A stretch of DNA of 55,029 bases from an uncultured bacterium (GTDB taxonomy: Bacteria; Bacillota; Clostridia; Christensenellales; Pumilibacteraceae), in NCBI GenBank assembly GCA_949744905.1, contig CATKCE010000060.1:1-55029 (forward strand), in the 5' to 3' direction. Position numbers and translations under genes: made by a program. Positions within the stretch are counted from its first letter, which is position 1. Each line of letters opens with the position of its first letter. The notes beneath the pieces are model-generated. The model did no database searches. It had not been told where the DNA came from and saw only the letters and a list, made by a program, of their open reading frames with translations. Shown here one piece after another: positions 1 to 55,029 of the stretch.

Positions 1-148
1 GGCGGCTTCCCGGCGCCATGAGCACCAGTCGTCCGTCTATTATCCCTATCGGCTCTAACGTCTTTATCCAGACGTCGAAATTCACGGCGCTCACCTCTAT
101 TTCGAGGCAAGTCAGCATTTTATCCCATAATTCTTTCGCGTTGTTCAT
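1..148 (-). CDS. dnaA: DnaA N-terminal domain, partial (chromosomal replication initiator)
   Basis: This gene is not in the ORF track because only 49 codons lie in the window; it runs off the left edge. Reading the minus strand from the ATG at 148 gives a protein starting MNNAKELWDKML, followed by FDVWIKTLEPIG and LVLMAPGSR. This matches DnaA domain I (B. subtilis LWNQALAQIE, FETWMKS, LTITAPNEF), the part that self-associates and recruits helicase-loading partners. A GGGGA Shine-Dalgarno-like sequence lies about 6 bases upstream of the ATG. The gene starts 29 bases after the tetR stop, so it could be cotranscribed with tetR. The AAA+ and DNA-binding domains are outside the window, so a shorter DnaA_N-containing protein cannot be excluded. 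No DnaA-box cluster is visible immediately upstream. Confidence 0.8.
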   Translation of the reverse strand, partial: MNNAKELWDKMLTCLEIEVSAVNFDVWIKTLEPIGIIDGRLVLMAPGSR

Positions 149-177
149 GAATGTCCCCGTAATTCGGCAGAGCCGCG

Positions 178-759
178 TTATTTCCTGTTATCTACCTCGT
201 AAAAATAGAATTTGAGCAAACGTTCCACCATGGCTTGCTTTTCGTCGTGGCTCAGGCGCATTCTCAACACGTCGAACAACGAACCGCAAAATGCCTTGCT
301 GACTATATCCGCAAATTCCTCGTCGCTGGGTTCCGTTGCCGACGGATACAGTTTGCGCCTTATAACACGCGACACCTGCCTTGTGAGGTCTTTATTAAAA
401 TCCTCGTAACGGGTGCCGTCGCAACAATCCATGAGTATCAGGATATCGTCGCCGAAAGCGTCGAAAAACTTCAAAAGCCCGTCGCTGAGTATTGGCATCG
501 TCTGCGACAGCGTAACGGAATCCAACGTTTCCACCTGTTGCAATTCGGACATGAGTTTTGGCAGGGCCTCGTAAGCCGGGCTCACTATTGCGTCCAGCAC
601 GCCGGTCTTTCCGTCGAAATAGCGGTAAAGATTACCCACCGGCACCCCTGCGTTTTCCGCTATGGTACTTATGTTTCCGCCGCGGAACCCGCGCGCGGAA
701 TATTCTTTACGCGCGGCTTCCAATATTCGGACGCGCACGGCTTCTTTTTTGTATTGCAC
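178..759 (-). CDS. TetR/AcrR-family transcriptional regulator
   Basis: A 193-aa TetR-type repressor. Residues about 8-55 form the helix-turn-helix: ILEAARKEYSARGF, then TIAENAGVPVGNLYRYF, the classic recognition helix ending in YRYF. The rest is an alpha-helical ligand-binding and dimerisation region with no recognisable ligand signature. The start is GTG at 759, supported by a perfect AGGAGG eight bases upstream. A promoter (TTGACA-N18-TATATT) lies just before it, overlapping the end of recF, so it can be expressed independently. Its targets are unknown. It sits between recF and dnaA, which is not a usual place for a TetR gene. Autoregulation is a guess from family habit. Confidence 0.9.
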   Translation of the reverse strand: MQYKKEAVRVRILEAARKEYSARGFRGGNISTIAENAGVPVGNLYRYFDGKTGVLDAIVSPAYEALPKLMSELQQVETLDSVTLSQTMPILSDGLLKFFDAFGDDILILMDCCDGTRYEDFNKDLTRQVSRVIRRKLYPSATEPSDEEFADIVSKAFCGSLFDVLRMRLSHDEKQAMVERLLKFYFYEVDNRK

Positions 760-787
760 TCCGATTTCCTCCTTTTGCGTATTTTAT

Positions 788-817
788 AATATAACACGGA
801 TCAGGCTTTGTTGTCAA
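788..817 (-). promoter_or_regulatory. Promoter of tetR
   Basis: On the minus strand, TTGACA (812-817) is separated by 18 bases from TATATT (788-793). The -35 box lies inside the final codons of recF. The predicted transcript has a short leader carrying the AGGAGG site of tetR. Confidence 0.65.
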
Positions 818-1901
818 CCGACACAGCCCCGCCCTTTACCGAATACAATGCAAATTCACCCAAAGCAGACGCGATCTCGGCAGGCAGATGCGTGCACGTG
901 ATTATCGTCTGGTAGTTCTTACTGCGTTCTATAAGTTTACGCTGGCGGTAAGGATCAAGCTCGCTCAAAACGTCGTCCAATAAAAGCGCGGGATATTCTC
1001 CGCTTTGCGCGCGGTGGAGTTCCATTTCCGAGAGTTTCAGGCTGAGCGCCGCCGTACGCTGTTGTCCCTGCGAGCCGTAAGCGCGCACGTCTGTATCCCC
1101 CACTTTAACGGCAATATCGTCCTTTTGCACGCCGCACGACGTAAAGCACAAAGCTTTGTCGCGCTCGCGGTTGCGAAACAGTTCGCAAGCAAAGTTCTTT
1201 TCTATCTCGGCCTGATCTGCGCCCTCGAATCCCTCGTATTCAAGCTTTAAGCTCTCTTTTCCGTCCGAAAGATATTCGTGGGCCTCCCTGGCGAATCCGC
1301 CGAGACGTTCCACGTACCCGCGCCGAGTCTTAACTATCTTTGCGCCCTCTCCGGCAAGTTGCGCGTCCCACACGTCCAAAACGTCGTCGGTCGCCTTTCC
1401 GCTTTTTAGCAGGCGATTGCGTTGCGCCAATATCTTGTTGTAGCGTCCAAGCAAATAAAAGTACGCTTTGCTCATACGGCACAGCGCTATGTCCATAAAA
1501 CGACGACGGTCACCCGGCGCGTCCTTAATTATCCTCATTTCGTCGGGCGAAAAATACACCGCGGCAACTACGCCCATCAGTTCGCCCATGCGCGTAATAG
1601 GCATGCCGTTTATCGCCACCCGCTTATTTTCGTTGCGGTCGAGAAGTATTTCGACGGTATTTTCGCCGCCGCGGTCGAGTTGCGTGAGCTTTATCCTCCC
1701 GCGGTCACACCCTTTGCGTATGAGTTCTTTATCGCGCGGAGTGCGCGGCGAACGCCCCACGCTCCCAAAGTAAATCGCTTCCAACAAATTGGTCTTGCCC
1801 TGCGCATTGTCGCCGCACAACACGTTTATACCGTCGCAAAAATCTACGCGCGCCTGCGCGTAGTTGCGATAATCGTACAGTTCGGCTCTTTTTACTATCA
1901 T
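801..1901 (-). CDS. recF: DNA replication and repair protein RecF
   Basis: A 366-aa SMC-like ATPase that loads RecA onto gapped DNA with RecO and RecR. The Walker A motif GDNAQGKTN lies near the N terminus after the typical opening IVKRAELYDYRNY. The ABC signature region SQGQQRTAALSLKLSE and the Walker B and D-loop LLLDDVLSELDPYRQ are all present near the C terminus. Length agrees with the usual 360-370 aa. The ORF track starts 20 codons earlier at a GTG (1961), but the family start is the ATG at 1901, and the extra residues have no homology pattern. A promoter with TATAAT lies upstream of 1961. recF normally follows dnaA and dnaN; here it precedes tetR and dnaA, with no dnaN in view. Confidence 0.95.
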   Translation of the reverse strand: MIVKRAELYDYRNYAQARVDFCDGINVLCGDNAQGKTNLLEAIYFGSVGRSPRTPRDKELIRKGCDRGRIKLTQLDRGGENTVEILLDRNENKRVAINGMPITRMGELMGVVAAVYFSPDEMRIIKDAPGDRRRFMDIALCRMSKAYFYLLGRYNKILAQRNRLLKSGKATDDVLDVWDAQLAGEGAKIVKTRRGYVERLGGFAREAHEYLSDGKESLKLEYEGFEGADQAEIEKNFACELFRNRERDKALCFTSCGVQKDDIAVKVGDTDVRAYGSQGQQRTAALSLKLSEMELHRAQSGEYPALLLDDVLSELDPYRQRKLIERSKNYQTIITCTHLPAEIASALGEFALYSVKGGAVSVDNKA

Positions 1902-1985
1902 ACGTACAGCTTTACTCCGATAGGCACCGTTTAAGCGGGCAATATCCCGGACCAAACGCACAAAGCGCGCCGTGCCTATACGCGT

Positions 1986-2014
1986 ATTATATCACGGATT
2001 TACCGAAAACGCAA
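1986..2014 (-). promoter_or_regulatory. Promoter of recF
   Basis: TTGCGT (2009-2014), 17-base spacer, extended -10 TGATATAAT with TATAAT at 1986-1991, all on the minus strand. It lies at the very end of the upstream 1223-aa gene, overlapping its last codons, so recF has its own transcription start. Confidence 0.75.
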
Positions 2015-5000
2015 TCCGTCCGAAAGCCTTTTGCGCATCGCGCGCGTCTGTAAATTCGGCTCCGCGGTAAGAATCCAACGCGTCGGCGCATTCCGCTATC
2101 TGCGCGTCGATGTCTCCCGCGTTTATATTTGCAAGTTCCATAAGAGCGTTCTGCGCTCTTTCGTTCATGGAATTTATACGGTAATACACGATTGAGTAAC
2201 CGCCGTCGCCGTTCTGCTCGAACAGCAAAGTAACATACATGGTGTTTTGCGGAATTACGCCTGCAAGCTGCGACGCGCCGGCTATATCGCCGAGTTGCAT
2301 GCCGAACGTAAATTCAACAAATTTTCTTCCTCCGTCGTTAATAGGCTCACCGAAAAATCCGTTGATAAAGTCCGCGCGCGATCCCAATCCGTACGGCAGG
2401 ATATTGAGTTGCTCCAAAACAAATTTGTTGTTTCCTTCTTTGTTGATCACCGGCTGGGTATGATATATTGTCACGCCACTTTGTTTTATATCGAAACCGT
2501 TGACAAGACCGTATCCGAAGGCGTAATCGTCCATAGACAAAGTTACTCCCGACACGATGTTTCCCGATATTTCGGGGTCGCCCTGACCGAGATCATGTAC
2601 GATTATGTCGTTCGGGTAAAAATTGTATTCCGAATCTTCTTCGCCGGTACGGCTTACAAGCCCCTGTAAAGCGGCTTTTATATCCTCGGCGGTAGCCTCG
2701 CTGTCCTCTCCGAGAAGCGAACTCTTCATATAATCGTAGATCGAGACGAGCCGCACGCCGCCGTTTTCAAATTCGATGCTTCCGCCGAGCGAATCTGTGA
2801 GCGACGCAAAGCTGTCGTATATGACCGCGCCTATATCGTGCGCGCGAAGTTCAATATCGAGCGCCCCGCCGTCTCCGCCAATACTCTTTACTATTTTCAT
2901 AGCGGCGGCAAAAGTTGCAGAGGACATCTCGTTAATAGTAACGTCGGTATCGTAAAAAGCGGTGTATCCCGCAGGCGGTTCGCCCTCTCCTTCAAACACC
3001 GTGCCTACGCTCTTATCGTACCAGCGCACTCTTCCCGTGTCAACCGTCGCGCGCAAATACAGCTTGTCGGCGGGCAACAGATTGGCACCGGAAGTATTTT
3101 CGCCCACAAGCGACGCCGCGTTTATCTCTATGGTTATTATGAGTTTAGCGCTTCCTCCAAAAGTCTCTATCTTCATTCCACGCACGTTCATAAGGTCTTT
3201 GTATATGCCCTGCTCTTTACCCATCTGCTCTATCATCAGCGCGCCGAGATGCTCGGTGCGGAACAACGGACGCAACTCGTTTATAGAACGGTTGTCGCGA
3301 TAAAGCGTATCGAAGTCAAAATTCTCAGCGCTGAAACTGCCCAGCATGCCGCCGTCGCCGAACAAAGAGTCGAAATTATCCGCGCGGAATTCCTCTTTCA
3401 CATAATAACTGTCAAGTACGGAATCAAGCGAATCGGCATACGAATCCGCTATGCCGCTCCCTTCAAAGTAGCTGTCCTCGAAGTCGGCGTCGTTCACTCT
3501 GTCCACCGCGGTAAGAACGTCTTTTATCTCGTCGGCGGTAACGTCGTCCTCTTTGAACATAATGTCTTTTACGGTAGAGAACACGTCGGGCAAACGTATC
3601 GCCTCGGGCAGATTTTCCGAAGTCGCCGAGCTGTCTATCTTGGAAGAACACAACTCTACGGAAAGCACGTCGTTCATGGACGCTATAACGTCGCGTATGG
3701 GTTTTTCGACCTGCGCGAGCAAAGACGCGGCGTCGAAGTCGTCCGCAAAACACGCTATAGTCTTTAATATGGTGTCGGTCTTTTCCTTGGTGATGCCGTT
3801 ATAACGCAAAGCGCCTTTGATATAAGGAAAACTTTCCTCCCCCGGCGTTATATCCACGTTAAAAGTTATCACGGCTTTTTCGCCCACAAGTCCCGATATC
3901 ATGGAGGCCACGCCGCCATCTGGGAGCAGAGATGTCACGTTTACCGACATAGCCGCTTCCATCATATTGTGCACCGTACCGTCAACCACCGTTATATACG
4001 TGTACACATATTCCAAAGACGGCTTTATTTCCGCCAGACTTCCCTCTCCCGTCATTTTGTCTATTTGCGTGGAAAGTATCGCGCCCAGCATGCGGCTGTT
4101 TATCCTCACCCGCATTTCGTCTTCTTTAAGAAGCGAATTGAGTTTGGAGGCGTCGAACAATTCGAGCAGTTCGTCCTTTTTGTCTCCGCCGCTTCCGTCG
4201 CCGCCCAGTCCGAACAGTTCCATAAGATATTCAAACGTAACGTCGTTTGTCGGGTCGTCGTCGTCTTTACGCAGATCCAGCATGTACTTGCGCGCAAGCT
4301 CGCTCATAAATTCTTCGCGATAATCAATCCAGGTATAACCCGACGCGGGAGGAGTTTTTACGTATACCACCTTATCGGTCGCATCTTCGCGGTACTGATG
4401 CATAAAGTCGTATTCCGGCATTATCGCGTCGTCCGCCTCGGACGCCACCACGCCCGCAAGAGTGGAAATAACGTCGGGCGCGTGCAACTGTTTATCCTCG
4501 GGTTTGAGCGTTCCGTCCCCGTTTTTATTGAGTCCGCCCAGCTCTATTACCGTTTCGAACGCGTCGAAATATACCGTGCCGTTTTTTGCTTCGTCAAGCG
4601 GGAAAACGTCGTTGACGGTCTCTATAACGCCGCCCACGGTATCGGCAACGACCGAGGCTATCTTGCCTTTAATGTCTAACTTCGAGCCCGCGATCGACGA
4701 TATTCCCTCTATCAGTTTATACGCGCGGTCCATCTTTTTGCCGCTCATGCCGTTTATATAAAGATTGTGTTCGATAGCAGCGCCCGTTTCCACAGGCACT
4801 ACAACCGTCGCGTACAAACGCTTGGGCAAAAACATTGCGGTTATCCAGCTCAAACTGAAACCCGTGCTCTCTTTGATATAATTGTTTACAGCCTTGCGCG
4901 CGTTTAACGAAACCGTTGCAGTTACGGTTTTTACCGAGGCGTCTACGCCGTACAGCAGTCCCCGCGTCTCGCCGAATATCATCTGCTCGAATACCGCGAC

Positions 5001-5663
5001 GTCGCTCAGCTTTTTTATGCCGAATTCGTCGAGCCGCGACGTAATGTCAAACGCTTCGCCCACGGTATCCATAGACGCGTTTACGGCTGCGGCAAGCATC
5101 TTATCGGTCACTTTCAAAACGTAATCGGTATCGTGTTTGCTTTCGTCGTACGCCAAAAGCCTTTGCATATCCATATTTTCGCGCACAAAAAGGTCGCCCA
5201 CAACGTTGACGAGTCCGTCCGCGTTTATTCCCGCTTTTAGTTCCGACGCGGTACGCGCGAGATAATTGTCTATCGGATCCGCGCTTTCGCCGTCATCGTT
5301 TATTATGGACGAAATCAAATCGTCCACTCCGAAGTCCACGTCGCTTTTAAGAAAAAGCTGGTTTTTCAGACTGATATCGAACTGGGCGTAATCGCTGTCG
5401 GAATAACCGTTGGTAACTATTTTATCGGCGCTTGCCGAACGCAGGTCTCCGAGCACTCCGAAACAGTCCGCAAGCCCCATATCCAGATACTTTTTCGCAA
5501 AATAGTCTCCGGCGAAATATGCCCCCGCGCCCAGTACAACAATAAAAACCAACAGAGAAATAAGGCAGTTACGGCAACCGTGACGCTTCTTTTTTATCGG
5601 TTTTCCTTTATTGTTCTTATTGTCCGAGCTCTTGACATTGCTCTCAACTATGCGTTTCGCCAT
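1992..5663 (-). CDS. Large membrane-anchored extracytoplasmic protein of unknown function
   Basis: A 1223-aa protein I do not recognise. The N terminus is a basic cytoplasmic tail (GKPIKKKRHG) followed by one membrane segment at about residues 33-52 (LISLLVFIVVLGAGAYFAG). This suggests an N-in, C-out single-pass topology with more than 1150 residues outside. The remainder is acidic, rich in Asp, Ser and Ala. It contains repeated amphipathic stretches mentioning DVFSTVKDIMF-like helices alternating with beta-rich pieces, reminiscent of long lipid-transfer or AsmA-like bridging proteins, but no motif proves that. The ATG at 5663 has a weak GAGG site and a good upstream promoter. It is transcribed alone, ending at the recF promoter. 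There is no sortase or lipobox motif. Confidence 0.85.
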   Translation of the reverse strand: MAKRIVESNVKSSDNKNNKGKPIKKKRHGCRNCLISLLVFIVVLGAGAYFAGDYFAKKYLDMGLADCFGVLGDLRSASADKIVTNGYSDSDYAQFDISLKNQLFLKSDVDFGVDDLISSIINDDGESADPIDNYLARTASELKAGINADGLVNVVGDLFVRENMDMQRLLAYDESKHDTDYVLKVTDKMLAAAVNASMDTVGEAFDITSRLDEFGIKKLSDVAVFEQMIFGETRGLLYGVDASVKTVTATVSLNARKAVNNYIKESTGFSLSWITAMFLPKRLYATVVVPVETGAAIEHNLYINGMSGKKMDRAYKLIEGISSIAGSKLDIKGKIASVVADTVGGVIETVNDVFPLDEAKNGTVYFDAFETVIELGGLNKNGDGTLKPEDKQLHAPDVISTLAGVVASEADDAIMPEYDFMHQYREDATDKVVYVKTPPASGYTWIDYREEFMSELARKYMLDLRKDDDDPTNDVTFEYLMELFGLGGDGSGGDKKDELLELFDASKLNSLLKEDEMRVRINSRMLGAILSTQIDKMTGEGSLAEIKPSLEYVYTYITVVDGTVHNMMEAAMSVNVTSLLPDGGVASMISGLVGEKAVITFNVDITPGEESFPYIKGALRYNGITKEKTDTILKTIACFADDFDAASLLAQVEKPIRDVIASMNDVLSVELCSSKIDSSATSENLPEAIRLPDVFSTVKDIMFKEDDVTADEIKDVLTAVDRVNDADFEDSYFEGSGIADSYADSLDSVLDSYYVKEEFRADNFDSLFGDGGMLGSFSAENFDFDTLYRDNRSINELRPLFRTEHLGALMIEQMGKEQGIYKDLMNVRGMKIETFGGSAKLIITIEINAASLVGENTSGANLLPADKLYLRATVDTGRVRWYDKSVGTVFEGEGEPPAGYTAFYDTDVTINEMSSATFAAAMKIVKSIGGDGGALDIELRAHDIGAVIYDSFASLTDSLGGSIEFENGGVRLVSIYDYMKSSLLGEDSEATAEDIKAALQGLVSRTGEEDSEYNFYPNDIIVHDLGQGDPEISGNIVSGVTLSMDDYAFGYGLVNGFDIKQSGVTIYHTQPVINKEGNNKFVLEQLNILPYGLGSRADFINGFFGEPINDGGRKFVEFTFGMQLGDIAGASQLAGVIPQNTMYVTLLFEQNGDGGYSIVYYRINSMNERAQNALMELANINAGDIDAQIAECADALDSYRGAEFTDARDAQKAFGRIAFSVNP

Positions 5664-5711
5664 GCAAAAAACCTCGCTTATATTTTATGTCCCATTTTCG
5701 CTTACTAATAC

Positions 5712-5740
5712 ATTTTACACTGCTCCGACGATTCCGTCAA
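5712..5740 (-). promoter_or_regulatory. Promoter of the 1223-aa membrane protein gene
   Basis: On the minus strand, TTGACG (5735-5740), 17-base spacer, TAAAAT (5712-5717). The start codon is about 50 bases downstream. Confidence 0.75.
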
Positions 5741-5761
5741 CATATACTCCATTAGATTTTA

Positions 5762-5796
5762 ATTAAAAAGGAAGCCTCCGCATTACGGAGACTTCC
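5762..5796 (-). terminator. Rho-independent terminator after the surface-protein operon
   Basis: Arms GGAAG-CTCCG and CGGAG-CTTCC (5770-5780 and 5786-5796) form a 10-bp stem with one internal A/C mismatch and a five-base loop. On the minus strand it is followed by TTTTT and AT-rich sequence. It ends the transcript of the 474-aa gene. Confidence 0.85.
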
Positions 5797-5819
5797 CGAT
5801 GACCGTTTATATCAAGCCT

Positions 5820-7244
5820 TTACTCCGAGGCTCCGCTTTCAAAAGACGTTGCAGCAGCCTCCGCTCCGGACACGTTGTTATCACGCTCCGCTCCGTCCGT
5901 CTTGCTTCCCGCGCGCCACTTTGCTGCGGTATTTTCGGTAACGCGTATCAAACCCCTCCTTATAAGAGTTTCGGTAGACGTAAACGGTACCGCGTAATTT
6001 TCCTGCTTTGCCTCGGTCTTTCCGAGTCCGCGGGCGGAAAACACCTTGTCTATAAGTTGCACAGCGTAATTGAGCCTCCGGTCGTTTTTGATACGGTATT
6101 TAAGCGGCGTTTTACTGCGCGCTCCGGCTCGCTCCACCTTGTACTTCGTTCCGTCGAATCCGGCGGGATCGGCCGCAAGAAACAGTCCCAGCGTTTTGCC
6201 GCTCACCTTAAACATCGCAAGGGTATCGCGCCCGACTCTGAATGCCTCGTGCTTCCAGGAATCGGCGCAAGTCACGTCGCTGTACGACATGATATGGTTT
6301 TTGAGTTTTGAATACCGCGCTTTAAGGGCATCGTCCGACTGGATGATACGCGCCGTAAAACTGCGGTTGTACGATATGCCCTTCGCCGCCGCCACAGCGT
6401 CTTCCTTAGCCGTTTCGGACACGTTGCCCGACACTTTGACGAGCCGCCGTTTTATAAGAGCTTCCGTAGACTTATAAGGCAGAGTGTAATCGGCGGGAAA
6501 AAACGCCAGACTCCTTTCCAACTTAAAACCTTCCATAACGATGTCTATAAGTTCTTTGGCGTAACTCGTCTTGCGGTCGGAAGTTATGCGGTACATGCAG
6601 GGCAAAGTGTTTTTCCGCTTCGCCCCCGAAACGTCGCGCACCTTGTACTTGGTGTTATCGAACATCGCGGGATCGGTCGCAAGAGACAGGCACAGCGTTT
6701 TGCCGCGCACGGTAAATCCGGCTATACTGCGTCTGCCCGCTCTGAACAACTCTCTGCGCCAACTTATATTCGGACGCACGCCTCCGTACGCGAGAATATA
6801 ATTTTTGAGTTCCGAATAACGCGCTTTCAAGTCGTTGTCGCCTTGAATGATACGCGCCTGAAAACTGCGGTCGTAACGCACCACGTTTCCCGCCTCGTTT
6901 ACTTCCACTTCAAGACTTTCTTCCTCGGATTCGTCGGATAATTCTTCCGTTTCGGTTTCGTCGTCCGATTCGGTTTCCTCGTCGTCGTCATCTTTTACGG
7001 CAAACAAAACTTTCGTTTCCGGCAGATCGTCCAATTGTCCGGCATTCATCTGTTGCAATCTTTTTATAAGAGCGTTGCGCTGCTGTTGCAAAGTATCGGT
7101 CTGCATGGTGCGCACTCCGCGTTTATGAAGAAGATATCCCAGATAGATCACCGCTCCGACAGCCGCCGCCAAAACGAGCGACACCGCCGTTATTCCAACT
7201 ATCTGACCGGGAGAAAATATGCTTGCCGAAATCAGCGTTTTCAT
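5820..7244 (-). CDS. Membrane protein with acidic linker and two copies of a ~150-aa domain
   Basis: A 474-aa protein of unknown function. One membrane segment lies at about residues 15-40, followed by HKRGVR, which by the positive-inside rule puts the C-terminal bulk in the cytoplasm. Next come a short helical stretch (about 48-70), a very acidic linker (about 84-115), and two copies of a roughly 150-aa domain (about 124-275 and 295-445). Each copy opens with Y(D/N)RSF.ARIIQ, continues with LKARYS.LKN and a GKTL.L.LA.DPA.FD core, and ends with STE.LI.R.L..V. Its ATG overlaps the stop of the giant upstream gene by four bases (ATGA), indicating translational coupling and probably a shared task at the cell surface. 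A terminator follows the gene. Confidence 0.85.
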   Translation of the reverse strand: MKTLISASIFSPGQIVGITAVSLVLAAAVGAVIYLGYLLHKRGVRTMQTDTLQQQRNALIKRLQQMNAGQLDDLPETKVLFAVKDDDDEETESDDETETEELSDESEEESLEVEVNEAGNVVRYDRSFQARIIQGDNDLKARYSELKNYILAYGGVRPNISWRRELFRAGRRSIAGFTVRGKTLCLSLATDPAMFDNTKYKVRDVSGAKRKNTLPCMYRITSDRKTSYAKELIDIVMEGFKLERSLAFFPADYTLPYKSTEALIKRRLVKVSGNVSETAKEDAVAAAKGISYNRSFTARIIQSDDALKARYSKLKNHIMSYSDVTCADSWKHEAFRVGRDTLAMFKVSGKTLGLFLAADPAGFDGTKYKVERAGARSKTPLKYRIKNDRRLNYAVQLIDKVFSARGLGKTEAKQENYAVPFTSTETLIRRGLIRVTENTAAKWRAGSKTDGAERDNNVSGAEAAATSFESGASE

Positions 7245-10200
7245 ACCTCAGCCCCCTTATCGTTATATGCGCCCGCCGACGCTTCCAAGCGTTTCTTTTT
7301 GCGGTACTGCACAAACATCACCGCCGCAGCAGCCGACGCGACCGCCGCCGCTCCGCCTACCGAGCCCATGACTATACCGAATACGGTGTTCACTCCCACT
7401 ACTTTCCACTTAAACGTCACCGGATCGGTAGAGCCGTCCGCCCATTCGTAATTGTCGGGATCGAGCAGGCTCACAGTCGCGCTAAACGTTCCGCCGTAGC
7501 CCGAACGGTTGCCCTCTATCCGCATGACGTCGCCGTCGAAACCTTCGGGGAAATATTCCAGCACCTTTCCGTTCACCATAAGCAGACTGTCGTTATGCAC
7601 GGGTTTATCCAGCTTTTTGCGTGCGACCGTCCACGTGAGCACCGCGTCGCCGTTTTCGTCGGTAGTCGCGCCCGCCCAGCTGTAATTCGTTTTGTCTCTC
7701 AATACGAGTTTTACGGTGTACGTGCCCGCGTTTACCGCATGCACCTCCAAAGAGTTGCCGTTAAGATTGGATACTCCGTCGTAAAGTATCTGCATTATAG
7801 ACGCGTCGAAGCCGTTTACAAAGGCTTTAAGCGTTTCGCCGGTGAACACGTCGTTGCGTCCGTCGCCGGAGGTGATTATACCGAGCGTCGGCGCCGCGTA
7901 CTCTTTTTGCAATATCGAGAAAGACGCGGCTCCGGTTGCTCCCGAGAAATTCGCGGTGGCGGGTATAGTCACCGTCACGGTGTAAACTCCCGCCGACGAG
8001 GGGATACCGTCCACTACCGCGCCGTTACGGTAATACGTAAACACGTATGTCGACGGGTCGCACGGGAACAAGGTTTCGACAACAGGAGAATTTTTACCGC
8101 GGTCGTACTCTCCGTATATCCAGTTTGCCACCGACAATCCGTTAACTATGTTTGTGCCCGGAGTTACGGCAAACGTAAAACTGCGTTCCGCGCCTTCTAC
8201 AAGTTCCCAACGATTGTTCGCGGCGTCTTTTATTCGTATGGTAACCGTATATTCGCCGACGTCCACCGCGTCGCCGATCCATCCGGGCGTGACCGTAAAC
8301 TCACTGTCGTCGTAACCGCCGTAATCTATCGTCGGCGCGTTGTGCGCTTTACCGTCGTAAACTACGTCTGATAATTTTATGTCCGAGTAACTGTATATCC
8401 GCTTTGTTACGGTAAACGCGTAATCGGCTCTGCCGGTGAGCGTATAATTGCCGCTGTTTGCGCCCGTCAGCGACACCGAAACATTGTACTCTCCCGCATT
8501 GCCCGGCATTGCGGAAAGAGCGGCTCCGGCCTGAGTAGTGTAAGAGTATTTCAGCATATCCAAAACGTTTTGGTCGCTAACCGTGATTTGTCCTCCGCCG
8601 GTAACGTCGTAAAGAACGATAACGCGCGCCGCCGCGACCGAGCCGTATTGTCCGCCGCCCTCGAATCCGCCTATACGAAGTAAGCGCGGCGACACGGTAT
8701 ATATGCCGGTAGTAAACGTGACTATATAATTGCCGTTGCCGGATACCGCGGTGATAGAATAGCTCCCCGCGTCAAGCGTCTGTCCGTCGAACGCTCCGCT
8801 AAGCCCCAAAGTAATCTTCAACGACTCTTTGTCTATTCCCACAGGCACGCTGACGGCAATGTCGGAAAGGTCGGCAGCCGCCGTAAACGGCGATACGCTG
8901 TACGGCTTGCCGCCGCCCGATACCGTGACTTCTATCGACTTTCTGTTTACGGTAAACGTGCCGGTACGCGACACGATTACGTAATTCGGAACGCTCACGC
9001 CGATCACCGCGCCGTCTTTCATAATAAGCTCGATCGCATGCGATCCCGCGGAAAGCGTATCGTCTATTTTAAGAGTGTAACCCACCTTGCTGTAGTCGTC
9101 CGGCTCGGGACGCGTGTTTATCTCGGCGCCCACCCATCCTTCGTAATTATATGTAAGCGTCTTTCCTTCCGGCTCGCCGTAAGTCATAGTTCCGCCAACC
9201 GTTACGTACAGCGTCGCGGGGTCGACCGTTACCGTAGAGTACGCGGTATCGCCGGTGTAGTTTCCTAGCGGGTCGTCCGAGCTCACCGCTTTTACCCAAT
9301 AAGTTCCGGCGCCGACCACGCCGTCTGTCCAGCCGTCTGCATGATCGCCGGGATCTCCTCCCGCTACAGCCGGCCGATACGAATAAGCGATATACGCGCC
9401 GAAGCGAGCGTCGCCCGAACGCTTGGGAGTCTCGCCGTGCGTTATACGCTGCGCAACAAGCCCGCTTATAGCCGCGACGCCTTTGTTTACCGTCCACACG
9501 GCTTCGTAAGCGTCGCCTGCCGCGGTAACACCGTCCGGCAGGTCCGAAGTATCCCAAACGTAGTTTGCGGATACCAGACTGTATCTTATCGTCTTGTTTC
9601 CTGCGCCGACCGTACCGAGTTGCACGCCGCCCAGCACAGGCAGAGTCGCCGAGCCGTCCATTGCGACGGAGATAACTGCGGTATCGACTTTTATCGTAAG
9701 AGTAAGAGCGTTGCCGTTATATGTGTCGTTTTGTTCCGCGCCGGAAGACGTAAGCGTAAACGTAGGAACTTTTACCGACGCCGGCAAAATCTTAAACACT
9801 CTGTACGCGCTCTGGTTGGTATCGGCGTACAACGCGCGCACTATATACACGCCCGCGTCTGTCTCGCCGTTTATTGCAACGTTGAAAGCGCCCGCTCCGA
9901 GTTCGAGCAATACCGAGCCTGCGTTCACATTGGTAAACTGCATGTATTCCGACGGTATCTCGTCGCCATACCCGTATGCGTAAACGCGCGCGTACGAAAT
10001 CGATATTCCGCCCGAACCGCCGTCCACCGAATACACCGGAGCATTCACCTCCTGCTTATACGTCCAACCCTCGATAGACAACATTATATTGACCGAATCG
10101 GTGGTGACCACAAGCACCAGCGTCACGCTTGCTCCCGAACCGTTAACGTTGCTCAACGTATAGTTTTTGGCCGCGTCGGAGTTGAGCTGTACGGTAGTGT

Positions 10201-13200
10201 AATATCTGCCGGTATATCCTCCCGAAACCAGCGCGGTAAAGCGCAGTTCGCTGGAAGCGGTATCGATAACGTAAGTCTTTCCGGACCCGCCGAGAGCGGC
10301 GTCGGTCACGGGCTCGGTGAGCGCGTGTCCGTTTTCTTCCCACTGGCGGTAAAACCCGCCCACGGAGTCGTCGGCTATGCCCATGATCGAAGAATAAAAG
10401 TTCTCTATCGTGCGCGTCTCGTCTACGTTTACCGAATCCGACGTCCAGTTGACGCTCGCGTTATCCCAACGGATAACTATCTCCTGTTTTTGGATATTAT
10501 ACGAATAAACGCGTTTATTCATGGAATTATCCGCAAAGACATAATTGCCGCCAAGCGTCACGGTAACGGTGTAATCGCCTGCAATGTTGGGCGTAGAGCT
10601 TGCGCCCGAGTACGCCAGCGTATATTTGTTTTTGGCGGCGGCGTCGGTCTTCGCGAATTTCGGCAGATACGCGTCGGCTATCTCAACGTTGTCGGGATCG
10701 GCAAAGACGAATTGCGCGTGCAGAGTCTTTCCGCTCTTTCCTCCGTTGATATCTATTTCTCCGCCGTTGTAAACGGGATTGTTCACGCGCGTCGCGGTTA
10801 TCGGACGCGGCGATACGGTAAAGCCCGTGGGCGCGGCGTAAACAACTTTGTAGTTGTTGAGCGTAAGCGTGCTTACAAGTCCTCCGCCGGCCGTTCCCGC
10901 GGCGTCCGGAGAATACGACACGGTATAATTGCCGGCCCCGCTCTCCCACGGCACGTAAGACGTCTGCGCCGTAAGATACGCCGCGTGTCCGCTGTGGTCG
11001 GCGCCGATATCTTTTCCCGCCCAGCCGGAATACGACGGAGTTACCGACACGGCGTCGCCGTATCTTACTCCCGGTTTTACTTCCGCTTTTACCGTAAGGG
11101 TGGCCTGTTCTATCTCAAACGAAGCAAAAGCGAGCGCGCCGTAATCGAATGAAACGTCGTAATTACTACCGTTTTGAGCGTAACGCGGCGTCATAACGTA
11201 TCCGCCCGCCGTAACGTCCACCGCGTTGCCGGGCAACGTGAGAGACAATCCGAGCACGCTCGACGCGTCGCCGGAACTTCCGTTCCAGCCGTCGGGCAAA
11301 GTAAAGTACGCGTTGAAACGGGCGATCACGTCGGCTGTCAAGGCGTTTTGATGCGCCATGTAGTCGCCCGCATAAATCGTCTTTGCGCCTGCGTTGGTTC
11401 CGTTACTGCCGTGCACCGTAACTATGACGGCGCGTTGCCGTACCGTAAGGTTAAAACTTATGGTGGGAACTGTAAAGTTGAGCGCCCTCACTCCCGAAGC
11501 GGTAACGGTGCACACCGTACCCGCGGAAGTTTTAACGTTGTAGTCACGCGACGCGAAAGCGTAATCAAGCGATATTTTGTCGCCCTCGGCATTAAGAAGA
11601 TAAGTCTCGGATATCGTTTTATATCCGTCGTACGCGTCGGAACCGGCAATATCGGGATACGTTGTATCGGGCACGCGGTAGCTTATTACGTACCCTTTTC
11701 CGTCGTTAAAAAGAAGCTCCGCGGTCGCCGCCTCGCGTGAAGCGGGAAGCGCCGTACCGTATCTTATGGTAACTCCGGATACCGTTATCCCCAGAGTGGC
11801 TCTCGAAATACTGAATTGCGCCGCGCCTTCGCTAACCGTGTAATTTTCGCTTGTGCCGGCGTAAGTGAAAGTCGCCTCGTACGTTCCCGCATCCACAGGC
11901 TTGCCGTCGAGTTCGGTATCAGCCGCCGTGCCGTCCGGCTCGGCTACTTTGCGGTACGTCGCGTTAAAGGTAAGTCCCGTAAGGTTTGACGTGGCGATAG
12001 TTATTTCCTTGGGCTTGCCGTCGTACACAGGACTTTTTGGCACGTTGTAAGTGACTACTACCGGCGCGCTCTCTATAACGTAAGTTCCCGCGCTGTAAGT
12101 CGCGCCCCCGCCTATGTATTTGCCGATATCCGCCGCAAGCACGTCGTCGTCGCCAAGCTCGGCGGCCCACGAGCAGTTTTCAAACGCGACCGCGTAATTT
12201 ACTGCGTGGGAGTCATCGCTCCACACCGCGTACACTGCGTAAACGCCCTTGTCGGCGGTGCGCTTGCCCTCGGAAGAGAACGTAGCCTTGGTATGCAACA
12301 CTACCGGCGTCTGTCCGTTGAAATATCCGTACAAGCTGCCGTCGGCAATATCCAAAGTAGGAGTATCGTAGCTTTCTATCGTTCCTTTATCGTACAAATC
12401 GTAATGGTTGAAACTTGTTCCGTCTTTTTTGTTTTTGTCTATCACCAAGGTAACGGAGCGTTTTTCCACAGTCAGCTTTCCGTCGATAAATACGAACTCG
12501 TAATTGTCCGAAGCGTATCCGTTATCGTCGTCGATAGTGATACGGTGCGCCGAGCCCGCGTCGTTACCCGCTTTGTAAGGATCGGAAGACGCGACTTTGT
12601 TGGTAACGAATTCAAAGTTCTTTTTTACCGACGTATTGCGTCCGTCGAATACAGTCGTATCGGTCTCGCCGTATTTGTAACCAGATATATCCGCCGCATG
12701 GTTAGAGTGGTGTTCGGCGTCGGCGGTAAATATATGTTCCTCACCGTATACCACCGTAGAATCGTGTGCCGTAACTGTGAGTTCGGCTTTGGCGACGCGG
12801 AACACGCGCGTTTCGCTTACCGCGGCGTAATCGTTGCCCGACGCCGGCATAGTGTAAGTCACAGCGTAATATCCGGCGCCGAATTTGTTGCGCGAAAATA
12901 CCGTGTCCAACACGTCGCCGAGCGTAGTCTCTTCGTCCAGCCCCGCGTTTGCAACGTATTCGGCAACGTAGCTTACGCTTTCCGTACCCGCCGAAACGGT
13001 CTTACGGTAAAACTCCACCGATACGTATATCTTATTGCCGGAAGTATTTCCGTTAAAGCCGTCGAAACGCGTCGCAGGCGTTACGAATCCCGTCATGCCG
13101 GCGGTATATCCGCCGTATATCCAGGCTTCTCCGCCCACTCCCTCGGTCTTGGCGAATGCGGCAGCCCGATCGCCGTTTATTACGGTAACGGCTTTATCGT

Positions 13201-16200
13201 TGTAATCGAACGATTCCGTAAACGCGTTTTCCGACGGGAGCACTTCAACGCATATCTTATCGACAAAAGTTTTGTGGTTCTCGGCGGAGATACGGAAGAA
13301 CACGTAATACGTGTCGGCGCGGAACACGCCCGGTATATCCGAACTTCCGCTTACATCCCAATCGAAACCGACAGGCAACGCGCTATTCTTTGAGAGATAA
13401 TACAAAACATCCGCCCTTATGCCGTCCTGCGTGTCCGCGTCGAGCGCGGCTTTCAGGGAAGGCCTTATGGTATCGTCGTAAGAAAGAGTCTGCTTTGAAG
13501 TATCGGGCAGCAGTTTATAATCGGCGGCGGACACGACGTACACCGCGTCGGTATTGTATTTTATGTCGTACTTGTCGCCGGCGAGCGAACGCAAAGTTAT
13601 GGCGTATCCGTCGGAGTTCACCTTACCGGTAGCGATCGTTATTCCGTCTTTTATCTCGGTATCGAGAGAGTTTACCTCTATCGCGAATATCCTGTCGTAA
13701 GAGCTGTACGCTCCGAAGAAATGCGTCGCGCCGTCGAGTCCGTACGACGACACCGCCGCGGATACGGTAAATCCGGCATTCTCGGTGTTGAGCGCGGCAA
13801 GCTCGGAATAGTACGGTCTGCTCTGCGAAAGTATCGCGACGGTTATCTCGCGGCGCACAACGTTGAGAGAGCCTACTCCGCCGGCAAACACATAGTTGCC
13901 CCATGCAAGACCGTTGGGCGCAAACGTTATGTCGCGCCTGCCGATATCTCCCGGCGTATAATCGGTGGCATACTCGAATTCCCCGCCGGTCACGGCTATG
14001 TCGGAAGTATTGTAGAATTTGTTTTTGTCGTCAAACTTGAAGTCGCCGTCGTCTATCTTATATATGCCGTTTTCGCGGCGCAGATTATCGTTGCCGGCAA
14101 GATACATGTTTCCTTTGCCGTCGTAATTTACGGGGCTGTTCTCTCCGTAAAATATCGTAAGTTCCACGCGGACGTTTAGCGTAGCGGGACGTACGAAATA
14201 TTCGTAAGTACTCTCCGCAAAAGTAATATCGTAATTGGCTTTACCGTTTTCGGTAACGGTGATATCGAAGAAATATCTGTTTGCGGCGGTGGTTATGTCG
14301 GAATCGGAAGCAATGCCGTTTACGCTTAGCGCAAACACCTGCCCCGCATCCACTCCGTCGGGCAGACCTTTTCCGCCAACGGCATAAAAATCTTTCTTGC
14401 CGGATATATCCGCGGGGTCGTCGCCGTAAACGTGTTCTCTGTCCGATTCCGCCGCGGTAACCGTCACTTCTATCGCGCGCTTTTCGACGACGAATTTGCC
14501 CTCGCCGTCCTCGGGCACTACGAGAACGTAGTTGCGCGAATACTCGTTGTCCTTAAGTTCCGGCGTTAAAACATACCCCGCCGCGTTTGCAGGAAGAAGC
14601 GCGTCGCTACCGGTATAGCCGCCGCGGTCAAGCGATACGGTCAGGCAGTCGAGCGCAGAGTCGCCGCCCGCAAAGCCTTCGCCGTCTTTCACCTCGACTT
14701 CGAACCATCCGGATACGTCGGGCAAACCGTCGCCGTAAGTATGCCGATAAGTCTTAGAGCCGTCGGGAGCTTTAACGCTTACCGTAAGCGTACGGCGCAA
14801 TACGATAAGTTCGTTTTCGAGCAGATAACCGCCGTTATCTCTTATATCAAAGTTATCGGCGCGGTAAACGAGTCCGCCGGTCGCCTCGCCGTCGGCGATA
14901 GTCTCCACGTACACTTTGTGCGCTATCACGTTACCCTGCGCGTCGGTATTGACTTTGCTTACGTGCGTAACGCTCAATACAGGAAGTAAAAGCGTTTGTC
15001 CCGGACGCTGCGGCGCGGATACCACGGTAGCCGTAAGTCCTCTGGATACGCCGTCGTACACGAACGAAAATTTGCCGTCGGCATTCGTAACTCCTTCTTC
15101 CGCGCCCCATTTCACAGTTACGGAAGCGGCGCGGATATCAAGCGCGTTTACCGTAAGGTCCTTGTGTATGGCGGCGGTCTCGAAGTCAGATTCATCGGAA
15201 AAAGTCCATTCGACCGTCACGTCGTATTCGCCTTTGTTCCAAGGAAGATGGTTTACAAGGTCTCCGCTGTCCGAGCCGGATTTCATGCCAGAGTCATAAG
15301 TAAACACGCTCACGCTGTTGTCGGCTTTATCGGTAAAAGTCAACGTAAGAGTCACGTGCCCCTTATCCCACTCGGCAATAAGGGTGTCTTTGGAGCCCTC
15401 GGTCTCGTCTTTTATAGTGAAAACGTCGTTAAGAGAAATTGCGCCGGACGCCTTTACCGTATCGCCGAACGTATACGGCGCGAATTCGTAAGTCAGCCCG
15501 AGCACTCTGTTGGTCACGGCATAATGGATGGTAATATAAACTCCGTCCTCGCCGTAATCCGTCTTATAGTTCTGCGCCGACGCGCTGCCCGAAACCAATA
15601 TCTGGTTCGTGTTGCTTACGTACAGATACGCGCCGTCGGCTTCCGCCCATATATAGTTGAGCGGATTCTTATCCGGCGTGTCCCCCGCCTTTACCGCATA
15701 GCGTACATAATATCTTCCGCGTTCCGATATGGCTTCGTCGTCGGGTATAGCGGTGTAAGACACAGATCCGCCGCTCACGGTAACGCTGCCGTAAGACACG
15801 GTAAGTTCGGGCAAGCCGTTTACTGAGAGAGTCTTTCTTTCGTTCATTCCCGCTTCCCATTCGGAAATGCGCCAATCCGACCATTGCTCTTTGGTCCATG
15901 AAGGATCGCCGAGTTTAAGCGTCTTGCGGTTTACCGTTATCCCGATCTCGCAAGTCTCAGTTCCCTCGACGTAACCGCCGCCGGCATTGCCGTCCGCCCA
16001 ACGGTAATTTTCAAAATCGTTTAATGTAAACGTCAGTTTATACAGACCGGCGTCGGTATACTCAAAAGTAAAGCCGGAACTCGTAAACGTAAACGCCGCG
16101 CCAGCCGCAACCTCGTTGCCGAGATTGTTCCTGCCGGACACTTCGGCGACACCGCCCGCACGCGCCGCGAGCACCGCCCAATCGGTGGAGGCTGTAAACT

Positions 16201-19200
16201 CTATCGTCTTTCCGTCGCCGAAAGTTACCGCGCTTACGGTAAGTTCGGGTCTTGACACAACGGCTTTATTTATCGTAAAGTCCGTCGAACGCGTCTCGCT
16301 CTTAATAGTGTAATTCCGCGATACGTCTCCGTTCTCCATAAGCGCAACTGCATGGACGCGGTAAACGCCGGCTTTGCGGACAAACGTTACGCCGCTGTCG
16401 GAAACGTAATTTTCGTTTTTATCGATACAGAACGAGACGGTAAGCGCGTCGTCGCCGCACACGTCGGACGGTCGCGCCGCAACTGCGGGACTTTTATCCG
16501 AGTCGTCGTAAGTATGCGCAAGCGCGCTCCAATCGAGGTCTATCGGTTTTGCCGACACGATAAACGTGACCGTCTGCGGCAAAACAGAACCGTTTTCGCT
16601 TCCGTCGTCCCAAACATAATTCGCACCGGGCGTTATTTCTATAGTATAGCTGTCGGCATACAGCACCTGTAACGAGCTGTCCCCGTTTACGGTATACGTC
16701 ACATGTCCTTCGTAATTAAAAAGATATTTTTCGATAGTGAAAACGCTTCCGCGGTACACGGCGGTAAACACTTGACCCGAACGGACAACGCCGTCCGCCG
16801 ACATCTGCGGCGTGGACGCGGCAACCGCCGGAAGTTCCAGTTTAGCCTTTCCTATCCTGTAAGACGCGTGGTACAACGCGGGCAGAACGTAGTCCGACGC
16901 GACGCCGTTTCCGGCGACCGTTATACCGGTCACGTATACGTAATACGTTCCCGCCGCGTTCGCGCCGTCGGCATGTACGAACGCATTGAACTTATCGGCT
17001 TCGGTAATATCGGAACGTCCGTCGTATTCGGAATACACCTCTGTTTTAAGCGATACCGCATCGCCGTCCGCCGTACCGTTTGCACCCGCTACGGGCTTTA
17101 CGCGCGCCATTCCCTCGCTGAAAGGATATTCCAAAAGCGCGGGAGCCGACGCGTTACCGGAGGTCCAGACGACCGTCAGCGTTACGGGGTCGAGAATATA
17201 CGTGAGCGTAACTTCGCCGTCGCCGTCAGAGTCCAATGCGCCCGACCACGCGTGGTTGTTATCGGTAAACGACACTTTGACGGTGTAAGTATCGGCGTGC
17301 AATACGCTTATAGTTCCGTTGCCGTCGTCTGCGACCGACTGCGTCGCGCCTTCCGCCGAGTACGACATGAACCCGCCGTCGTAGCCAGCAATGGAAAATA
17401 CGTTGCTTTTTCCGTTATAAGAAGCTCTTTCCGCCGAAAGTCCCAGCGACGATATCACTTTTTTCATCACCGTGAACTCGCGGTACGCCGTATCGCCCAC
17501 GGTATAGTCTCCGTCCTCATCGTGCTCCGAATTCAACTCGGTAGTGTAGCCGACGCGATAAGTCCCCGCCTGCCACTCCGCAAATTCCGCAAGAGTATGG
17601 TCGGAATAATCTTCCCACGTTCCGCTTTCGTTCCTTATCTGGAAAACCGGACCGCCGGCCAAAGGATAAAATCCGTCGGGATACGCGAAATCGACGGTAA
17701 GGTTTCCCTCGCCGTATATAAATTCGGTATCCGAAAGTTTTACCGCCATGGTAAAGTCGGGCACAGTGTAAGGCGTAACGGTAAACACCGTGCTTATAAC
17801 GCTCTTGCCGTCTTCGACGGAAATAATATCGTTTTCGTTATCCGAAGTCCATACGTAATTTTTATTGTTGAGCGTAAGTTTGATGCCGTAATCGCCCGCA
17901 TGGCGTATCGCTTTTTCGGAATTGACGCCGCTCTGCTCCACCGAAATTATGGCGTCCGCTTTGTCTCCCTCGATATCCTCCGCAAGAAAAGCCGAGCGGT
18001 CTATATCGATAAGTTCTTCGGGAGTCCATGTAGTGCGCGAATAGGCGCGCGGAGGCGCTACGGCCCCCGTCTTTACGGGTCTCGGCGCGATGGTCAAAGT
18101 AGCGCGGTTAGAGTCGAAAGTCGTACTGCTGCGGTAACCGTCTGTGTCCTCGGTAGTTGCGATAACGTAATACGTGCCGACAACGGTGGGACGGACAAGC
18201 GACGGATCGCCGTAAGTATACGTCTTACCGCTCTCGTCGGTAAATCCGTAATATTTGAACGTGGGCGTCGGCGCGACCGAAGAGTCGAGAGCCACGCTGC
18301 TGCCCAAAGGATAGCACTTTACCGCCAAAGACGGTTCTTCGCCGTATATGATATTTACGGTCCTTTCGGCCATACGCACGTCCAATAAACCTTTGTTAAC
18401 GCGTATGCGGTAACTCTTTGAATATTCCACGCGGTTGTCCGCCGTATACCAGCCGTAATCTCCCGCGGCTCCGTCTGTCAGCGCGAACGTGACGGTAAAC
18501 TCGCTGCCGCGCAAAAACACCACGGCTCCGTTTTCGTACTTGGCGAAATCACATTCGGAAGAATCGAGCGAAACGTTGCCTGCGGCGTAAGAATAAGTCG
18601 CTATAACAGCGCTCTCGCCGGTAAGTCTGTCGGTCACGGTAACGGTAAGTCCGGTTTTGAGGTCGTTTTCCCAGTCTATGCCGGTAACGGGTTTTATCGT
18701 GCCGCCCTCGCTGTAATTTACCGAACGTTCGTCCACAACGGGCACAACGTGCGGCGCCGGAACAACGCTTATATCAAAGCGGTTTTCCTTGCCGCCGTAA
18801 GATACCGTAACGCGGTTTACGTTTGTGCTGCGCGAAGGAACGTTCACTCTGCCGACGCCGCTCGTAAGCCTTTTGGTGCCCGCGTAAAAAGTAACCGTGC
18901 AGTCGTCTGCGTAATCGGCAAGGTCTATCTGGTTTTCGATTATTTCCGGATCGTCCTGTCCCGGCACGTCAACGCTGAATTCCGCAGTGGCGTAAAGACC
19001 GGTAAAATCAAATGGTTGATTCGCAACTTGCGTCACCGCCGTACCGTACACGCCGGTGACTCCGGCGTAAGGTTTGTATACGATATTTTCGAATCCGACT
19101 TCGGCGGAAATGGATCGGTCTTTGTCGCAAACAGTCACCGTTTTAGAGTAAATATCGTTTTCCGACAGCGGAAACTGGTTTTTAGAGGGATACAGCGAGC

Positions 19201-20422
19201 CGTCTATCACGTAATCGGTTATGACCTCGGTATCGCGGTCGTTGTATGTCACGGTCACGTCGAAGTCGCCGTGCGCGCCGGAATTGAGCATGGTAGCGGA
19301 AGTAAGATTGAGAGCGTCGCCCTTGTAAACGGCGTCGAGTTTTACGGCTTTGCGGTCTTCGAACGGCAGAGTCACCCGGTCGTTGTAAACTTCCGTGCCA
19401 ACGGTGATCTTGACCGATATCGAATTGTTGTTGTCGTTGTACTGTACGTTTTCTATCTCGCCGGTATAGTTGGTGTTAAGCTCGGGTATATATCCGCTCG
19501 AACCCGCGCTTCCCAGCAAAACGCGTGAATTTTCAAGCACCGCGTAAACCATTATCCTGCTTTGAACGTCGGTACCGTACATGCCTTTTACAAATGTTCC
19601 GTAATACGCCGAATCTTCTTTATCGGGAAAAACTTTATCGGCGGGATCGCGGTAGTATCCGTCCAAAACCGTCAGAGCGGGGTCGGCGGCAACGAATATA
19701 CCCTGTATTTTCGCGGCGACGACTTTTACGTTTTCGAGTTTGCCGGACGCTTCGCCGAGCGTAACGTTTACCGTGACCGTACGCCCCGCCGCAAGCGATT
19801 GGGAAAAGGACGCCGAATACAATTCTTTATTGCCGACGGGAAAACTTTCTTCGCCCGCCACGCCCGTAACGCTTATCAGATCTTTTACGCTCTCCTCGTC
19901 CGCGTCCGCGCCGATCTGGGTCGGACCCGTAACGGTAAGAGAATCGTAAACCGGCAAACTTTCGACTACGAGCAACTGGTCAATGTGGTATGTAAGCAAC
20001 GAACATTCAAGGTCGAGCGATATAGCGCCGGATGCCGTTCCGTCCTCGTTCAGCACCGGAACGGGGCTGTTGTCGTCCAATACTTTGCCGTTTATCGAAA
20101 CGGTGAATTCCGACGTCTGTAATCGGGCGAAGCCGCCGTCGTACGTGCCGATAACGCGCAGATTCTTTTTAAGATCCAGACCGGTGGTCACGTCTTTGTA
20201 CACGGCCAAACCGTCGGGGACCGTCACCGAAATGTCGGTATATGTTTTAAGCGGACGTATAACGGCTTCGCTCTCTCTTTGCACATACCCCGCATTGCCG
20301 GCATACGAGTAAACGGCGTCGGTAACAGCAACGCCTCCCGTCGCAAGAAACAAACAGCCCAACACGGCAAAAACAGTCGCAAAAAATCTCTTTCTCGGCG
20401 ACCTTACACGTAACGATACCAT
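7241..20422 (-). CDS. Giant MBG-repeat cell-surface protein, 4393 aa
   Basis: A single 13.2-kb gene. The ORF track begins at a TTG, but the ATG at 20422 (MVSLRVRSPRKRFF) has GGGAGG nine bases upstream and opens a normal signal peptide (RKRFFATVFAVLGCLFLATG). The body is a long string of beta-rich repeats with the hallmarks of MBG/YDG-type domains: YGE or YGD openings, AGTYTV or ADTYTVKVS strands, NY.W turns and PAxLxVTV or KAELTVTA junctions. These are typical of extended stalks of adhesins. The C terminus has a hydrophobic span (VFGIVMGSVGGAAAVASAAAAVMF) followed by QYRKKKRLEA, so it is held by a membrane anchor rather than an LPXTG sortase motif. Binding target unknown. It is cotranscribed with the coupled 474-aa membrane protein. 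Confidence 0.9.
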   Translation of the reverse strand: MVSLRVRSPRKRFFATVFAVLGCLFLATGGVAVTDAVYSYAGNAGYVQRESEAVIRPLKTYTDISVTVPDGLAVYKDVTTGLDLKKNLRVIGTYDGGFARLQTSEFTVSINGKVLDDNSPVPVLNEDGTASGAISLDLECSLLTYHIDQLLVVESLPVYDSLTVTGPTQIGADADEESVKDLISVTGVAGEESFPVGNKELYSASFSQSLAAGRTVTVNVTLGEASGKLENVKVVAAKIQGIFVAADPALTVLDGYYRDPADKVFPDKEDSAYYGTFVKGMYGTDVQSRIMVYAVLENSRVLLGSAGSSGYIPELNTNYTGEIENVQYNDNNNSISVKITVGTEVYNDRVTLPFEDRKAVKLDAVYKGDALNLTSATMLNSGAHGDFDVTVTYNDRDTEVITDYVIDGSLYPSKNQFPLSENDIYSKTVTVCDKDRSISAEVGFENIVYKPYAGVTGVYGTAVTQVANQPFDFTGLYATAEFSVDVPGQDDPEIIENQIDLADYADDCTVTFYAGTKRLTSGVGRVNVPSRSTNVNRVTVSYGGKENRFDISVVPAPHVVPVVDERSVNYSEGGTIKPVTGIDWENDLKTGLTVTVTDRLTGESAVIATYSYAAGNVSLDSSECDFAKYENGAVVFLRGSEFTVTFALTDGAAGDYGWYTADNRVEYSKSYRIRVNKGLLDVRMAERTVNIIYGEEPSLAVKCYPLGSSVALDSSVAPTPTFKYYGFTDESGKTYTYGDPSLVRPTVVGTYYVIATTEDTDGYRSSTTFDSNRATLTIAPRPVKTGAVAPPRAYSRTTWTPEELIDIDRSAFLAEDIEGDKADAIISVEQSGVNSEKAIRHAGDYGIKLTLNNKNYVWTSDNENDIISVEDGKSVISTVFTVTPYTVPDFTMAVKLSDTEFIYGEGNLTVDFAYPDGFYPLAGGPVFQIRNESGTWEDYSDHTLAEFAEWQAGTYRVGYTTELNSEHDEDGDYTVGDTAYREFTVMKKVISSLGLSAERASYNGKSNVFSIAGYDGGFMSYSAEGATQSVADDGNGTISVLHADTYTVKVSFTDNNHAWSGALDSDGDGEVTLTYILDPVTLTVVWTSGNASAPALLEYPFSEGMARVKPVAGANGTADGDAVSLKTEVYSEYDGRSDITEADKFNAFVHADGANAAGTYYVYVTGITVAGNGVASDYVLPALYHASYRIGKAKLELPAVAASTPQMSADGVVRSGQVFTAVYRGSVFTIEKYLFNYEGHVTYTVNGDSSLQVLYADSYTIEITPGANYVWDDGSENGSVLPQTVTFIVSAKPIDLDWSALAHTYDDSDKSPAVAARPSDVCGDDALTVSFCIDKNENYVSDSGVTFVRKAGVYRVHAVALMENGDVSRNYTIKSETRSTDFTINKAVVSRPELTVSAVTFGDGKTIEFTASTDWAVLAARAGGVAEVSGRNNLGNEVAAGAAFTFTSSGFTFEYTDAGLYKLTFTLNDFENYRWADGNAGGGYVEGTETCEIGITVNRKTLKLGDPSWTKEQWSDWRISEWEAGMNERKTLSVNGLPELTVSYGSVTVSGGSVSYTAIPDDEAISERGRYYVRYAVKAGDTPDKNPLNYIWAEADGAYLYVSNTNQILVSGSASAQNYKTDYGEDGVYITIHYAVTNRVLGLTYEFAPYTFGDTVKASGAISLNDVFTIKDETEGSKDTLIAEWDKGHVTLTLTFTDKADNSVSVFTYDSGMKSGSDSGDLVNHLPWNKGEYDVTVEWTFSDESDFETAAIHKDLTVNALDIRAASVTVKWGAEEGVTNADGKFSFVYDGVSRGLTATVVSAPQRPGQTLLLPVLSVTHVSKVNTDAQGNVIAHKVYVETIADGEATGGLVYRADNFDIRDNGGYLLENELIVLRRTLTVSVKAPDGSKTYRHTYGDGLPDVSGWFEVEVKDGEGFAGGDSALDCLTVSLDRGGYTGSDALLPANAAGYVLTPELKDNEYSRNYVLVVPEDGEGKFVVEKRAIEVTVTAAESDREHVYGDDPADISGKKDFYAVGGKGLPDGVDAGQVFALSVNGIASDSDITTAANRYFFDITVTENGKANYDITFAESTYEYFVRPATLNVRVELTIFYGENSPVNYDGKGNMYLAGNDNLRRENGIYKIDDGDFKFDDKNKFYNTSDIAVTGGEFEYATDYTPGDIGRRDITFAPNGLAWGNYVFAGGVGSLNVVRREITVAILSQSRPYYSELAALNTENAGFTVSAAVSSYGLDGATHFFGAYSSYDRIFAIEVNSLDTEIKDGITIATGKVNSDGYAITLRSLAGDKYDIKYNTDAVYVVSAADYKLLPDTSKQTLSYDDTIRPSLKAALDADTQDGIRADVLYYLSKNSALPVGFDWDVSGSSDIPGVFRADTYYVFFRISAENHKTFVDKICVEVLPSENAFTESFDYNDKAVTVINGDRAAAFAKTEGVGGEAWIYGGYTAGMTGFVTPATRFDGFNGNTSGNKIYVSVEFYRKTVSAGTESVSYVAEYVANAGLDEETTLGDVLDTVFSRNKFGAGYYAVTYTMPASGNDYAAVSETRVFRVAKAELTVTAHDSTVVYGEEHIFTADAEHHSNHAADISGYKYGETDTTVFDGRNTSVKKNFEFVTNKVASSDPYKAGNDAGSAHRITIDDDNGYASDNYEFVFIDGKLTVEKRSVTLVIDKNKKDGTSFNHYDLYDKGTIESYDTPTLDIADGSLYGYFNGQTPVVLHTKATFSSEGKRTADKGVYAVYAVWSDDSHAVNYAVAFENCSWAAELGDDDVLAADIGKYIGGGATYSAGTYVIESAPVVVTYNVPKSPVYDGKPKEITIATSNLTGLTFNATYRKVAEPDGTAADTELDGKPVDAGTYEATFTYAGTSENYTVSEGAAQFSISRATLGITVSGVTIRYGTALPASREAATAELLFNDGKGYVISYRVPDTTYPDIAGSDAYDGYKTISETYLLNAEGDKISLDYAFASRDYNVKTSAGTVCTVTASGVRALNFTVPTISFNLTVRQRAVIVTVHGSNGTNAGAKTIYAGDYMAHQNALTADVIARFNAYFTLPDGWNGSSGDASSVLGLSLTLPGNAVDVTAGGYVMTPRYAQNGSNYDVSFDYGALAFASFEIEQATLTVKAEVKPGVRYGDAVSVTPSYSGWAGKDIGADHSGHAAYLTAQTSYVPWESGAGNYTVSYSPDAAGTAGGGLVSTLTLNNYKVVYAAPTGFTVSPRPITATRVNNPVYNGGEIDINGGKSGKTLHAQFVFADPDNVEIADAYLPKFAKTDAAAKNKYTLAYSGASSTPNIAGDYTVTVTLGGNYVFADNSMNKRVYSYNIQKQEIVIRWDNASVNWTSDSVNVDETRTIENFYSSIMGIADDSVGGFYRQWEENGHALTEPVTDAALGGSGKTYVIDTASSELRFTALVSGGYTGRYYTTVQLNSDAAKNYTLSNVNGSGASVTLVLVVTTDSVNIMLSIEGWTYKQEVNAPVYSVDGGSGGISISYARVYAYGYGDEIPSEYMQFTNVNAGSVLLELGAGAFNVAINGETDAGVYIVRALYADTNQSAYRVFKILPASVKVPTFTLTSSGAEQNDTYNGNALTLTIKVDTAVISVAMDGSATLPVLGGVQLGTVGAGNKTIRYSLVSANYVWDTSDLPDGVTAAGDAYEAVWTVNKGVAAISGLVAQRITHGETPKRSGDARFGAYIAYSYRPAVAGGDPGDHADGWTDGVVGAGTYWVKAVSSDDPLGNYTGDTAYSTVTVDPATLYVTVGGTMTYGEPEGKTLTYNYEGWVGAEINTRPEPDDYSKVGYTLKIDDTLSAGSHAIELIMKDGAVIGVSVPNYVIVSRTGTFTVNRKSIEVTVSGGGKPYSVSPFTAAADLSDIAVSVPVGIDKESLKITLGLSGAFDGQTLDAGSYSITAVSGNGNYIVTFTTGIYTVSPRLLRIGGFEGGGQYGSVAAARVIVLYDVTGGGQITVSDQNVLDMLKYSYTTQAGAALSAMPGNAGEYNVSVSLTGANSGNYTLTGRADYAFTVTKRIYSYSDIKLSDVVYDGKAHNAPTIDYGGYDDSEFTVTPGWIGDAVDVGEYTVTIRIKDAANNRWELVEGAERSFTFAVTPGTNIVNGLSVANWIYGEYDRGKNSPVVETLFPCDPSTYVFTYYRNGAVVDGIPSSAGVYTVTVTIPATANFSGATGAASFSILQKEYAAPTLGIITSGDGRNDVFTGETLKAFVNGFDASIMQILYDGVSNLNGNSLEVHAVNAGTYTVKLVLRDKTNYSWAGATTDENGDAVLTWTVARKKLDKPVHNDSLLMVNGKVLEYFPEGFDGDVMRIEGNRSGYGGTFSATVSLLDPDNYEWADGSTDPVTFKWKVVGVNTVFGIVMGSVGGAAAVASAAAAVMFVQYRKKKRLEASAGAYNDKGAEV

Positions 20423-20595
20423 ATTCCCGATCCTCCCCGCCGGACGTCCGTGCAAAACAGATTCCGCACGCGTCCGACTTATCCGCGCCGTAAAACACGG
20501 CCGGTATTTTTACAACGTCGTCCCGCAAAACGCTTCAAACGGAACATACGCGGTAATTATCGTTGTTTTCTACTGCACTGCGGCGTACCGCCGTA

Positions 20596-20820
20596 TCACA
20601 GCTTTTTAAGTTCTTCTTTCAGCTTGCGCAGATTTTCGCGCTCGACTTCTATCAAACGGCTGAACACCTTAAAGTATTCGACGTCGGCTTTATCCGGTTT
20701 TGTTTCGCTTATAATCGCATCAAGCAAAGCGGACTGGCTTCGCGCCCGCTTTTTTTCCAACCGTTCTATTTCTTCTTCGCCCGCTTTTATCTCGCGTTTT
20801 ATTTCGCCTTTTCTGGACAT
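20596..20820 (-). CDS. Small coiled-coil protein of unknown function
   Basis: A 74-aa protein starting at the ATG at 20820 (MSRKGEIKREIKAG); the track's earlier TTG lacks support. A GGAG lies five bases upstream and a strong promoter about 70 bases upstream, so I believe it is a real gene. It is almost entirely charged helix with heptad-like spacing (EEEIERLEKKRARSQ and FSRLIEVERENLRKLKEEL), that is, two coiled-coil helices joined by a short turn. There are no membrane segments. It lies 173 bases ahead of the giant surface-protein gene in the same direction, with no convincing promoter between them, so the two may be cotranscribed. Function unknown. Confidence 0.6.
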   Translation of the reverse strand: MSRKGEIKREIKAGEEEIERLEKKRARSQSALLDAIISETKPDKADVEYFKVFSRLIEVERENLRKLKEELKKL

Positions 20821-20892
20821 ACCGTCTCCGCATCCTCCCAAAATAACGCCGCGGCAAGCGCAACGCCGTTCTTTATCGCCCTGTTTTACACT

Positions 20893-20921
20893 ATTTTATC
20901 ACATAATCGAAAAATTGACAA
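20893..20921 (-). promoter_or_regulatory. Promoter of the coiled-coil / giant surface protein transcription unit
   Basis: Minus strand TTGTCA (20916-20921), 17-base spacer, TAAAAT (20893-20898) preceded by TG. Confidence 0.7.
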
Positions 20922-20997
20922 TAGTATTTCACAAATAAAAACCTTACTTTTTATACATAGGACATGAAGCTCCGCCGCGTTTTATCCGCATATACAC

Positions 20998-21037
20998 AAA
21001 ACCGCCGCGCAAGTAATAAAATTTATCTGCGCGGCGG
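20998..21037 (-). terminator. Probable terminator downstream of sbcC
   Basis: A perfect 10-bp stem, CCGCCGCGCA paired with TGCGCGGCGG (21002-21011 and 21028-21037), with a 16-base AT-rich loop, followed on the minus strand by TTTTG. The short T-run makes it a moderate terminator. Confidence 0.6.
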
Positions 21038-21057
21038 CAAAAACGTCCCCTTGGATA

Positions 21058-23826
21058 TCACACCGATATCTCGGCGCGGCTTCCGCCGCTTTTGTGCTTT
21101 GTTACGATTATCTTTTTATCTATGCGCGCGCGCAATTCCGAAACGTGCGATATTATTCCCACCAAGCGATTGCCCTGCCCCAGCCGCGCCAGAGTATCCA
21201 CCGCCTGCGAAAGAGATTCCTCGTCAAGCGAGCCGAAGCCCTCGTCAACGAACATGGTATCGAGCTTTATGCCGCCAGCCGACGATTGTATCTCGTCGCT
21301 TAGCCCGAGAGCCAGCGACAGCGACGCCTTGAAGGATTCGCCGCCCGATAAAGTTTTGACGCTGCGAACGGTGCCGTTGTAGTGGTCCACAACGTCGAGG
21401 TCCAACCCGCCCTGGCTTCTGCCGTCGGCTTCTTTTCGGCGGCGCAACTCGTACTGTCCGCCCGACATCATCATAAAGCGGATGTTCGCCCTCGCGGTTA
21501 TACGGTCGAAATACGCGGCCTGCACATAGGTTTCCAGCATTATCTTCTCTTTGCCGGAAATATTGCCGTTGGCGGTCTGGCTCAGTATATTTACCATTGC
21601 GAATCCGTCCTCGGCGACCGAGAGTTCGTCGAGCGCCTTTTCTATCTTATGCTTTGCACCGGAATTCGTAGTGTTACGCGCATGCAGTTTTTTGATAACT
21701 TCGTAAAATTTTGCTTTCTCGCTATCCAGTTTTTCCTTGACGGCGGTAAGAGCCGCGATGTCTCCGCTCTTTCCGCTTTTTATTATCTTTTCAAGTTCTA
21801 ATATCTGTCCCTCGGCGACTTTTACTTTTTCGCCCCGCTCTTTGACCGCCCGAGCGGCTTTTTCCTCCGCCGCGGCATATCCGGTTTTAAGAGTTTTAAG
21901 CCGTTGTATCTCCGATTCGGCTTCGGCTTTACTTTTATATTTCAGTTTTCTGCCGAGTTCCTGTCCGTCGGACAGCGCGGACGCGTTCCTTTCTTTTTCC
22001 GCGGCGATCACCTTATCGTATTCCGCCTTTTTGTCACGCAGTTTTATAAGCTCCGTTTCGTCAAGCGGAATGGACTTGTCCAGTTCTTCTTTCAACTTTA
22101 TGCGCTTGTCTTCCGCCGCCGATCTTTTTTCGATGTCCTTTATTTTGTTTCCGGCCTCCGCGATAGCCGACGGCAGTTTCATTTTGATAGCCTCCGCGTC
22201 GTCCTCTCCGCTCATACCGAGCAGTTTTTCCGCCGACGAAACGAGAGCCGACAACCGCGCGCGCACCTCGCCGTTAACTTCTCCCGCCGACTTGCTCGCG
22301 TTTTCCGCCTCGTTTTGCGCCGCGTCCCGCTCACGCTTCGCCTGTTCCAACCTGTCCGCCGACGGAGCGCCCGAGTCGCATGAAGCAAGACGGGGATGCT
22401 CGCGCGAGCCGCAAACCGGACACGCCTCGCCGTCGATAAGCCTCGACGCAAGCACGCCCGCCTGGCCGTCGAGATATTCCTTATACATTTTTTCGTATAT
22501 TCCGCTCTTTTCGGCGGCACGGGAAACTTTATCCTTATAATCGTTCCGCGCTTTTATCAGCTCCGAATTTTTAACGTCGAAATCCAATAGGTCCCGCCGC
22601 AATTTTTCAAATTCCGAATATCTTTCGCTTTCACGCGCCAATAAAGCGTTAAGACTTTCCAACTCGCGTCCCGCGTTCTCCGCGTCGGCGCGATCTTTTT
22701 TATCTCTGTCGATCTTTCCGGTCAGTTCAAAAACGGCTTTATCGGCGTCGTCGCGCAATTTTTCCAACGACTTTATCTTTTTGCCGCTGTCCGAATACTT
22801 CTCGCGCAGTTCGTTCAGCCTGTCGTACTCCGGCAAAATGAGTTCTAAAGCCGCTATATCCGCGTCGATCTTATCGCGCTCGCCGCGCTTTTCTTTTTGC
22901 GCTTGGTGCTCTTTTTCCGCGTCGTCGCGCTCTTTACGCATATCGGCAAGCTCCGACAACAATTTTTCATACTTGTCCTTCGATTCCAAGACAGAGCGCG
23001 CGCATGCAAGCTCCGCCGTAACTTCCGCCGCTTTCTTTTCCGTATCGCGCATTTTTTTCTCGACGTCCGACAGCTCTTTGCCGTCGCGCGACAGTAGCTC
23101 CTCCAACAGCTCCGAAACTTGTTCGAAAGGCATTTCGCCGCGCTTCGCCGCGTTCACGCTTTCGGCATACTCTCCTTCGTCGTACGATATTTCGCTTATA
23201 TACCGTTTCAACGCGTTTTCCAGTTCCTCGCATTCCTTCCTACGCACCGTCGCCTCGCTCTTTAACGCCTCTTGCATATCGAAACAACGTTTTGTATGGA
23301 ATATGTCGCGGAATATCTTTTTGCGCTCGTCGGTAGTTGCGTATAAAAGTTTCAAAAAATCGCCCTGGGCTATCATGGCTATCTGCGTAAACTGCTCTTT
23401 ATTGAGTCCGGTCAATTCGTTTACCGCCCTGTCGACTTCTCCCTTTTTTGTGACGACTTTTCCGTCGGGATACACGAATTCGGCATTGGCTCTCTCCGTA
23501 GTCGTGCCTCCGCCTCGCTTGCTTGCGCGCTCGTATTCGGGATTACGGCGCACCGTGTAGCGCTTGCCGTCGTAATCAAACGTAAGCTCCACCGTCGTGG
23601 GCGTTTCGGGCGCGGCGTACTTCGAGCGGAACATACCGGGATCCCGATTGCTGCCGCTCGCCGAGCCGTACAGCGCGTAAGTTATAGCGTCGAACACCGT
23701 GGTCTTACCTGCGCCGGTATCGCCGGTTATAAGATAAATACCGCCCGTCCCCAGCTTTTCAAGATCGAGTTCGGTGCGTCCGGCATAAGGTCCGAACGCT
23801 TCCATCACAAGTTTTACAGGCCTCAT
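21058..23826 (-). CDS. sbcC: Exonuclease SbcCD, ATPase subunit SbcC
   Basis: A 922-aa Rad50-type ATPase that with SbcD opens hairpins and DNA ends. The N-terminal Walker A is GDTGAGKTT (about 35-43), followed by the Q-loop region. Long coiled coils flank a zinc hook (ACPVCGSREHP, CxxC). The C-terminal half carries the ABC signature LSGGESFKASLSLALGLSD and Walker B MFVDEGFGSLDEESL. It is shorter than E. coli SbcC (1048 aa), with shorter coiled coils, as is common in Bacillota. Its ATG overlaps the sbcD stop by four bases (ATGA). It is the last gene of the hisHF-sbcDC operon and ends in a hairpin. Confidence 0.96.
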   Translation of the reverse strand: MRPVKLVMEAFGPYAGRTELDLEKLGTGGIYLITGDTGAGKTTVFDAITYALYGSASGSNRDPGMFRSKYAAPETPTTVELTFDYDGKRYTVRRNPEYERASKRGGGTTTERANAEFVYPDGKVVTKKGEVDRAVNELTGLNKEQFTQIAMIAQGDFLKLLYATTDERKKIFRDIFHTKRCFDMQEALKSEATVRRKECEELENALKRYISEISYDEGEYAESVNAAKRGEMPFEQVSELLEELLSRDGKELSDVEKKMRDTEKKAAEVTAELACARSVLESKDKYEKLLSELADMRKERDDAEKEHQAQKEKRGERDKIDADIAALELILPEYDRLNELREKYSDSGKKIKSLEKLRDDADKAVFELTGKIDRDKKDRADAENAGRELESLNALLARESERYSEFEKLRRDLLDFDVKNSELIKARNDYKDKVSRAAEKSGIYEKMYKEYLDGQAGVLASRLIDGEACPVCGSREHPRLASCDSGAPSADRLEQAKRERDAAQNEAENASKSAGEVNGEVRARLSALVSSAEKLLGMSGEDDAEAIKMKLPSAIAEAGNKIKDIEKRSAAEDKRIKLKEELDKSIPLDETELIKLRDKKAEYDKVIAAEKERNASALSDGQELGRKLKYKSKAEAESEIQRLKTLKTGYAAAEEKAARAVKERGEKVKVAEGQILELEKIIKSGKSGDIAALTAVKEKLDSEKAKFYEVIKKLHARNTTNSGAKHKIEKALDELSVAEDGFAMVNILSQTANGNISGKEKIMLETYVQAAYFDRITARANIRFMMMSGGQYELRRRKEADGRSQGGLDLDVVDHYNGTVRSVKTLSGGESFKASLSLALGLSDEIQSSAGGIKLDTMFVDEGFGSLDEESLSQAVDTLARLGQGNRLVGIISHVSELRARIDKKIIVTKHKSGGSRAEISV

Positions 23827-24959
23827 TGCGCGTCCTCCCCGATCTTATCCAACAGGTCGCGGCAAAACTCTTTTTGTCCGTCGCTCATGGGCGCGTTATT
23901 CTGTTTTTCGTACAACTCGCAAAACAAGTCAAACAGCGACCGCGTTTCGACGTCCTCCGCCTCGCCCACCGAAACATCGGCGCGGGTGCGCGTATTGTCG
24001 TAATCCATCTTCATGAGATTGCGGTACACCACGCGGAGCTTCGCCATCGCGTCGGGAATATCCTGCTCGTCGGTAAGCGTAACGTGCATGTAATCGTCGC
24101 GGTAACTTGTTCCGTCGTAAAAGTTTTTGTCGAGTATCTCATCGTATTTGCCGCGTATTTCTTTTAAGTCGCGCATAGGACACAGCGGCAATTCGGTAAC
24201 GCTAATCTCGCCTTTCTTTCTCAAATCGACCATTGTAACGGACTTTTTGTGTTTTGCTTCCGAAAACGAATATTTGAGCGGAGCGCCGCAGTAACGTATA
24301 TGCCCTCCGCCCGCGTTCTGCGGTCCGTGCACGTGCCCGAGCGCCACGTAATCGAATCCCTCGAAGACGCACGCGTCAACGTTGTCGGTACCGCCCACCG
24401 ATATCTCCTCCGATTCGCTGCGTTCGGCTCCCGTTACGAACTGGTGCGTTATAAGTACGTTCCTCTCGGACGCGTCAATATCCATCTCCGCCACAGCCGC
24501 CTTTACCGCGTCGGTATACGTGACGATACCGTCGCCGAAATATCCTCTCACCGTCGACGGCTTTATAAAAGGCAGCATGTAGACGTTTACGTTTCCGTGC
24601 TCGTCGCGACACCTTACGGGCTCGGTATGTCCGCAGTACACCGGCGACATGTATATGCCGCTGGCAGTCATCAGTCTGCCGCCGAAGGCTATGCGCTCGG
24701 GGCTGTCATGATTGCCGCTGATGATAAACGCCTTTATTCCGAGCTTTGCGATACGCACCAAAAATTCGTCCAGCAATTCCACCGCTTCGGCGGAGGGCAC
24801 GGACTTATCGAACACGTCGCCGGCTATCATAATCCCGTAAGGTCTGACGTTTTCCGCTATTTCCGATACGCGCTCCAATATGTATTTCTGGTCGTCGAGC
24901 ATGGAAAACCCGTTGACCCTTTTGCCTATGTGAAGATCGGACAAATGCAGTAATTTCAT
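23823..24959 (-). CDS. sbcD: Exonuclease SbcCD, nuclease subunit SbcD
   Basis: A 378-aa Mre11-type metallophosphoesterase. All metal-binding signatures are visible: LHLSDLHIG near the N terminus, IAGDVFD, ISGNHDS, and VALGHVHGP with the paired histidines. It provides the manganese-dependent nuclease of the SbcCD complex that removes hairpins and processes breaks. The start at 24959 overlaps the preceding two-TM gene by four bases, and its stop overlaps sbcC by four bases, so the three are translationally coupled. Confidence 0.96.
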   Translation of the reverse strand: MKLLHLSDLHIGKRVNGFSMLDDQKYILERVSEIAENVRPYGIMIAGDVFDKSVPSAEAVELLDEFLVRIAKLGIKAFIISGNHDSPERIAFGGRLMTASGIYMSPVYCGHTEPVRCRDEHGNVNVYMLPFIKPSTVRGYFGDGIVTYTDAVKAAVAEMDIDASERNVLITHQFVTGAERSESEEISVGGTDNVDACVFEGFDYVALGHVHGPQNAGGGHIRYCGAPLKYSFSEAKHKKSVTMVDLRKKGEISVTELPLCPMRDLKEIRGKYDEILDKNFYDGTSYRDDYMHVTLTDEQDIPDAMAKLRVVYRNLMKMDYDNTRTRADVSVGEAEDVETRSLFDLFCELYEKQNNAPMSDGQKEFCRDLLDKIGEDAQ

Positions 24960-25459
24960 TTTTCCGACTCCCCGAGCTTTGAGGCGCGCGCTTTTTCCGC
25001 GGCGTCAAGCAGTTGCATGACAAATTCTTCCGCGTCTTCGTCGGAGATGCCCGGCGACAACACATGCATCCTGCCGCCGCTGTAATACACCGTTATAGCC
25101 CGCACCGTGAATCTGAAATATATAACGATACACGTTACAAGTACGACCGCGCCCAACGCAAGGACCGCGATACCGAGTATAGTCCGCAACAGCTTGTCAT
25201 GCGGTAAAAAGTATGCGCTGAGCACACAGCACAGCGCGAAAAACACCAGCCCTATTACCGGCACGCGCAAAAATCTTTCGGCGCCCCATTCCGCGCCCGA
25301 AACGGCGTCCAGACTTACCGCTTTGCGGTGCTCTATCCCCAAACGGTTTATGCCCGTCTTGTATAACCGTTTATTCGTGAGCGTTACGCTGTCGCCGCGT
25401 TTTTTCTTTCCGCTTGCGTCGCACTCTATTTTACATATCATCTTTTCGTCGTCAGTCAT
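24956..25459 (-). CDS. Two-TM membrane protein, possibly with a PH-like fold
   Basis: A 167-aa protein. Residues about 1-60 are soluble and contain SVTLTNKRLYKTG, a strand-turn pattern like that of bacterial PH-like (bPH2/YdbT/YcxB-type) domains. Two adjacent membrane spans follow (VIGLVFFALCCVLSAYF and ILGIAVLALGAVVLVTCIVIYF). A soluble tail then begins with a second strand-rich piece (AITVYYSGGRMHVL) and ends in an amphipathic helix. The ATG has GAGGAG eight bases upstream. It overlaps sbcD by four bases and follows hisF by 46 bases. The function and any link to DNA repair are unknown; coupling may only serve expression. Confidence 0.8.
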   Translation of the reverse strand: MTDDEKMICKIECDASGKKKRGDSVTLTNKRLYKTGINRLGIEHRKAVSLDAVSGAEWGAERFLRVPVIGLVFFALCCVLSAYFLPHDKLLRTILGIAVLALGAVVLVTCIVIYFRFTVRAITVYYSGGRMHVLSPGISDEDAEEFVMQLLDAAEKARASKLGESEK

Positions 25460-25505
25460 TTATCCCGCTCCTCTGCCGGCGTTGCCAATCTTCTGCCCGG
25501 GCGCG

Positions 25506-26261
25506 TCAAAGCCTTACGCATACCCCTTTTCCGCGCAAATACTCTTTAAGCTCTTTTATCGGTATCCTGTTAAAGTGGAATACCGATGCCGCCAACGCCG
25601 CGTCGGCATGCGCGCGATCGAACGCTTCGAAAAAGTGCCGCTTTTCGCCCGCGCCGCCGCTTGCTATCACCGGTATTTTCACGCTGTCGGAAACTGTTCC
25701 GGTAAGCTCGGTCTCGTAGCCGATATTGGTACCGTCGCGGTCTATGCTTGTAAGCAGGATCTCGCCGGCGCCGAGACTTTCGGCGCGCACCGCCCACTCG
25801 AGAGCGTCGAGTTCCTCTCTTTTTCTGCCGCCCGCGCTGTATACCCTGTAACCGTTTTCTTCGCGCAAAGCGTCTATGGCTACCACCACGCACTGCCGCC
25901 CGAATTTGTCGGCGAGTTCGCTTATCAGCCGAGGGTCGCGTATCGCCGCCGTGTTTACCGACACCTTGTCCGCGCCCGCCCGCAGTATAGCGGTGGCGTC
26001 GCGTACCGAGCGTATGCCGCCGCCCACGCAAAGCGGTACGGCAAGCCGTTCCGCAACGCGTGAAACGGTTTCCGCCACCGTTTCCGCCCCGCGCACCGAC
26101 GCCGTTATATCCAAAAATACTATTTCGTCGGCGCCGGCCCGTTCGTAAGCCGCCGCGACTTGCGCGGGGTCGCCCGCGTCGGTAAGGTTGACAAAATTGA
26201 CTCCCTTTACCACTCTGCCGTCCTTTACGTCAAGGCACGGTATTATCCTCTTTGCAGTCAT
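25506..26261 (-). CDS. hisF: Imidazole glycerol phosphate synthase, cyclase subunit HisF
   Basis: A 251-aa TIM barrel that uses ammonia made by HisH to convert PRFAR to imidazole glycerol phosphate and AICAR (EC 4.3.2.10). The start is ATG 26261 ([15 protein letters not shown]), which places the general acid at Asp11 as in the family; the track's earlier start adds seven unsupported residues. The second catalytic aspartate lies in [10 protein letters not shown]. Phosphate-binding glycine loops CVGGGIRS and VIASGGAGE are intact. It overlaps hisH by four bases. No other histidine-pathway gene is adjacent, although a histidinol-phosphatase lies 24 kb away. Confidence 0.95.
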
Positions 26262-26893
26262 GTTTCCGTCCCCGCTCCGCATACAGCCGCGAAATTTTTC
26301 AAAATCTTACGTCCCACGTCCGAACTTTTTTCCGGATGGAATTGCGTCCCGAACACGTTGCCGCTCTCTACCGCCGCGTCGAACGTTTCGCCGTACTCCG
26401 CCGTAGCGCAGGCTTTACCGTTACTGTGCGCCCCGAACGAATGAACAAAGTATACGTAATCGCCGTCGCTTACGCCTTGCATGAGCCGTCCTTTGCATCC
26501 GCCGAGTCCGGTCCAGCCCATGTGCGGCACTTTTAATCCGCAGGTACGCAAACGCGTGACTATACCGCTTACAAGTCCGAGCCCCTCGGCGCCGGGATTT
26601 TCTTCGCTGCCGGAAAACAGCAACTGCATCCCGAGGCATATCCCGAGAAGCGGCACTCCCGCGCCGGCGTATTCTTTTAACGCGTCCGTAAATCCGGCGT
26701 CCCGCAAACTGCGCGCCGCGTACCCGAAGGCTCCGACTCCCGGGAGCAATATGCCGGCGCAACCTTTAAGTTCGGCGGGAGAACAGGCTACGTAAGCCGC
26801 CGCACCGACGCGTTTGAGTCCGCACAAAACCGAGTGGAGATTGCCTGCGCCGTAATCTACGACCGCTATTTTGTCGTTAGTGGATACATTCAT
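26258..26893 (-). CDS. hisH: Imidazole glycerol phosphate synthase, glutaminase subunit HisH
   Basis: A 211-aa class-I glutamine amidotransferase. The nucleophile elbow [10 protein letters not shown], the oxyanion region LLPGVGAFG, and the catalytic His-Glu pair QFHPEKS are all present, as is the HisF-contact stretch KVPHMGWTG. It supplies ammonia to HisF through the barrel. I start it at the ATG at 26893 ([18 protein letters not shown]) instead of 26953, because a strong promoter (TTGACT-N18-TATAAT) lies between the two. The -10 box ends six bases before this ATG and there is no Shine-Dalgarno, so the mRNA is probably leaderless. It is the first gene of the hisHF-sbcDC operon and divergent from lgt. 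Confidence 0.94.
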
Positions 26894-26899
26894 GATTAC

Positions 26900-26929
26900 A
26901 TTATAACCTTTTACGGCTACGCCAGTCAA
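26900..26929 (-). promoter_or_regulatory. hisH promoter, predicted leaderless transcript
   Basis: Minus strand TTGACT (26924-26929), 18-base spacer, TATAAT (26900-26905), then six bases to the hisH ATG. The first transcribed base should be at or within one base of the A of the start codon. Confidence 0.8.
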
Positions 26930-26946
26930 TTTTTTAGCCCACAATA

Positions 26947-26975
26947 TTGACAAATCGCCGCGCCGGTGTTATCAT
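26947..26975 (+). promoter_or_regulatory. lgt promoter, predicted leaderless transcript
   Basis: TTGACA (26947-26952), 17-base spacer, TATCAT (26970-26975), then six bases to the lgt ATG at 26982. No Shine-Dalgarno is present. It lies back to back with the hisH promoter, with 17 bases between the two -35 boxes. Confidence 0.8.
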
Positions 26976-26981
26976 TTAATC

Positions 26982-27878
26982 ATGTATCCGTATCTTTTCG
27001 GCTCCGAAGCTTTGTCCATGTACGGCATAATGCTTGCGGCGGGCCTTTTGGCGGCGATATTGCTGTTCAAATTTATTTGCAACAAAAAGAAGGTGGACGA
27101 TAAAACATACACCTTTTATTCTCTGCTTGCCATCATAAGCATAGCCGCGGGCTTGGGCGGCGCCGCGCTTTTCCAATCGATATACGATATGATAGCCAAA
27201 GCCGTCGCCGGAGAAAAAGTCAGCTTCGGATATTCGGGGCTCACGTTTATGGGCGGACTAATAACCGGCGTTATAGTGTTTGTCGCCAGCGCCGCTATAT
27301 TCGCAAAAGGTCAAGTCAAACGCAACTTCTTCGAATGCGCTTCTTACGGCGCGCCGTGCATAGTTCTCGGACATGCCTTCGGAAGATTCGGCTGCTTTTT
27401 CGCAGGATGCTGTTACGGAAAAGTCACCGACAGTTTTCTCGGCATCCGTTTCCCCGGCATGTCGCAAAAAGTTTATCCCACGCAGTTGTTCGAAGCGCTG
27501 TTTCTCGTGTTGCTGTTCGCGGCGATGATGGTGCTTTTATTCCGATTCAAAAACTATAAGATACAATTGCCGCTGTACGGCATGGGTTATGCCGTATTCC
27601 GCTTTTTGATAGAATACGTGCGCGGCGACGACCGCGGAGCGTTTATTCCGGGACTCAGCCCCAGCCAAGCCCAGGTCATACTTCTGTTTGCCGCGGCGGC
27701 GGCCGTTGCGGTACTCGTATTCAAATTCGATATCGTGCCTTTCGCAAAAGCCGCGGATACGGTTCCCGCAGCCGACCGGCAGGATACGGCGTCCGACACG
27801 GCGGACGATACGATAGCAGCAAACGAAACGGACGTTTCGTCGCCGCAAAACGATTCGTCCGACGAAAACGACGCGTAA
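26982..27878 (+). CDS. lgt: Prolipoprotein diacylglyceryl transferase
   Basis: A 298-aa polytopic enzyme that moves diacylglycerol from phosphatidylglycerol to the lipobox cysteine of prolipoproteins (EC 2.5.1.145). The Lgt signature is clear: GHAFGRFGCFFAGCCYG, preceded by YSGLTFMGGL. The later PTQLFEALFL and RFLIEYVRGDDRG motifs include the essential arginine region. About seven hydrophobic spans are visible. The last 40 residues form an acidic Asp/Ser/Thr-rich tail not needed by the family. The ATG at 26982 lies six bases after a -10 box with no Shine-Dalgarno, so translation should be leaderless. A terminator follows about 35 bases after the stop. Confidence 0.93.
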   Translation: MYPYLFGSEALSMYGIMLAAGLLAAILLFKFICNKKKVDDKTYTFYSLLAIISIAAGLGGAALFQSIYDMIAKAVAGEKVSFGYSGLTFMGGLITGVIVFVASAAIFAKGQVKRNFFECASYGAPCIVLGHAFGRFGCFFAGCCYGKVTDSFLGIRFPGMSQKVYPTQLFEALFLVLLFAAMMVLLFRFKNYKIQLPLYGMGYAVFRFLIEYVRGDDRGAFIPGLSPSQAQVILLFAAAAAVAVLVFKFDIVPFAKAADTVPAADRQDTASDTADDTIAANETDVSSPQNDSSDENDA

Positions 27879-27911
27879 AATCGGCAAACACAGCTTCACC
27901 GTATGCACGCG

Positions 27912-27947
27912 AAAAGCTCTCCTACTATCCGTCGGAGAACTTTTTTA
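27912..27947 (+). terminator. Rho-independent terminator of lgt
   Basis: AAGCTCTCC (27914-27922) pairs with GGAGAACTT (27934-27942) with one mismatch, loop of 11 bases, followed by a run of six T. Confidence 0.85.
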
Positions 27948-27957
27948 TAAATACCGC

Positions 27958-27975
27958 TTGCACGGTAACGTGCAA
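27958..27975. repeat. 18-base inverted repeat downstream of the small ORF
   Basis: TTGCACG-GTAA-CGTGCAA forms a 7-bp stem with a tetraloop. It lies between the lgt terminator and the stop of the minus-strand 80-aa ORF. There is no T-run directly after it on either strand, so its role is unclear. Confidence 0.5.
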
Positions 27976-28003
27976 AACTTATATATTCGATACTACGTCG
28001 AAG

Positions 28004-28246
28004 CTAATCTTTTTCGACGGCGCGCATTTCATCTATATTCAAAAACAGCTCCGTCGTCTCTTTTATTTCGACGTCCGTCGCTCCTTTTTCTTTCATTTTT
28101 TCACTTATCGTTTTAGAAGCCCAAACATTGAATTCGGTATCGATATCGCAATCACCCGAATATTCGAAAACGTTCTCTTTTTTTATATTGAAATATTTCA
28201 AATAGCTCTCGAATACTTTTGGAATCGACATTCCCTCTTTTGTCAA
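28004..28246 (-). CDS. Small acidic hypothetical protein, possibly a gene remnant
   Basis: An open frame of 80 aa from a TTG at 28246, or 75 aa from an internal ATG (MSIPKVFESYLKYF). Neither start has a properly spaced Shine-Dalgarno. The frame stays open for 13 codons further upstream to a TAG, and that extension (ELAGNETFKLTKEG) reads like protein. This suggests that the visible frame is the 3' part of a longer decayed gene. The product is helical and charged with no membrane span. This stretch is more AT-rich than its neighbours. No family recognised. Confidence 0.35.
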   Translation of the reverse strand: MTKEGMSIPKVFESYLKYFNIKKENVFEYSGDCDIDTEFNVWASKTISEKMKEKGATDVEIKETTELFLNIDEMRAVEKD

Positions 28247-28381
28247 CTTAAACGTTTCGTTACCGGCAAGTTCAGTTTTGCAGTACTATTTTTTATTCTT
28301 CATAAAATACGGACGTCGTCCGAACATACCCCACCCATTAAGCGAAAAATTCTCGTGCGTCTTTTGTTTTTACAGACCTTG

Positions 28382-29302
28382 TCACTTGGTAAATCCGCGC
28401 CCAACGACTTCGCTCGCGCTGGTTATATACGCAAAAGTATCGGGATACTTTTTGAGTATCTCGCGGAACGCGGACATCTGCCGCTTACGCAGTATACATA
28501 TAAGCATGGCGCGCTCCTCGCCGGTATACATACCCTTTGCCGCGATCTTGGTCACGCCACGGTGTAATTTCTGTATTATCTCCGCCGAGAGTTCTTCCGG
28601 CTGGGTCGTTATTATCTCGAACTTCACGGCAGACTTAAAGCCTTGCAGTATCGTCTCGGCAACTTTGCTCGACGCGTACATCTCCACCATGGACAACAGG
28701 ACCGGAACTATCGAATTGTCGTACACGAAAAACGATACGAGCACTACCGAACTGTCCACTAAGAATATATACCAGGCTATATTGGTAGCCGAAAATTTCT
28801 TTTGGATCAGCGCGGCGATTATATCCGTGCCGCCGTTGCTTCCGCCGAGTTTGAGCATAAGAGCGACGCCCACTCCGCCTATGATACCGCCGGCCATTGC
28901 GGCGAGTATCTTATTGTCGGCGAGATCGAAAGTGGGAAGCCCGATCTTCTCGAACAATATCATTAGTCCCGACGAAAGCAGTATCGCGCCGCCGGATATG
29001 ATGCCGAACCGTTTGCCGATGAATATAAAAGCTATTATCACCAAAGGCACGTTCATTGCAAGCAAAAACCAGCCCGCGTTAGGATGCCCCGGCAACTTGT
29101 TTTCAAGCATGGTGGCAATACCTGTGATGCCTCCGGGAGCAAAGTTGTTGGGCACCACGAACAGATATATCGCCACCGCCCTTATAACGCCCGCGGATAT
29201 TATGCCGAGTATCAAAAGTATTACTTTTTTGAAGGTGGTCTTTTCGGTGGAAATAAGCGCGCGCTCGTCCGCCGCGTCACGCAATTGTTTTTTAGACGTC
29301 AT
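28382..29302 (-). CDS. YitT/YqfU-family membrane protein with C-terminal DUF2179 domain
   Basis: A 306-aa polytopic protein. About five or six membrane spans run from residue 27 to about 200, with the family hallmark VVPNNFAPGGITGIATML and a GGSNGGTDIIAALIQKK loop. The cytoplasmic C-terminal domain (FEIITTQPEELSAEII to IDKYPDTFAYI-like end) is the small ferredoxin-like DUF2179 module with the GMYTGEERAMLICIL signature. The physiological substrate of this family is not firmly known. An AGGAGA site lies 10 bases before the ATG. It begins 13 bases after the amino-acid kinase gene, so the two form an operon. Confidence 0.9.
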   Translation of the reverse strand: MTSKKQLRDAADERALISTEKTTFKKVILLILGIISAGVIRAVAIYLFVVPNNFAPGGITGIATMLENKLPGHPNAGWFLLAMNVPLVIIAFIFIGKRFGIISGGAILLSSGLMILFEKIGLPTFDLADNKILAAMAGGIIGGVGVALMLKLGGSNGGTDIIAALIQKKFSATNIAWYIFLVDSSVVLVSFFVYDNSIVPVLLSMVEMYASSKVAETILQGFKSAVKFEIITTQPEELSAEIIQKLHRGVTKIAAKGMYTGEERAMLICILRKRQMSAFREILKKYPDTFAYITSASEVVGRGFTK

Positions 29303-29315
29303 CGACGTATGTCTC

Positions 29316-30140
29316 CTATTTTTCTTCGGTAACGAAAATTCTTGTTCCGTCGGCTTTGCCGCTTACCGCTTCTTCTATATCGGAATCCGCACCGGCGATT
29401 ATGACCCGTACTCCCGCGGTTATACACGGTTTTATATATTCGAGCTTGGCTCTGGCTCCGTTTGCGCCCGCCCGGGACGCGCCGTCGCACAGCAGTTTTA
29501 TCTTGTCTATCTTTTCCAACACCTCGGCGGCGGTGGGCGCGCTTATCTCTCGTATAAGCGTCTCGGGACACTTAACGTCTTCGTATATTCCGCTTAGCGT
29601 GGAAAATATCAGCAGCGTTTTCGCTTTGACGAGACACGCTATCTGCGCAGCTGTCTCATCGTTGTCCACAAGCTCCACCACTTCGCTCTTTTCGCGCTGC
29701 AACTGCTTTATTTCCATCTTGCGGTTTTCCTCGCAGGATACCGCATCGTTATAATTTATTATTGGCACGGCGTTTTGCGCCGGCATCCGCAACAACATCT
29801 GCCGTATGCTCTCGCGCTTTTCGGGATTGTTGAAGTGCCCGTGCTCCACAAGCACCTGCCTTACGCCGTAACGCGCGTCCACGAAATTGCGGTAAGTCTG
29901 CATAAGCACCGTTTGCCCCTGCGCCGCGTAATCCATTTTCACTTCGTCGGGCAAGCCGTCAAGCTCGCGCCCCGAACGCATGATATAGTCGAGCCGCCCG
30001 ATCTCCGTCGCTCCGCTCGACACCCAAACCATGCCGGGACGCAACTGCCGCGAAAGCCGCGCGAATTTATTGTAGTCTATGGTATGGTGCGCGCTGTCTA
30101 TAAGCGCCATAGAACCTATCTTGCCGACTAAATCTATCAT
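29316..30140 (-). CDS. Amino-acid-kinase family protein, glutamate 5-kinase-like
   Basis: A 274-aa single-domain kinase of the ProB/UMP kinase/carbamate kinase fold. Visible motifs are an altered N-terminal glycine-lysine strand (LVGKIGSMALID), VSSGATEIGR (ProB: VSSGAIAAG), VPIINYNDAVS (ProB: VPI.NENDTV) and VDNDETAAQIACLV (ProB: GDNDTLSA.VA). These make ProB the nearest relative. It lacks the C-terminal PUA domain, and no proA gene is adjacent. The nucleotide-site motif is also not canonical, so the substrate could differ from glutamate. It is the first gene of an operon with the YitT-family protein. The promoter carries an operator-like palindrome, suggesting repression, possibly by the divergent winged-helix regulator. 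Confidence 0.75.
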   Translation of the reverse strand: MIDLVGKIGSMALIDSAHHTIDYNKFARLSRQLRPGMVWVSSGATEIGRLDYIMRSGRELDGLPDEVKMDYAAQGQTVLMQTYRNFVDARYGVRQVLVEHGHFNNPEKRESIRQMLLRMPAQNAVPIINYNDAVSCEENRKMEIKQLQREKSEVVELVDNDETAAQIACLVKAKTLLIFSTLSGIYEDVKCPETLIREISAPTAAEVLEKIDKIKLLCDGASRAGANGARAKLEYIKPCITAGVRVIIAGADSDIEEAVSGKADGTRIFVTEEK

Positions 30141-30227
30141 AAATCGCGGTGTGACCTCTCCTGATCCGTTAACAAAACAAAACGCGCCGCAAAGCGAAAA
30201 ACCCTTTACCGTCCGCGTTTCGATATA

Positions 30228-30256
30228 ATAATATCACACGTAAAAAAACGTGTCAA
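30228..30256 (-). promoter_or_regulatory. Promoter of the amino-acid kinase–YitT operon with embedded palindrome
   Basis: Minus strand TTGACA (30251-30256), 17-base spacer, TATTAT (30228-30233). The inverted repeat ACACGT-A6-ACGTGT (30236-30253) fills the spacer and overlaps the -35 box, the ideal place for a repressor site. Confidence 0.75.
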
Positions 30257-30315
30257 GCAACGACGCAGTTTACGCGGTGTAAAAAATGTTGCCGCCGCCG
30301 ATTTTTAATTTGATG

Positions 30316-30344
30316 TTGCAAAAACCGCAGGCGTGTGGTATAAT
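30316..30344 (+). promoter_or_regulatory. Promoter of the ArsR-type regulator, predicted leaderless transcript
   Basis: TTGCAA (30316-30321), 17-base spacer, TATAAT (30339-30344), then six bases to the ATG at 30351. The -10 box lies inside the longer ORF proposed by the track, which argues against the upstream start. Confidence 0.8.
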
Positions 30345-30350
30345 TTCTAC

Positions 30351-31235
30351 ATGAAACATTTTTCCGCGCTGATAGACGCATATTCGATGTGCGAAGCGAT
30401 AGGCAGCCAGGTGCGTATGGACATACTGTCCGAGATACTCGAACACCGCTCGATAACGCTCAGCGACCTTGCCAAAAATCTGCATTTGACCAACGGCGCG
30501 CTCACTCCGCACATAAAAAAACTGGAAAGCGCGGGGCTTATACGCGTCGCCGAGGAGCCCGGCAAACGCGGAACCGCAAAGCTGTGTTCTATCGCGCTCG
30601 ACAAGATAGTCATAGACGTGGCATCGTTTCTGCCGGAAAAAGCGCAGTCGTTCGTCATACCCGTGGGACAATACCGCTCGGCTTCGCCGCGCCGCCGCTG
30701 CGCCCTCGTGGGCGCAAAGGGCTTTATCGGCGAGACCGACGACCCCCGTTACTTTACTTATCCCGAACACGCCGACTGCATAGGGCTATGGCTTTCCGAC
30801 GGATCGGTAACGTACACCCTGCCTTCGCCTCCGTCGGGCGGTCCGGCAATATCGGAAATACGCTTCCACTTCGAGATAAGCGCGGTGCCGTCTGGCGGCG
30901 ATATTCTGCCCGGACAAATATCCGCATATATCGACGACGTTCCGCTCGGCGCCGCCACGCTCCCCGCCGAAAACCGCGACCGCAAAGGCAGTCTCAACCC
31001 CGACTGGTACGATACAGTATATCCTCAGTACGGAAGCCTGAAGACGCTTTCGGTAAACGCGCGCGGCTGTTACTGGGACGGAATAAAGATATCCGAAGTT
31101 ACTCTCGCCCGACTCAGCGAACTCAAAACTTTTACGCTCGCGTCGAAATCGGGTTTCGCTCTGTTCGGAAAAAACTTCGGCGACTATTCGGTAGACCTCG
31201 GCTATACATTGGAATACGACGACGCCAAACTGTAA
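30351..31235 (+). CDS. ArsR-type winged-helix regulator with C-terminal beta-rich domain
   Basis: A 294-aa protein. Residues 1-75 are a winged helix of the ArsR class (MCEAIGSQVRMDILSEIL, ITLSDLAKNLHLTNGALTPHIKKLESAGLI, then a wing with EPGKRGTAKLCSI). The remaining 200 residues are unlike ordinary ArsR sensors. They are beta-rich with a carbohydrate- or ligand-binding-like appearance (FTYPEHADCIGLWLSDG, RFHFEISA, DWYDTVYPQYG, YWDGIKISE), so the signal is probably a bound small molecule. I choose ATG 30351, not the GTG at 30333, because the -10 box covers the latter. It is divergent from the kinase–YitT operon, its most likely target. A strong terminator follows. Confidence 0.85.
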   Translation: MKHFSALIDAYSMCEAIGSQVRMDILSEILEHRSITLSDLAKNLHLTNGALTPHIKKLESAGLIRVAEEPGKRGTAKLCSIALDKIVIDVASFLPEKAQSFVIPVGQYRSASPRRRCALVGAKGFIGETDDPRYFTYPEHADCIGLWLSDGSVTYTLPSPPSGGPAISEIRFHFEISAVPSGGDILPGQISAYIDDVPLGAATLPAENRDRKGSLNPDWYDTVYPQYGSLKTLSVNARGCYWDGIKISEVTLARLSELKTFTLASKSGFALFGKNFGDYSVDLGYTLEYDDAKL

Positions 31236-31254
31236 ATTTTTTTGCAGATACGAC

Positions 31255-31288
31255 AAACGCGGACGCCATTTCGCCGTCCGCGTTTTTT
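31255..31288 (+). terminator. Terminator of the ArsR-type regulator gene
   Basis: AAACGCGGACG (31255-31265) pairs perfectly with CGTCCGCGTTT (31275-31285), nine-base loop, followed by a T-run (31283-31288). It separates this gene from the convergent pfkA. Confidence 0.9.
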
Positions 31289-31321
31289 CATGCTGTTTTT
31301 ACGATACGCCCCCGCCGCAAG

Positions 31322-32281
31322 TCAGCGCGCCACGACGCTCGCCATATTGTAAAGATCGAGATCGAATTTCTTTTTCATCTGGCATGCTTTAACGATATCT
31401 TCGTCGTAGAACTTGTTGTTTCGTATTCCGATAACGCGGTTTCCCACGCCTTTTTCCAAAAGTTGAACGGCATGCACTCCCATAGACGTGCCCAAAAACC
31501 GGTCTTTCATGCTGGGGCTCCCGCCGCGTTGCAAATGCCCGAGAACCGTACTGCGTATGCTCAACCCCGTGCGCTCGGATATCTGTTTTGCCAAATCGTC
31601 GGCTTTGCCCGCGCCCTCGGCAAGCACTACGATACCGCTGTGCTTTCCGCGTTGTTTGCTGGCTTCCAGACGCTCGCAAACACGCACTATGTCTATTTTA
31701 TGTTCCGGAACTATTATTACTTCCGCGCCGCCGCCAAGCCCCGCGTACAGCGCAAGGTCGCCGCAGTTGCGCCCCATAACTTCCACTATAGATACGCGGT
31801 CGTGGCTGGACATGGTATCGCGTATTTTGTTTATGGCGTCAAGAATGGTATTGCACGCCGTATCGAATCCGAGTGTAAAATCGGTATACGCCAGATCGTT
31901 GTCTATCGTGCCCGGAATCCCTATAGACGGAAAGCCCAGTTCGCTTAGCGCCTTCGCACCCATAAACGAGCCGTCGCCTCCTATGACGATGAGTCCCTCT
32001 ATGCCCTTTGCTTTAAGTTGTTCGTATGCGAGCTTTTGTCCCTCGGCGGTCTTCATCTCGGGACAACGCGCGGTCCGCAGCACGGTGCCGCCGCGCTGAA
32101 TGATATCGGAAACGCTGCGCATGTTCATATCTATAAACTTGCCCTCTAACAGCCCGGCATAGCCGCGCTCGACTCCCGCTACTTCCATGCCGGCAAATAT
32201 GCCGTAACGCACAACGGCGCGTATAGCCGCGTTCATTCCGGGCGCGTCGCCGCCCGACGTAAGTACAGCGATTTTATTCAT
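31322..32281 (-). CDS. pfkA: ATP-dependent 6-phosphofructokinase
   Basis: A 319-aa PfkA that phosphorylates fructose 6-phosphate to the 1,6-bisphosphate (EC 2.7.1.11), the committed step of glycolysis. Visible family sites are GGDAPGMNAAIR (ATP binding), IGGDGSFMGA with the Gly-Asp-Gly loop of ATP enzymes, the catalytic PGTIDND, EVMGRNCGDLAL and LGHLQRGGSPS. Length equals the family norm (319-320 aa). The ATG is preceded by GGAGGAAGCT. It is the last gene of the murB-whiA-dnaE cluster but has its own promoter in the 177-base gap after dnaE. Confidence 0.97.
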   Translation of the reverse strand: MNKIAVLTSGGDAPGMNAAIRAVVRYGIFAGMEVAGVERGYAGLLEGKFIDMNMRSVSDIIQRGGTVLRTARCPEMKTAEGQKLAYEQLKAKGIEGLIVIGGDGSFMGAKALSELGFPSIGIPGTIDNDLAYTDFTLGFDTACNTILDAINKIRDTMSSHDRVSIVEVMGRNCGDLALYAGLGGGAEVIIVPEHKIDIVRVCERLEASKQRGKHSGIVVLAEGAGKADDLAKQISERTGLSIRSTVLGHLQRGGSPSMKDRFLGTSMGVHAVQLLEKGVGNRVIGIRNNKFYDEDIVKACQMKKKFDLDLYNMASVVAR

Positions 32282-32322
32282 AGCTTCCTCCGACGAAATA
32301 TGATTGAACTTTCACCGATACT

Positions 32323-32351
32323 ATTATATCAAAGAAAATATACGAAAACAA
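32323..32351 (-). promoter_or_regulatory. Promoter of pfkA
   Basis: Minus strand TTGTTT (32346-32351), 17-base spacer, extended -10 TGATATAAT with TATAAT at 32323-32328. A leader of about 35 bases carries the GGAGGA site. Confidence 0.75.
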
Positions 32352-32458
32352 CTGTTTATCCGCGTTTTTTATGCTGTCTAAACGGCAATTTACGCTCTAC
32401 CGAGCCGAACGCGGCCGCGTACACGAGTACTCGCGCGCGGTCGATTATATCGAGTGGT

Positions 32459-35400
32459 TCAGCTCCGTGTGGCGACTTTCACGTTGTCGCTCCCCATGAG
32501 CCCCTTGGCTTCGCTGATAAGACTATCGCTTATATCCACTCCGATGCCGAGAGGATACAACTTGCCGTCGTCCAGATTTTTACAATACGTCTCGTCCCTG
32601 CCGGGATAAGCCGAAAGGATATCCTGCAGGTTATCCATAAGCGACGGGTCGCTGTTATCGAAAGAAAGATAAAAGCATATCATTTTGGGCGGGGTCTCGG
32701 GAGTTACGTCCTGCCACGGCACGATACTATCCACCCACACCGTGACGCTGTCCTCGCGGTTTTTTATCTTACCGCTCACCGTAACCATAGTATCCTTGAC
32801 GAAGACGTTTTTCAGTTTTTTATAAGTATAACCGGTAAGCATGATATCTACCGTGCCGTAAAGGTCTTCGAGTTTTCCTATCGCTATCTCCTTTCCGGTT
32901 TTGGTAATCTTCTTTTCCGCCTCAATGAGCATGCCGCCCAGCTTTACGACGGTATCGTCTTTTAAGCCGACGGTTTCGCCGTCGTCGTTCTCGCTCGGCA
33001 GAATATTGGAAGAATTGTGCTCGTACTGTCTGAGATGTCCGGTAAATTCCTCCAACGGATGTCCGGTAAGATAAACGCCCGCGACCTCTTTTTCTTTCCC
33101 CAGCTTTACTCCCAGAGGATACTCGCGCATATCCGGATATTCAAACGAATCCAGTTCGGCGCAGGCGTCGCTCATATCGAAAAAGGAAAACTGTCCTTTA
33201 AGCCTCGCCGCGCGGTCTTTGTTTACTCGGTCTATCACGCTTTCGTACACCGCGATGTACTGGCTGCGCGTCTTTCCGAGGCAGTCGAACGCCCCCGCGT
33301 ATATAAGGCTTTCGAGCATGCGTTTGTTGAGTTGCGCGTTTTCTATACGCTTTACAAACTGCACGAAGTCGGTAAATTCCCCTCCGCGTTCGCGCTCTTT
33401 GACGATTTCTTCAATTATGCTTTTGCCCACGTTTTTTATAGCCACCAGTCCCACGCGCACCGCGCCGTTTTCAACGGTGAACTCCTCGTAAGATTTGTTT
33501 ATGGAGGGCGGCAAAACGGTGACGTTGCGCTCTTTGAGATAGCCGAGATAGTTCCTTATCTCGTCAATGCTGGTTATTCGGTTATTGAGAACGGCGGTAA
33601 TGAATTCCACCGGATAATAACATTTGAGATACGCAGTCTGATAGGCAAGATACGCGTACGCCGCGGCGTGGCTTTTATTAAAAGCGTACGAGGCGAACGC
33701 TATCATGTCGTCGTATATCTTATTGGCGACCTTTTCCGGGACGCCGTTTTTTATACATCCCGGTATCTCCACGCCGTGGTCCACGGTGCCGTGGACGAAC
33801 ACCTCGCGCTCCTTTTCCATGGCGTCCACTTTTTTCTTGCTCATCATGCGGCGCACGTTGTCGGCTCTGCCCAAAGTATATCCGCCAAGCGCCTGCACCA
33901 TTTGCATGACCTGCTCCTGGTAAACCATTATGCCGTAAGAAACTTCAAGTATAGGCTTTGTAAGCGGATGGTCGTATTTTATCTTGTCGGGATTCTTTTT
34001 ATTGAAAACGTAGTCGTCTATCTTGTCCATAGGACCGGGGCGGTAAAGCGATATTCCGGCTATGATATCTTCGAGGCAGGACGGTTTTAAGTCGCGCATG
34101 AACTTTTTCATGCCCTCGGATTCAAGCTGGAATACGGCGTGCGTGTCGCCCTCGCCTATCAACTTGTAAACGCCCGCGTCGTCGTACTCCATATCGTAAA
34201 AGTCTATGTCCCGTCCCTGCGTGACTTTTATTATGTCTACCGCTTTTTTTATATCGGTAAGAGTGCGCAGTCCCAAAAAGTCCATTTTAAGGAGCCCCAA
34301 CTCCTCGCACTCTATCATGTTGAATTCGGTGGTAATGTTGCCGTCGCCGGTCTTTGCCATGGGAACGTGGTCGGATATCGGGTCGCGACATATTATAACG
34401 CCCGCCGCGTGCATGCCGGTCTGGCGCGGCATGCCTTCTATGCGCATCGCCATATCCAGTATCACCTTCGCCATCTCGTTGTTTTCGTAAAGCTCTACAA
34501 GTTCGCCGATTACCGGGCTGGGTTCGTTGTCCTTCCACTTTTGCAAACCGAGGATATGGGCGAGATGTTTCTTGCCCATCATTGCGGGGATCAGCTTCGT
34601 TATCTTCTCCACTTCGGAATAAGGATAATTGTAAACGCGCCCCACGTCCTTTACGGCGGCCTTCGCCGCCATGGTGCCGAAAGTAACTATCTGCGAGACG
34701 TTCTGTGCTCCGTACTTTCCGGTAACGTACTGTATAACAAGCTCGCGCTTATCCACGCAAAAGTCGATATCGAAGTCGGGGTTGCTGACTCGTTCTGAAT
34801 TTAAGAACCGCTCGAATATCAACTGGTATTTTAACGGATTTACTTTGGTTATGCCTATCGCATACGCCACTATGCTTCCCACGCCGCTACCGCGCCCCGG
34901 CCCCACAGGAACGTCGTGCGTTTCCGACCAGTGTATAAAGTCCCATACGATGAGGAAATAGTCCACGAATCCCAGTCTGTGGATAACGCCCAATTCGTAC
35001 TCGGCCCGCTTTTCGATTTCGTCGGTAATGGTTTTGTATTTACGATTCAAGCCGTCGTAAGTCAGTTTGCGCAAAAATTCGTACGGCTCGCTTCCGTCTT
35101 CGGGATAATACGACGGCAACAGCGGCTCCTTGCGGAAATAATAACAGCCGTCGCACTTGTCCGCTATCGCCACAGTTGTTTCGAGGCTCTCGGAAAGTGT
35201 AGGAAAAAGCGAAAGCATTTCGTCGTAGCTTTTAAGGTAAAATTCCTTTGTGGGGAAATATCCGTCGTCGGTGACTCCCTCGTCGCTCACAGCGTCGCTG
35301 TCGCTCCGAATCTCGTCCTCGTTGTAGACCATGGTGGTGCGGAAAGAAATACACTGCAATACCTTTTGCATGTTCGCGTCGTCGCGGGTAAGGTAGTGGA

Positions 35401-36082
35401 CGTCGTTTGTAGCGACAATTTTAACGCCGTTGTCCCTCGCAAGTTTTACGAGATGCGGCAAAACGACTTTCTGGTCCTTGATGTTGTGGTCCTGTATCTC
35501 TATGTAAAAATCCTCGCCGAAAAGACGCTTGAATTCTTTTACGTGATCGTCGGCTTTTTTCATATCTCCGGCAAGGATAGCCTGCGGTATAACGCCCGCG
35601 ATACACGCCGACAAGCATATAAGCCCCTCGGTGTACTGCCGCAAAAGTTCCATATCTATGCGCGGTTTGTAATATAAGCCCTCGGTATACGCGAGCGATA
35701 CCAGCTTTATGAGATTTTTATATCCCGTCTCGTTTTTTGCAAGCAAAACAAGATGGTTGTATTTGGGCATCTTGCCGCCCGAACTTGATTTTTCGCGCAT
35801 GTTTTCGCACATGTAAAGTTCGCACCCAATTATCGGCTTTACCTTATAAGGGCGCTTTTCCGCCATGAATTCGTAAAAATCCGCTTTGGGGTCGGTATAC
35901 TTTACCGCCGCTTTCACAAATTCCAGTACTCCGTACATATTGCCGTGGTCGGTTATCGCCACAGCCGGCATATCCATATCGCCGCACGCCGAAAACAGCT
36001 TTCCTATGCGCGTAGCGCCGTCGAGCAGACTGTATTCGGTATGCACGTGCAAATGAACGAATTCTTTTTTCGGACCTTCCAT
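32459..36082 (-). CDS. dnaE: DNA polymerase III alpha subunit, DnaE type
   Basis: A 1207-aa replicative polymerase subunit. The N-terminal PHP domain is intact-looking (HLHVHTEYSLLDGATRI, AITDHGNMYG). The polymerase core carries the catalytic aspartates in PDFDIDFCVDKR, the GPGRGSGVGSIVAYAIGIT loop, and the QTGMHAAGVIIC and YRPGPMD motifs. A tandem helix-hairpin-helix region and a C-terminal OB domain (GGMLIEAEKKITKTGKEIA) follow. It is the non-PolC form. The start is the ATG at 36082 with GGAG ten bases upstream; the track's TTG at 36097 overlaps that site. It follows the Crh-like gene by 57 bases in the conserved whiA cluster. Confidence 0.96.
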   Translation of the reverse strand: MEGPKKEFVHLHVHTEYSLLDGATRIGKLFSACGDMDMPAVAITDHGNMYGVLEFVKAAVKYTDPKADFYEFMAEKRPYKVKPIIGCELYMCENMREKSSSGGKMPKYNHLVLLAKNETGYKNLIKLVSLAYTEGLYYKPRIDMELLRQYTEGLICLSACIAGVIPQAILAGDMKKADDHVKEFKRLFGEDFYIEIQDHNIKDQKVVLPHLVKLARDNGVKIVATNDVHYLTRDDANMQKVLQCISFRTTMVYNEDEIRSDSDAVSDEGVTDDGYFPTKEFYLKSYDEMLSLFPTLSESLETTVAIADKCDGCYYFRKEPLLPSYYPEDGSEPYEFLRKLTYDGLNRKYKTITDEIEKRAEYELGVIHRLGFVDYFLIVWDFIHWSETHDVPVGPGRGSGVGSIVAYAIGITKVNPLKYQLIFERFLNSERVSNPDFDIDFCVDKRELVIQYVTGKYGAQNVSQIVTFGTMAAKAAVKDVGRVYNYPYSEVEKITKLIPAMMGKKHLAHILGLQKWKDNEPSPVIGELVELYENNEMAKVILDMAMRIEGMPRQTGMHAAGVIICRDPISDHVPMAKTGDGNITTEFNMIECEELGLLKMDFLGLRTLTDIKKAVDIIKVTQGRDIDFYDMEYDDAGVYKLIGEGDTHAVFQLESEGMKKFMRDLKPSCLEDIIAGISLYRPGPMDKIDDYVFNKKNPDKIKYDHPLTKPILEVSYGIMVYQEQVMQMVQALGGYTLGRADNVRRMMSKKKVDAMEKEREVFVHGTVDHGVEIPGCIKNGVPEKVANKIYDDMIAFASYAFNKSHAAAYAYLAYQTAYLKCYYPVEFITAVLNNRITSIDEIRNYLGYLKERNVTVLPPSINKSYEEFTVENGAVRVGLVAIKNVGKSIIEEIVKERERGGEFTDFVQFVKRIENAQLNKRMLESLIYAGAFDCLGKTRSQYIAVYESVIDRVNKDRAARLKGQFSFFDMSDACAELDSFEYPDMREYPLGVKLGKEKEVAGVYLTGHPLEEFTGHLRQYEHNSSNILPSENDDGETVGLKDDTVVKLGGMLIEAEKKITKTGKEIAIGKLEDLYGTVDIMLTGYTYKKLKNVFVKDTMVTVSGKIKNREDSVTVWVDSIVPWQDVTPETPPKMICFYLSFDNSDPSLMDNLQDILSAYPGRDETYCKNLDDGKLYPLGIGVDISDSLISEAKGLMGSDNVKVATRS

Positions 36083-36139
36083 GTATGTTCTCTCCAAGTA
36101 TGTTTTTTCTCTCGTCCGAGCCCGGTATAGACCGCGGCG

Positions 36140-36388
36140 TTACCGCGCGCCCAGTTGTTTTACCGTAACGTCGAGCGCTTCTTCCTGGTCGTCGCCTTTT
36201 GCTATAACGGTGACCGCGTCTCCGCGTTTCAACGCCATGCTGACTATTCCCATAAGGCTTTTGGCGTTTATCTTTTTTGTCCCCATTTCCAGAGTTATCT
36301 CGCTGTCGAAACGCATACAGCGCCCCACGAGCCTCTGCGCGTCGATATTGGTAAACTCCTTTCCTACGCGCGTCTCCTTAAATACCAT
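36140..36388 (-). CDS. HPr-like protein lacking the phosphoacceptor histidine (Crh-type)
   Basis: An 82-aa protein with the HPr fold pattern, including KKINAKSLMGIVSMALKRGDAVTVIA and the end EEALDVTVKQL. The HPr kinase target serine is kept (Ser44 in AKSLMG, equal to Ser46 of HPr). However, the GxHARP active site is replaced by NIDAQRL, with Asp16 where His15 should be, so it cannot accept phosphate from enzyme I in the normal way. B. subtilis Crh, encoded at the same place beside whiA, likewise lacks His15 (Gln there). It is therefore likely a CcpA co-regulator or metabolic switch. It starts on the base after the whiA stop, with GGAGG upstream inside whiA. Confidence 0.88.
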   Translation of the reverse strand: MVFKETRVGKEFTNIDAQRLVGRCMRFDSEITLEMGTKKINAKSLMGIVSMALKRGDAVTVIAKGDDQEEALDVTVKQLGAR

Positions 36389-37321
36389 TTATCCTTCCTC
36401 CCTGTCGGTTTCTCCGTCTCCCGCGCAAACCGCCGCAAGACGACGCATGCGGTTTTTAAGTCCGCTTTTGGTTATGCCCAGCAATTGAGCAAGCTGAGAA
36501 TAGCTGTAATCGGGATGCGCGAGCCTTGCCTCGGCCGTCTCGCGCAAAACTCCCGAAAGAACGGTAACGTCCATATCTTTTATAAACGCTATCTGTTTCA
36601 GCCCCGTGTCTATCTGCTTGTCTATATTGTGCATATCGCAGTTTTGCTGGCGGTTTATATGCTCGCTCATCTGGCGCGACGCAAGCAGCGAATTAAATTC
36701 CAGCACCGTCTTAGCGGCTCCCATAAGCGCGAGACAGTCGCTTATTGCCTCGCTGTCCTTTACGTACACCACCGCGCGAGATTTGCGCACCGCAAGCCCG
36801 GCGGATATCCCGTACCCGCGCAGTATCGCCGAAAAGTCCTCGGCAATACTCTTGCGCCCGAACGAAAATTCCAGATGGTACTGACCCGCCGAAAGACTGC
36901 CCGCGCCCAGATACGCCCCTCTTACGTACGCCGCCGAACTCTGTCCCGAAGCGAATTCGCCGGCTATATGTTCGCACACGCCGACGCCGCCGTCGCATGT
37001 CAGCACGTTGCACGAGCACAACAGTCCGAGCGCGTCCTCTATCACTATCTCTATCCTCTTGTTTTTGCGCTCCACGCGGCAATCGCGGGCGGTAAGGTCT
37101 TTTGCTGCTGCGCGCACCGCGTCCGCCAGAGTATCGTTTTCGGTAGATACCGTTACGGCGACCTGCATGCCGTGGATTATAAGCGACCCGCTGGAAAGGA
37201 TAAGAGCCGACAAAAACGCCCGCTTGTCCCTGTCCGACGAAAGCGGCTTGCCCGCTATCTCCTCTTTACTCAGTTTTCCGAGTCCGGCGTAAGCCGCCGC
37301 GCCGCCTTTTACGCCGTTCAT
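36389..37321 (-). CDS. whiA: WhiA-family DNA-binding protein
   Basis: A 310-aa protein with an N-terminal LAGLIDADG-homing-endonuclease-like fold (RGAYLGAGSLSAGQYHLEF) and a C-terminal helix-turn-helix (HPDYSYSQLAQLLGITKSGLKNRMRRL). WhiA binds DNA in Gram-positive bacteria and affects cell division and chromosome segregation. The track's 402-aa ORF includes 92 basic, low-complexity residues that are a shadow of the PHP gene. The true start is the ATG at 37321, overlapping the PHP stop by four bases (ATGA). Usually rapZ and glmR lie directly upstream; here a PHP gene does. Confidence 0.93.
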   Translation of the reverse strand: MNGVKGGAAAYAGLGKLSKEEIAGKPLSSDRDKRAFLSALILSSGSLIIHGMQVAVTVSTENDTLADAVRAAAKDLTARDCRVERKNKRIEIVIEDALGLLCSCNVLTCDGGVGVCEHIAGEFASGQSSAAYVRGAYLGAGSLSAGQYHLEFSFGRKSIAEDFSAILRGYGISAGLAVRKSRAVVYVKDSEAISDCLALMGAAKTVLEFNSLLASRQMSEHINRQQNCDMHNIDKQIDTGLKQIAFIKDMDVTVLSGVLRETAEARLAHPDYSYSQLAQLLGITKSGLKNRMRRLAAVCAGDGETDREEG

Positions 37322-38061
37322 TTTGCGCCTCCCCGTCCGCTGCGGAAATCGGGCAGTCGGTCGTAATTGGCTATCGCGGACATCGGTATCCCCACCCGCC
37401 GTATCCTTTCGAGCGGCAACGAAAAATCGCCCACTCTGCCAGGAGAATGCGCGTCGCTGTCGCACACGAACTCGCATCCTTCTTCCGCCGCTTCGGCAAG
37501 TTGCGCGTCGGTAAGATATATTCTTTTGCCGTTGAGTTCGAAGTATGTCCCGAAATGTCTGCACGCCCGAGCGACTTCGCGCACATCGCATTTGCAACCG
37601 TTTCCGGGATGCGACAGGATATCTATCGCGTTATTTTCTATCGCTTTGACGTATGCCTCGGTATTGCGCGCAATAGTAGCGGCCTTGGCGAGCCCGAGAT
37701 TGTTGCTCCAAAAATACGCCGTTTCGCTTCCCCAAACGAGTTTATGGTAACCGCATACGACCATGTCCAGCCACTGCTTGTCCGACTCGCGCACGTCTAT
37801 GCGTCCTTTGCGCCCCAAAATATTCGACTCGACGCTAAGGTACGTTTTTACCTGCGGGTATTTTTGTTTTAATACGTTTAACTGTTCGCGCATGCGGGGC
37901 AGTTCGCAACGTCTTACCCCAAACGCCATGTGTCCGAAGCCGTGATCGCTTATCGCTATCTCTTTTAGACCTTTGCGCGCGGCGACGAGAACGTTGTCCT
38001 CTATACTGCCCTTGCCGTGACTGTACACGGTATGAGTATGATAATCGCCCAAAAACGCCAT
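37318..38061 (-). CDS. PHP-domain phosphoesterase (YcdX-like)
   Basis: A 247-aa single PHP domain. The metal-binding motifs are DYHTHTVYSHGKGS, AISDHGFGH, an internal VESNILG, DILSHPGNG and CDSDAHSPG. This is the YcdX-type trinuclear zinc phosphatase group, distinct from the histidinol-phosphatase at 49.9 kb. Its physiological substrate is unknown. It sits between murB (its ATG is directly adjacent to the murB stop) and whiA (four-base overlap). This position is conserved in many Clostridia and suggests a role tied to cell-wall or growth control. Confidence 0.88.
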   Translation of the reverse strand: MAFLGDYHTHTVYSHGKGSIEDNVLVAARKGLKEIAISDHGFGHMAFGVRRCELPRMREQLNVLKQKYPQVKTYLSVESNILGRKGRIDVRESDKQWLDMVVCGYHKLVWGSETAYFWSNNLGLAKAATIARNTEAYVKAIENNAIDILSHPGNGCKCDVREVARACRHFGTYFELNGKRIYLTDAQLAEAAEEGCEFVCDSDAHSPGRVGDFSLPLERIRRVGIPMSAIANYDRLPDFRSGRGGAK

Positions 38062-38895
38062 TCAGCAAAAGTCTCCGTATAATTTTATTTCGCGTTCGAG
38101 TTTCACCCCGAACTTATCGTACACCGCCGCCGCCGCCGTGTTCATAAGTTGCAGTACGTCGCCGCTTAACGCGCCGCCGCGGTTCACGATAAAATTCGCA
38201 TGTTTCGGCGATATCTCCGCGCCGCCGCACACAAGCCCTTTAAGTCCCGCTTGCTCTATAAGCTGACCCGCGGGCACTCCGTCCGCCGCCTTGAAAACGC
38301 ACCCGGCGCTCGCGCCTATCGGCTGGCTTTGCCGGCGGAGCGTAAAGTTTCGTTCGCACGCGGCGTTTATCTCGGCGGGGTCTCCCTCGGGAGCGCGCAG
38401 TTTTACGCGCACCACCGTACCGCGTATATTACTGCTCCTGTATCCGAATCCGCATTCTTCCGCCGTCATTATCCGCATTTTTCCGTCGACATATACATAA
38501 AGTTTTTCCGCAACGTCCGCAATGCAACCGCCGAATGCTCCGGCGTTTCCCATTACGGCGCCGCCTATGCTTCCCGGCAATCCGTACGCCCATTCAAGTC
38601 CCGTTCGTCCCTGCCGCGCGTATTCGCGCGCGAGAGCGGATATCAAAAGACCGCTGTCGCACTCGCAATGATCAGGCCCGAACAGTTTGTCTCCCGTCCG
38701 GTTGACGGCTACAAAGCCGCGGTATCCAAGGTCGCCCACAAGAATATTGCTGCCTCGTCCGAGCACCAACGCGCCCTCCGACGCGGCGGCGATGAGTTCC
38801 TCGGTCTTGTAACAAAAAGCGAGTTTATCCGCGCGCCCTCCCGTAAGAAAAGTACAGCAACGCCCCAAAGGCGCGTTCGAAAGAAATTCCGTCAT
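38062..38895 (-). CDS. murB: UDP-N-acetylenolpyruvoylglucosamine reductase
   Basis: A 277-aa FAD enzyme that reduces UDP-GlcNAc-enolpyruvate to UDP-MurNAc (EC 1.3.1.98) in peptidoglycan precursor synthesis. FAD-binding motifs LGRGSNILVGD and GLPGSIGGAVMGNAGAFG are present. The proton-donor serine lies in ASAGCVFK and the C-terminal glutamate region in SPKHANFIVN, as expected for type IIb MurB without the extra insertion. I start at ATG 38895 (MTEFLSNAPLG) with a GGAG ten bases upstream; the track's 38928 start adds 11 unsupported residues. First gene of the murB-PHP-whiA-crh-dnaE cluster, divergent from the Fic-like gene. A possible promoter TTGAAA-N17-TAAAAT overlaps the start region but is only tentative. 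Confidence 0.95.
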   Translation of the reverse strand: MTEFLSNAPLGRCCTFLTGGRADKLAFCYKTEELIAAASEGALVLGRGSNILVGDLGYRGFVAVNRTGDKLFGPDHCECDSGLLISALAREYARQGRTGLEWAYGLPGSIGGAVMGNAGAFGGCIADVAEKLYVYVDGKMRIMTAEECGFGYRSSNIRGTVVRVKLRAPEGDPAEINAACERNFTLRRQSQPIGASAGCVFKAADGVPAGQLIEQAGLKGLVCGGAEISPKHANFIVNRGGALSGDVLQLMNTAAAAVYDKFGVKLEREIKLYGDFC

Positions 38896-39006
38896 ATATA
38901 TTTTACTCCATGCGGCGATATTTTTCAAGTCTTTGGCGCAAAGTTTTTATTTACTTACTTATGTATGCCGAAAACCCGGCAAACGTTCGGTTTTCGCGTT
39001 CCGCTC

Positions 39007-39035
39007 TTGACACCCGACGCGGATTTTGATATAAT
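39007..39035 (+). promoter_or_regulatory. Promoter of the Fic-like gene, predicted leaderless transcript
   Basis: TTGACA (39007-39012), 17-base spacer, extended -10 TGATATAAT with TATAAT at 39030-39035, then six bases to the ATG at 39042. No Shine-Dalgarno. This is close to a consensus sigma-A promoter. Confidence 0.85.
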
Positions 39036-39041
39036 GTATGC

Positions 39042-40058
39042 ATGCAAGTATACGATTGTAAGTCCGCCGCTCTGAGCGCCGCGGCAAATATATCCGCCGA
39101 CGACGCGGCTCCCGCCAAAAGCATGGTGACCGCGGCCATCGCGTACCTCGGAGGAAAAACGGATAAAGATACGTTCCGCAAAAAATGCGCCAAAAACCAG
39201 CTTTACGCGCGTCTGGTCATTTTTTCCGAACTGAAAATTTCCGATTACGACGCCGACACTCTCTGCGCCGTACATAAAGCGTTGTTCGAGCCGCGCCCCA
39301 AGTGCGGCGAACTGCGCGGCGACGAACTTACAATAGCGGGAGGAAGTTGCACCGATCCCAAACTTTTGCGCGGATCGCTCAAAAACGTATTGAGCAAACT
39401 CAACCAGACTCAGGGAGCGCCGACGCTCGGCAAATCTGACTTCGCCGCACAGCTTTGCTGCTATATGCGCGAACTCATCATTCTTTCGCCTTTCGCCTAC
39501 GGCAATGCCGTAACGCGCAGAGCGTATATTCAGAACTTTTGTTTGAGCCGCGGATTTTTGCTCAATTTTTCTTCGGTTAGCAAAAAAGAGTTAAATAGCG
39601 CCGAACGCGAAGCTTTTGCCGGCGACGACCCTCAACCGCTTTTTACCCTGCTCACGAAGTGTCTCAGCTACAAACAGGAAGAAGCGGCAAAACCGTCCAA
39701 AAACAAAAAATCACCGCGCGTGCCCACAGCTACCGCGCAGACTCAGAAACAAGTGCAAAAACCCGGGCGAGAGATCGCCGCCACAGCAATAAAACGCGTA
39801 GACAATCCGGCGCCTGCAGCCGCGCGTCCGCGTCCCGCTCCCCCGGCTACGATAAACGTTCCCGCACCCGTACAGTCGGCGAAACCCGCCGAACAGTACT
39901 CGAACGCGGTATCGGTGCGCTCAAAGCCGCCGTACACCGATAACGCCGGACAGGAAGCGTCCGCCGACCTGATACGCGAACTGCGCGAGATACAAAAAAC
40001 GCTCGCCTTTTTATCGGCGCGCGTCTCGGAAATAATAAGATCGATGGAAAACGAATAA
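39042..40058 (+). CDS. Fic-like protein with degenerate active site and Pro/Ala-rich C-terminal region
   Basis: A 338-aa protein. Residues about 55-200 follow the Fic-domain layout: a helix with DYDADTLCAVHKALFE, then GELRGDELTIAGGSCTDP (Fic: aGxxRxxxv.IgG), and a core helix with YMRELIILSPFAYGNAVTRRAYIQNF. The Fic catalytic motif HPFxxGNGRxxR has become SPFAYGNAVTRR, so the catalytic histidine and the NGR anion-binding part are gone. AMP transfer is therefore not expected. After residue about 215 comes a Lys/Pro/Ala-rich disordered stretch and a short C-terminal helix (LIRELREIQKTLAFLSARVSEII), perhaps for oligomerisation. The assignment rests on pattern matching by eye. It is transcribed alone and ends in a shared terminator. 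Confidence 0.7.
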   Translation: MQVYDCKSAALSAAANISADDAAPAKSMVTAAIAYLGGKTDKDTFRKKCAKNQLYARLVIFSELKISDYDADTLCAVHKALFEPRPKCGELRGDELTIAGGSCTDPKLLRGSLKNVLSKLNQTQGAPTLGKSDFAAQLCCYMRELIILSPFAYGNAVTRRAYIQNFCLSRGFLLNFSSVSKKELNSAEREAFAGDDPQPLFTLLTKCLSYKQEEAAKPSKNKKSPRVPTATAQTQKQVQKPGREIAATAIKRVDNPAPAAARPRPAPPATINVPAPVQSAKPAEQYSNAVSVRSKPPYTDNAGQEASADLIRELREIQKTLAFLSARVSEIIRSMENE

Positions 40059-40072
40059 AAAAACAAGAAAAC

Positions 40073-40110
40073 AAAAACCGCGCGGGCTGTCGTAGTCCTC
40101 GCGGTTTTTT
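40073..40110. terminator. Bidirectional terminator between the Fic-like and GH78-like genes
   Basis: AAAAACCGCG (40073-40082) pairs with CGCGGTTTTT (40100-40109). A-runs and T-runs flank both sides, so it can end the Fic-like transcript (+) and the GH78-like transcript (-). Confidence 0.85.
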
Positions 40111-40136
40111 ACTATCTTCCGGCATAATAGCCGTTA

Positions 40137-41768
40137 TTATTTTTTCTTGAATTTTATATCCTTTCTCGCGCAAGGCAAAACTATCTTTACCTTTTTGGGA
40201 TACTCTACGGTGAACTTTCCGCCGGCAAGCGTGATGTCTATCGTGCCCATGGGCGTGGGATACTTCAACTCGTAACTCGTAAGTCCGGCCGATACGGGAT
40301 TTATTTCAACGGTCTTGCAACCGGGCTCGACAGGCTCTATCCCGCCTATAGTCTTAATAAGGAACGGCACGGGTCCGCACGACCAGCCGTGGCAGAGCGA
40401 ATGGCGGAAACCTATATAACAGAACGCGCCGAAATCGCCGTGTATGTCTTTTTCGCCCTCTTTGGGCAATTCGTCGATACGCGAGGAGCCCTCCGCCCAA
40501 TCGAGACCGAAGTCCTCCCAAAAAGTCGTCGCGCCCTTATCGAGCATTGCGCCGTAATACTCTTTCATTATCTCTATCGCTTTTTCCGGTTTGCCGGCGG
40601 CGGCGATGGAATCGAGTATATAATAACTCATAAAAGTGCTGAGTCCCTTACCGTTGCCCTCGGTAAGAAAAGCCACGGCTTTGTCGGCGTCTTCCATGCC
40701 GGCAAACACCTTCATGGCTTCGCACTGTTTGAACTTTGTCGCCTTTTTATCGAAGTTGGAGAGTTTTTCCAGCATACGGTCGCATACCGTCACGTCAAGA
40801 CTGAGCACGCGGAAAAGTTCTTTCGCGCTGCGCGCGGTAAGATACGCGAGAGCAGTTATACCTACTATCTCGTCGGGCTGTTCGTGGCTCGGCCAATCGA
40901 ACAGACATCCGTCGGCGCTCATAGTGCCGTCCTCTGCGATAAGCGCGTCTATCTGGCGCACGACTCCGTCTATGTACGCGCGTTGCGATAAAATGTATTC
41001 GGTGTCTCCGTTCTGGCGGTAATAGTCCGCAAGTATAACAACCCACCACATGGAGTAAGTGCGTATCGAATTTATCCACTCGGGAAGCGGAGTATGCGAG
41101 CGCGCGTACTCCAAAGACTCTATCACCGACTTATCCGAGCCGAAAAGGCTTATTATGCCGGAAGTCTCGGGATGCATGTCGCCCACCCATACCAGGCGGT
41201 CGCGTTTTATTCCGTCCCAGATATAGCGTTGCATATTAAGCGTGAGCGTACGCGCGGCGACTTCGAATATTTCGTTTACTCTTTCGTCGTTGCACTTAAA
41301 GCCGCCCGCGGCTTTAAGGTCGCGGTGTATGTACACGGCGACGACGGCTTTTATATACGTATCGGTCCCCTCGGGAAAATCTATGCGCAGAAAACGGAAT
41401 CCCGTCTCCAAAAAACTCATATCCGAAAGATCGATAAGATCCGCCTCTATATCGCGCAACGTATGGTGGTTGTGAGCTCCGCGGTCGCCGAGAGAAGCGC
41501 AACTCTCCGACACCGACTCGCCGCACCGAAGTCGTACGTGTGTAAAGCCGCCTTTGGAGTGATGCGTAAGTATCCTTACTCCCGCGTTGTATTCTTTACC
41601 GAAGTCCAGAATTATATGGGCTTTTCCGGTAACGTGCATAAGCTCGGTCTCGGTAAGCCCTATCTGCATATCGCAGGCGTTAAGAAGTTTTTCCGCTCCT
41701 TCTATACTTCCGGAACTCTCTATTATCTTTACGGGAAATATGTCTTCCCTGATACGCGCATCGATCAC
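40137..41768 (-). CDS. GH78-like alpha-L-rhamnosidase family protein
   Basis: A 543-aa cytoplasmic protein (no signal peptide). After a beta-sandwich N-terminal part comes an (alpha/alpha)6 barrel. Characteristic pieces are YIWDGIKRDRLVWVGDMHPE, matching the GH78 RDER.GW.GD motif that holds catalytic acids. SMWWVVILADYYRQNGD and SLCHGWSCGPVPFLIKTIGG, the conserved HGWSxGP end of the barrel, are also present. A C-terminal beta-sandwich follows. It probably removes rhamnose-like sugars from imported oligosaccharides, but the exact sugar is not certain. It is shorter than classic GH78 enzymes (about 900 aa). It starts at GTG 41768 with AGGAG ten bases upstream. A 14-bp palindrome in its leader and the upstream lacI gene indicate repression by that regulator. 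Confidence 0.82.
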   Translation of the reverse strand: MIDARIREDIFPVKIIESSGSIEGAEKLLNACDMQIGLTETELMHVTGKAHIILDFGKEYNAGVRILTHHSKGGFTHVRLRCGESVSESCASLGDRGAHNHHTLRDIEADLIDLSDMSFLETGFRFLRIDFPEGTDTYIKAVVAVYIHRDLKAAGGFKCNDERVNEIFEVAARTLTLNMQRYIWDGIKRDRLVWVGDMHPETSGIISLFGSDKSVIESLEYARSHTPLPEWINSIRTYSMWWVVILADYYRQNGDTEYILSQRAYIDGVVRQIDALIAEDGTMSADGCLFDWPSHEQPDEIVGITALAYLTARSAKELFRVLSLDVTVCDRMLEKLSNFDKKATKFKQCEAMKVFAGMEDADKAVAFLTEGNGKGLSTFMSYYILDSIAAAGKPEKAIEIMKEYYGAMLDKGATTFWEDFGLDWAEGSSRIDELPKEGEKDIHGDFGAFCYIGFRHSLCHGWSCGPVPFLIKTIGGIEPVEPGCKTVEINPVSAGLTSYELKYPTPMGTIDITLAGGKFTVEYPKKVKIVLPCARKDIKFKKK

Positions 41769-41789
41769 TATATTACATCTCCTTTTTTG

Positions 41790-41803
41790 AGTACACGTGT
41801 ACT
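41790..41803. promoter_or_regulatory. Operator-like palindrome in front of the GH78-like gene
   Basis: AGTACACGTGTACT is a perfect 14-bp palindrome with a central CG, the form of a LacI/GalR operator. It lies just downstream of the predicted transcription start. A second, partly similar palindrome (GTACGTAC) lies in the promoter spacer. Confidence 0.75.
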
Positions 41804-41810
41804 TCGAATT

Positions 41811-41839
41811 ATTTTATAACAGTACGTACAATTTGTCAA
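41811..41839 (-). promoter_or_regulatory. Promoter of the GH78-like gene
   Basis: Minus strand TTGACA (41834-41839, overlapping the lacI stop), 17-base spacer, TAAAAT (41811-41816). Confidence 0.75.
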
Positions 41840-42882
41840 GTTTTTTGCCGCTGTCTGCATGCGCCGGTCGATTCGCGCACGACAAGCGACGGTTCTATTT
41901 TTTCACGCGATACCACGCTCTTGTTATCTATATTCTGTTTGAGGATACCGAATATCCTGCGCCCGTATTCTTCCGACCTGTGGCTTATCGTCGTAAGCGA
42001 CGGATAAGCCGAGCGGGCGAAAAGTATATCGTCCATACCCGCCACGGAAACGTCCTCGGGTATACGAAGTCCGTGCTCGCGAAGCGCGCGCATGGCGCCG
42101 AGAGCCATCATATCGTTGGTGCACATAACCGCGGTAAATTCCTTTCCGCTCTCTATAAGACGGACGGCGAGTTCGTATCCGCGTTCTATCGTGCTTTCAA
42201 ACGGCGGCTCGCCGCAAAACACGACGGGGTCTTCTTCGCCGAGAATGTCGAGCATGCGCTCGCGGAATCTTTTAAGACGGCGGTCGAATACAAAACTCTC
42301 GTCAAAACAACTTAAAAACGCTATCTTGCTGTGTCCGAGCTCTTTAAGATGTTCGATGATGAGTCGTATGCCCATACCGAAATCGAGTTCGAGACCGCAA
42401 ACACGCCCGTCGGAAAACCCGCGGCGCGAGGTTATTATAACGCTTATTCCCCTGTCGAGAAGATTTTGAATGCTGGCGTTATCCACAGTCGCCGGATTTA
42501 CCGATAAAAACACTCCGTCCACTCTGCGGCTGATAAAATCGTCTATATAACCGTCAAGGCATTTTGCGCCTCCGCAGATATGCGTAAAATAGCCGCTGTT
42601 CATGGCGGCTTCCTGTATAGCCTGTATTATTTCTATCTGCAACGGGCTTGCCATATCGTCGGTAAGCACCGCTATCGTATTCGTGCTCTTGCGCCTCATT
42701 GCAGCGGCTATCATATCGGGGTGATAGTTAAGCTCCTCCGCCGCGCGCATGACTCTGTTGACAAGATCTGGAGAAACGTATCTTTTATGCGAAAAAACGT
42801 AAGACACAGTCGCGCCCGACACTCCCGCACGCCGCGCCACGTCGTCGCGTCGACATTGCTCGTTTTTTCTACTATCCTCCAT
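41836..42882 (-). CDS. LacI/GalR-family transcriptional regulator
   Basis: A 348-aa repressor. The N-terminal helix-turn-helix (DDVARRAGVSGATVSYVFSHKRYVSPDLVNRVMRAAEELNYHPDMIAAAMR) includes the hinge helix. The periplasmic-binding-protein-like core has the usual landmarks: NTIAVLTDDMASP, RRVDGVFLSV, the effector-binding GHSKIAFLSC, AVMCTNDMMALGAMRAL, and VSVAGMDDILFARSAYPSLTTI. The ligand is probably a sugar released by, or fed to, the GH78-like enzyme encoded immediately downstream. It starts at ATG 42882 with GAGGGAG seven bases upstream. The leader is long (about 90 bases) and contains a G/C nonamer tract and a hairpin. Confidence 0.93.
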   Translation of the reverse strand: MEDSRKNEQCRRDDVARRAGVSGATVSYVFSHKRYVSPDLVNRVMRAAEELNYHPDMIAAAMRRKSTNTIAVLTDDMASPLQIEIIQAIQEAAMNSGYFTHICGGAKCLDGYIDDFISRRVDGVFLSVNPATVDNASIQNLLDRGISVIITSRRGFSDGRVCGLELDFGMGIRLIIEHLKELGHSKIAFLSCFDESFVFDRRLKRFRERMLDILGEEDPVVFCGEPPFESTIERGYELAVRLIESGKEFTAVMCTNDMMALGAMRALREHGLRIPEDVSVAGMDDILFARSAYPSLTTISHRSEEYGRRIFGILKQNIDNKSVVSREKIEPSLVVRESTGACRQRQKT

Positions 42883-42920
42883 TTATTTGCTCCCTCTGTT
42901 GATTTGTAAATACTTAAATG

Positions 42921-42957
42921 CCGACGGAAGCGTGCATTGCCCATCGTCGGGGGGGGG
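42921..42957 (-). promoter_or_regulatory. Structured lacI leader with nine-base homopolymer
   Basis: In the lacI mRNA leader, a run of nine C (plus-strand G at 42949-42957) overlaps a potential hairpin formed by CCGACG and CGTCGG (42945-42950 and 42921-42926). Changes in tract length would alter this hairpin and the leader length. Confidence 0.55.
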
Positions 42958-42977
42958 ATAAGCATAAGTTATATTAT

Positions 42978-43007
42978 ATTTTATCACCAAACGTATACTT
43001 TTGTCAA
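42978..43007 (-). promoter_or_regulatory. Promoter of the lacI-type gene
   Basis: Minus strand TTGACA (43002-43007), 18-base spacer, TAAAAT (42978-42983). A TATAAT follows closely downstream. Confidence 0.7.
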
Positions 43008-43103
43008 ATTAAATAGCCTTTTGTCGCGTGCAAATGTGTACAAACATTACACTCGTTTTTGTCGTTTATGACTATTATCGCTCACCCGAAACATAACCGC
43101 CGT

Positions 43104-43135
43104 AAAAAAAGCGGAGCATTAAGCTCCGCTTTTTT
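43104..43135. terminator. Strong terminator after the GH3 operon
   Basis: AGCGGAGC pairs with GCTCCGCT around a short AT loop, with an A-run before and a T-run after. It works for the minus-strand GH3–four-TM operon that stops at 43157 and could also act in the other direction. Confidence 0.9.
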
Positions 43136-43156
43136 ACCGCGTCAAACCGGGCTCTT

Positions 43157-43579
43157 TTACGCCGACGCCGAAGCGTTCGCTTTTTTCTTAAACGAGCCGG
43201 TGCACATCAAACTCAGCACCATGCATGCTACCATACATATAATAGTGAGGATATAAGCAAATCCGAAAGAATTGCCGTCTATGCCCATAAACACGTTTAC
43301 GATATAGCCCGCCTGGTTGTATCCCCACAAGGCAAAAGCAAGGAAATACACGCCGAATGCCGCTATCTTCATGAGACTGTTGTTGTAAAAAAGCGTTCCG
43401 GCGTTCAACAGCACCGCCACTATAAGCGGCACGTACACTATCGCGCTCACCGTAGTCTCGGTCATGTAAGACTTGTCGGTGCCCGATACGAGATAACATA
43501 TCATAGCGACCAATCCCAAAGCCGTGGCAACTATATTCAGGATATAACCCACACCCTTGTTTTTGAAAAATTCTTTCAT
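43157..43579 (-). CDS. Four-TM membrane protein of unknown function
   Basis: A 140-aa protein that is almost wholly hydrophobic, with four membrane spans (about residues 10-33, 43-62, 68-88 and 105-127) separated by short loops, and a KKKANASASA basic tail. I recognise no family motif. Its ATG overlaps the stop of the GH3 gene by four bases, so the two are translationally coupled. This makes a membrane partner, chaperone or transport role for the anchored glycosidase plausible, though this is inference only. A strong terminator follows. Confidence 0.8.
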   Translation of the reverse strand: MKEFFKNKGVGYILNIVATALGLVAMICYLVSGTDKSYMTETTVSAIVYVPLIVAVLLNAGTLFYNNSLMKIAAFGVYFLAFALWGYNQAGYIVNVFMGIDGNSFGFAYILTIICMVACMVLSLMCTGSFKKKANASASA

Positions 43580-46575
43580 TGCTCAACACTTCCTTTTCTG
43601 TATTTGTCGGGATTTTTGTTTTCGTCGAGCTGGCGGAGAACCGTCCATACTATGCCCGCCGCAACAAGCAGACCCGCTATCACGTCGAACACTATAAGAC
43701 CGATCTTCCAGGGCGACATATCGTAATACGCGTACGCTCCGGGAGCCACGCCGTTGTACGCCGCGCTGTTTACTACGGTATAAGCTATATTCTTTATAGC
43801 CCTTCTCACAGCCCATTGAGCGGTGGCTGTGTCAAGGTCGTTGAGCTCGGTGGACCTCATGCCCATCCATAAATCGTTGCCCACTCTGTATCCGCAGTCC
43901 TTGCTCTTTGCGGCTCCGCTGGTAAAGTCGGTTATGACAAAGCCCTCGAAGCCCCATTCGTCGCGGAGCACTGTTGTCAAAAGCGCATAATTGTTGCCGC
44001 TGAATACGGGCCCCACGTAGTTCATAGACGTCATGTACGCGCCCGCCGCTTTAAGCGTTACCGTCTTTTGTCCGCCGGTCTCGCCGTCGTATATCCTCTC
44101 GGTGCATTCGGCGGTCTTTGTGCATATCTCAAAGCCTTTTAGGTAAAGCTCGCGCATGGATTGCTCGGTGGCGTAAACCTGGATATTGCTGCGGCTGTGG
44201 TCCATTTCGTTGAGAGCGAAATGTTTGATGTGGGCGAACAAACCGTTCTGGCGCGCGCCCGACACTATAGCGGCGCCTATCCTGCCGCTAAGCAAAGGAT
44301 CTTCCGAATAGTACTCGAAGTTTCTTCCTCCGAACGCGCTCCTATGGAGATTGACGGCGGGAGCATACCAGCCCTGTATTCCGTTGGTGAGTCCCTCCTG
44401 CCCGATCGCGAGGCCCATTTCGTATATGAGGTCTTCGTTGAAGGTCGCGGCGGTTATGGGAGACGACGCCCACGCGCACGCCACCACGTGCCCTACGGTA
44501 CCCGACCATGTGGCGGTAAGCCCCAAAGGTCCGTCGTTGTCCCCCGTGAGAGAAAGCCCTATTTTATCGTACGGCTGGGTCATGTACAGTCCGTAAGTTA
44601 TCACCGCGCTGATAGCCGCGGTATCTTTGAAGTCTATCTGGTCGAGAAGTTCTTCCCACAGCGGGTCGTCGTAACCGAGTCCCCTCAAAGAACTGAGCAT
44701 GAGTCCGTTGTCCTTTCCGGAAGCCGGCTTGTCTTTGCGGTACAAAAGCGCGTCGGGATTTTCCGTGCCGGATATCGCGTCGTTCTTGCCGTCGTATGCT
44801 GAGTTTGCCGCAACCACGTAATCGGGCGCCGCTTTATTTACGGGAGCCGACGGATACGTTCCGGCGAAATCGCCGCGCGACATCACGGTCATAAAATTGT
44901 CTTTGATATAACGGTTTATTTCGGGGAATCTGTTTTCCACGACTATTCCGTCGGACGGACGTTTGCCTACGGCGCGCGCCCCGTGTTTTACGTCCGCGTC
45001 GGTGTATACCAGCGTCTGTTCTATCTGAAAGGTGTCCGAGCCCCAGTCCTCGTGCGAGTTTTTGCCGAGATACACTTTGTATGTTCCGGCTTCCAGCACG
45101 TACCCGCCTTTATCGGTATAATATCCGCGGTCGTCGTAGCTTGCGAAATCTTCCCTCGATATACTCAAAGAAAACTCAACGCTGTCGTTCGCGGCAACGG
45201 TATATTTTCCGAAGTCTATCAATTCTTTGGCGGATTTTTCTATCTTGCTTCCGGTACGGTCGTACGGAGCTTCGAGATATATCTGCACGGTCTCTTTGAC
45301 TTCGCGCGAACTGCCGTTTGTTATCTTGCCTTCCACAATAAGATTGCGGCCTTCCAGTCTTACGCCGGTAAGTTTCTGGCTTATCCGCTCGTTGTCGTAA
45401 TGCAGTCCGTATCCGAAGGGATAAACAACCTGTTTATCGTAATCGAATCCCGTGTAATTGCCTGCGGCGGCTTCGGCGGCTGCAGTCTCGTAATAACGGT
45501 ACCCGACATATATCCCTTCTTCGTATTCAAAGAACTCGGTGCCGAGTTGCTCGGCTATATTAGTATATTTTCCGGTGGATACGTTGTTCCACGAGGGATC
45601 TTTGGTCTGGTCGGCAAGCCAAACGTCCACCGTTCTTCCCGACGGATTGACGTCGCCCGCCATTATCTCGGACATCGCCTGCAAACCTTTCGCCCCTGGA
45701 TTGCCCACCCAGAGTATGGCGTCTATATCGTTGTCCTCCGCAAGGGCTCCGATCTCCATTATATTGGAAAAATTGCAAATAACTACGACTTTGTCGCAAT
45801 TGGTCTTGGCAAACTGTATCATGCCTTTTTCGTGCTTGGTAAGTTGCAGACTGTGGTCCGCCTGTCCGCCGTCGTAAGGCTTAGCCCACATGTCGTCGCC
45901 TTCCAGTCCGAGTCGTCCTATAAAAACTACGCCCACGGTACCTTGACAGGACGCCTGTTTCCCCTCGTACACCGCGGGATCGAACTCGAATATCGTCATC
46001 ACGGTGGACGCGTCGTCCTTAAACCCTTCGGCGGACGATTTGAGTTCGGCGGGTCTCGCCGCTTCCAACGCCGACACGACTTCGGTGTTTAGCTTGTAAT
46101 TCATTTGCAGGGCTTCTTTGGGCGTGACCACGTAATCGTAATTCATATTGGTCGCCGCCGAACCCGCGCCGCCCCAAACCGGCGACACGAATCTGTACCC
46201 GAAAGGCGTCACTTCGGAATTTTTGGCAAGCGGTAAAACGCCGTTGTTTTTCAATAGCGTGACGCCTTCTTCGCCGACTTTCAGCGCAACCTTCGCAGCC
46301 TCGTTGCGCGACGCTTCCTCTATCTCGGTGGCGGGGTCGCCGTTATTCAGCGTGCCCGCGTCGGGATTGGGGAATTTAACGTCGTAGTACTCCGTGGCTT
46401 CGGGTGATACGCCGTCGATCTTTACGACGTGACGTCTTCCTCTGCCAAGCGCCATATCGAGCGATGCCGAATACGCGTTTGCCGCCATGGTCAACACTAT
46501 CCCGAGCACGCAGATCACCGCAATTATCGGTATCAGCACTACGCGGAATTTTTCGTTGCTCATCTTTGTCTTCAT
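43576..46575 (-). CDS. Membrane-anchored GH3 glycoside hydrolase with permuted domain order
   Basis: A 999-aa family-3 glycosidase. The usual C-terminal sandwich comes first (VALKVGEEGVTLLKNNGVLPLA, then ILWVGNPGAKGLQAMSEIMAGD). Next is a fibronectin-III-like domain (VKETVQIYLEAPYDRTG). The catalytic barrel comes last, with FAHIKHFALNEMD and the nucleophile strand GFVITDFTSGA. This permuted order is known in some rumen and clostridial GH3 beta-glucosidases. Hydrophobic spans at both ends (residues about 10-32, and IGLIVFDVIAGLLVAAGIVWTVL near the C terminus) suggest the enzyme body is held outside the cell by two anchors. Start ATG 46575 has GGAG eight bases upstream. The precise sugar is unknown. 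Its operon lies downstream of a two-component pair. Confidence 0.9.
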   Translation of the reverse strand: MKTKMSNEKFRVVLIPIIAVICVLGIVLTMAANAYSASLDMALGRGRRHVVKIDGVSPEATEYYDVKFPNPDAGTLNNGDPATEIEEASRNEAAKVALKVGEEGVTLLKNNGVLPLAKNSEVTPFGYRFVSPVWGGAGSAATNMNYDYVVTPKEALQMNYKLNTEVVSALEAARPAELKSSAEGFKDDASTVMTIFEFDPAVYEGKQASCQGTVGVVFIGRLGLEGDDMWAKPYDGGQADHSLQLTKHEKGMIQFAKTNCDKVVVICNFSNIMEIGALAEDNDIDAILWVGNPGAKGLQAMSEIMAGDVNPSGRTVDVWLADQTKDPSWNNVSTGKYTNIAEQLGTEFFEYEEGIYVGYRYYETAAAEAAAGNYTGFDYDKQVVYPFGYGLHYDNERISQKLTGVRLEGRNLIVEGKITNGSSREVKETVQIYLEAPYDRTGSKIEKSAKELIDFGKYTVAANDSVEFSLSISREDFASYDDRGYYTDKGGYVLEAGTYKVYLGKNSHEDWGSDTFQIEQTLVYTDADVKHGARAVGKRPSDGIVVENRFPEINRYIKDNFMTVMSRGDFAGTYPSAPVNKAAPDYVVAANSAYDGKNDAISGTENPDALLYRKDKPASGKDNGLMLSSLRGLGYDDPLWEELLDQIDFKDTAAISAVITYGLYMTQPYDKIGLSLTGDNDGPLGLTATWSGTVGHVVACAWASSPITAATFNEDLIYEMGLAIGQEGLTNGIQGWYAPAVNLHRSAFGGRNFEYYSEDPLLSGRIGAAIVSGARQNGLFAHIKHFALNEMDHSRSNIQVYATEQSMRELYLKGFEICTKTAECTERIYDGETGGQKTVTLKAAGAYMTSMNYVGPVFSGNNYALLTTVLRDEWGFEGFVITDFTSGAAKSKDCGYRVGNDLWMGMRSTELNDLDTATAQWAVRRAIKNIAYTVVNSAAYNGVAPGAYAYYDMSPWKIGLIVFDVIAGLLVAAGIVWTVLRQLDENKNPDKYRKGSVEQ

Positions 46576-46616
46576 TGTCCTCTCCTTATTCTTTTTTGCC
46601 GTACGGCTATGTAAGG

Positions 46617-46645
46617 AGTATAACAACCCGACTTTATACTTTCAA
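46617..46645 (-). promoter_or_regulatory. Promoter of the GH3 operon
   Basis: Minus strand TTGAAA (46640-46645), 17-base spacer, TATACT (46617-46622), located just after the upstream histidine kinase gene. The GH3 operon can therefore be expressed apart from the two-component genes. Confidence 0.7.
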
Positions 46646-46681
46646 TAACGGTAACGTAAACTCCGAATACACAACGCAAAA

Positions 46682-48019
46682 TCAAGCGTCGGCTCGTTTT
46701 ATCGGGAAGATTATGTTAAGATCGAACACTCCGCCCGACGCTTTTACCGAAACTTTTCCGCCGTATTTTTCCGCAATATAGATTATGCTTTTCAGTCCGT
46801 AACCGTGGTTTTCCTTATCCTTTTTGGTTGTCGAAGGCAATCCCCCCCCCGCGGTATAATCCAGTTCGCCCTCGTAATAATTATTTATATTAACCGTCAC
46901 AAAGTCTTTTACCTGCGACACGTTCAGCCCTATCGTGTGCTTATCGGTATCGGCTATCTTGCGCACCGCGGATATCGCGTTATCCACGGCGTTGCCGAAC
47001 ATGCTGTAAAGCTCGGCCTCGTTCATAAAGTTAAGAAGCGAACCGTCCGCCATGCACGTAAGACTTATATTGTTTTTATAGCAGTACAGACTCTTTTCGG
47101 TAAGTATCGTATCGAGAGCCTTGTTGCCGGTCTCCACTTCGCTGTCGTAAATGGATATCGCGTCGGCTATCTCGGATATGGCCGTCTCGTTTATGTTGTT
47201 GGCTTGTCCCAGTCTGCGTATCTGATGTTTGAGGTCGTGGCATTTTATGTTTATGAGTTCTATATTCTTTTTACTGGCTTCGTACTGCTCGCGGTATTCT
47301 TTTAGTATCTTGTTGACCGCGTTCAGTTCGTCCTCGGTGCGCACACTGCGCATCATGCCGAACAGCATATAAATTATAAAACAGCAACTCAGCGCATTGT
47401 ACATGTTAAAAGCCGTGATAAAGCCGTTGCCCATCCCGCCGTAAGCCGCCATGGAATTTACGAATATCGAAAGCGATATCGCTACCGCGCTCAGCACCAG
47501 CAAAGACGAATTGCGCAAATGCAGCCGCTCGTTTTTACGCATCTTGCCGCCCAGAAACAAAAAGAACAGATAATAAGAAATGTAATATATCGCAAAGGCG
47601 AATATCGCTCCGAACACGTTGCGCGCGGTAAATATCTCCGCCGTAGCCTGTTCGGTATATATACCGTACACGTCGTCGTTTAGCCCCGTAACAAGCAGGA
47701 CTCCGTTGCTGACGCAGTACGCGAAATGCTGTATAACGTACGCCACGGTAAGGCAGAACAGTATGTTGGGAATAGGCGCGTCGTAACACAATACGTGCAG
47801 CGCGAAGGTAAGAACGAAATACACCAAAAACACGACGGACAAACTTACTGCGCCCTCGGGCTTTAACGGCACAAAAGCCGCAAAGGCTACGCACGCGACA
47901 GCCGAAAGTATATACCGCAAAACAAAATACGACCGCTTGCGCAGTTTCAACGTAAACAGAAATTCCGCGGCAAGCAGTTCAAGCATAAACACGGGACGAT
48001 ATAAAACGAAATAGCTCAT
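46682..48019 (-). CDS. AgrC-like GHKL sensor histidine kinase
   Basis: A 445-aa kinase. About six membrane spans (residues 5-225) form the sensor and a coiled stretch leads to the HPK10-type phosphoacceptor box IKCHDLKHQIRRL (His about 261). The GHKL ATPase follows with the N box MFGNAVDNAISAV and the G box HGYGLKSIIYIAEKYGG. A run of nine G at 46842-46850 encodes Ala-Gly-Gly-Gly (residues about 390-393) ahead of the G box; a one-base slip would remove the last 50 residues including that box. It starts one base after the response regulator stop. No AgrB or AgrD gene is nearby, so the signal is unknown. Confidence 0.92.
   Translation of the reverse strand: MSYFVLYRPVFMLELLAAEFLFTLKLRKRSYFVLRYILSAVACVAFAAFVPLKPEGAVSLSVVFLVYFVLTFALHVLCYDAPIPNILFCLTVAYVIQHFAYCVSNGVLLVTGLNDDVYGIYTEQATAEIFTARNVFGAIFAFAIYYISYYLFFLFLGGKMRKNERLHLRNSSLLVLSAVAISLSIFVNSMAAYGGMGNGFITAFNMYNALSCCFIIYMLFGMMRSVRTEDELNAVNKILKEYREQYEASKKNIELINIKCHDLKHQIRRLGQANNINETAISEIADAISIYDSEVETGNKALDTILTEKSLYCYKNNISLTCMADGSLLNFMNEAELYSMFGNAVDNAISAVRKIADTDKHTIGLNVSQVKDFVTVNINNYYEGELDYTAGGGLPSTTKKDKENHGYGLKSIIYIAEKYGGKVSVKASGGVFDLNIIFPIKRADA
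46842..46850 (-). repeat. Nine-base homopolymer inside the histidine kinase gene
   Basis: Nine consecutive C on the plus strand (G in the coding strand). In this assembly the reading frame is on. It lies in the ATP-binding domain coding region. Confidence 0.9.
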
Positions 48020-48020
48020 A

Positions 48021-48716
48021 TCATTTTACCCCGCAAAGGTAATCGGTAAGTTCCTGTTCGAATTTCGCCTTTCTCGGATAACTTATTAGCAATTTGTTTT
48101 TCGCAACTACCGCATAGTTGCCCTCTATTGCCGAAACGTGCCGGAGATTTACGAGATAACAGTTATTGCATCTTACGAAAAGTTTGTCGTCCAGCAACTC
48201 CTCAACGCTCTTTAACGTGCCGTAAGAGATTATCTTGCCGTCGGGCGTATTGTAAATTATTTTGTGGTTCATTATCTCGACGTAATACACGTCGTTAACG
48301 CTCAGCTTTATGCGGTCGTTGCCGGAACGCACCACGACTGCGCGGCTTTCGCGCGTTTTAAGATGGTTTAAAGCGCGAGTAAGTTTTAATGAAAAATCGG
48401 CGTAAGACACAGGCTTTACTATAAAATCGAACGCCGAGACTTCGTAGCCTTTTACCGCGAACTTAGCCATATTGGTGACAAAGATTATGCTGATTTCCTT
48501 ATCTGTCTCGCGCAGTTTGCGCGAAGCCGACATGCCGTCGAGATACGGCATGTCTATATCCATGAACACGATATCGTATACCGGCTTGTAATCGGTAAGA
48601 AAATCCACCGCGGTCTTAAATACGTCCACCGAAAATTCCGCGTCGAATTTTTCGAGATACCGCGATAAAACATCGCTCTCGCGCCGTTCGTCTTCAACAA
48701 TGGCTATACGATACAT
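48021..48716 (-). CDS. LytTR-type response regulator (AgrA-like)
   Basis: A 231-aa regulator. The receiver domain has the acidic pair IVEDER, the phosphoacceptor in FMDIDMPYLDG, and the VTNMAKFAVKGYEVSAFDFIVKP switch region. The LytTR DNA-binding domain follows (VYYVEIMNHKIIYNT, FVRCNNCYLVNLRHV). I start at ATG 48716 (MYRIAIVEDE); the track's earlier codon adds 12 unlikely residues. It is transcribed from a consensus promoter with a long leader that contains a perfect 24-bp palindrome. It is paired with the GHKL kinase encoded one base downstream. LytTR proteins bind direct repeats upstream of targets; the GH3 operon just beyond is a candidate. Confidence 0.93.
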   Translation of the reverse strand: MYRIAIVEDERRESDVLSRYLEKFDAEFSVDVFKTAVDFLTDYKPVYDIVFMDIDMPYLDGMSASRKLRETDKEISIIFVTNMAKFAVKGYEVSAFDFIVKPVSYADFSLKLTRALNHLKTRESRAVVVRSGNDRIKLSVNDVYYVEIMNHKIIYNTPDGKIISYGTLKSVEELLDDKLFVRCNNCYLVNLRHVSAIEGNYAVVAKNKLLISYPRKAKFEQELTDYLCGVK

Positions 48717-48758
48717 ATGTCCCATCCGTTCCGCAAATATGTTTTTATACACACGAGT

Positions 48759-48782
48759 TTATTACGGCGGCCGCCGTAATAA
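48759..48782. promoter_or_regulatory. Perfect 24-bp palindrome in the response-regulator leader
   Basis: The half-site TTATTACGGCGG is followed immediately by its exact reverse complement, giving a GC-rich centre with AT-rich ends. It lies between the promoter and the start codon, where it could be a dimeric repressor operator or fold as an RNA hairpin with no loop bases to spare. Confidence 0.8.
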
Positions 48783-48798
48783 CATCTACCCGAATTTA

Positions 48799-48827
48799 AT
48801 TATATTTGCCGACGCGGATTTTGTCAA
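48799..48827 (-). promoter_or_regulatory. Promoter of the first two-component system
   Basis: Minus strand TTGACA (48822-48827), 17-base spacer, TATAAT (48799-48804); consensus at both boxes. The M23 peptidase gene ends just upstream. Confidence 0.85.
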
Positions 48828-48841
48828 TAAAATTTCCCGTA

Positions 48842-49783
48842 TCAGCTCCATATACGGCGGTCGACGGATCTGTACTCTCCGTTTTCGTCCTTTTGCGCGG
48901 TTACGCGGTACGACGACAAAAACCGCGTAAGAGCGTAAAGGTCCACCCAAATCTCCTTACTGCCTTTTTCCTGCTCGGGAGAGAATATGAGCTGTAATCC
49001 GAAGTGCAGATGCGGGCGGCACGACTTCAAATTGACGTTTTCGCGGTCGGAATAGCCGGTCACGCCCAAATATCCTATAACGTCGCCCGCTTCTACCCGC
49101 TTTCCTTTTTCCATGCCGGCGGCAAAAGGACGATCCTTGCGAAGATGCGCGTAATAATAATACCGTAAAGTATCGTCGCTGCGTATGCCTATACGCCAGC
49201 CTCCGTATCTGTTCCAGCCGCATTCGGTCACCGTGCCGCCCTCCACCGCGAGAATAGGAGTGCCCACGCTCCCCATTATGTCGTGCCCGAGGTGCTTGCG
49301 CTTGTACCCGAAACTGCGCGACGAACCGAAGTCGTCGTAATGGCTGTACCAGTGTCCCGCCGCCAAAGGAAAACAGCACCTGAGTCCGCGTCCTTTTTCG
49401 CCGGTATTTTCGTTTACATAGTCGCCGACCATACCGCGCAGTACCGCTCCGTACGAAGCGCGCAGATACTCGGCATAATCGCTTCGGGGCATTATGTCGG
49501 ACATCTTTTCGCCGCCGCGCAGACGCTTTACCAGAGCGTCGAGCGTCTTGCGGTCGTTCTTTACCGAAAAGCGGTTGCCGTTTTTAAGCGCGAGATACGC
49601 CACCGCGTCGGAAAAATCATATCCGCTTTCTCCGCCGTAAAATTCTCCGTCGTATTTCATACACTCTTTCAAAGCCCACTCGCTGGCGTTGAAATCCACC
49701 CATTTTATCTGCGGAGCGTACGAGTACCCCGCCGCCGTAAACATGACCGCGCAAAGCGCTAAAACGGAAATTATCTTTTTCAT
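48842..49783 (-). CDS. Secreted M23-family metallopeptidase
   Basis: A 313-aa peptidase with a signal peptide (MKKIISVLALCAVMFTAAGYSYA). The N-terminal 130 residues are unassigned. The M23 (LytM/gamma-type) domain begins near residue 155. Zinc ligands are visible in KHLGHDIMGS (H and D) and PHLHFGLQ (HxH), with the usual YYYAHLRK strand between. It should cleave peptidoglycan cross-bridges or act in wall remodelling outside the membrane. The arrangement resembles the spore-engulfment and clostridial envelope M23 proteins, but nothing proves a sporulation role. The ATG has no clear Shine-Dalgarno. It is divergent from the histidinol-phosphatase gene and upstream of, in the same direction as, the two-component genes. 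Confidence 0.92.
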   Translation of the reverse strand: MKKIISVLALCAVMFTAAGYSYAPQIKWVDFNASEWALKECMKYDGEFYGGESGYDFSDAVAYLALKNGNRFSVKNDRKTLDALVKRLRGGEKMSDIMPRSDYAEYLRASYGAVLRGMVGDYVNENTGEKGRGLRCCFPLAAGHWYSHYDDFGSSRSFGYKRKHLGHDIMGSVGTPILAVEGGTVTECGWNRYGGWRIGIRSDDTLRYYYYAHLRKDRPFAAGMEKGKRVEAGDVIGYLGVTGYSDRENVNLKSCRPHLHFGLQLIFSPEQEKGSKEIWVDLYALTRFLSSYRVTAQKDENGEYRSVDRRIWS

Positions 49784-49828
49784 ACGTTTTAGTGTGCACT
49801 TTTATACCGTCGTTTTATACGCGCTCGG

Positions 49829-49857
49829 TTGACGCCGTTTGCGCGCGGTGATATAAT
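49829..49857 (+). promoter_or_regulatory. Promoter of the histidinol-phosphatase gene
   Basis: TTGACG (49829-49834), 17-base spacer, extended -10 TGATATAAT with TATAAT at 49852-49857. A leader of about 25 bases carries AAAGGAGG. Confidence 0.8.
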
Positions 49858-49890
49858 ATCCGAGTAAGATACGTTAAAGGAGGCGCTTAC

Positions 49891-50682
49891 ATGACGGCGG
49901 ACAACCACGTGCACACCCGCTTTTCGCCCGACGCGAAAGGCGACCCCGAAGAATTCGTGTTGCGGGCGATAAAGCTCGGCTTAAAGCATATCGCCTTTAC
50001 CGAACACGTCGATCTCCTTTATAAAAGCGACCCGTCGTTTGTAATGTGCGACCTCGACGAATACTTCGGCTATGCGCGCGGGTTGCAAAACAGATACTCG
50101 GATAAAATATATGTTTCCGTAGGCCTCGAAGTGGGCTATACCGCGCAAAACAAAAATCTTAACGCCGATATCATAAACCGCTACCGCCCCGACTACGTTA
50201 TAAATTCCGTGCACGAAGTCGGCGGCGTCGACTGCTGGTTCGATTCGTATTTCAGCGGCAAAACGCCGGAAAAAGCCGCGCGGGAATATTTTGAAGCGGT
50301 GCTGTCGTCGCTAAACGCTCCGTATCCTTTCGACGCCGTGGGACACGTCGGTTACGTCGCACGCAACGCCCCTTACGACATGCCGCTCGCAAAGCTCGCC
50401 CCCGACCTTATAAACGAAATTTTCCGTACGGCAGTCGCCGCGGATAAGATCGTGGAAATAAACGCGAGCTGTCCCGTAACACGGGGCGTCACCGTACCGT
50501 GCGCGGAAGTATTCGGCATGTACGTAAACGCGGGCGGAAAAAAAACGTGCTTTGCGTCCGACGCGCATAACCCCTCGGATATCGGGCGCGGATACGACGC
50601 TTTTACAAAACTGTGCGCAACTGCGGGCATCGCCACGCAAACGGTAAAACAAAACGGCAAAGAAACGTCTCTGCCGCTTTGA
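49891..50682 (+). CDS. hisJ: PHP-type histidinol-phosphatase
   Basis: A 263-aa PHP-domain enzyme of the HisJ/HisK class that hydrolyses histidinol phosphate (EC 3.1.3.15), the penultimate step area of histidine synthesis. Metal motifs are DNHVHTRFSPDAKG, AFTEHVDLL, VGLEVGY, NSVHEV, DAVGHVGYVAR, and FASDAHNPSDIG. Length matches the family (about 260-270 aa). The ATG has AAAGGAGG seven bases upstream. It stands alone, convergent with the second two-component pair. hisH and hisF are 24 kb away in the other orientation, so the pathway genes are dispersed here. Confidence 0.9.
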   Translation: MTADNHVHTRFSPDAKGDPEEFVLRAIKLGLKHIAFTEHVDLLYKSDPSFVMCDLDEYFGYARGLQNRYSDKIYVSVGLEVGYTAQNKNLNADIINRYRPDYVINSVHEVGGVDCWFDSYFSGKTPEKAAREYFEAVLSSLNAPYPFDAVGHVGYVARNAPYDMPLAKLAPDLINEIFRTAVAADKIVEINASCPVTRGVTVPCAEVFGMYVNAGGKKTCFASDAHNPSDIGRGYDAFTKLCATAGIATQTVKQNGKETSLPL

Positions 50683-50707
50683 GATATCCATATTACGGTC
50701 GCGCGCG

Positions 50708-52027
50708 TTAATCCGCCGCCATATTTTTCTCCGCGCCGTTTTTGGGTATGGGAATAAGGATATTGAGATTAAACATATCGCCGTCGGCGCGCATCGTAAA
50801 ATTGCCGCCGTATTTTTCTATTATGGCGCGCATGCTCTTTGTTCCGAATCCGTGATAAAGTTTATTCGACTTTGTGGTCTTGGGCAACCCGCGCTCGAAG
50901 TCGAGTTTGCCGGTAAAGCAGTTTTCAAGGTGTATAAACACCATAGACCGCGATTCGCGCACCATTAAACTTATTACGCGCTTTTCGGTGTCCTCCACGT
51001 TGGAAACCGCCTCTATGGCGTTGTCGATGGCGTTTTCAAACAGCGAATACACGTCGATTATGTTCATAAAGCCCAACAAGCCGCCGTCCACTATGCGCTC
51101 GAATCTTATGTTCTTCTGCTCGCACAGCAGACTTTTTTCAATGAATATGACGTCCAGGACCTCGTTGCCGGTCTTTACCGTCATATCGTACAGCGAAGCC
51201 GATCTTTCAAGATCGGATATCTGCTCGGGCGAAAGAATATTTTTCAGCGCGCGTAGCTGGTGTTTTACGTCGTGCATCTTGATATCCACCATTTCTATCG
51301 TCTTTTTGGATATTTCGTACTGCACTTTTTCTATGTAATGCAAATGTTCGCTAAGCCGGTATTCGTGCTCGCGCCGACCGGACTTTATCATGCTCATTTG
51401 GATATATAAAGTAAACACGCAACACAGTATGTCGTAAAAAGCGTACACGAGATACAACGCCGTAGTTATGTCGTTTGGCGAGTACTGGAATATCATCGTG
51501 TAAAGTATCAAGGGGACGGAAAGAAACACCACCTGTTTTCCGACAAGATATTCTTTTTCTATCTGCGAAAAACTCTTGCGGAATAAAAAATACGCGCCGA
51601 CGTATATGCAAACAAGCATTACAACGTAAACCGCGCCGCTGATAACGTCGCCTGCGCGCGCCGTCAGCAGTATCCGGAACACTTCGCTTATCTTGTACGC
51701 GCCGTGTTGCAACGAATACGCGGCTATTCCGAAAAACAGCGCGATAAAAACGTCGGTATCAAAACAGAAATACACCGCGGCAAAAGATACCGCAAAGTAT
51801 ATAAGGTATTCCATTATGGACACGTAGTCCAAAAAAGCGTTGTCCGTATTTACGCGGCTGCGGATAAAGCCCCAAAAAAACGACAGCGCGAACAAAGCGA
51901 CGACCATTCCGACAACGCGCCAAACAAAACGGCGGCGCCGTTTGAGCGCGGTCACAAATACGGCGCAACTCAGTATCAGCTCTATAACGTATCCGTGCCG
52001 CGTAAAAAAGTCCAAAATAACTTTCAT
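50708..52027 (-). CDS. Second AgrC-like GHKL sensor histidine kinase
   Basis: A 439-aa paralogue of the kinase at 46.7 kb. Six or so membrane spans (residues about 8-220) are followed by the box VDIKMHDVKHQLRALK. The GHKL domain has LFENAIDNAIEAV (N box) and HGFGTKSMRAIIEKYGG (G box). At the place where the first kinase has the G9-coded triple glycine, this one reads FERGLPKTTKSN without a homopolymer. It overlaps its response regulator by four bases. The signal is unknown and no autoinducer genes are nearby. It converges with the histidinol-phosphatase gene with only 25 bases between and no evident terminator. Confidence 0.92.
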   Translation of the reverse strand: MKVILDFFTRHGYVIELILSCAVFVTALKRRRRFVWRVVGMVVALFALSFFWGFIRSRVNTDNAFLDYVSIMEYLIYFAVSFAAVYFCFDTDVFIALFFGIAAYSLQHGAYKISEVFRILLTARAGDVISGAVYVVMLVCIYVGAYFLFRKSFSQIEKEYLVGKQVVFLSVPLILYTMIFQYSPNDITTALYLVYAFYDILCCVFTLYIQMSMIKSGRREHEYRLSEHLHYIEKVQYEISKKTIEMVDIKMHDVKHQLRALKNILSPEQISDLERSASLYDMTVKTGNEVLDVIFIEKSLLCEQKNIRFERIVDGGLLGFMNIIDVYSLFENAIDNAIEAVSNVEDTEKRVISLMVRESRSMVFIHLENCFTGKLDFERGLPKTTKSNKLYHGFGTKSMRAIIEKYGGNFTMRADGDMFNLNILIPIPKNGAEKNMAAD

Positions 52028-52743
52028 TTTACAAAGTTACCTTTGCCCATCCATTCGGCGAGTTCTTCCATAAAAGTTTTTTTGCGCGGATGGCTTATCT
52101 GCAAACGGTCGCCGTTAACCATTGTAACGGTGTGTCCGTCTACGGCGTCGATATGCTTGGGATTGAGAAGATAACAGCTGTTGCACCGCAAAAAGCCGTA
52201 TGCCTTAAACTTTTCTTCCGTAGCCGACAGCGACCCCGCAATTGTAAACGAGCCGTCGTACGTGTGGTACAAAAGTTTGTGGTCGCTCACTTCTATGTAA
52301 TAAACCGAATTGACCGAAAGTCTTTTTATACTTCCCGAGCCGCTTATCATTACGCGGTCGTCGACTTCCGATTTTATAAGTTCGACCACCTTTTTCATCT
52401 TCATCTCAAAATCCGGATAATTTATCGGTTTTACCAAAAAATCGAAAGCGTCCACTTCGTAGCCTTTTATTGCGAACTTCGCCATATTGGTAACGAATAT
52501 CAGTTTGGCTTTTTTATCGAACTCGCGGAACTTCCCCGCCGCGCGCATGCCGTTCATATTGGGCATCATTATGTCCATGAAAACAAGGTCGTAGCATTTT
52601 TCGCGTTCGCTTAAAAACTCCACCGCGTCGGCGTACCTCGTTATACCGAATCCGGACCCGCATTTTTCCGAATACGCGTAAAGATATCCGACCAGCTTGT
52701 CCGCGTCGGTATTTTCATCTTCCACTACGGCTATGTTTATCAT
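52024..52743 (-). CDS. Second LytTR-type response regulator
   Basis: A 239-aa paralogue of the regulator at 48.0 kb. Receiver: VVEDEN acidic pair, FMDIMMPNMNG with the phosphoacceptor Asp, FVTNMAKFAIKGYEVDAFDFLVKP. LytTR domain: VYYIEVSDHKLLYHTYDG and FLRCNSCYLLNPKHI. The ATG at 52743 has GGAGG six bases upstream. The promoter spacer contains an inverted repeat, so its expression is probably controlled by a repressor or by itself. It is translationally coupled to the kinase. The two systems look like the result of duplication. Confidence 0.93.
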   Translation of the reverse strand: MINIAVVEDENTDADKLVGYLYAYSEKCGSGFGITRYADAVEFLSEREKCYDLVFMDIMMPNMNGMRAAGKFREFDKKAKLIFVTNMAKFAIKGYEVDAFDFLVKPINYPDFEMKMKKVVELIKSEVDDRVMISGSGSIKRLSVNSVYYIEVSDHKLLYHTYDGSFTIAGSLSATEEKFKAYGFLRCNSCYLLNPKHIDAVDGHTVTMVNGDRLQISHPRKKTFMEELAEWMGKGNFVK

Positions 52744-52815
52744 TTTATCCCTCCGCGAGATCTGTCGCCATGTAAAACGTACGGTCGGCTATACGCCGAA
52801 AATATTTACGATTTA

Positions 52816-52845
52816 ATTATATATTAACCGCGCGGCGGTTGTCAA
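52816..52845 (-). promoter_or_regulatory. Promoter of the second two-component system with inverted repeat
   Basis: Minus strand TTGACA (52840-52845), 18-base spacer, TATAAT (52816-52821). AACCGC-GCG-GCGGTT (plus-strand reading, 52826-52840) occupies most of the spacer and touches the -35 box, forming a likely operator. Confidence 0.8.
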
Positions 52846-52876
52846 AAGAATTGACTACGGCAAAACGCGCGACTTT

Positions 52877-54157
52877 TCATTCTACCGTTGTTTTCGGCAA
52901 TATTCGGGCGGCGGAATCTATGGTGCCGGCACCGCAGTAAATAAGCGCGTCGAAGTCGGGAGCAAGGCGCAGGGCGTGCTCGTTGAGCTCGAAGTATGTG
53001 TCGAAGCAACGCACGGAGCGTCCGGCGTCAAGCAGTTTGCGACACAAAAGACCGCTGCTGACGCCCGGCAAAGGCTCTTCCCGCGCGGCGAATATTTCGG
53101 CAAGCAATATGCCGTCGGCGGAGCAAAGGGCTTTTACGAAGTCGTCCGCAAGCGACAGCGTGCGCGAATACGTGTGCGGCTCGAACACCGCCGCCACTCT
53201 TTTGTATCCGGCGTCGCGCAAAGCGGATATCACGCTTTGTATCTCGTGCGGGTGATGGGCGTAATCGGTGAACACGTCACAGTTGCCGGCAGCTCCCAGA
53301 TATTCGAGCCTGCGTTTTACCCCGCGGAAATTTTCCAGCCCGCGCTTAATATCGGCAAAATCGAGCCCCGCGCTAAACGCGGCGGCGGCGGCGGCAAGAG
53401 CGTTGTACACGTTGTGCCGCCCCATCACTTTTAACCGTACCGCGCCGAGAGGCGCGCCCGCGCGCACCATAGTAAACGAAGTCTCGCCTCGAACGCACTC
53501 GATATCGTCCGCCCTTAAATAGTTGTCGCGCCCGAGTCCGAAAGTTATGTATTTTCCCGTTTTTAAGGGTTCGCTGAGTTTATCGTCGCCGCAAAGCACG
53601 CGTATTTTGCCGCTGCGAGAAAACACGGCGAACGCGTCGGTTATATCGTCGATGTCGCGGTAATAATCGGTGTGGTCGAGTTCCACGTTGAGCACCACCG
53701 ATATATCGGGCAACAAGTGCAAAAAGTTCCGCTTGTATTCGCACGCCTCGGTGATAAAATATTTTTTTCCGCCCACGCGTCCGTTTTTGCCGCCGTACTC
53801 GCCGCCCAGATGCACCGTCGGGTCATACGGCTCGAATATGCCGCCCAGCATAGCCGTGCACGTGGTCTTACCGTGACTGCCGGCAACGGCCAGCACGGTG
53901 CGGTAACGCTTCGCCACCTTTCCGAGGTACTCCGCGCGCGAAAGAAGTTCTTTTCCGTGCGAGCGCGCGTATTCCGTTTCCGGATTAGTATCCGGCACCG
54001 CCGACGAATACACCACCGTATCCGCGCCCTCGGCAAACCTCGCGTCGTGTCCGTCAAGAGCGAGGTCGCTTCCGCTTACCTCCGCCCCGTCCGCTTTTGC
54101 AATATCCATAAGCGCCTTCATGCTCGCGCCGAGGCACCCGACAAAATGTATCCTCAT
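52877..54157 (-). CDS. murC: UDP-N-acetylmuramate–L-alanine ligase (MurC-type Mur ligase)
   Basis: A 426-aa Mur ligase (EC 6.3.2.8) that adds L-alanine to UDP-MurNAc. ATP-binding AVAGSHGKTTCTAML, the MurC-type FITEACEYKRNFLHLLPD and VELDHTDYYRDIDD, GRHNVYNALAAAAAA, and TDYAHHPHEIQSVISALRD are all present. The start is ATG 54157 (MRIHFVGCLGASM); the track's 65 upstream residues are unrelated. The N-terminal nucleotide loop is unusual: VGCLGASMKAL in place of IGIGGxxMSxLA, so one glycine is a leucine. Mpl-type ligase is the alternative, but the length and the EACEY motif favour MurC. It is somewhat shorter than typical (about 450-460 aa). Divergent from spoVG. No good Shine-Dalgarno is seen. 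Confidence 0.88.
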   Translation of the reverse strand: MRIHFVGCLGASMKALMDIAKADGAEVSGSDLALDGHDARFAEGADTVVYSSAVPDTNPETEYARSHGKELLSRAEYLGKVAKRYRTVLAVAGSHGKTTCTAMLGGIFEPYDPTVHLGGEYGGKNGRVGGKKYFITEACEYKRNFLHLLPDISVVLNVELDHTDYYRDIDDITDAFAVFSRSGKIRVLCGDDKLSEPLKTGKYITFGLGRDNYLRADDIECVRGETSFTMVRAGAPLGAVRLKVMGRHNVYNALAAAAAAFSAGLDFADIKRGLENFRGVKRRLEYLGAAGNCDVFTDYAHHPHEIQSVISALRDAGYKRVAAVFEPHTYSRTLSLADDFVKALCSADGILLAEIFAAREEPLPGVSSGLLCRKLLDAGRSVRCFDTYFELNEHALRLAPDFDALIYCGAGTIDSAARILPKTTVE

Positions 54158-54340
54158 ACCTTTACTGTATTCGGCAAGCGGCGGTTGCGTTACGAAACAA
54201 CGCCGCCGCGGCGTCCCCGCCTGTTTTTTATAAAAGCGCGCATAAAAACGCGGACAGCAAAATATGAGAGTAAACAACCTTTTTAACCGCAATATAGGAA
54301 AAACTTTTGCCTCTAAACGAAAGAAAATGCGGAAAAAGTA

Positions 54341-54369
54341 TTGCAAAAACAAAAATTATGGTGTATAAT
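54341..54369 (+). promoter_or_regulatory. Promoter of spoVG
   Basis: TTGCAA (54341-54346), 17-base spacer, TATAAT (54364-54369). The leader of about 42 bases is A-rich and carries AAAGGA in front of the ATG. No sigma-H-like signal was recognised. Confidence 0.75.
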
Positions 54370-54417
54370 AGAAATAACGCAGAAAAATATATACTTAAAG
54401 GGGTTGAAAAAAGGACA

Positions 54418-54699
54418 ATGAACATTACGGAAGTACGCGTAAGGTTAGTCAAATCCGATGAAGGAAAACTCAAAGGCGTGGCATCGATAACCATCGACGA
54501 CTGTTTCGTGATCCACGACGTCAAGATAATAGAGGGCGCCGACGACTTTTTTATCGCCATGCCGAGCAAAAAGACGCCCACCGGCGAATTTAAGGATATA
54601 GTACATCCGCTTAACACCGAAACGCGCGAAAAACTGCGCGACATAGTGCTTGCCGAATTCAAAAAAGCGCGCGAACAGGCAAGCGGCCAAGCAATGTAA
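54418..54699 (+). CDS. spoVG: SpoVG-family RNA/DNA-binding regulator
   Basis: A 93-aa protein beginning MNITEVRVRLVKSDEGKLKG at ATG 54418; the track's extra 37 residues lie in the leader. It matches SpoVG throughout: KGVASITIDDCFVIHDVKI, then FFIAMPSKKTPTGEFKDIVHP, and ETREKLRDIVLAEF at the end. SpoVG is a small site-specific nucleic-acid-binding protein that affects septation, capsule and virulence genes in many Gram-positive bacteria, including non-sporulating ones. It therefore does not prove that this organism forms spores. A strong terminator follows 20 bases after the stop. Confidence 0.95.
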   Translation: MNITEVRVRLVKSDEGKLKGVASITIDDCFVIHDVKIIEGADDFFIAMPSKKTPTGEFKDIVHPLNTETREKLRDIVLAEFKKAREQASGQAM

Positions 54700-54718
54700 A
54701 AAATAATATAAAAGTATT

Positions 54719-54745
54719 CCCCGCCCTTACCGGCGGGGATTTTTT
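54719..54745 (+). terminator. Rho-independent terminator of spoVG
   Basis: CCCCGCC (54719-54725) and GGCGGGG (54732-54738) form a perfect 7-bp stem with a six-base loop, followed by ATTTTTT. Confidence 0.92.
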
Positions 54746-54814
54746 ACGGCGCGTCCGCACCGAATAACGCGGAGAGCAAAGTTTTGATTTATAAAAGAAA
54801 TATAAAAAGTATAC

Positions 54815-54853
54815 AAAAAGGACGCCGGGAAGTTTACGCCCCGCGCCCTTTTT
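54815..54853. terminator. Bidirectional terminator after the right-edge gene
   Basis: AAAAAGGACGCCGGG pairs with CCCCGCGCCCTTTTT with two mismatches. A/T-runs on both sides allow function in either direction. It ends the minus-strand gene whose stop is at 54893. Confidence 0.85.
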
Positions 54854-54892
54854 GCCTTATCTATATAGCCGTTGCTATCATTATTGTGCGCT

Positions 54893-55029
54893 TTACTGTT
54901 GGACCGTGCCCACGTATTTGCGGGACGCGCCCACTATCGGTTTTACGGTAAGCTCGTGTCCGTCGCTGTTCCACGCCTCTACGCCTTTTACAAGAGTCGT
55001 CCAGCCCCTGAGCGCGCCGCCGTACTCGA
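54893..55029 (-). CDS. C-terminal end of an unidentified gene, partial
   Basis: The minus strand is open from the right edge to a TAA at 54893, giving 44 residues that include LRGWTTLVKGVEAWNSDGHE and end in KYVGTVQQ. The frame uses the same GC-rich codons as its neighbours and is followed by a strong terminator, so it is probably the real 3' end of a gene. It is too short for me to assign a family. Confidence 0.5.
   Translation of the reverse strand, partial: EYGGALRGWTTLVKGVEAWNSDGHELTVKPIVGASRKYVGTVQQ

Follow-up and report, generated by a model that had tools for sequence, protein, structure and literature searches.

Predicted leaderless hisH and lgt transcripts at a divergent promoter pair in an uncultured member of the Pumilibacteraceae

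Leaderless initiation itself is well known: in leaderless mRNAs of other bacteria, the 5'-terminal AUG is taken by the ribosome without Shine-Dalgarno (SD) pairing. Deinococcus is a genus with established leaderless mRNAs, and the Clostridia are regarded as SD-dominated, with very few of them. In a statement of PMC9581028 that cites GeneMarkS-2, roughly one bacterial species in five is predicted to have leaderless genes. For cultured Clostridia, members of the same class as the bacterium studied here, leaderless starts are described as rare, at 2–4% of transcription start sites (TSSs) or mRNAs: 2–3% in a Clostridia TSS map (PMC9045289), 4% of TSSs, potentially leaderless, in C. phytofermentans, where a ribosome-binding site (RBS) is usually kept (PMC5171806), 15 genes in C. 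difficile (PMC7438776), and about 2% in C. autoethanogenum (PMC6873888). The claim of an earlier, sequence-only reading of this DNA that the mode is uncommon in characterised Clostridia agrees with these published maps (2–4% or less). Compared with them, the frequency found here is only somewhat higher (about 5%), and the difference lies in the lack of an SD sequence and in the conservation across the family.

In Deinococcus-Thermus (Life Sci Alliance 2025, PMC12340547), a -10 box a few bases before the ATG likewise acts as the leaderless promoter, for about 30% of ORFs, and in D. deserti our own analysis likewise put this box six bases ahead of the start; in the present genome, in contrast, the box is a fuller TATAAT, usually with a -35 element at 17 nt, about 5% of genes are involved, and most others are strongly SD-led. 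The bacteria-wide scan of that paper used complete reference genomes and omitted species not clearly classified, and thus the Pumilibacteraceae clade was probably not covered. Predictions in Firmicutes (Zheng 2011, PMC3160421) share the TATAAT-type box just before the start, with a mean of 4.2% of genes (range 2.4–16.6%), but those cases are concentrated in Lactobacillales and Mycoplasma, and the main text names no Clostridia. Mycobacterium tuberculosis (PMC3898074) shares a TSS at the start codon (predicted in our case), the lack of SD, and use as a regular mode, whereas it differs in the proportion of genes (22–26%), in a TANNNT box without conserved -35, and in the prominence of toxin-antitoxin pairs. 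In a literature search mostly outside subscription journals, no report was found that treats leaderless initiation in this clade as regular; the initiation mode is already known, and the novelty lies in its conserved use by these uncultured bacteria.

The hisH-lgt gap and its promoters

The window (the whole stretch of 55,029 nucleotides that was analysed) lies in contig 60 of genome GCA_949744905.1, which comprises 1.8 Mb in 141 contigs and is 92% complete. Within it, 88 bases separate hisH (minus strand, start at 26893) from an lgt homologue (plus strand, start at 26982), with two back-to-back promoters inside, the only ones in this gap. The features are the following:

25506..26282, minus: hisF (TIGR00735), second gene of the hisHF unit, predicted to have a leaderless start
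26258..26893, minus: hisH, imidazole glycerol phosphate synthase subunit HisH (TIGR01855, 206 bits, cut-off 105), overlapping hisF
26891..26893, minus: hisH ATG, predicted mRNA 5' end, with six bases (26899-26894) between the -10 hexamer and the ATG
26900..26905, minus: -10 hexamer of the hisH promoter, TATAAT, 18 nt from the -35
26924..26929, minus: -35 hexamer of the hisH promoter, TTGACT, from sequence
26947..26952, plus: -35 hexamer of the lgt promoter, TTGACA, from sequence, conserved across the family
26970..26975, plus: -10 hexamer of the lgt promoter, TATCAT, 17 nt from the -35, from sequence and family comparison
26982..26984, plus: lgt ATG, predicted mRNA 5' end, with six bases (26976-26981) between the -10 hexamer and the ATG
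26982..27878, plus: lgt homologue, prolipoprotein diacylglyceryl transferase family (PF01790, 124 bits)
30316..30353, plus: leaderless-type promoter TTGCAA-N17-TATAAT-N6-ATG (gap ttctac) of a winged-HTH (MarR/ArsR-like) gene, ORF 30351-31235
39007..39044, plus: leaderless-type promoter TTGACA-N17-TATAAT-N6-ATG (gap gtatgc) of a Fic/DOC-family gene, ORF 39042-40058

Direct reading of the sequence gave TTGACT-N18-TATAAT-gtaatc-ATG for hisH on the minus strand and TTGACA-N17-TATCAT-ttaatc-ATG for lgt on the plus strand. Both promoters match the sigma-A/sigma-70 pattern (TTGACA and TATAAT with a 16–18 nt spacer), that of hisH scoring 18.5 of 20, and an SD-like purine run, looked for upstream of the two ATGs, was absent at both. 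The arrangement described by the sequence-only reading, with back-to-back promoters, -10 boxes ending six bases before the ATG and no SD, was thus confirmed, and the two further genes for which it had claimed the same geometry were found, with ATGs at 30351 and 39042 and each -35 at 17 nt.

The conserved HisH domain begins at residue 9, and the hisH ATG is the sole in-frame ATG ahead of it. The window lgt falls below the TIGR00544 cut-off, which indicates a divergent Lgt paralogue; its closest relatives in named genomes belong to metagenome-assembled genomes (MAGs) of uncultured gut Clostridia (43–49% identity at best). A second, canonical lgt, above the TIGR00544 cut-off, was observed in contig 47 of the same genome (L082:15237-16361), and its promoter is also of the leaderless type (TTGACA...TATAAT-agaaca-ATG), so that both Lgt paralogues share this arrangement. 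Elsewhere in the window, a 4,404-codon open frame (7241-20455, minus) encodes an uncharacterised giant protein with neither Pfam match nor tandem repeats, adjoining two more large frames, at 1992-5663 and 5820-7244, that likewise have no Pfam match, and a glycoside hydrolase family 3 protein (43576-46626, minus) has its C-terminal domain first, with GH3_C (122-376) ahead of the GH3 N-terminal domain (726-903).

RNA polymerase with sigma-A initiates about seven bases past the -10 box. The two divergent, housekeeping (sigma-A-type) promoters would accordingly start transcription at the A of the ATG or no more than about 3 bases from it, and the ribosome, probably as a 70S or IF2-assisted complex, would recognise the 5'-terminal AUG by the leaderless route. 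Such a divergent layout would also save space, both transcription units being accommodated within 88 bp.

Spacing between -10 box and start codon across the genome

In the whole genome, counted independently of gene calling, TATAAT-N6-ATG occurs 61 times and the N7 form 34 times, versus a mean of 21.1 per spacing at N12–19 (N6 excess over N12–19, p = 7.6e-11). The background was taken from other spacings of the same pattern, which replaced a reversed-pattern control judged weak. Run in this way, the genome-wide count proposed by the sequence-only reading has a peak at six bases.

Gene calling covered 645 kb (about 36% of the genome) and used a coding model, with starts chosen by coding and SD signals and no promoter model. 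Full promoters (score of at least 17 of 20) were located at spacing 6 in 16 genes, at 7 in 4, at 9–22 in 8, and at 23–60 in 81. The distribution is bimodal, with a peak at 6–7, few cases at 8–22, and a broad leadered class beyond, a scarcity that two modes predict, in which a leader is either absent or of sufficient length to hold an SD. Other samples also showed slightly more promoters at spacing 9, resembling the lgt loci L184, L192, and L203. Internal ATG codons of the same genes showed a promoter at spacing 6 in only 3 of 3,451 cases (threshold 16), and a mixture model learning box and spacing from a flat start assigned 38 of 527 starts to spacing 6. Moreover, boxes at N6–7 that had been found without use of the -35 showed enrichment of this element at the right distance (mean best match of 3.52 of 6, against 2.51 in the control). 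Overall, a strong leaderless-type promoter was present at 26 of 517 starts (5%), and at 21 of the 303 starts (7%) with an upstream gap of at least 40 nt. Some genes lie at spacings 7–9, for which leaders of 1–3 nt are predicted, and these count against a strictly leaderless explanation.

The first 20 stretches were drawn from contigs picked for N6 matches, and G044 and its contigs were also picked after N6 counts, the G032 stretches being free of this selection. The whole-genome counts and stretches C76-C96, not selected by matches, serve as the unbiased check; the latter contained 4 cases at N6, 3 at N7, and about 1 per other spacing, a weaker but consistent result. When the same pipeline was applied to plasmid 3 of Deinococcus deserti (300 kb), a box was learned at spacing 6 (22 of 247 starts), and no spacing peak appeared in E. 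coli K-12 (250 kb); for these two, the strict threshold of the promoter scan excluded too much, and the box-learning model alone is informative. In 400 kb of G035, from the same order but another family, no promoters at spacing 5–8 were found versus 48 at 23–60, which argues that the peak is no artefact of the method.

The start model learned the SD motif aGGAGg, and 77% of the 115 leadered genes carried an SD match of at least 5, in line with the AGGAGG sites that the sequence-only reading had attributed to leadered genes, compared with 0 of 21 leaderless-type genes (p = 1.7e-10), an absence that is partly forced, since a -10 box at N6 physically fills the SD region. That the majority of genes are SD-led implies a working anti-SD. 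All 21 leaderless-type genes start with ATG, versus 94 of the 115 leadered ones; GTG at N6–7 occurs in a few relatives. As a possible initiator signal, a pyrimidine at position -1 was read from the alignment in 20 of 20 leaderless lgt starts; in the genome itself, its frequency did not differ significantly (16/22 vs. 72/113, p = 0.29). A functional theme was sought among the leaderless-type genes, and none was clear in a mixed set that includes cca, glpK, cls, ruvX, an FtsQ-like POTRA gene, spoIIGA, two ECF sigma factors, an AraC regulator, a permease, and an integrase. A selected, functionally distinct group, kept leaderless (e.g., lgt) for separate translational switching, for instance under stress or with altered initiation factors, is an unlikely proposition; if true, no translation programme divided in this way would have preceded it in Clostridia.

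Distribution in the family, order, and phylum

For comparison among genomes, the N6 count was divided by the mean of N12–19, a statistic in which the exact TATAAT is a crude proxy that may miss genomes with other box forms. The 61 Pumilibacteraceae genomes showed a median ratio of 2.0, with 59 of them above 1 and 35 individually significant after correction; pooled, they contained 2952 N6 matches against 1653 expected, and 16 of 18 genera were significant when pooled by genus. Judged from these sequences, the signature is family-wide in Pumilibacteraceae. Across the order (61 genomes in 33 families), the median was 1.2 and ten genomes were significant, a patchy pattern with signal in several families in addition to Pumilibacteraceae and none in others. 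Among 149 other genomes of the phylum, none was significant (median 0.79).

AT-rich upstream regions could yield TATAAT-N6-ATG by accident, and about 21 of the 61 matches in this genome are indeed expected as background from other spacings. Nevertheless, the p value of the excess, the 59 of 61 family genomes above 1, the 0 of 149 significant ones elsewhere in the phylum, the independent -35 enrichment, and the conservation among orthologues make this barely credible. Chance as a general account is refuted by these counts, and could still hold for single genes.

Conservation and switching of the initiation mode at single genes

Among 30 lgt loci fetched from Pumilibacteraceae, 21 belonged to the leaderless class (promoter score of at least 17 at spacing 5–8), nearly all with spacing 6. 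Five others (L194, L195, L200, L208, L210) showed a promoter shifted upstream together with the gain of an SD, three (L184, L192, L203) showed spacing 9 with no SD detected by eye, possibly corresponding to 2–3 nt leaders, and one was a fragment. Of 77 lgt loci from outside Pumilibacteraceae, 55 were SD-led and 3 leaderless-type; among these 3, L022 shares its upstream sequence with family member L202. When 20 leaderless lgt starts were compared, the bases ahead of the ATG were near random in identity, apart from base -1, the two promoter hexamers (-35 and -10), and a small number of neighbouring positions with weak conservation.

It could be argued that the true start lies downstream, at an in-frame ATG at +36 in lgt, leaving a short leader and a merely coincidental N6 match, as this ATG (codon 13) is present in the window lgt and in several orthologues. 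However, codons 2–12 encode a conserved MYPYLFG-type N-terminus in which variation falls mostly at third positions (identity at codon positions 1/2/3 of 0.52/0.66/0.39), a pattern right after the lgt ATG that indicates translation from it; in addition, the +36 ATG has no preceding SD, and RuvX of this genome, read from its N6 ATG, matches its Pfam model starting with residue 1. A downstream start is thus highly improbable.

A different possibility is that the N6 promoters are real but secondary, with upstream promoters making longer, SD-bearing transcripts, as in C. phytofermentans, where genes with potentially leaderless TSSs usually keep an RBS and a further TSS upstream (PMC5171806). An alternative promoter may exist further upstream, within the neighbouring gene, and this counts against the leaderless explanation. 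Nevertheless, genes with an N6 promoter lack an SD (0/21), so that a longer transcript would not help them by SD pairing, the hisH-lgt gap spans just 88 bp with these two promoters alone, and lgt loci of the family have an SD where the promoter lies upstream and none where it lies at N6, all of which renders this account quite improbable.

Other genes were more variable. The hisH geometry was found in several other genera (e.g., L214, L215, L220, L222, L226, and, with GTG, L216 and L217), an SD was present when hisH is preceded by another his gene, and the two congeners examined (L212, L213) were not leaderless, having an upstream promoter, an SD, and a TTG start. Likewise, ruvX is leaderless-type in this genome and not in six congeners; elsewhere, it is so in a few genera (L254, L262, and, with GTG, L266 and L269) and SD-led in most. 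As hisH and ruvX differ between close relatives and lgt is mostly constant, genes appear to switch mode on short time scales, with lgt held. In five ruvX relatives (L251, L252, L255, L256, L258), the -10 box is followed by about 5 nt, GGAGG, and the ATG (-10 about 16 nt from the ATG), with predicted leaders of about 10 nt beginning near the SD itself. Short leaders of this kind may form a bridge between leaderless and SD-led modes.

From promoter elements, spacing, SD absence, enrichment, and conservation, all evident in the sequences, we infer the precise 5' end and how translation begins: the hisH and lgt mRNAs are very probably leaderless, and leaderless initiation would be a regular minority mode inherited across Pumilibacteraceae. 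The proposal of the sequence-only reading that the lineage uses it regularly is supported by the genome-wide peak, the family-wide signal, and the six-base spacing among orthologues, as a mode predicted from promoter geometry that would involve about 5% of genes, arise and disappear at individual genes, and be strongly retained at lgt. A family with common leaderless starts, conserved at single genes and switched between relatives, offers a natural series for how genes change their initiation mode, and gene finders that assume an SD may misplace the starts of such genes across a large number of gut MAGs.
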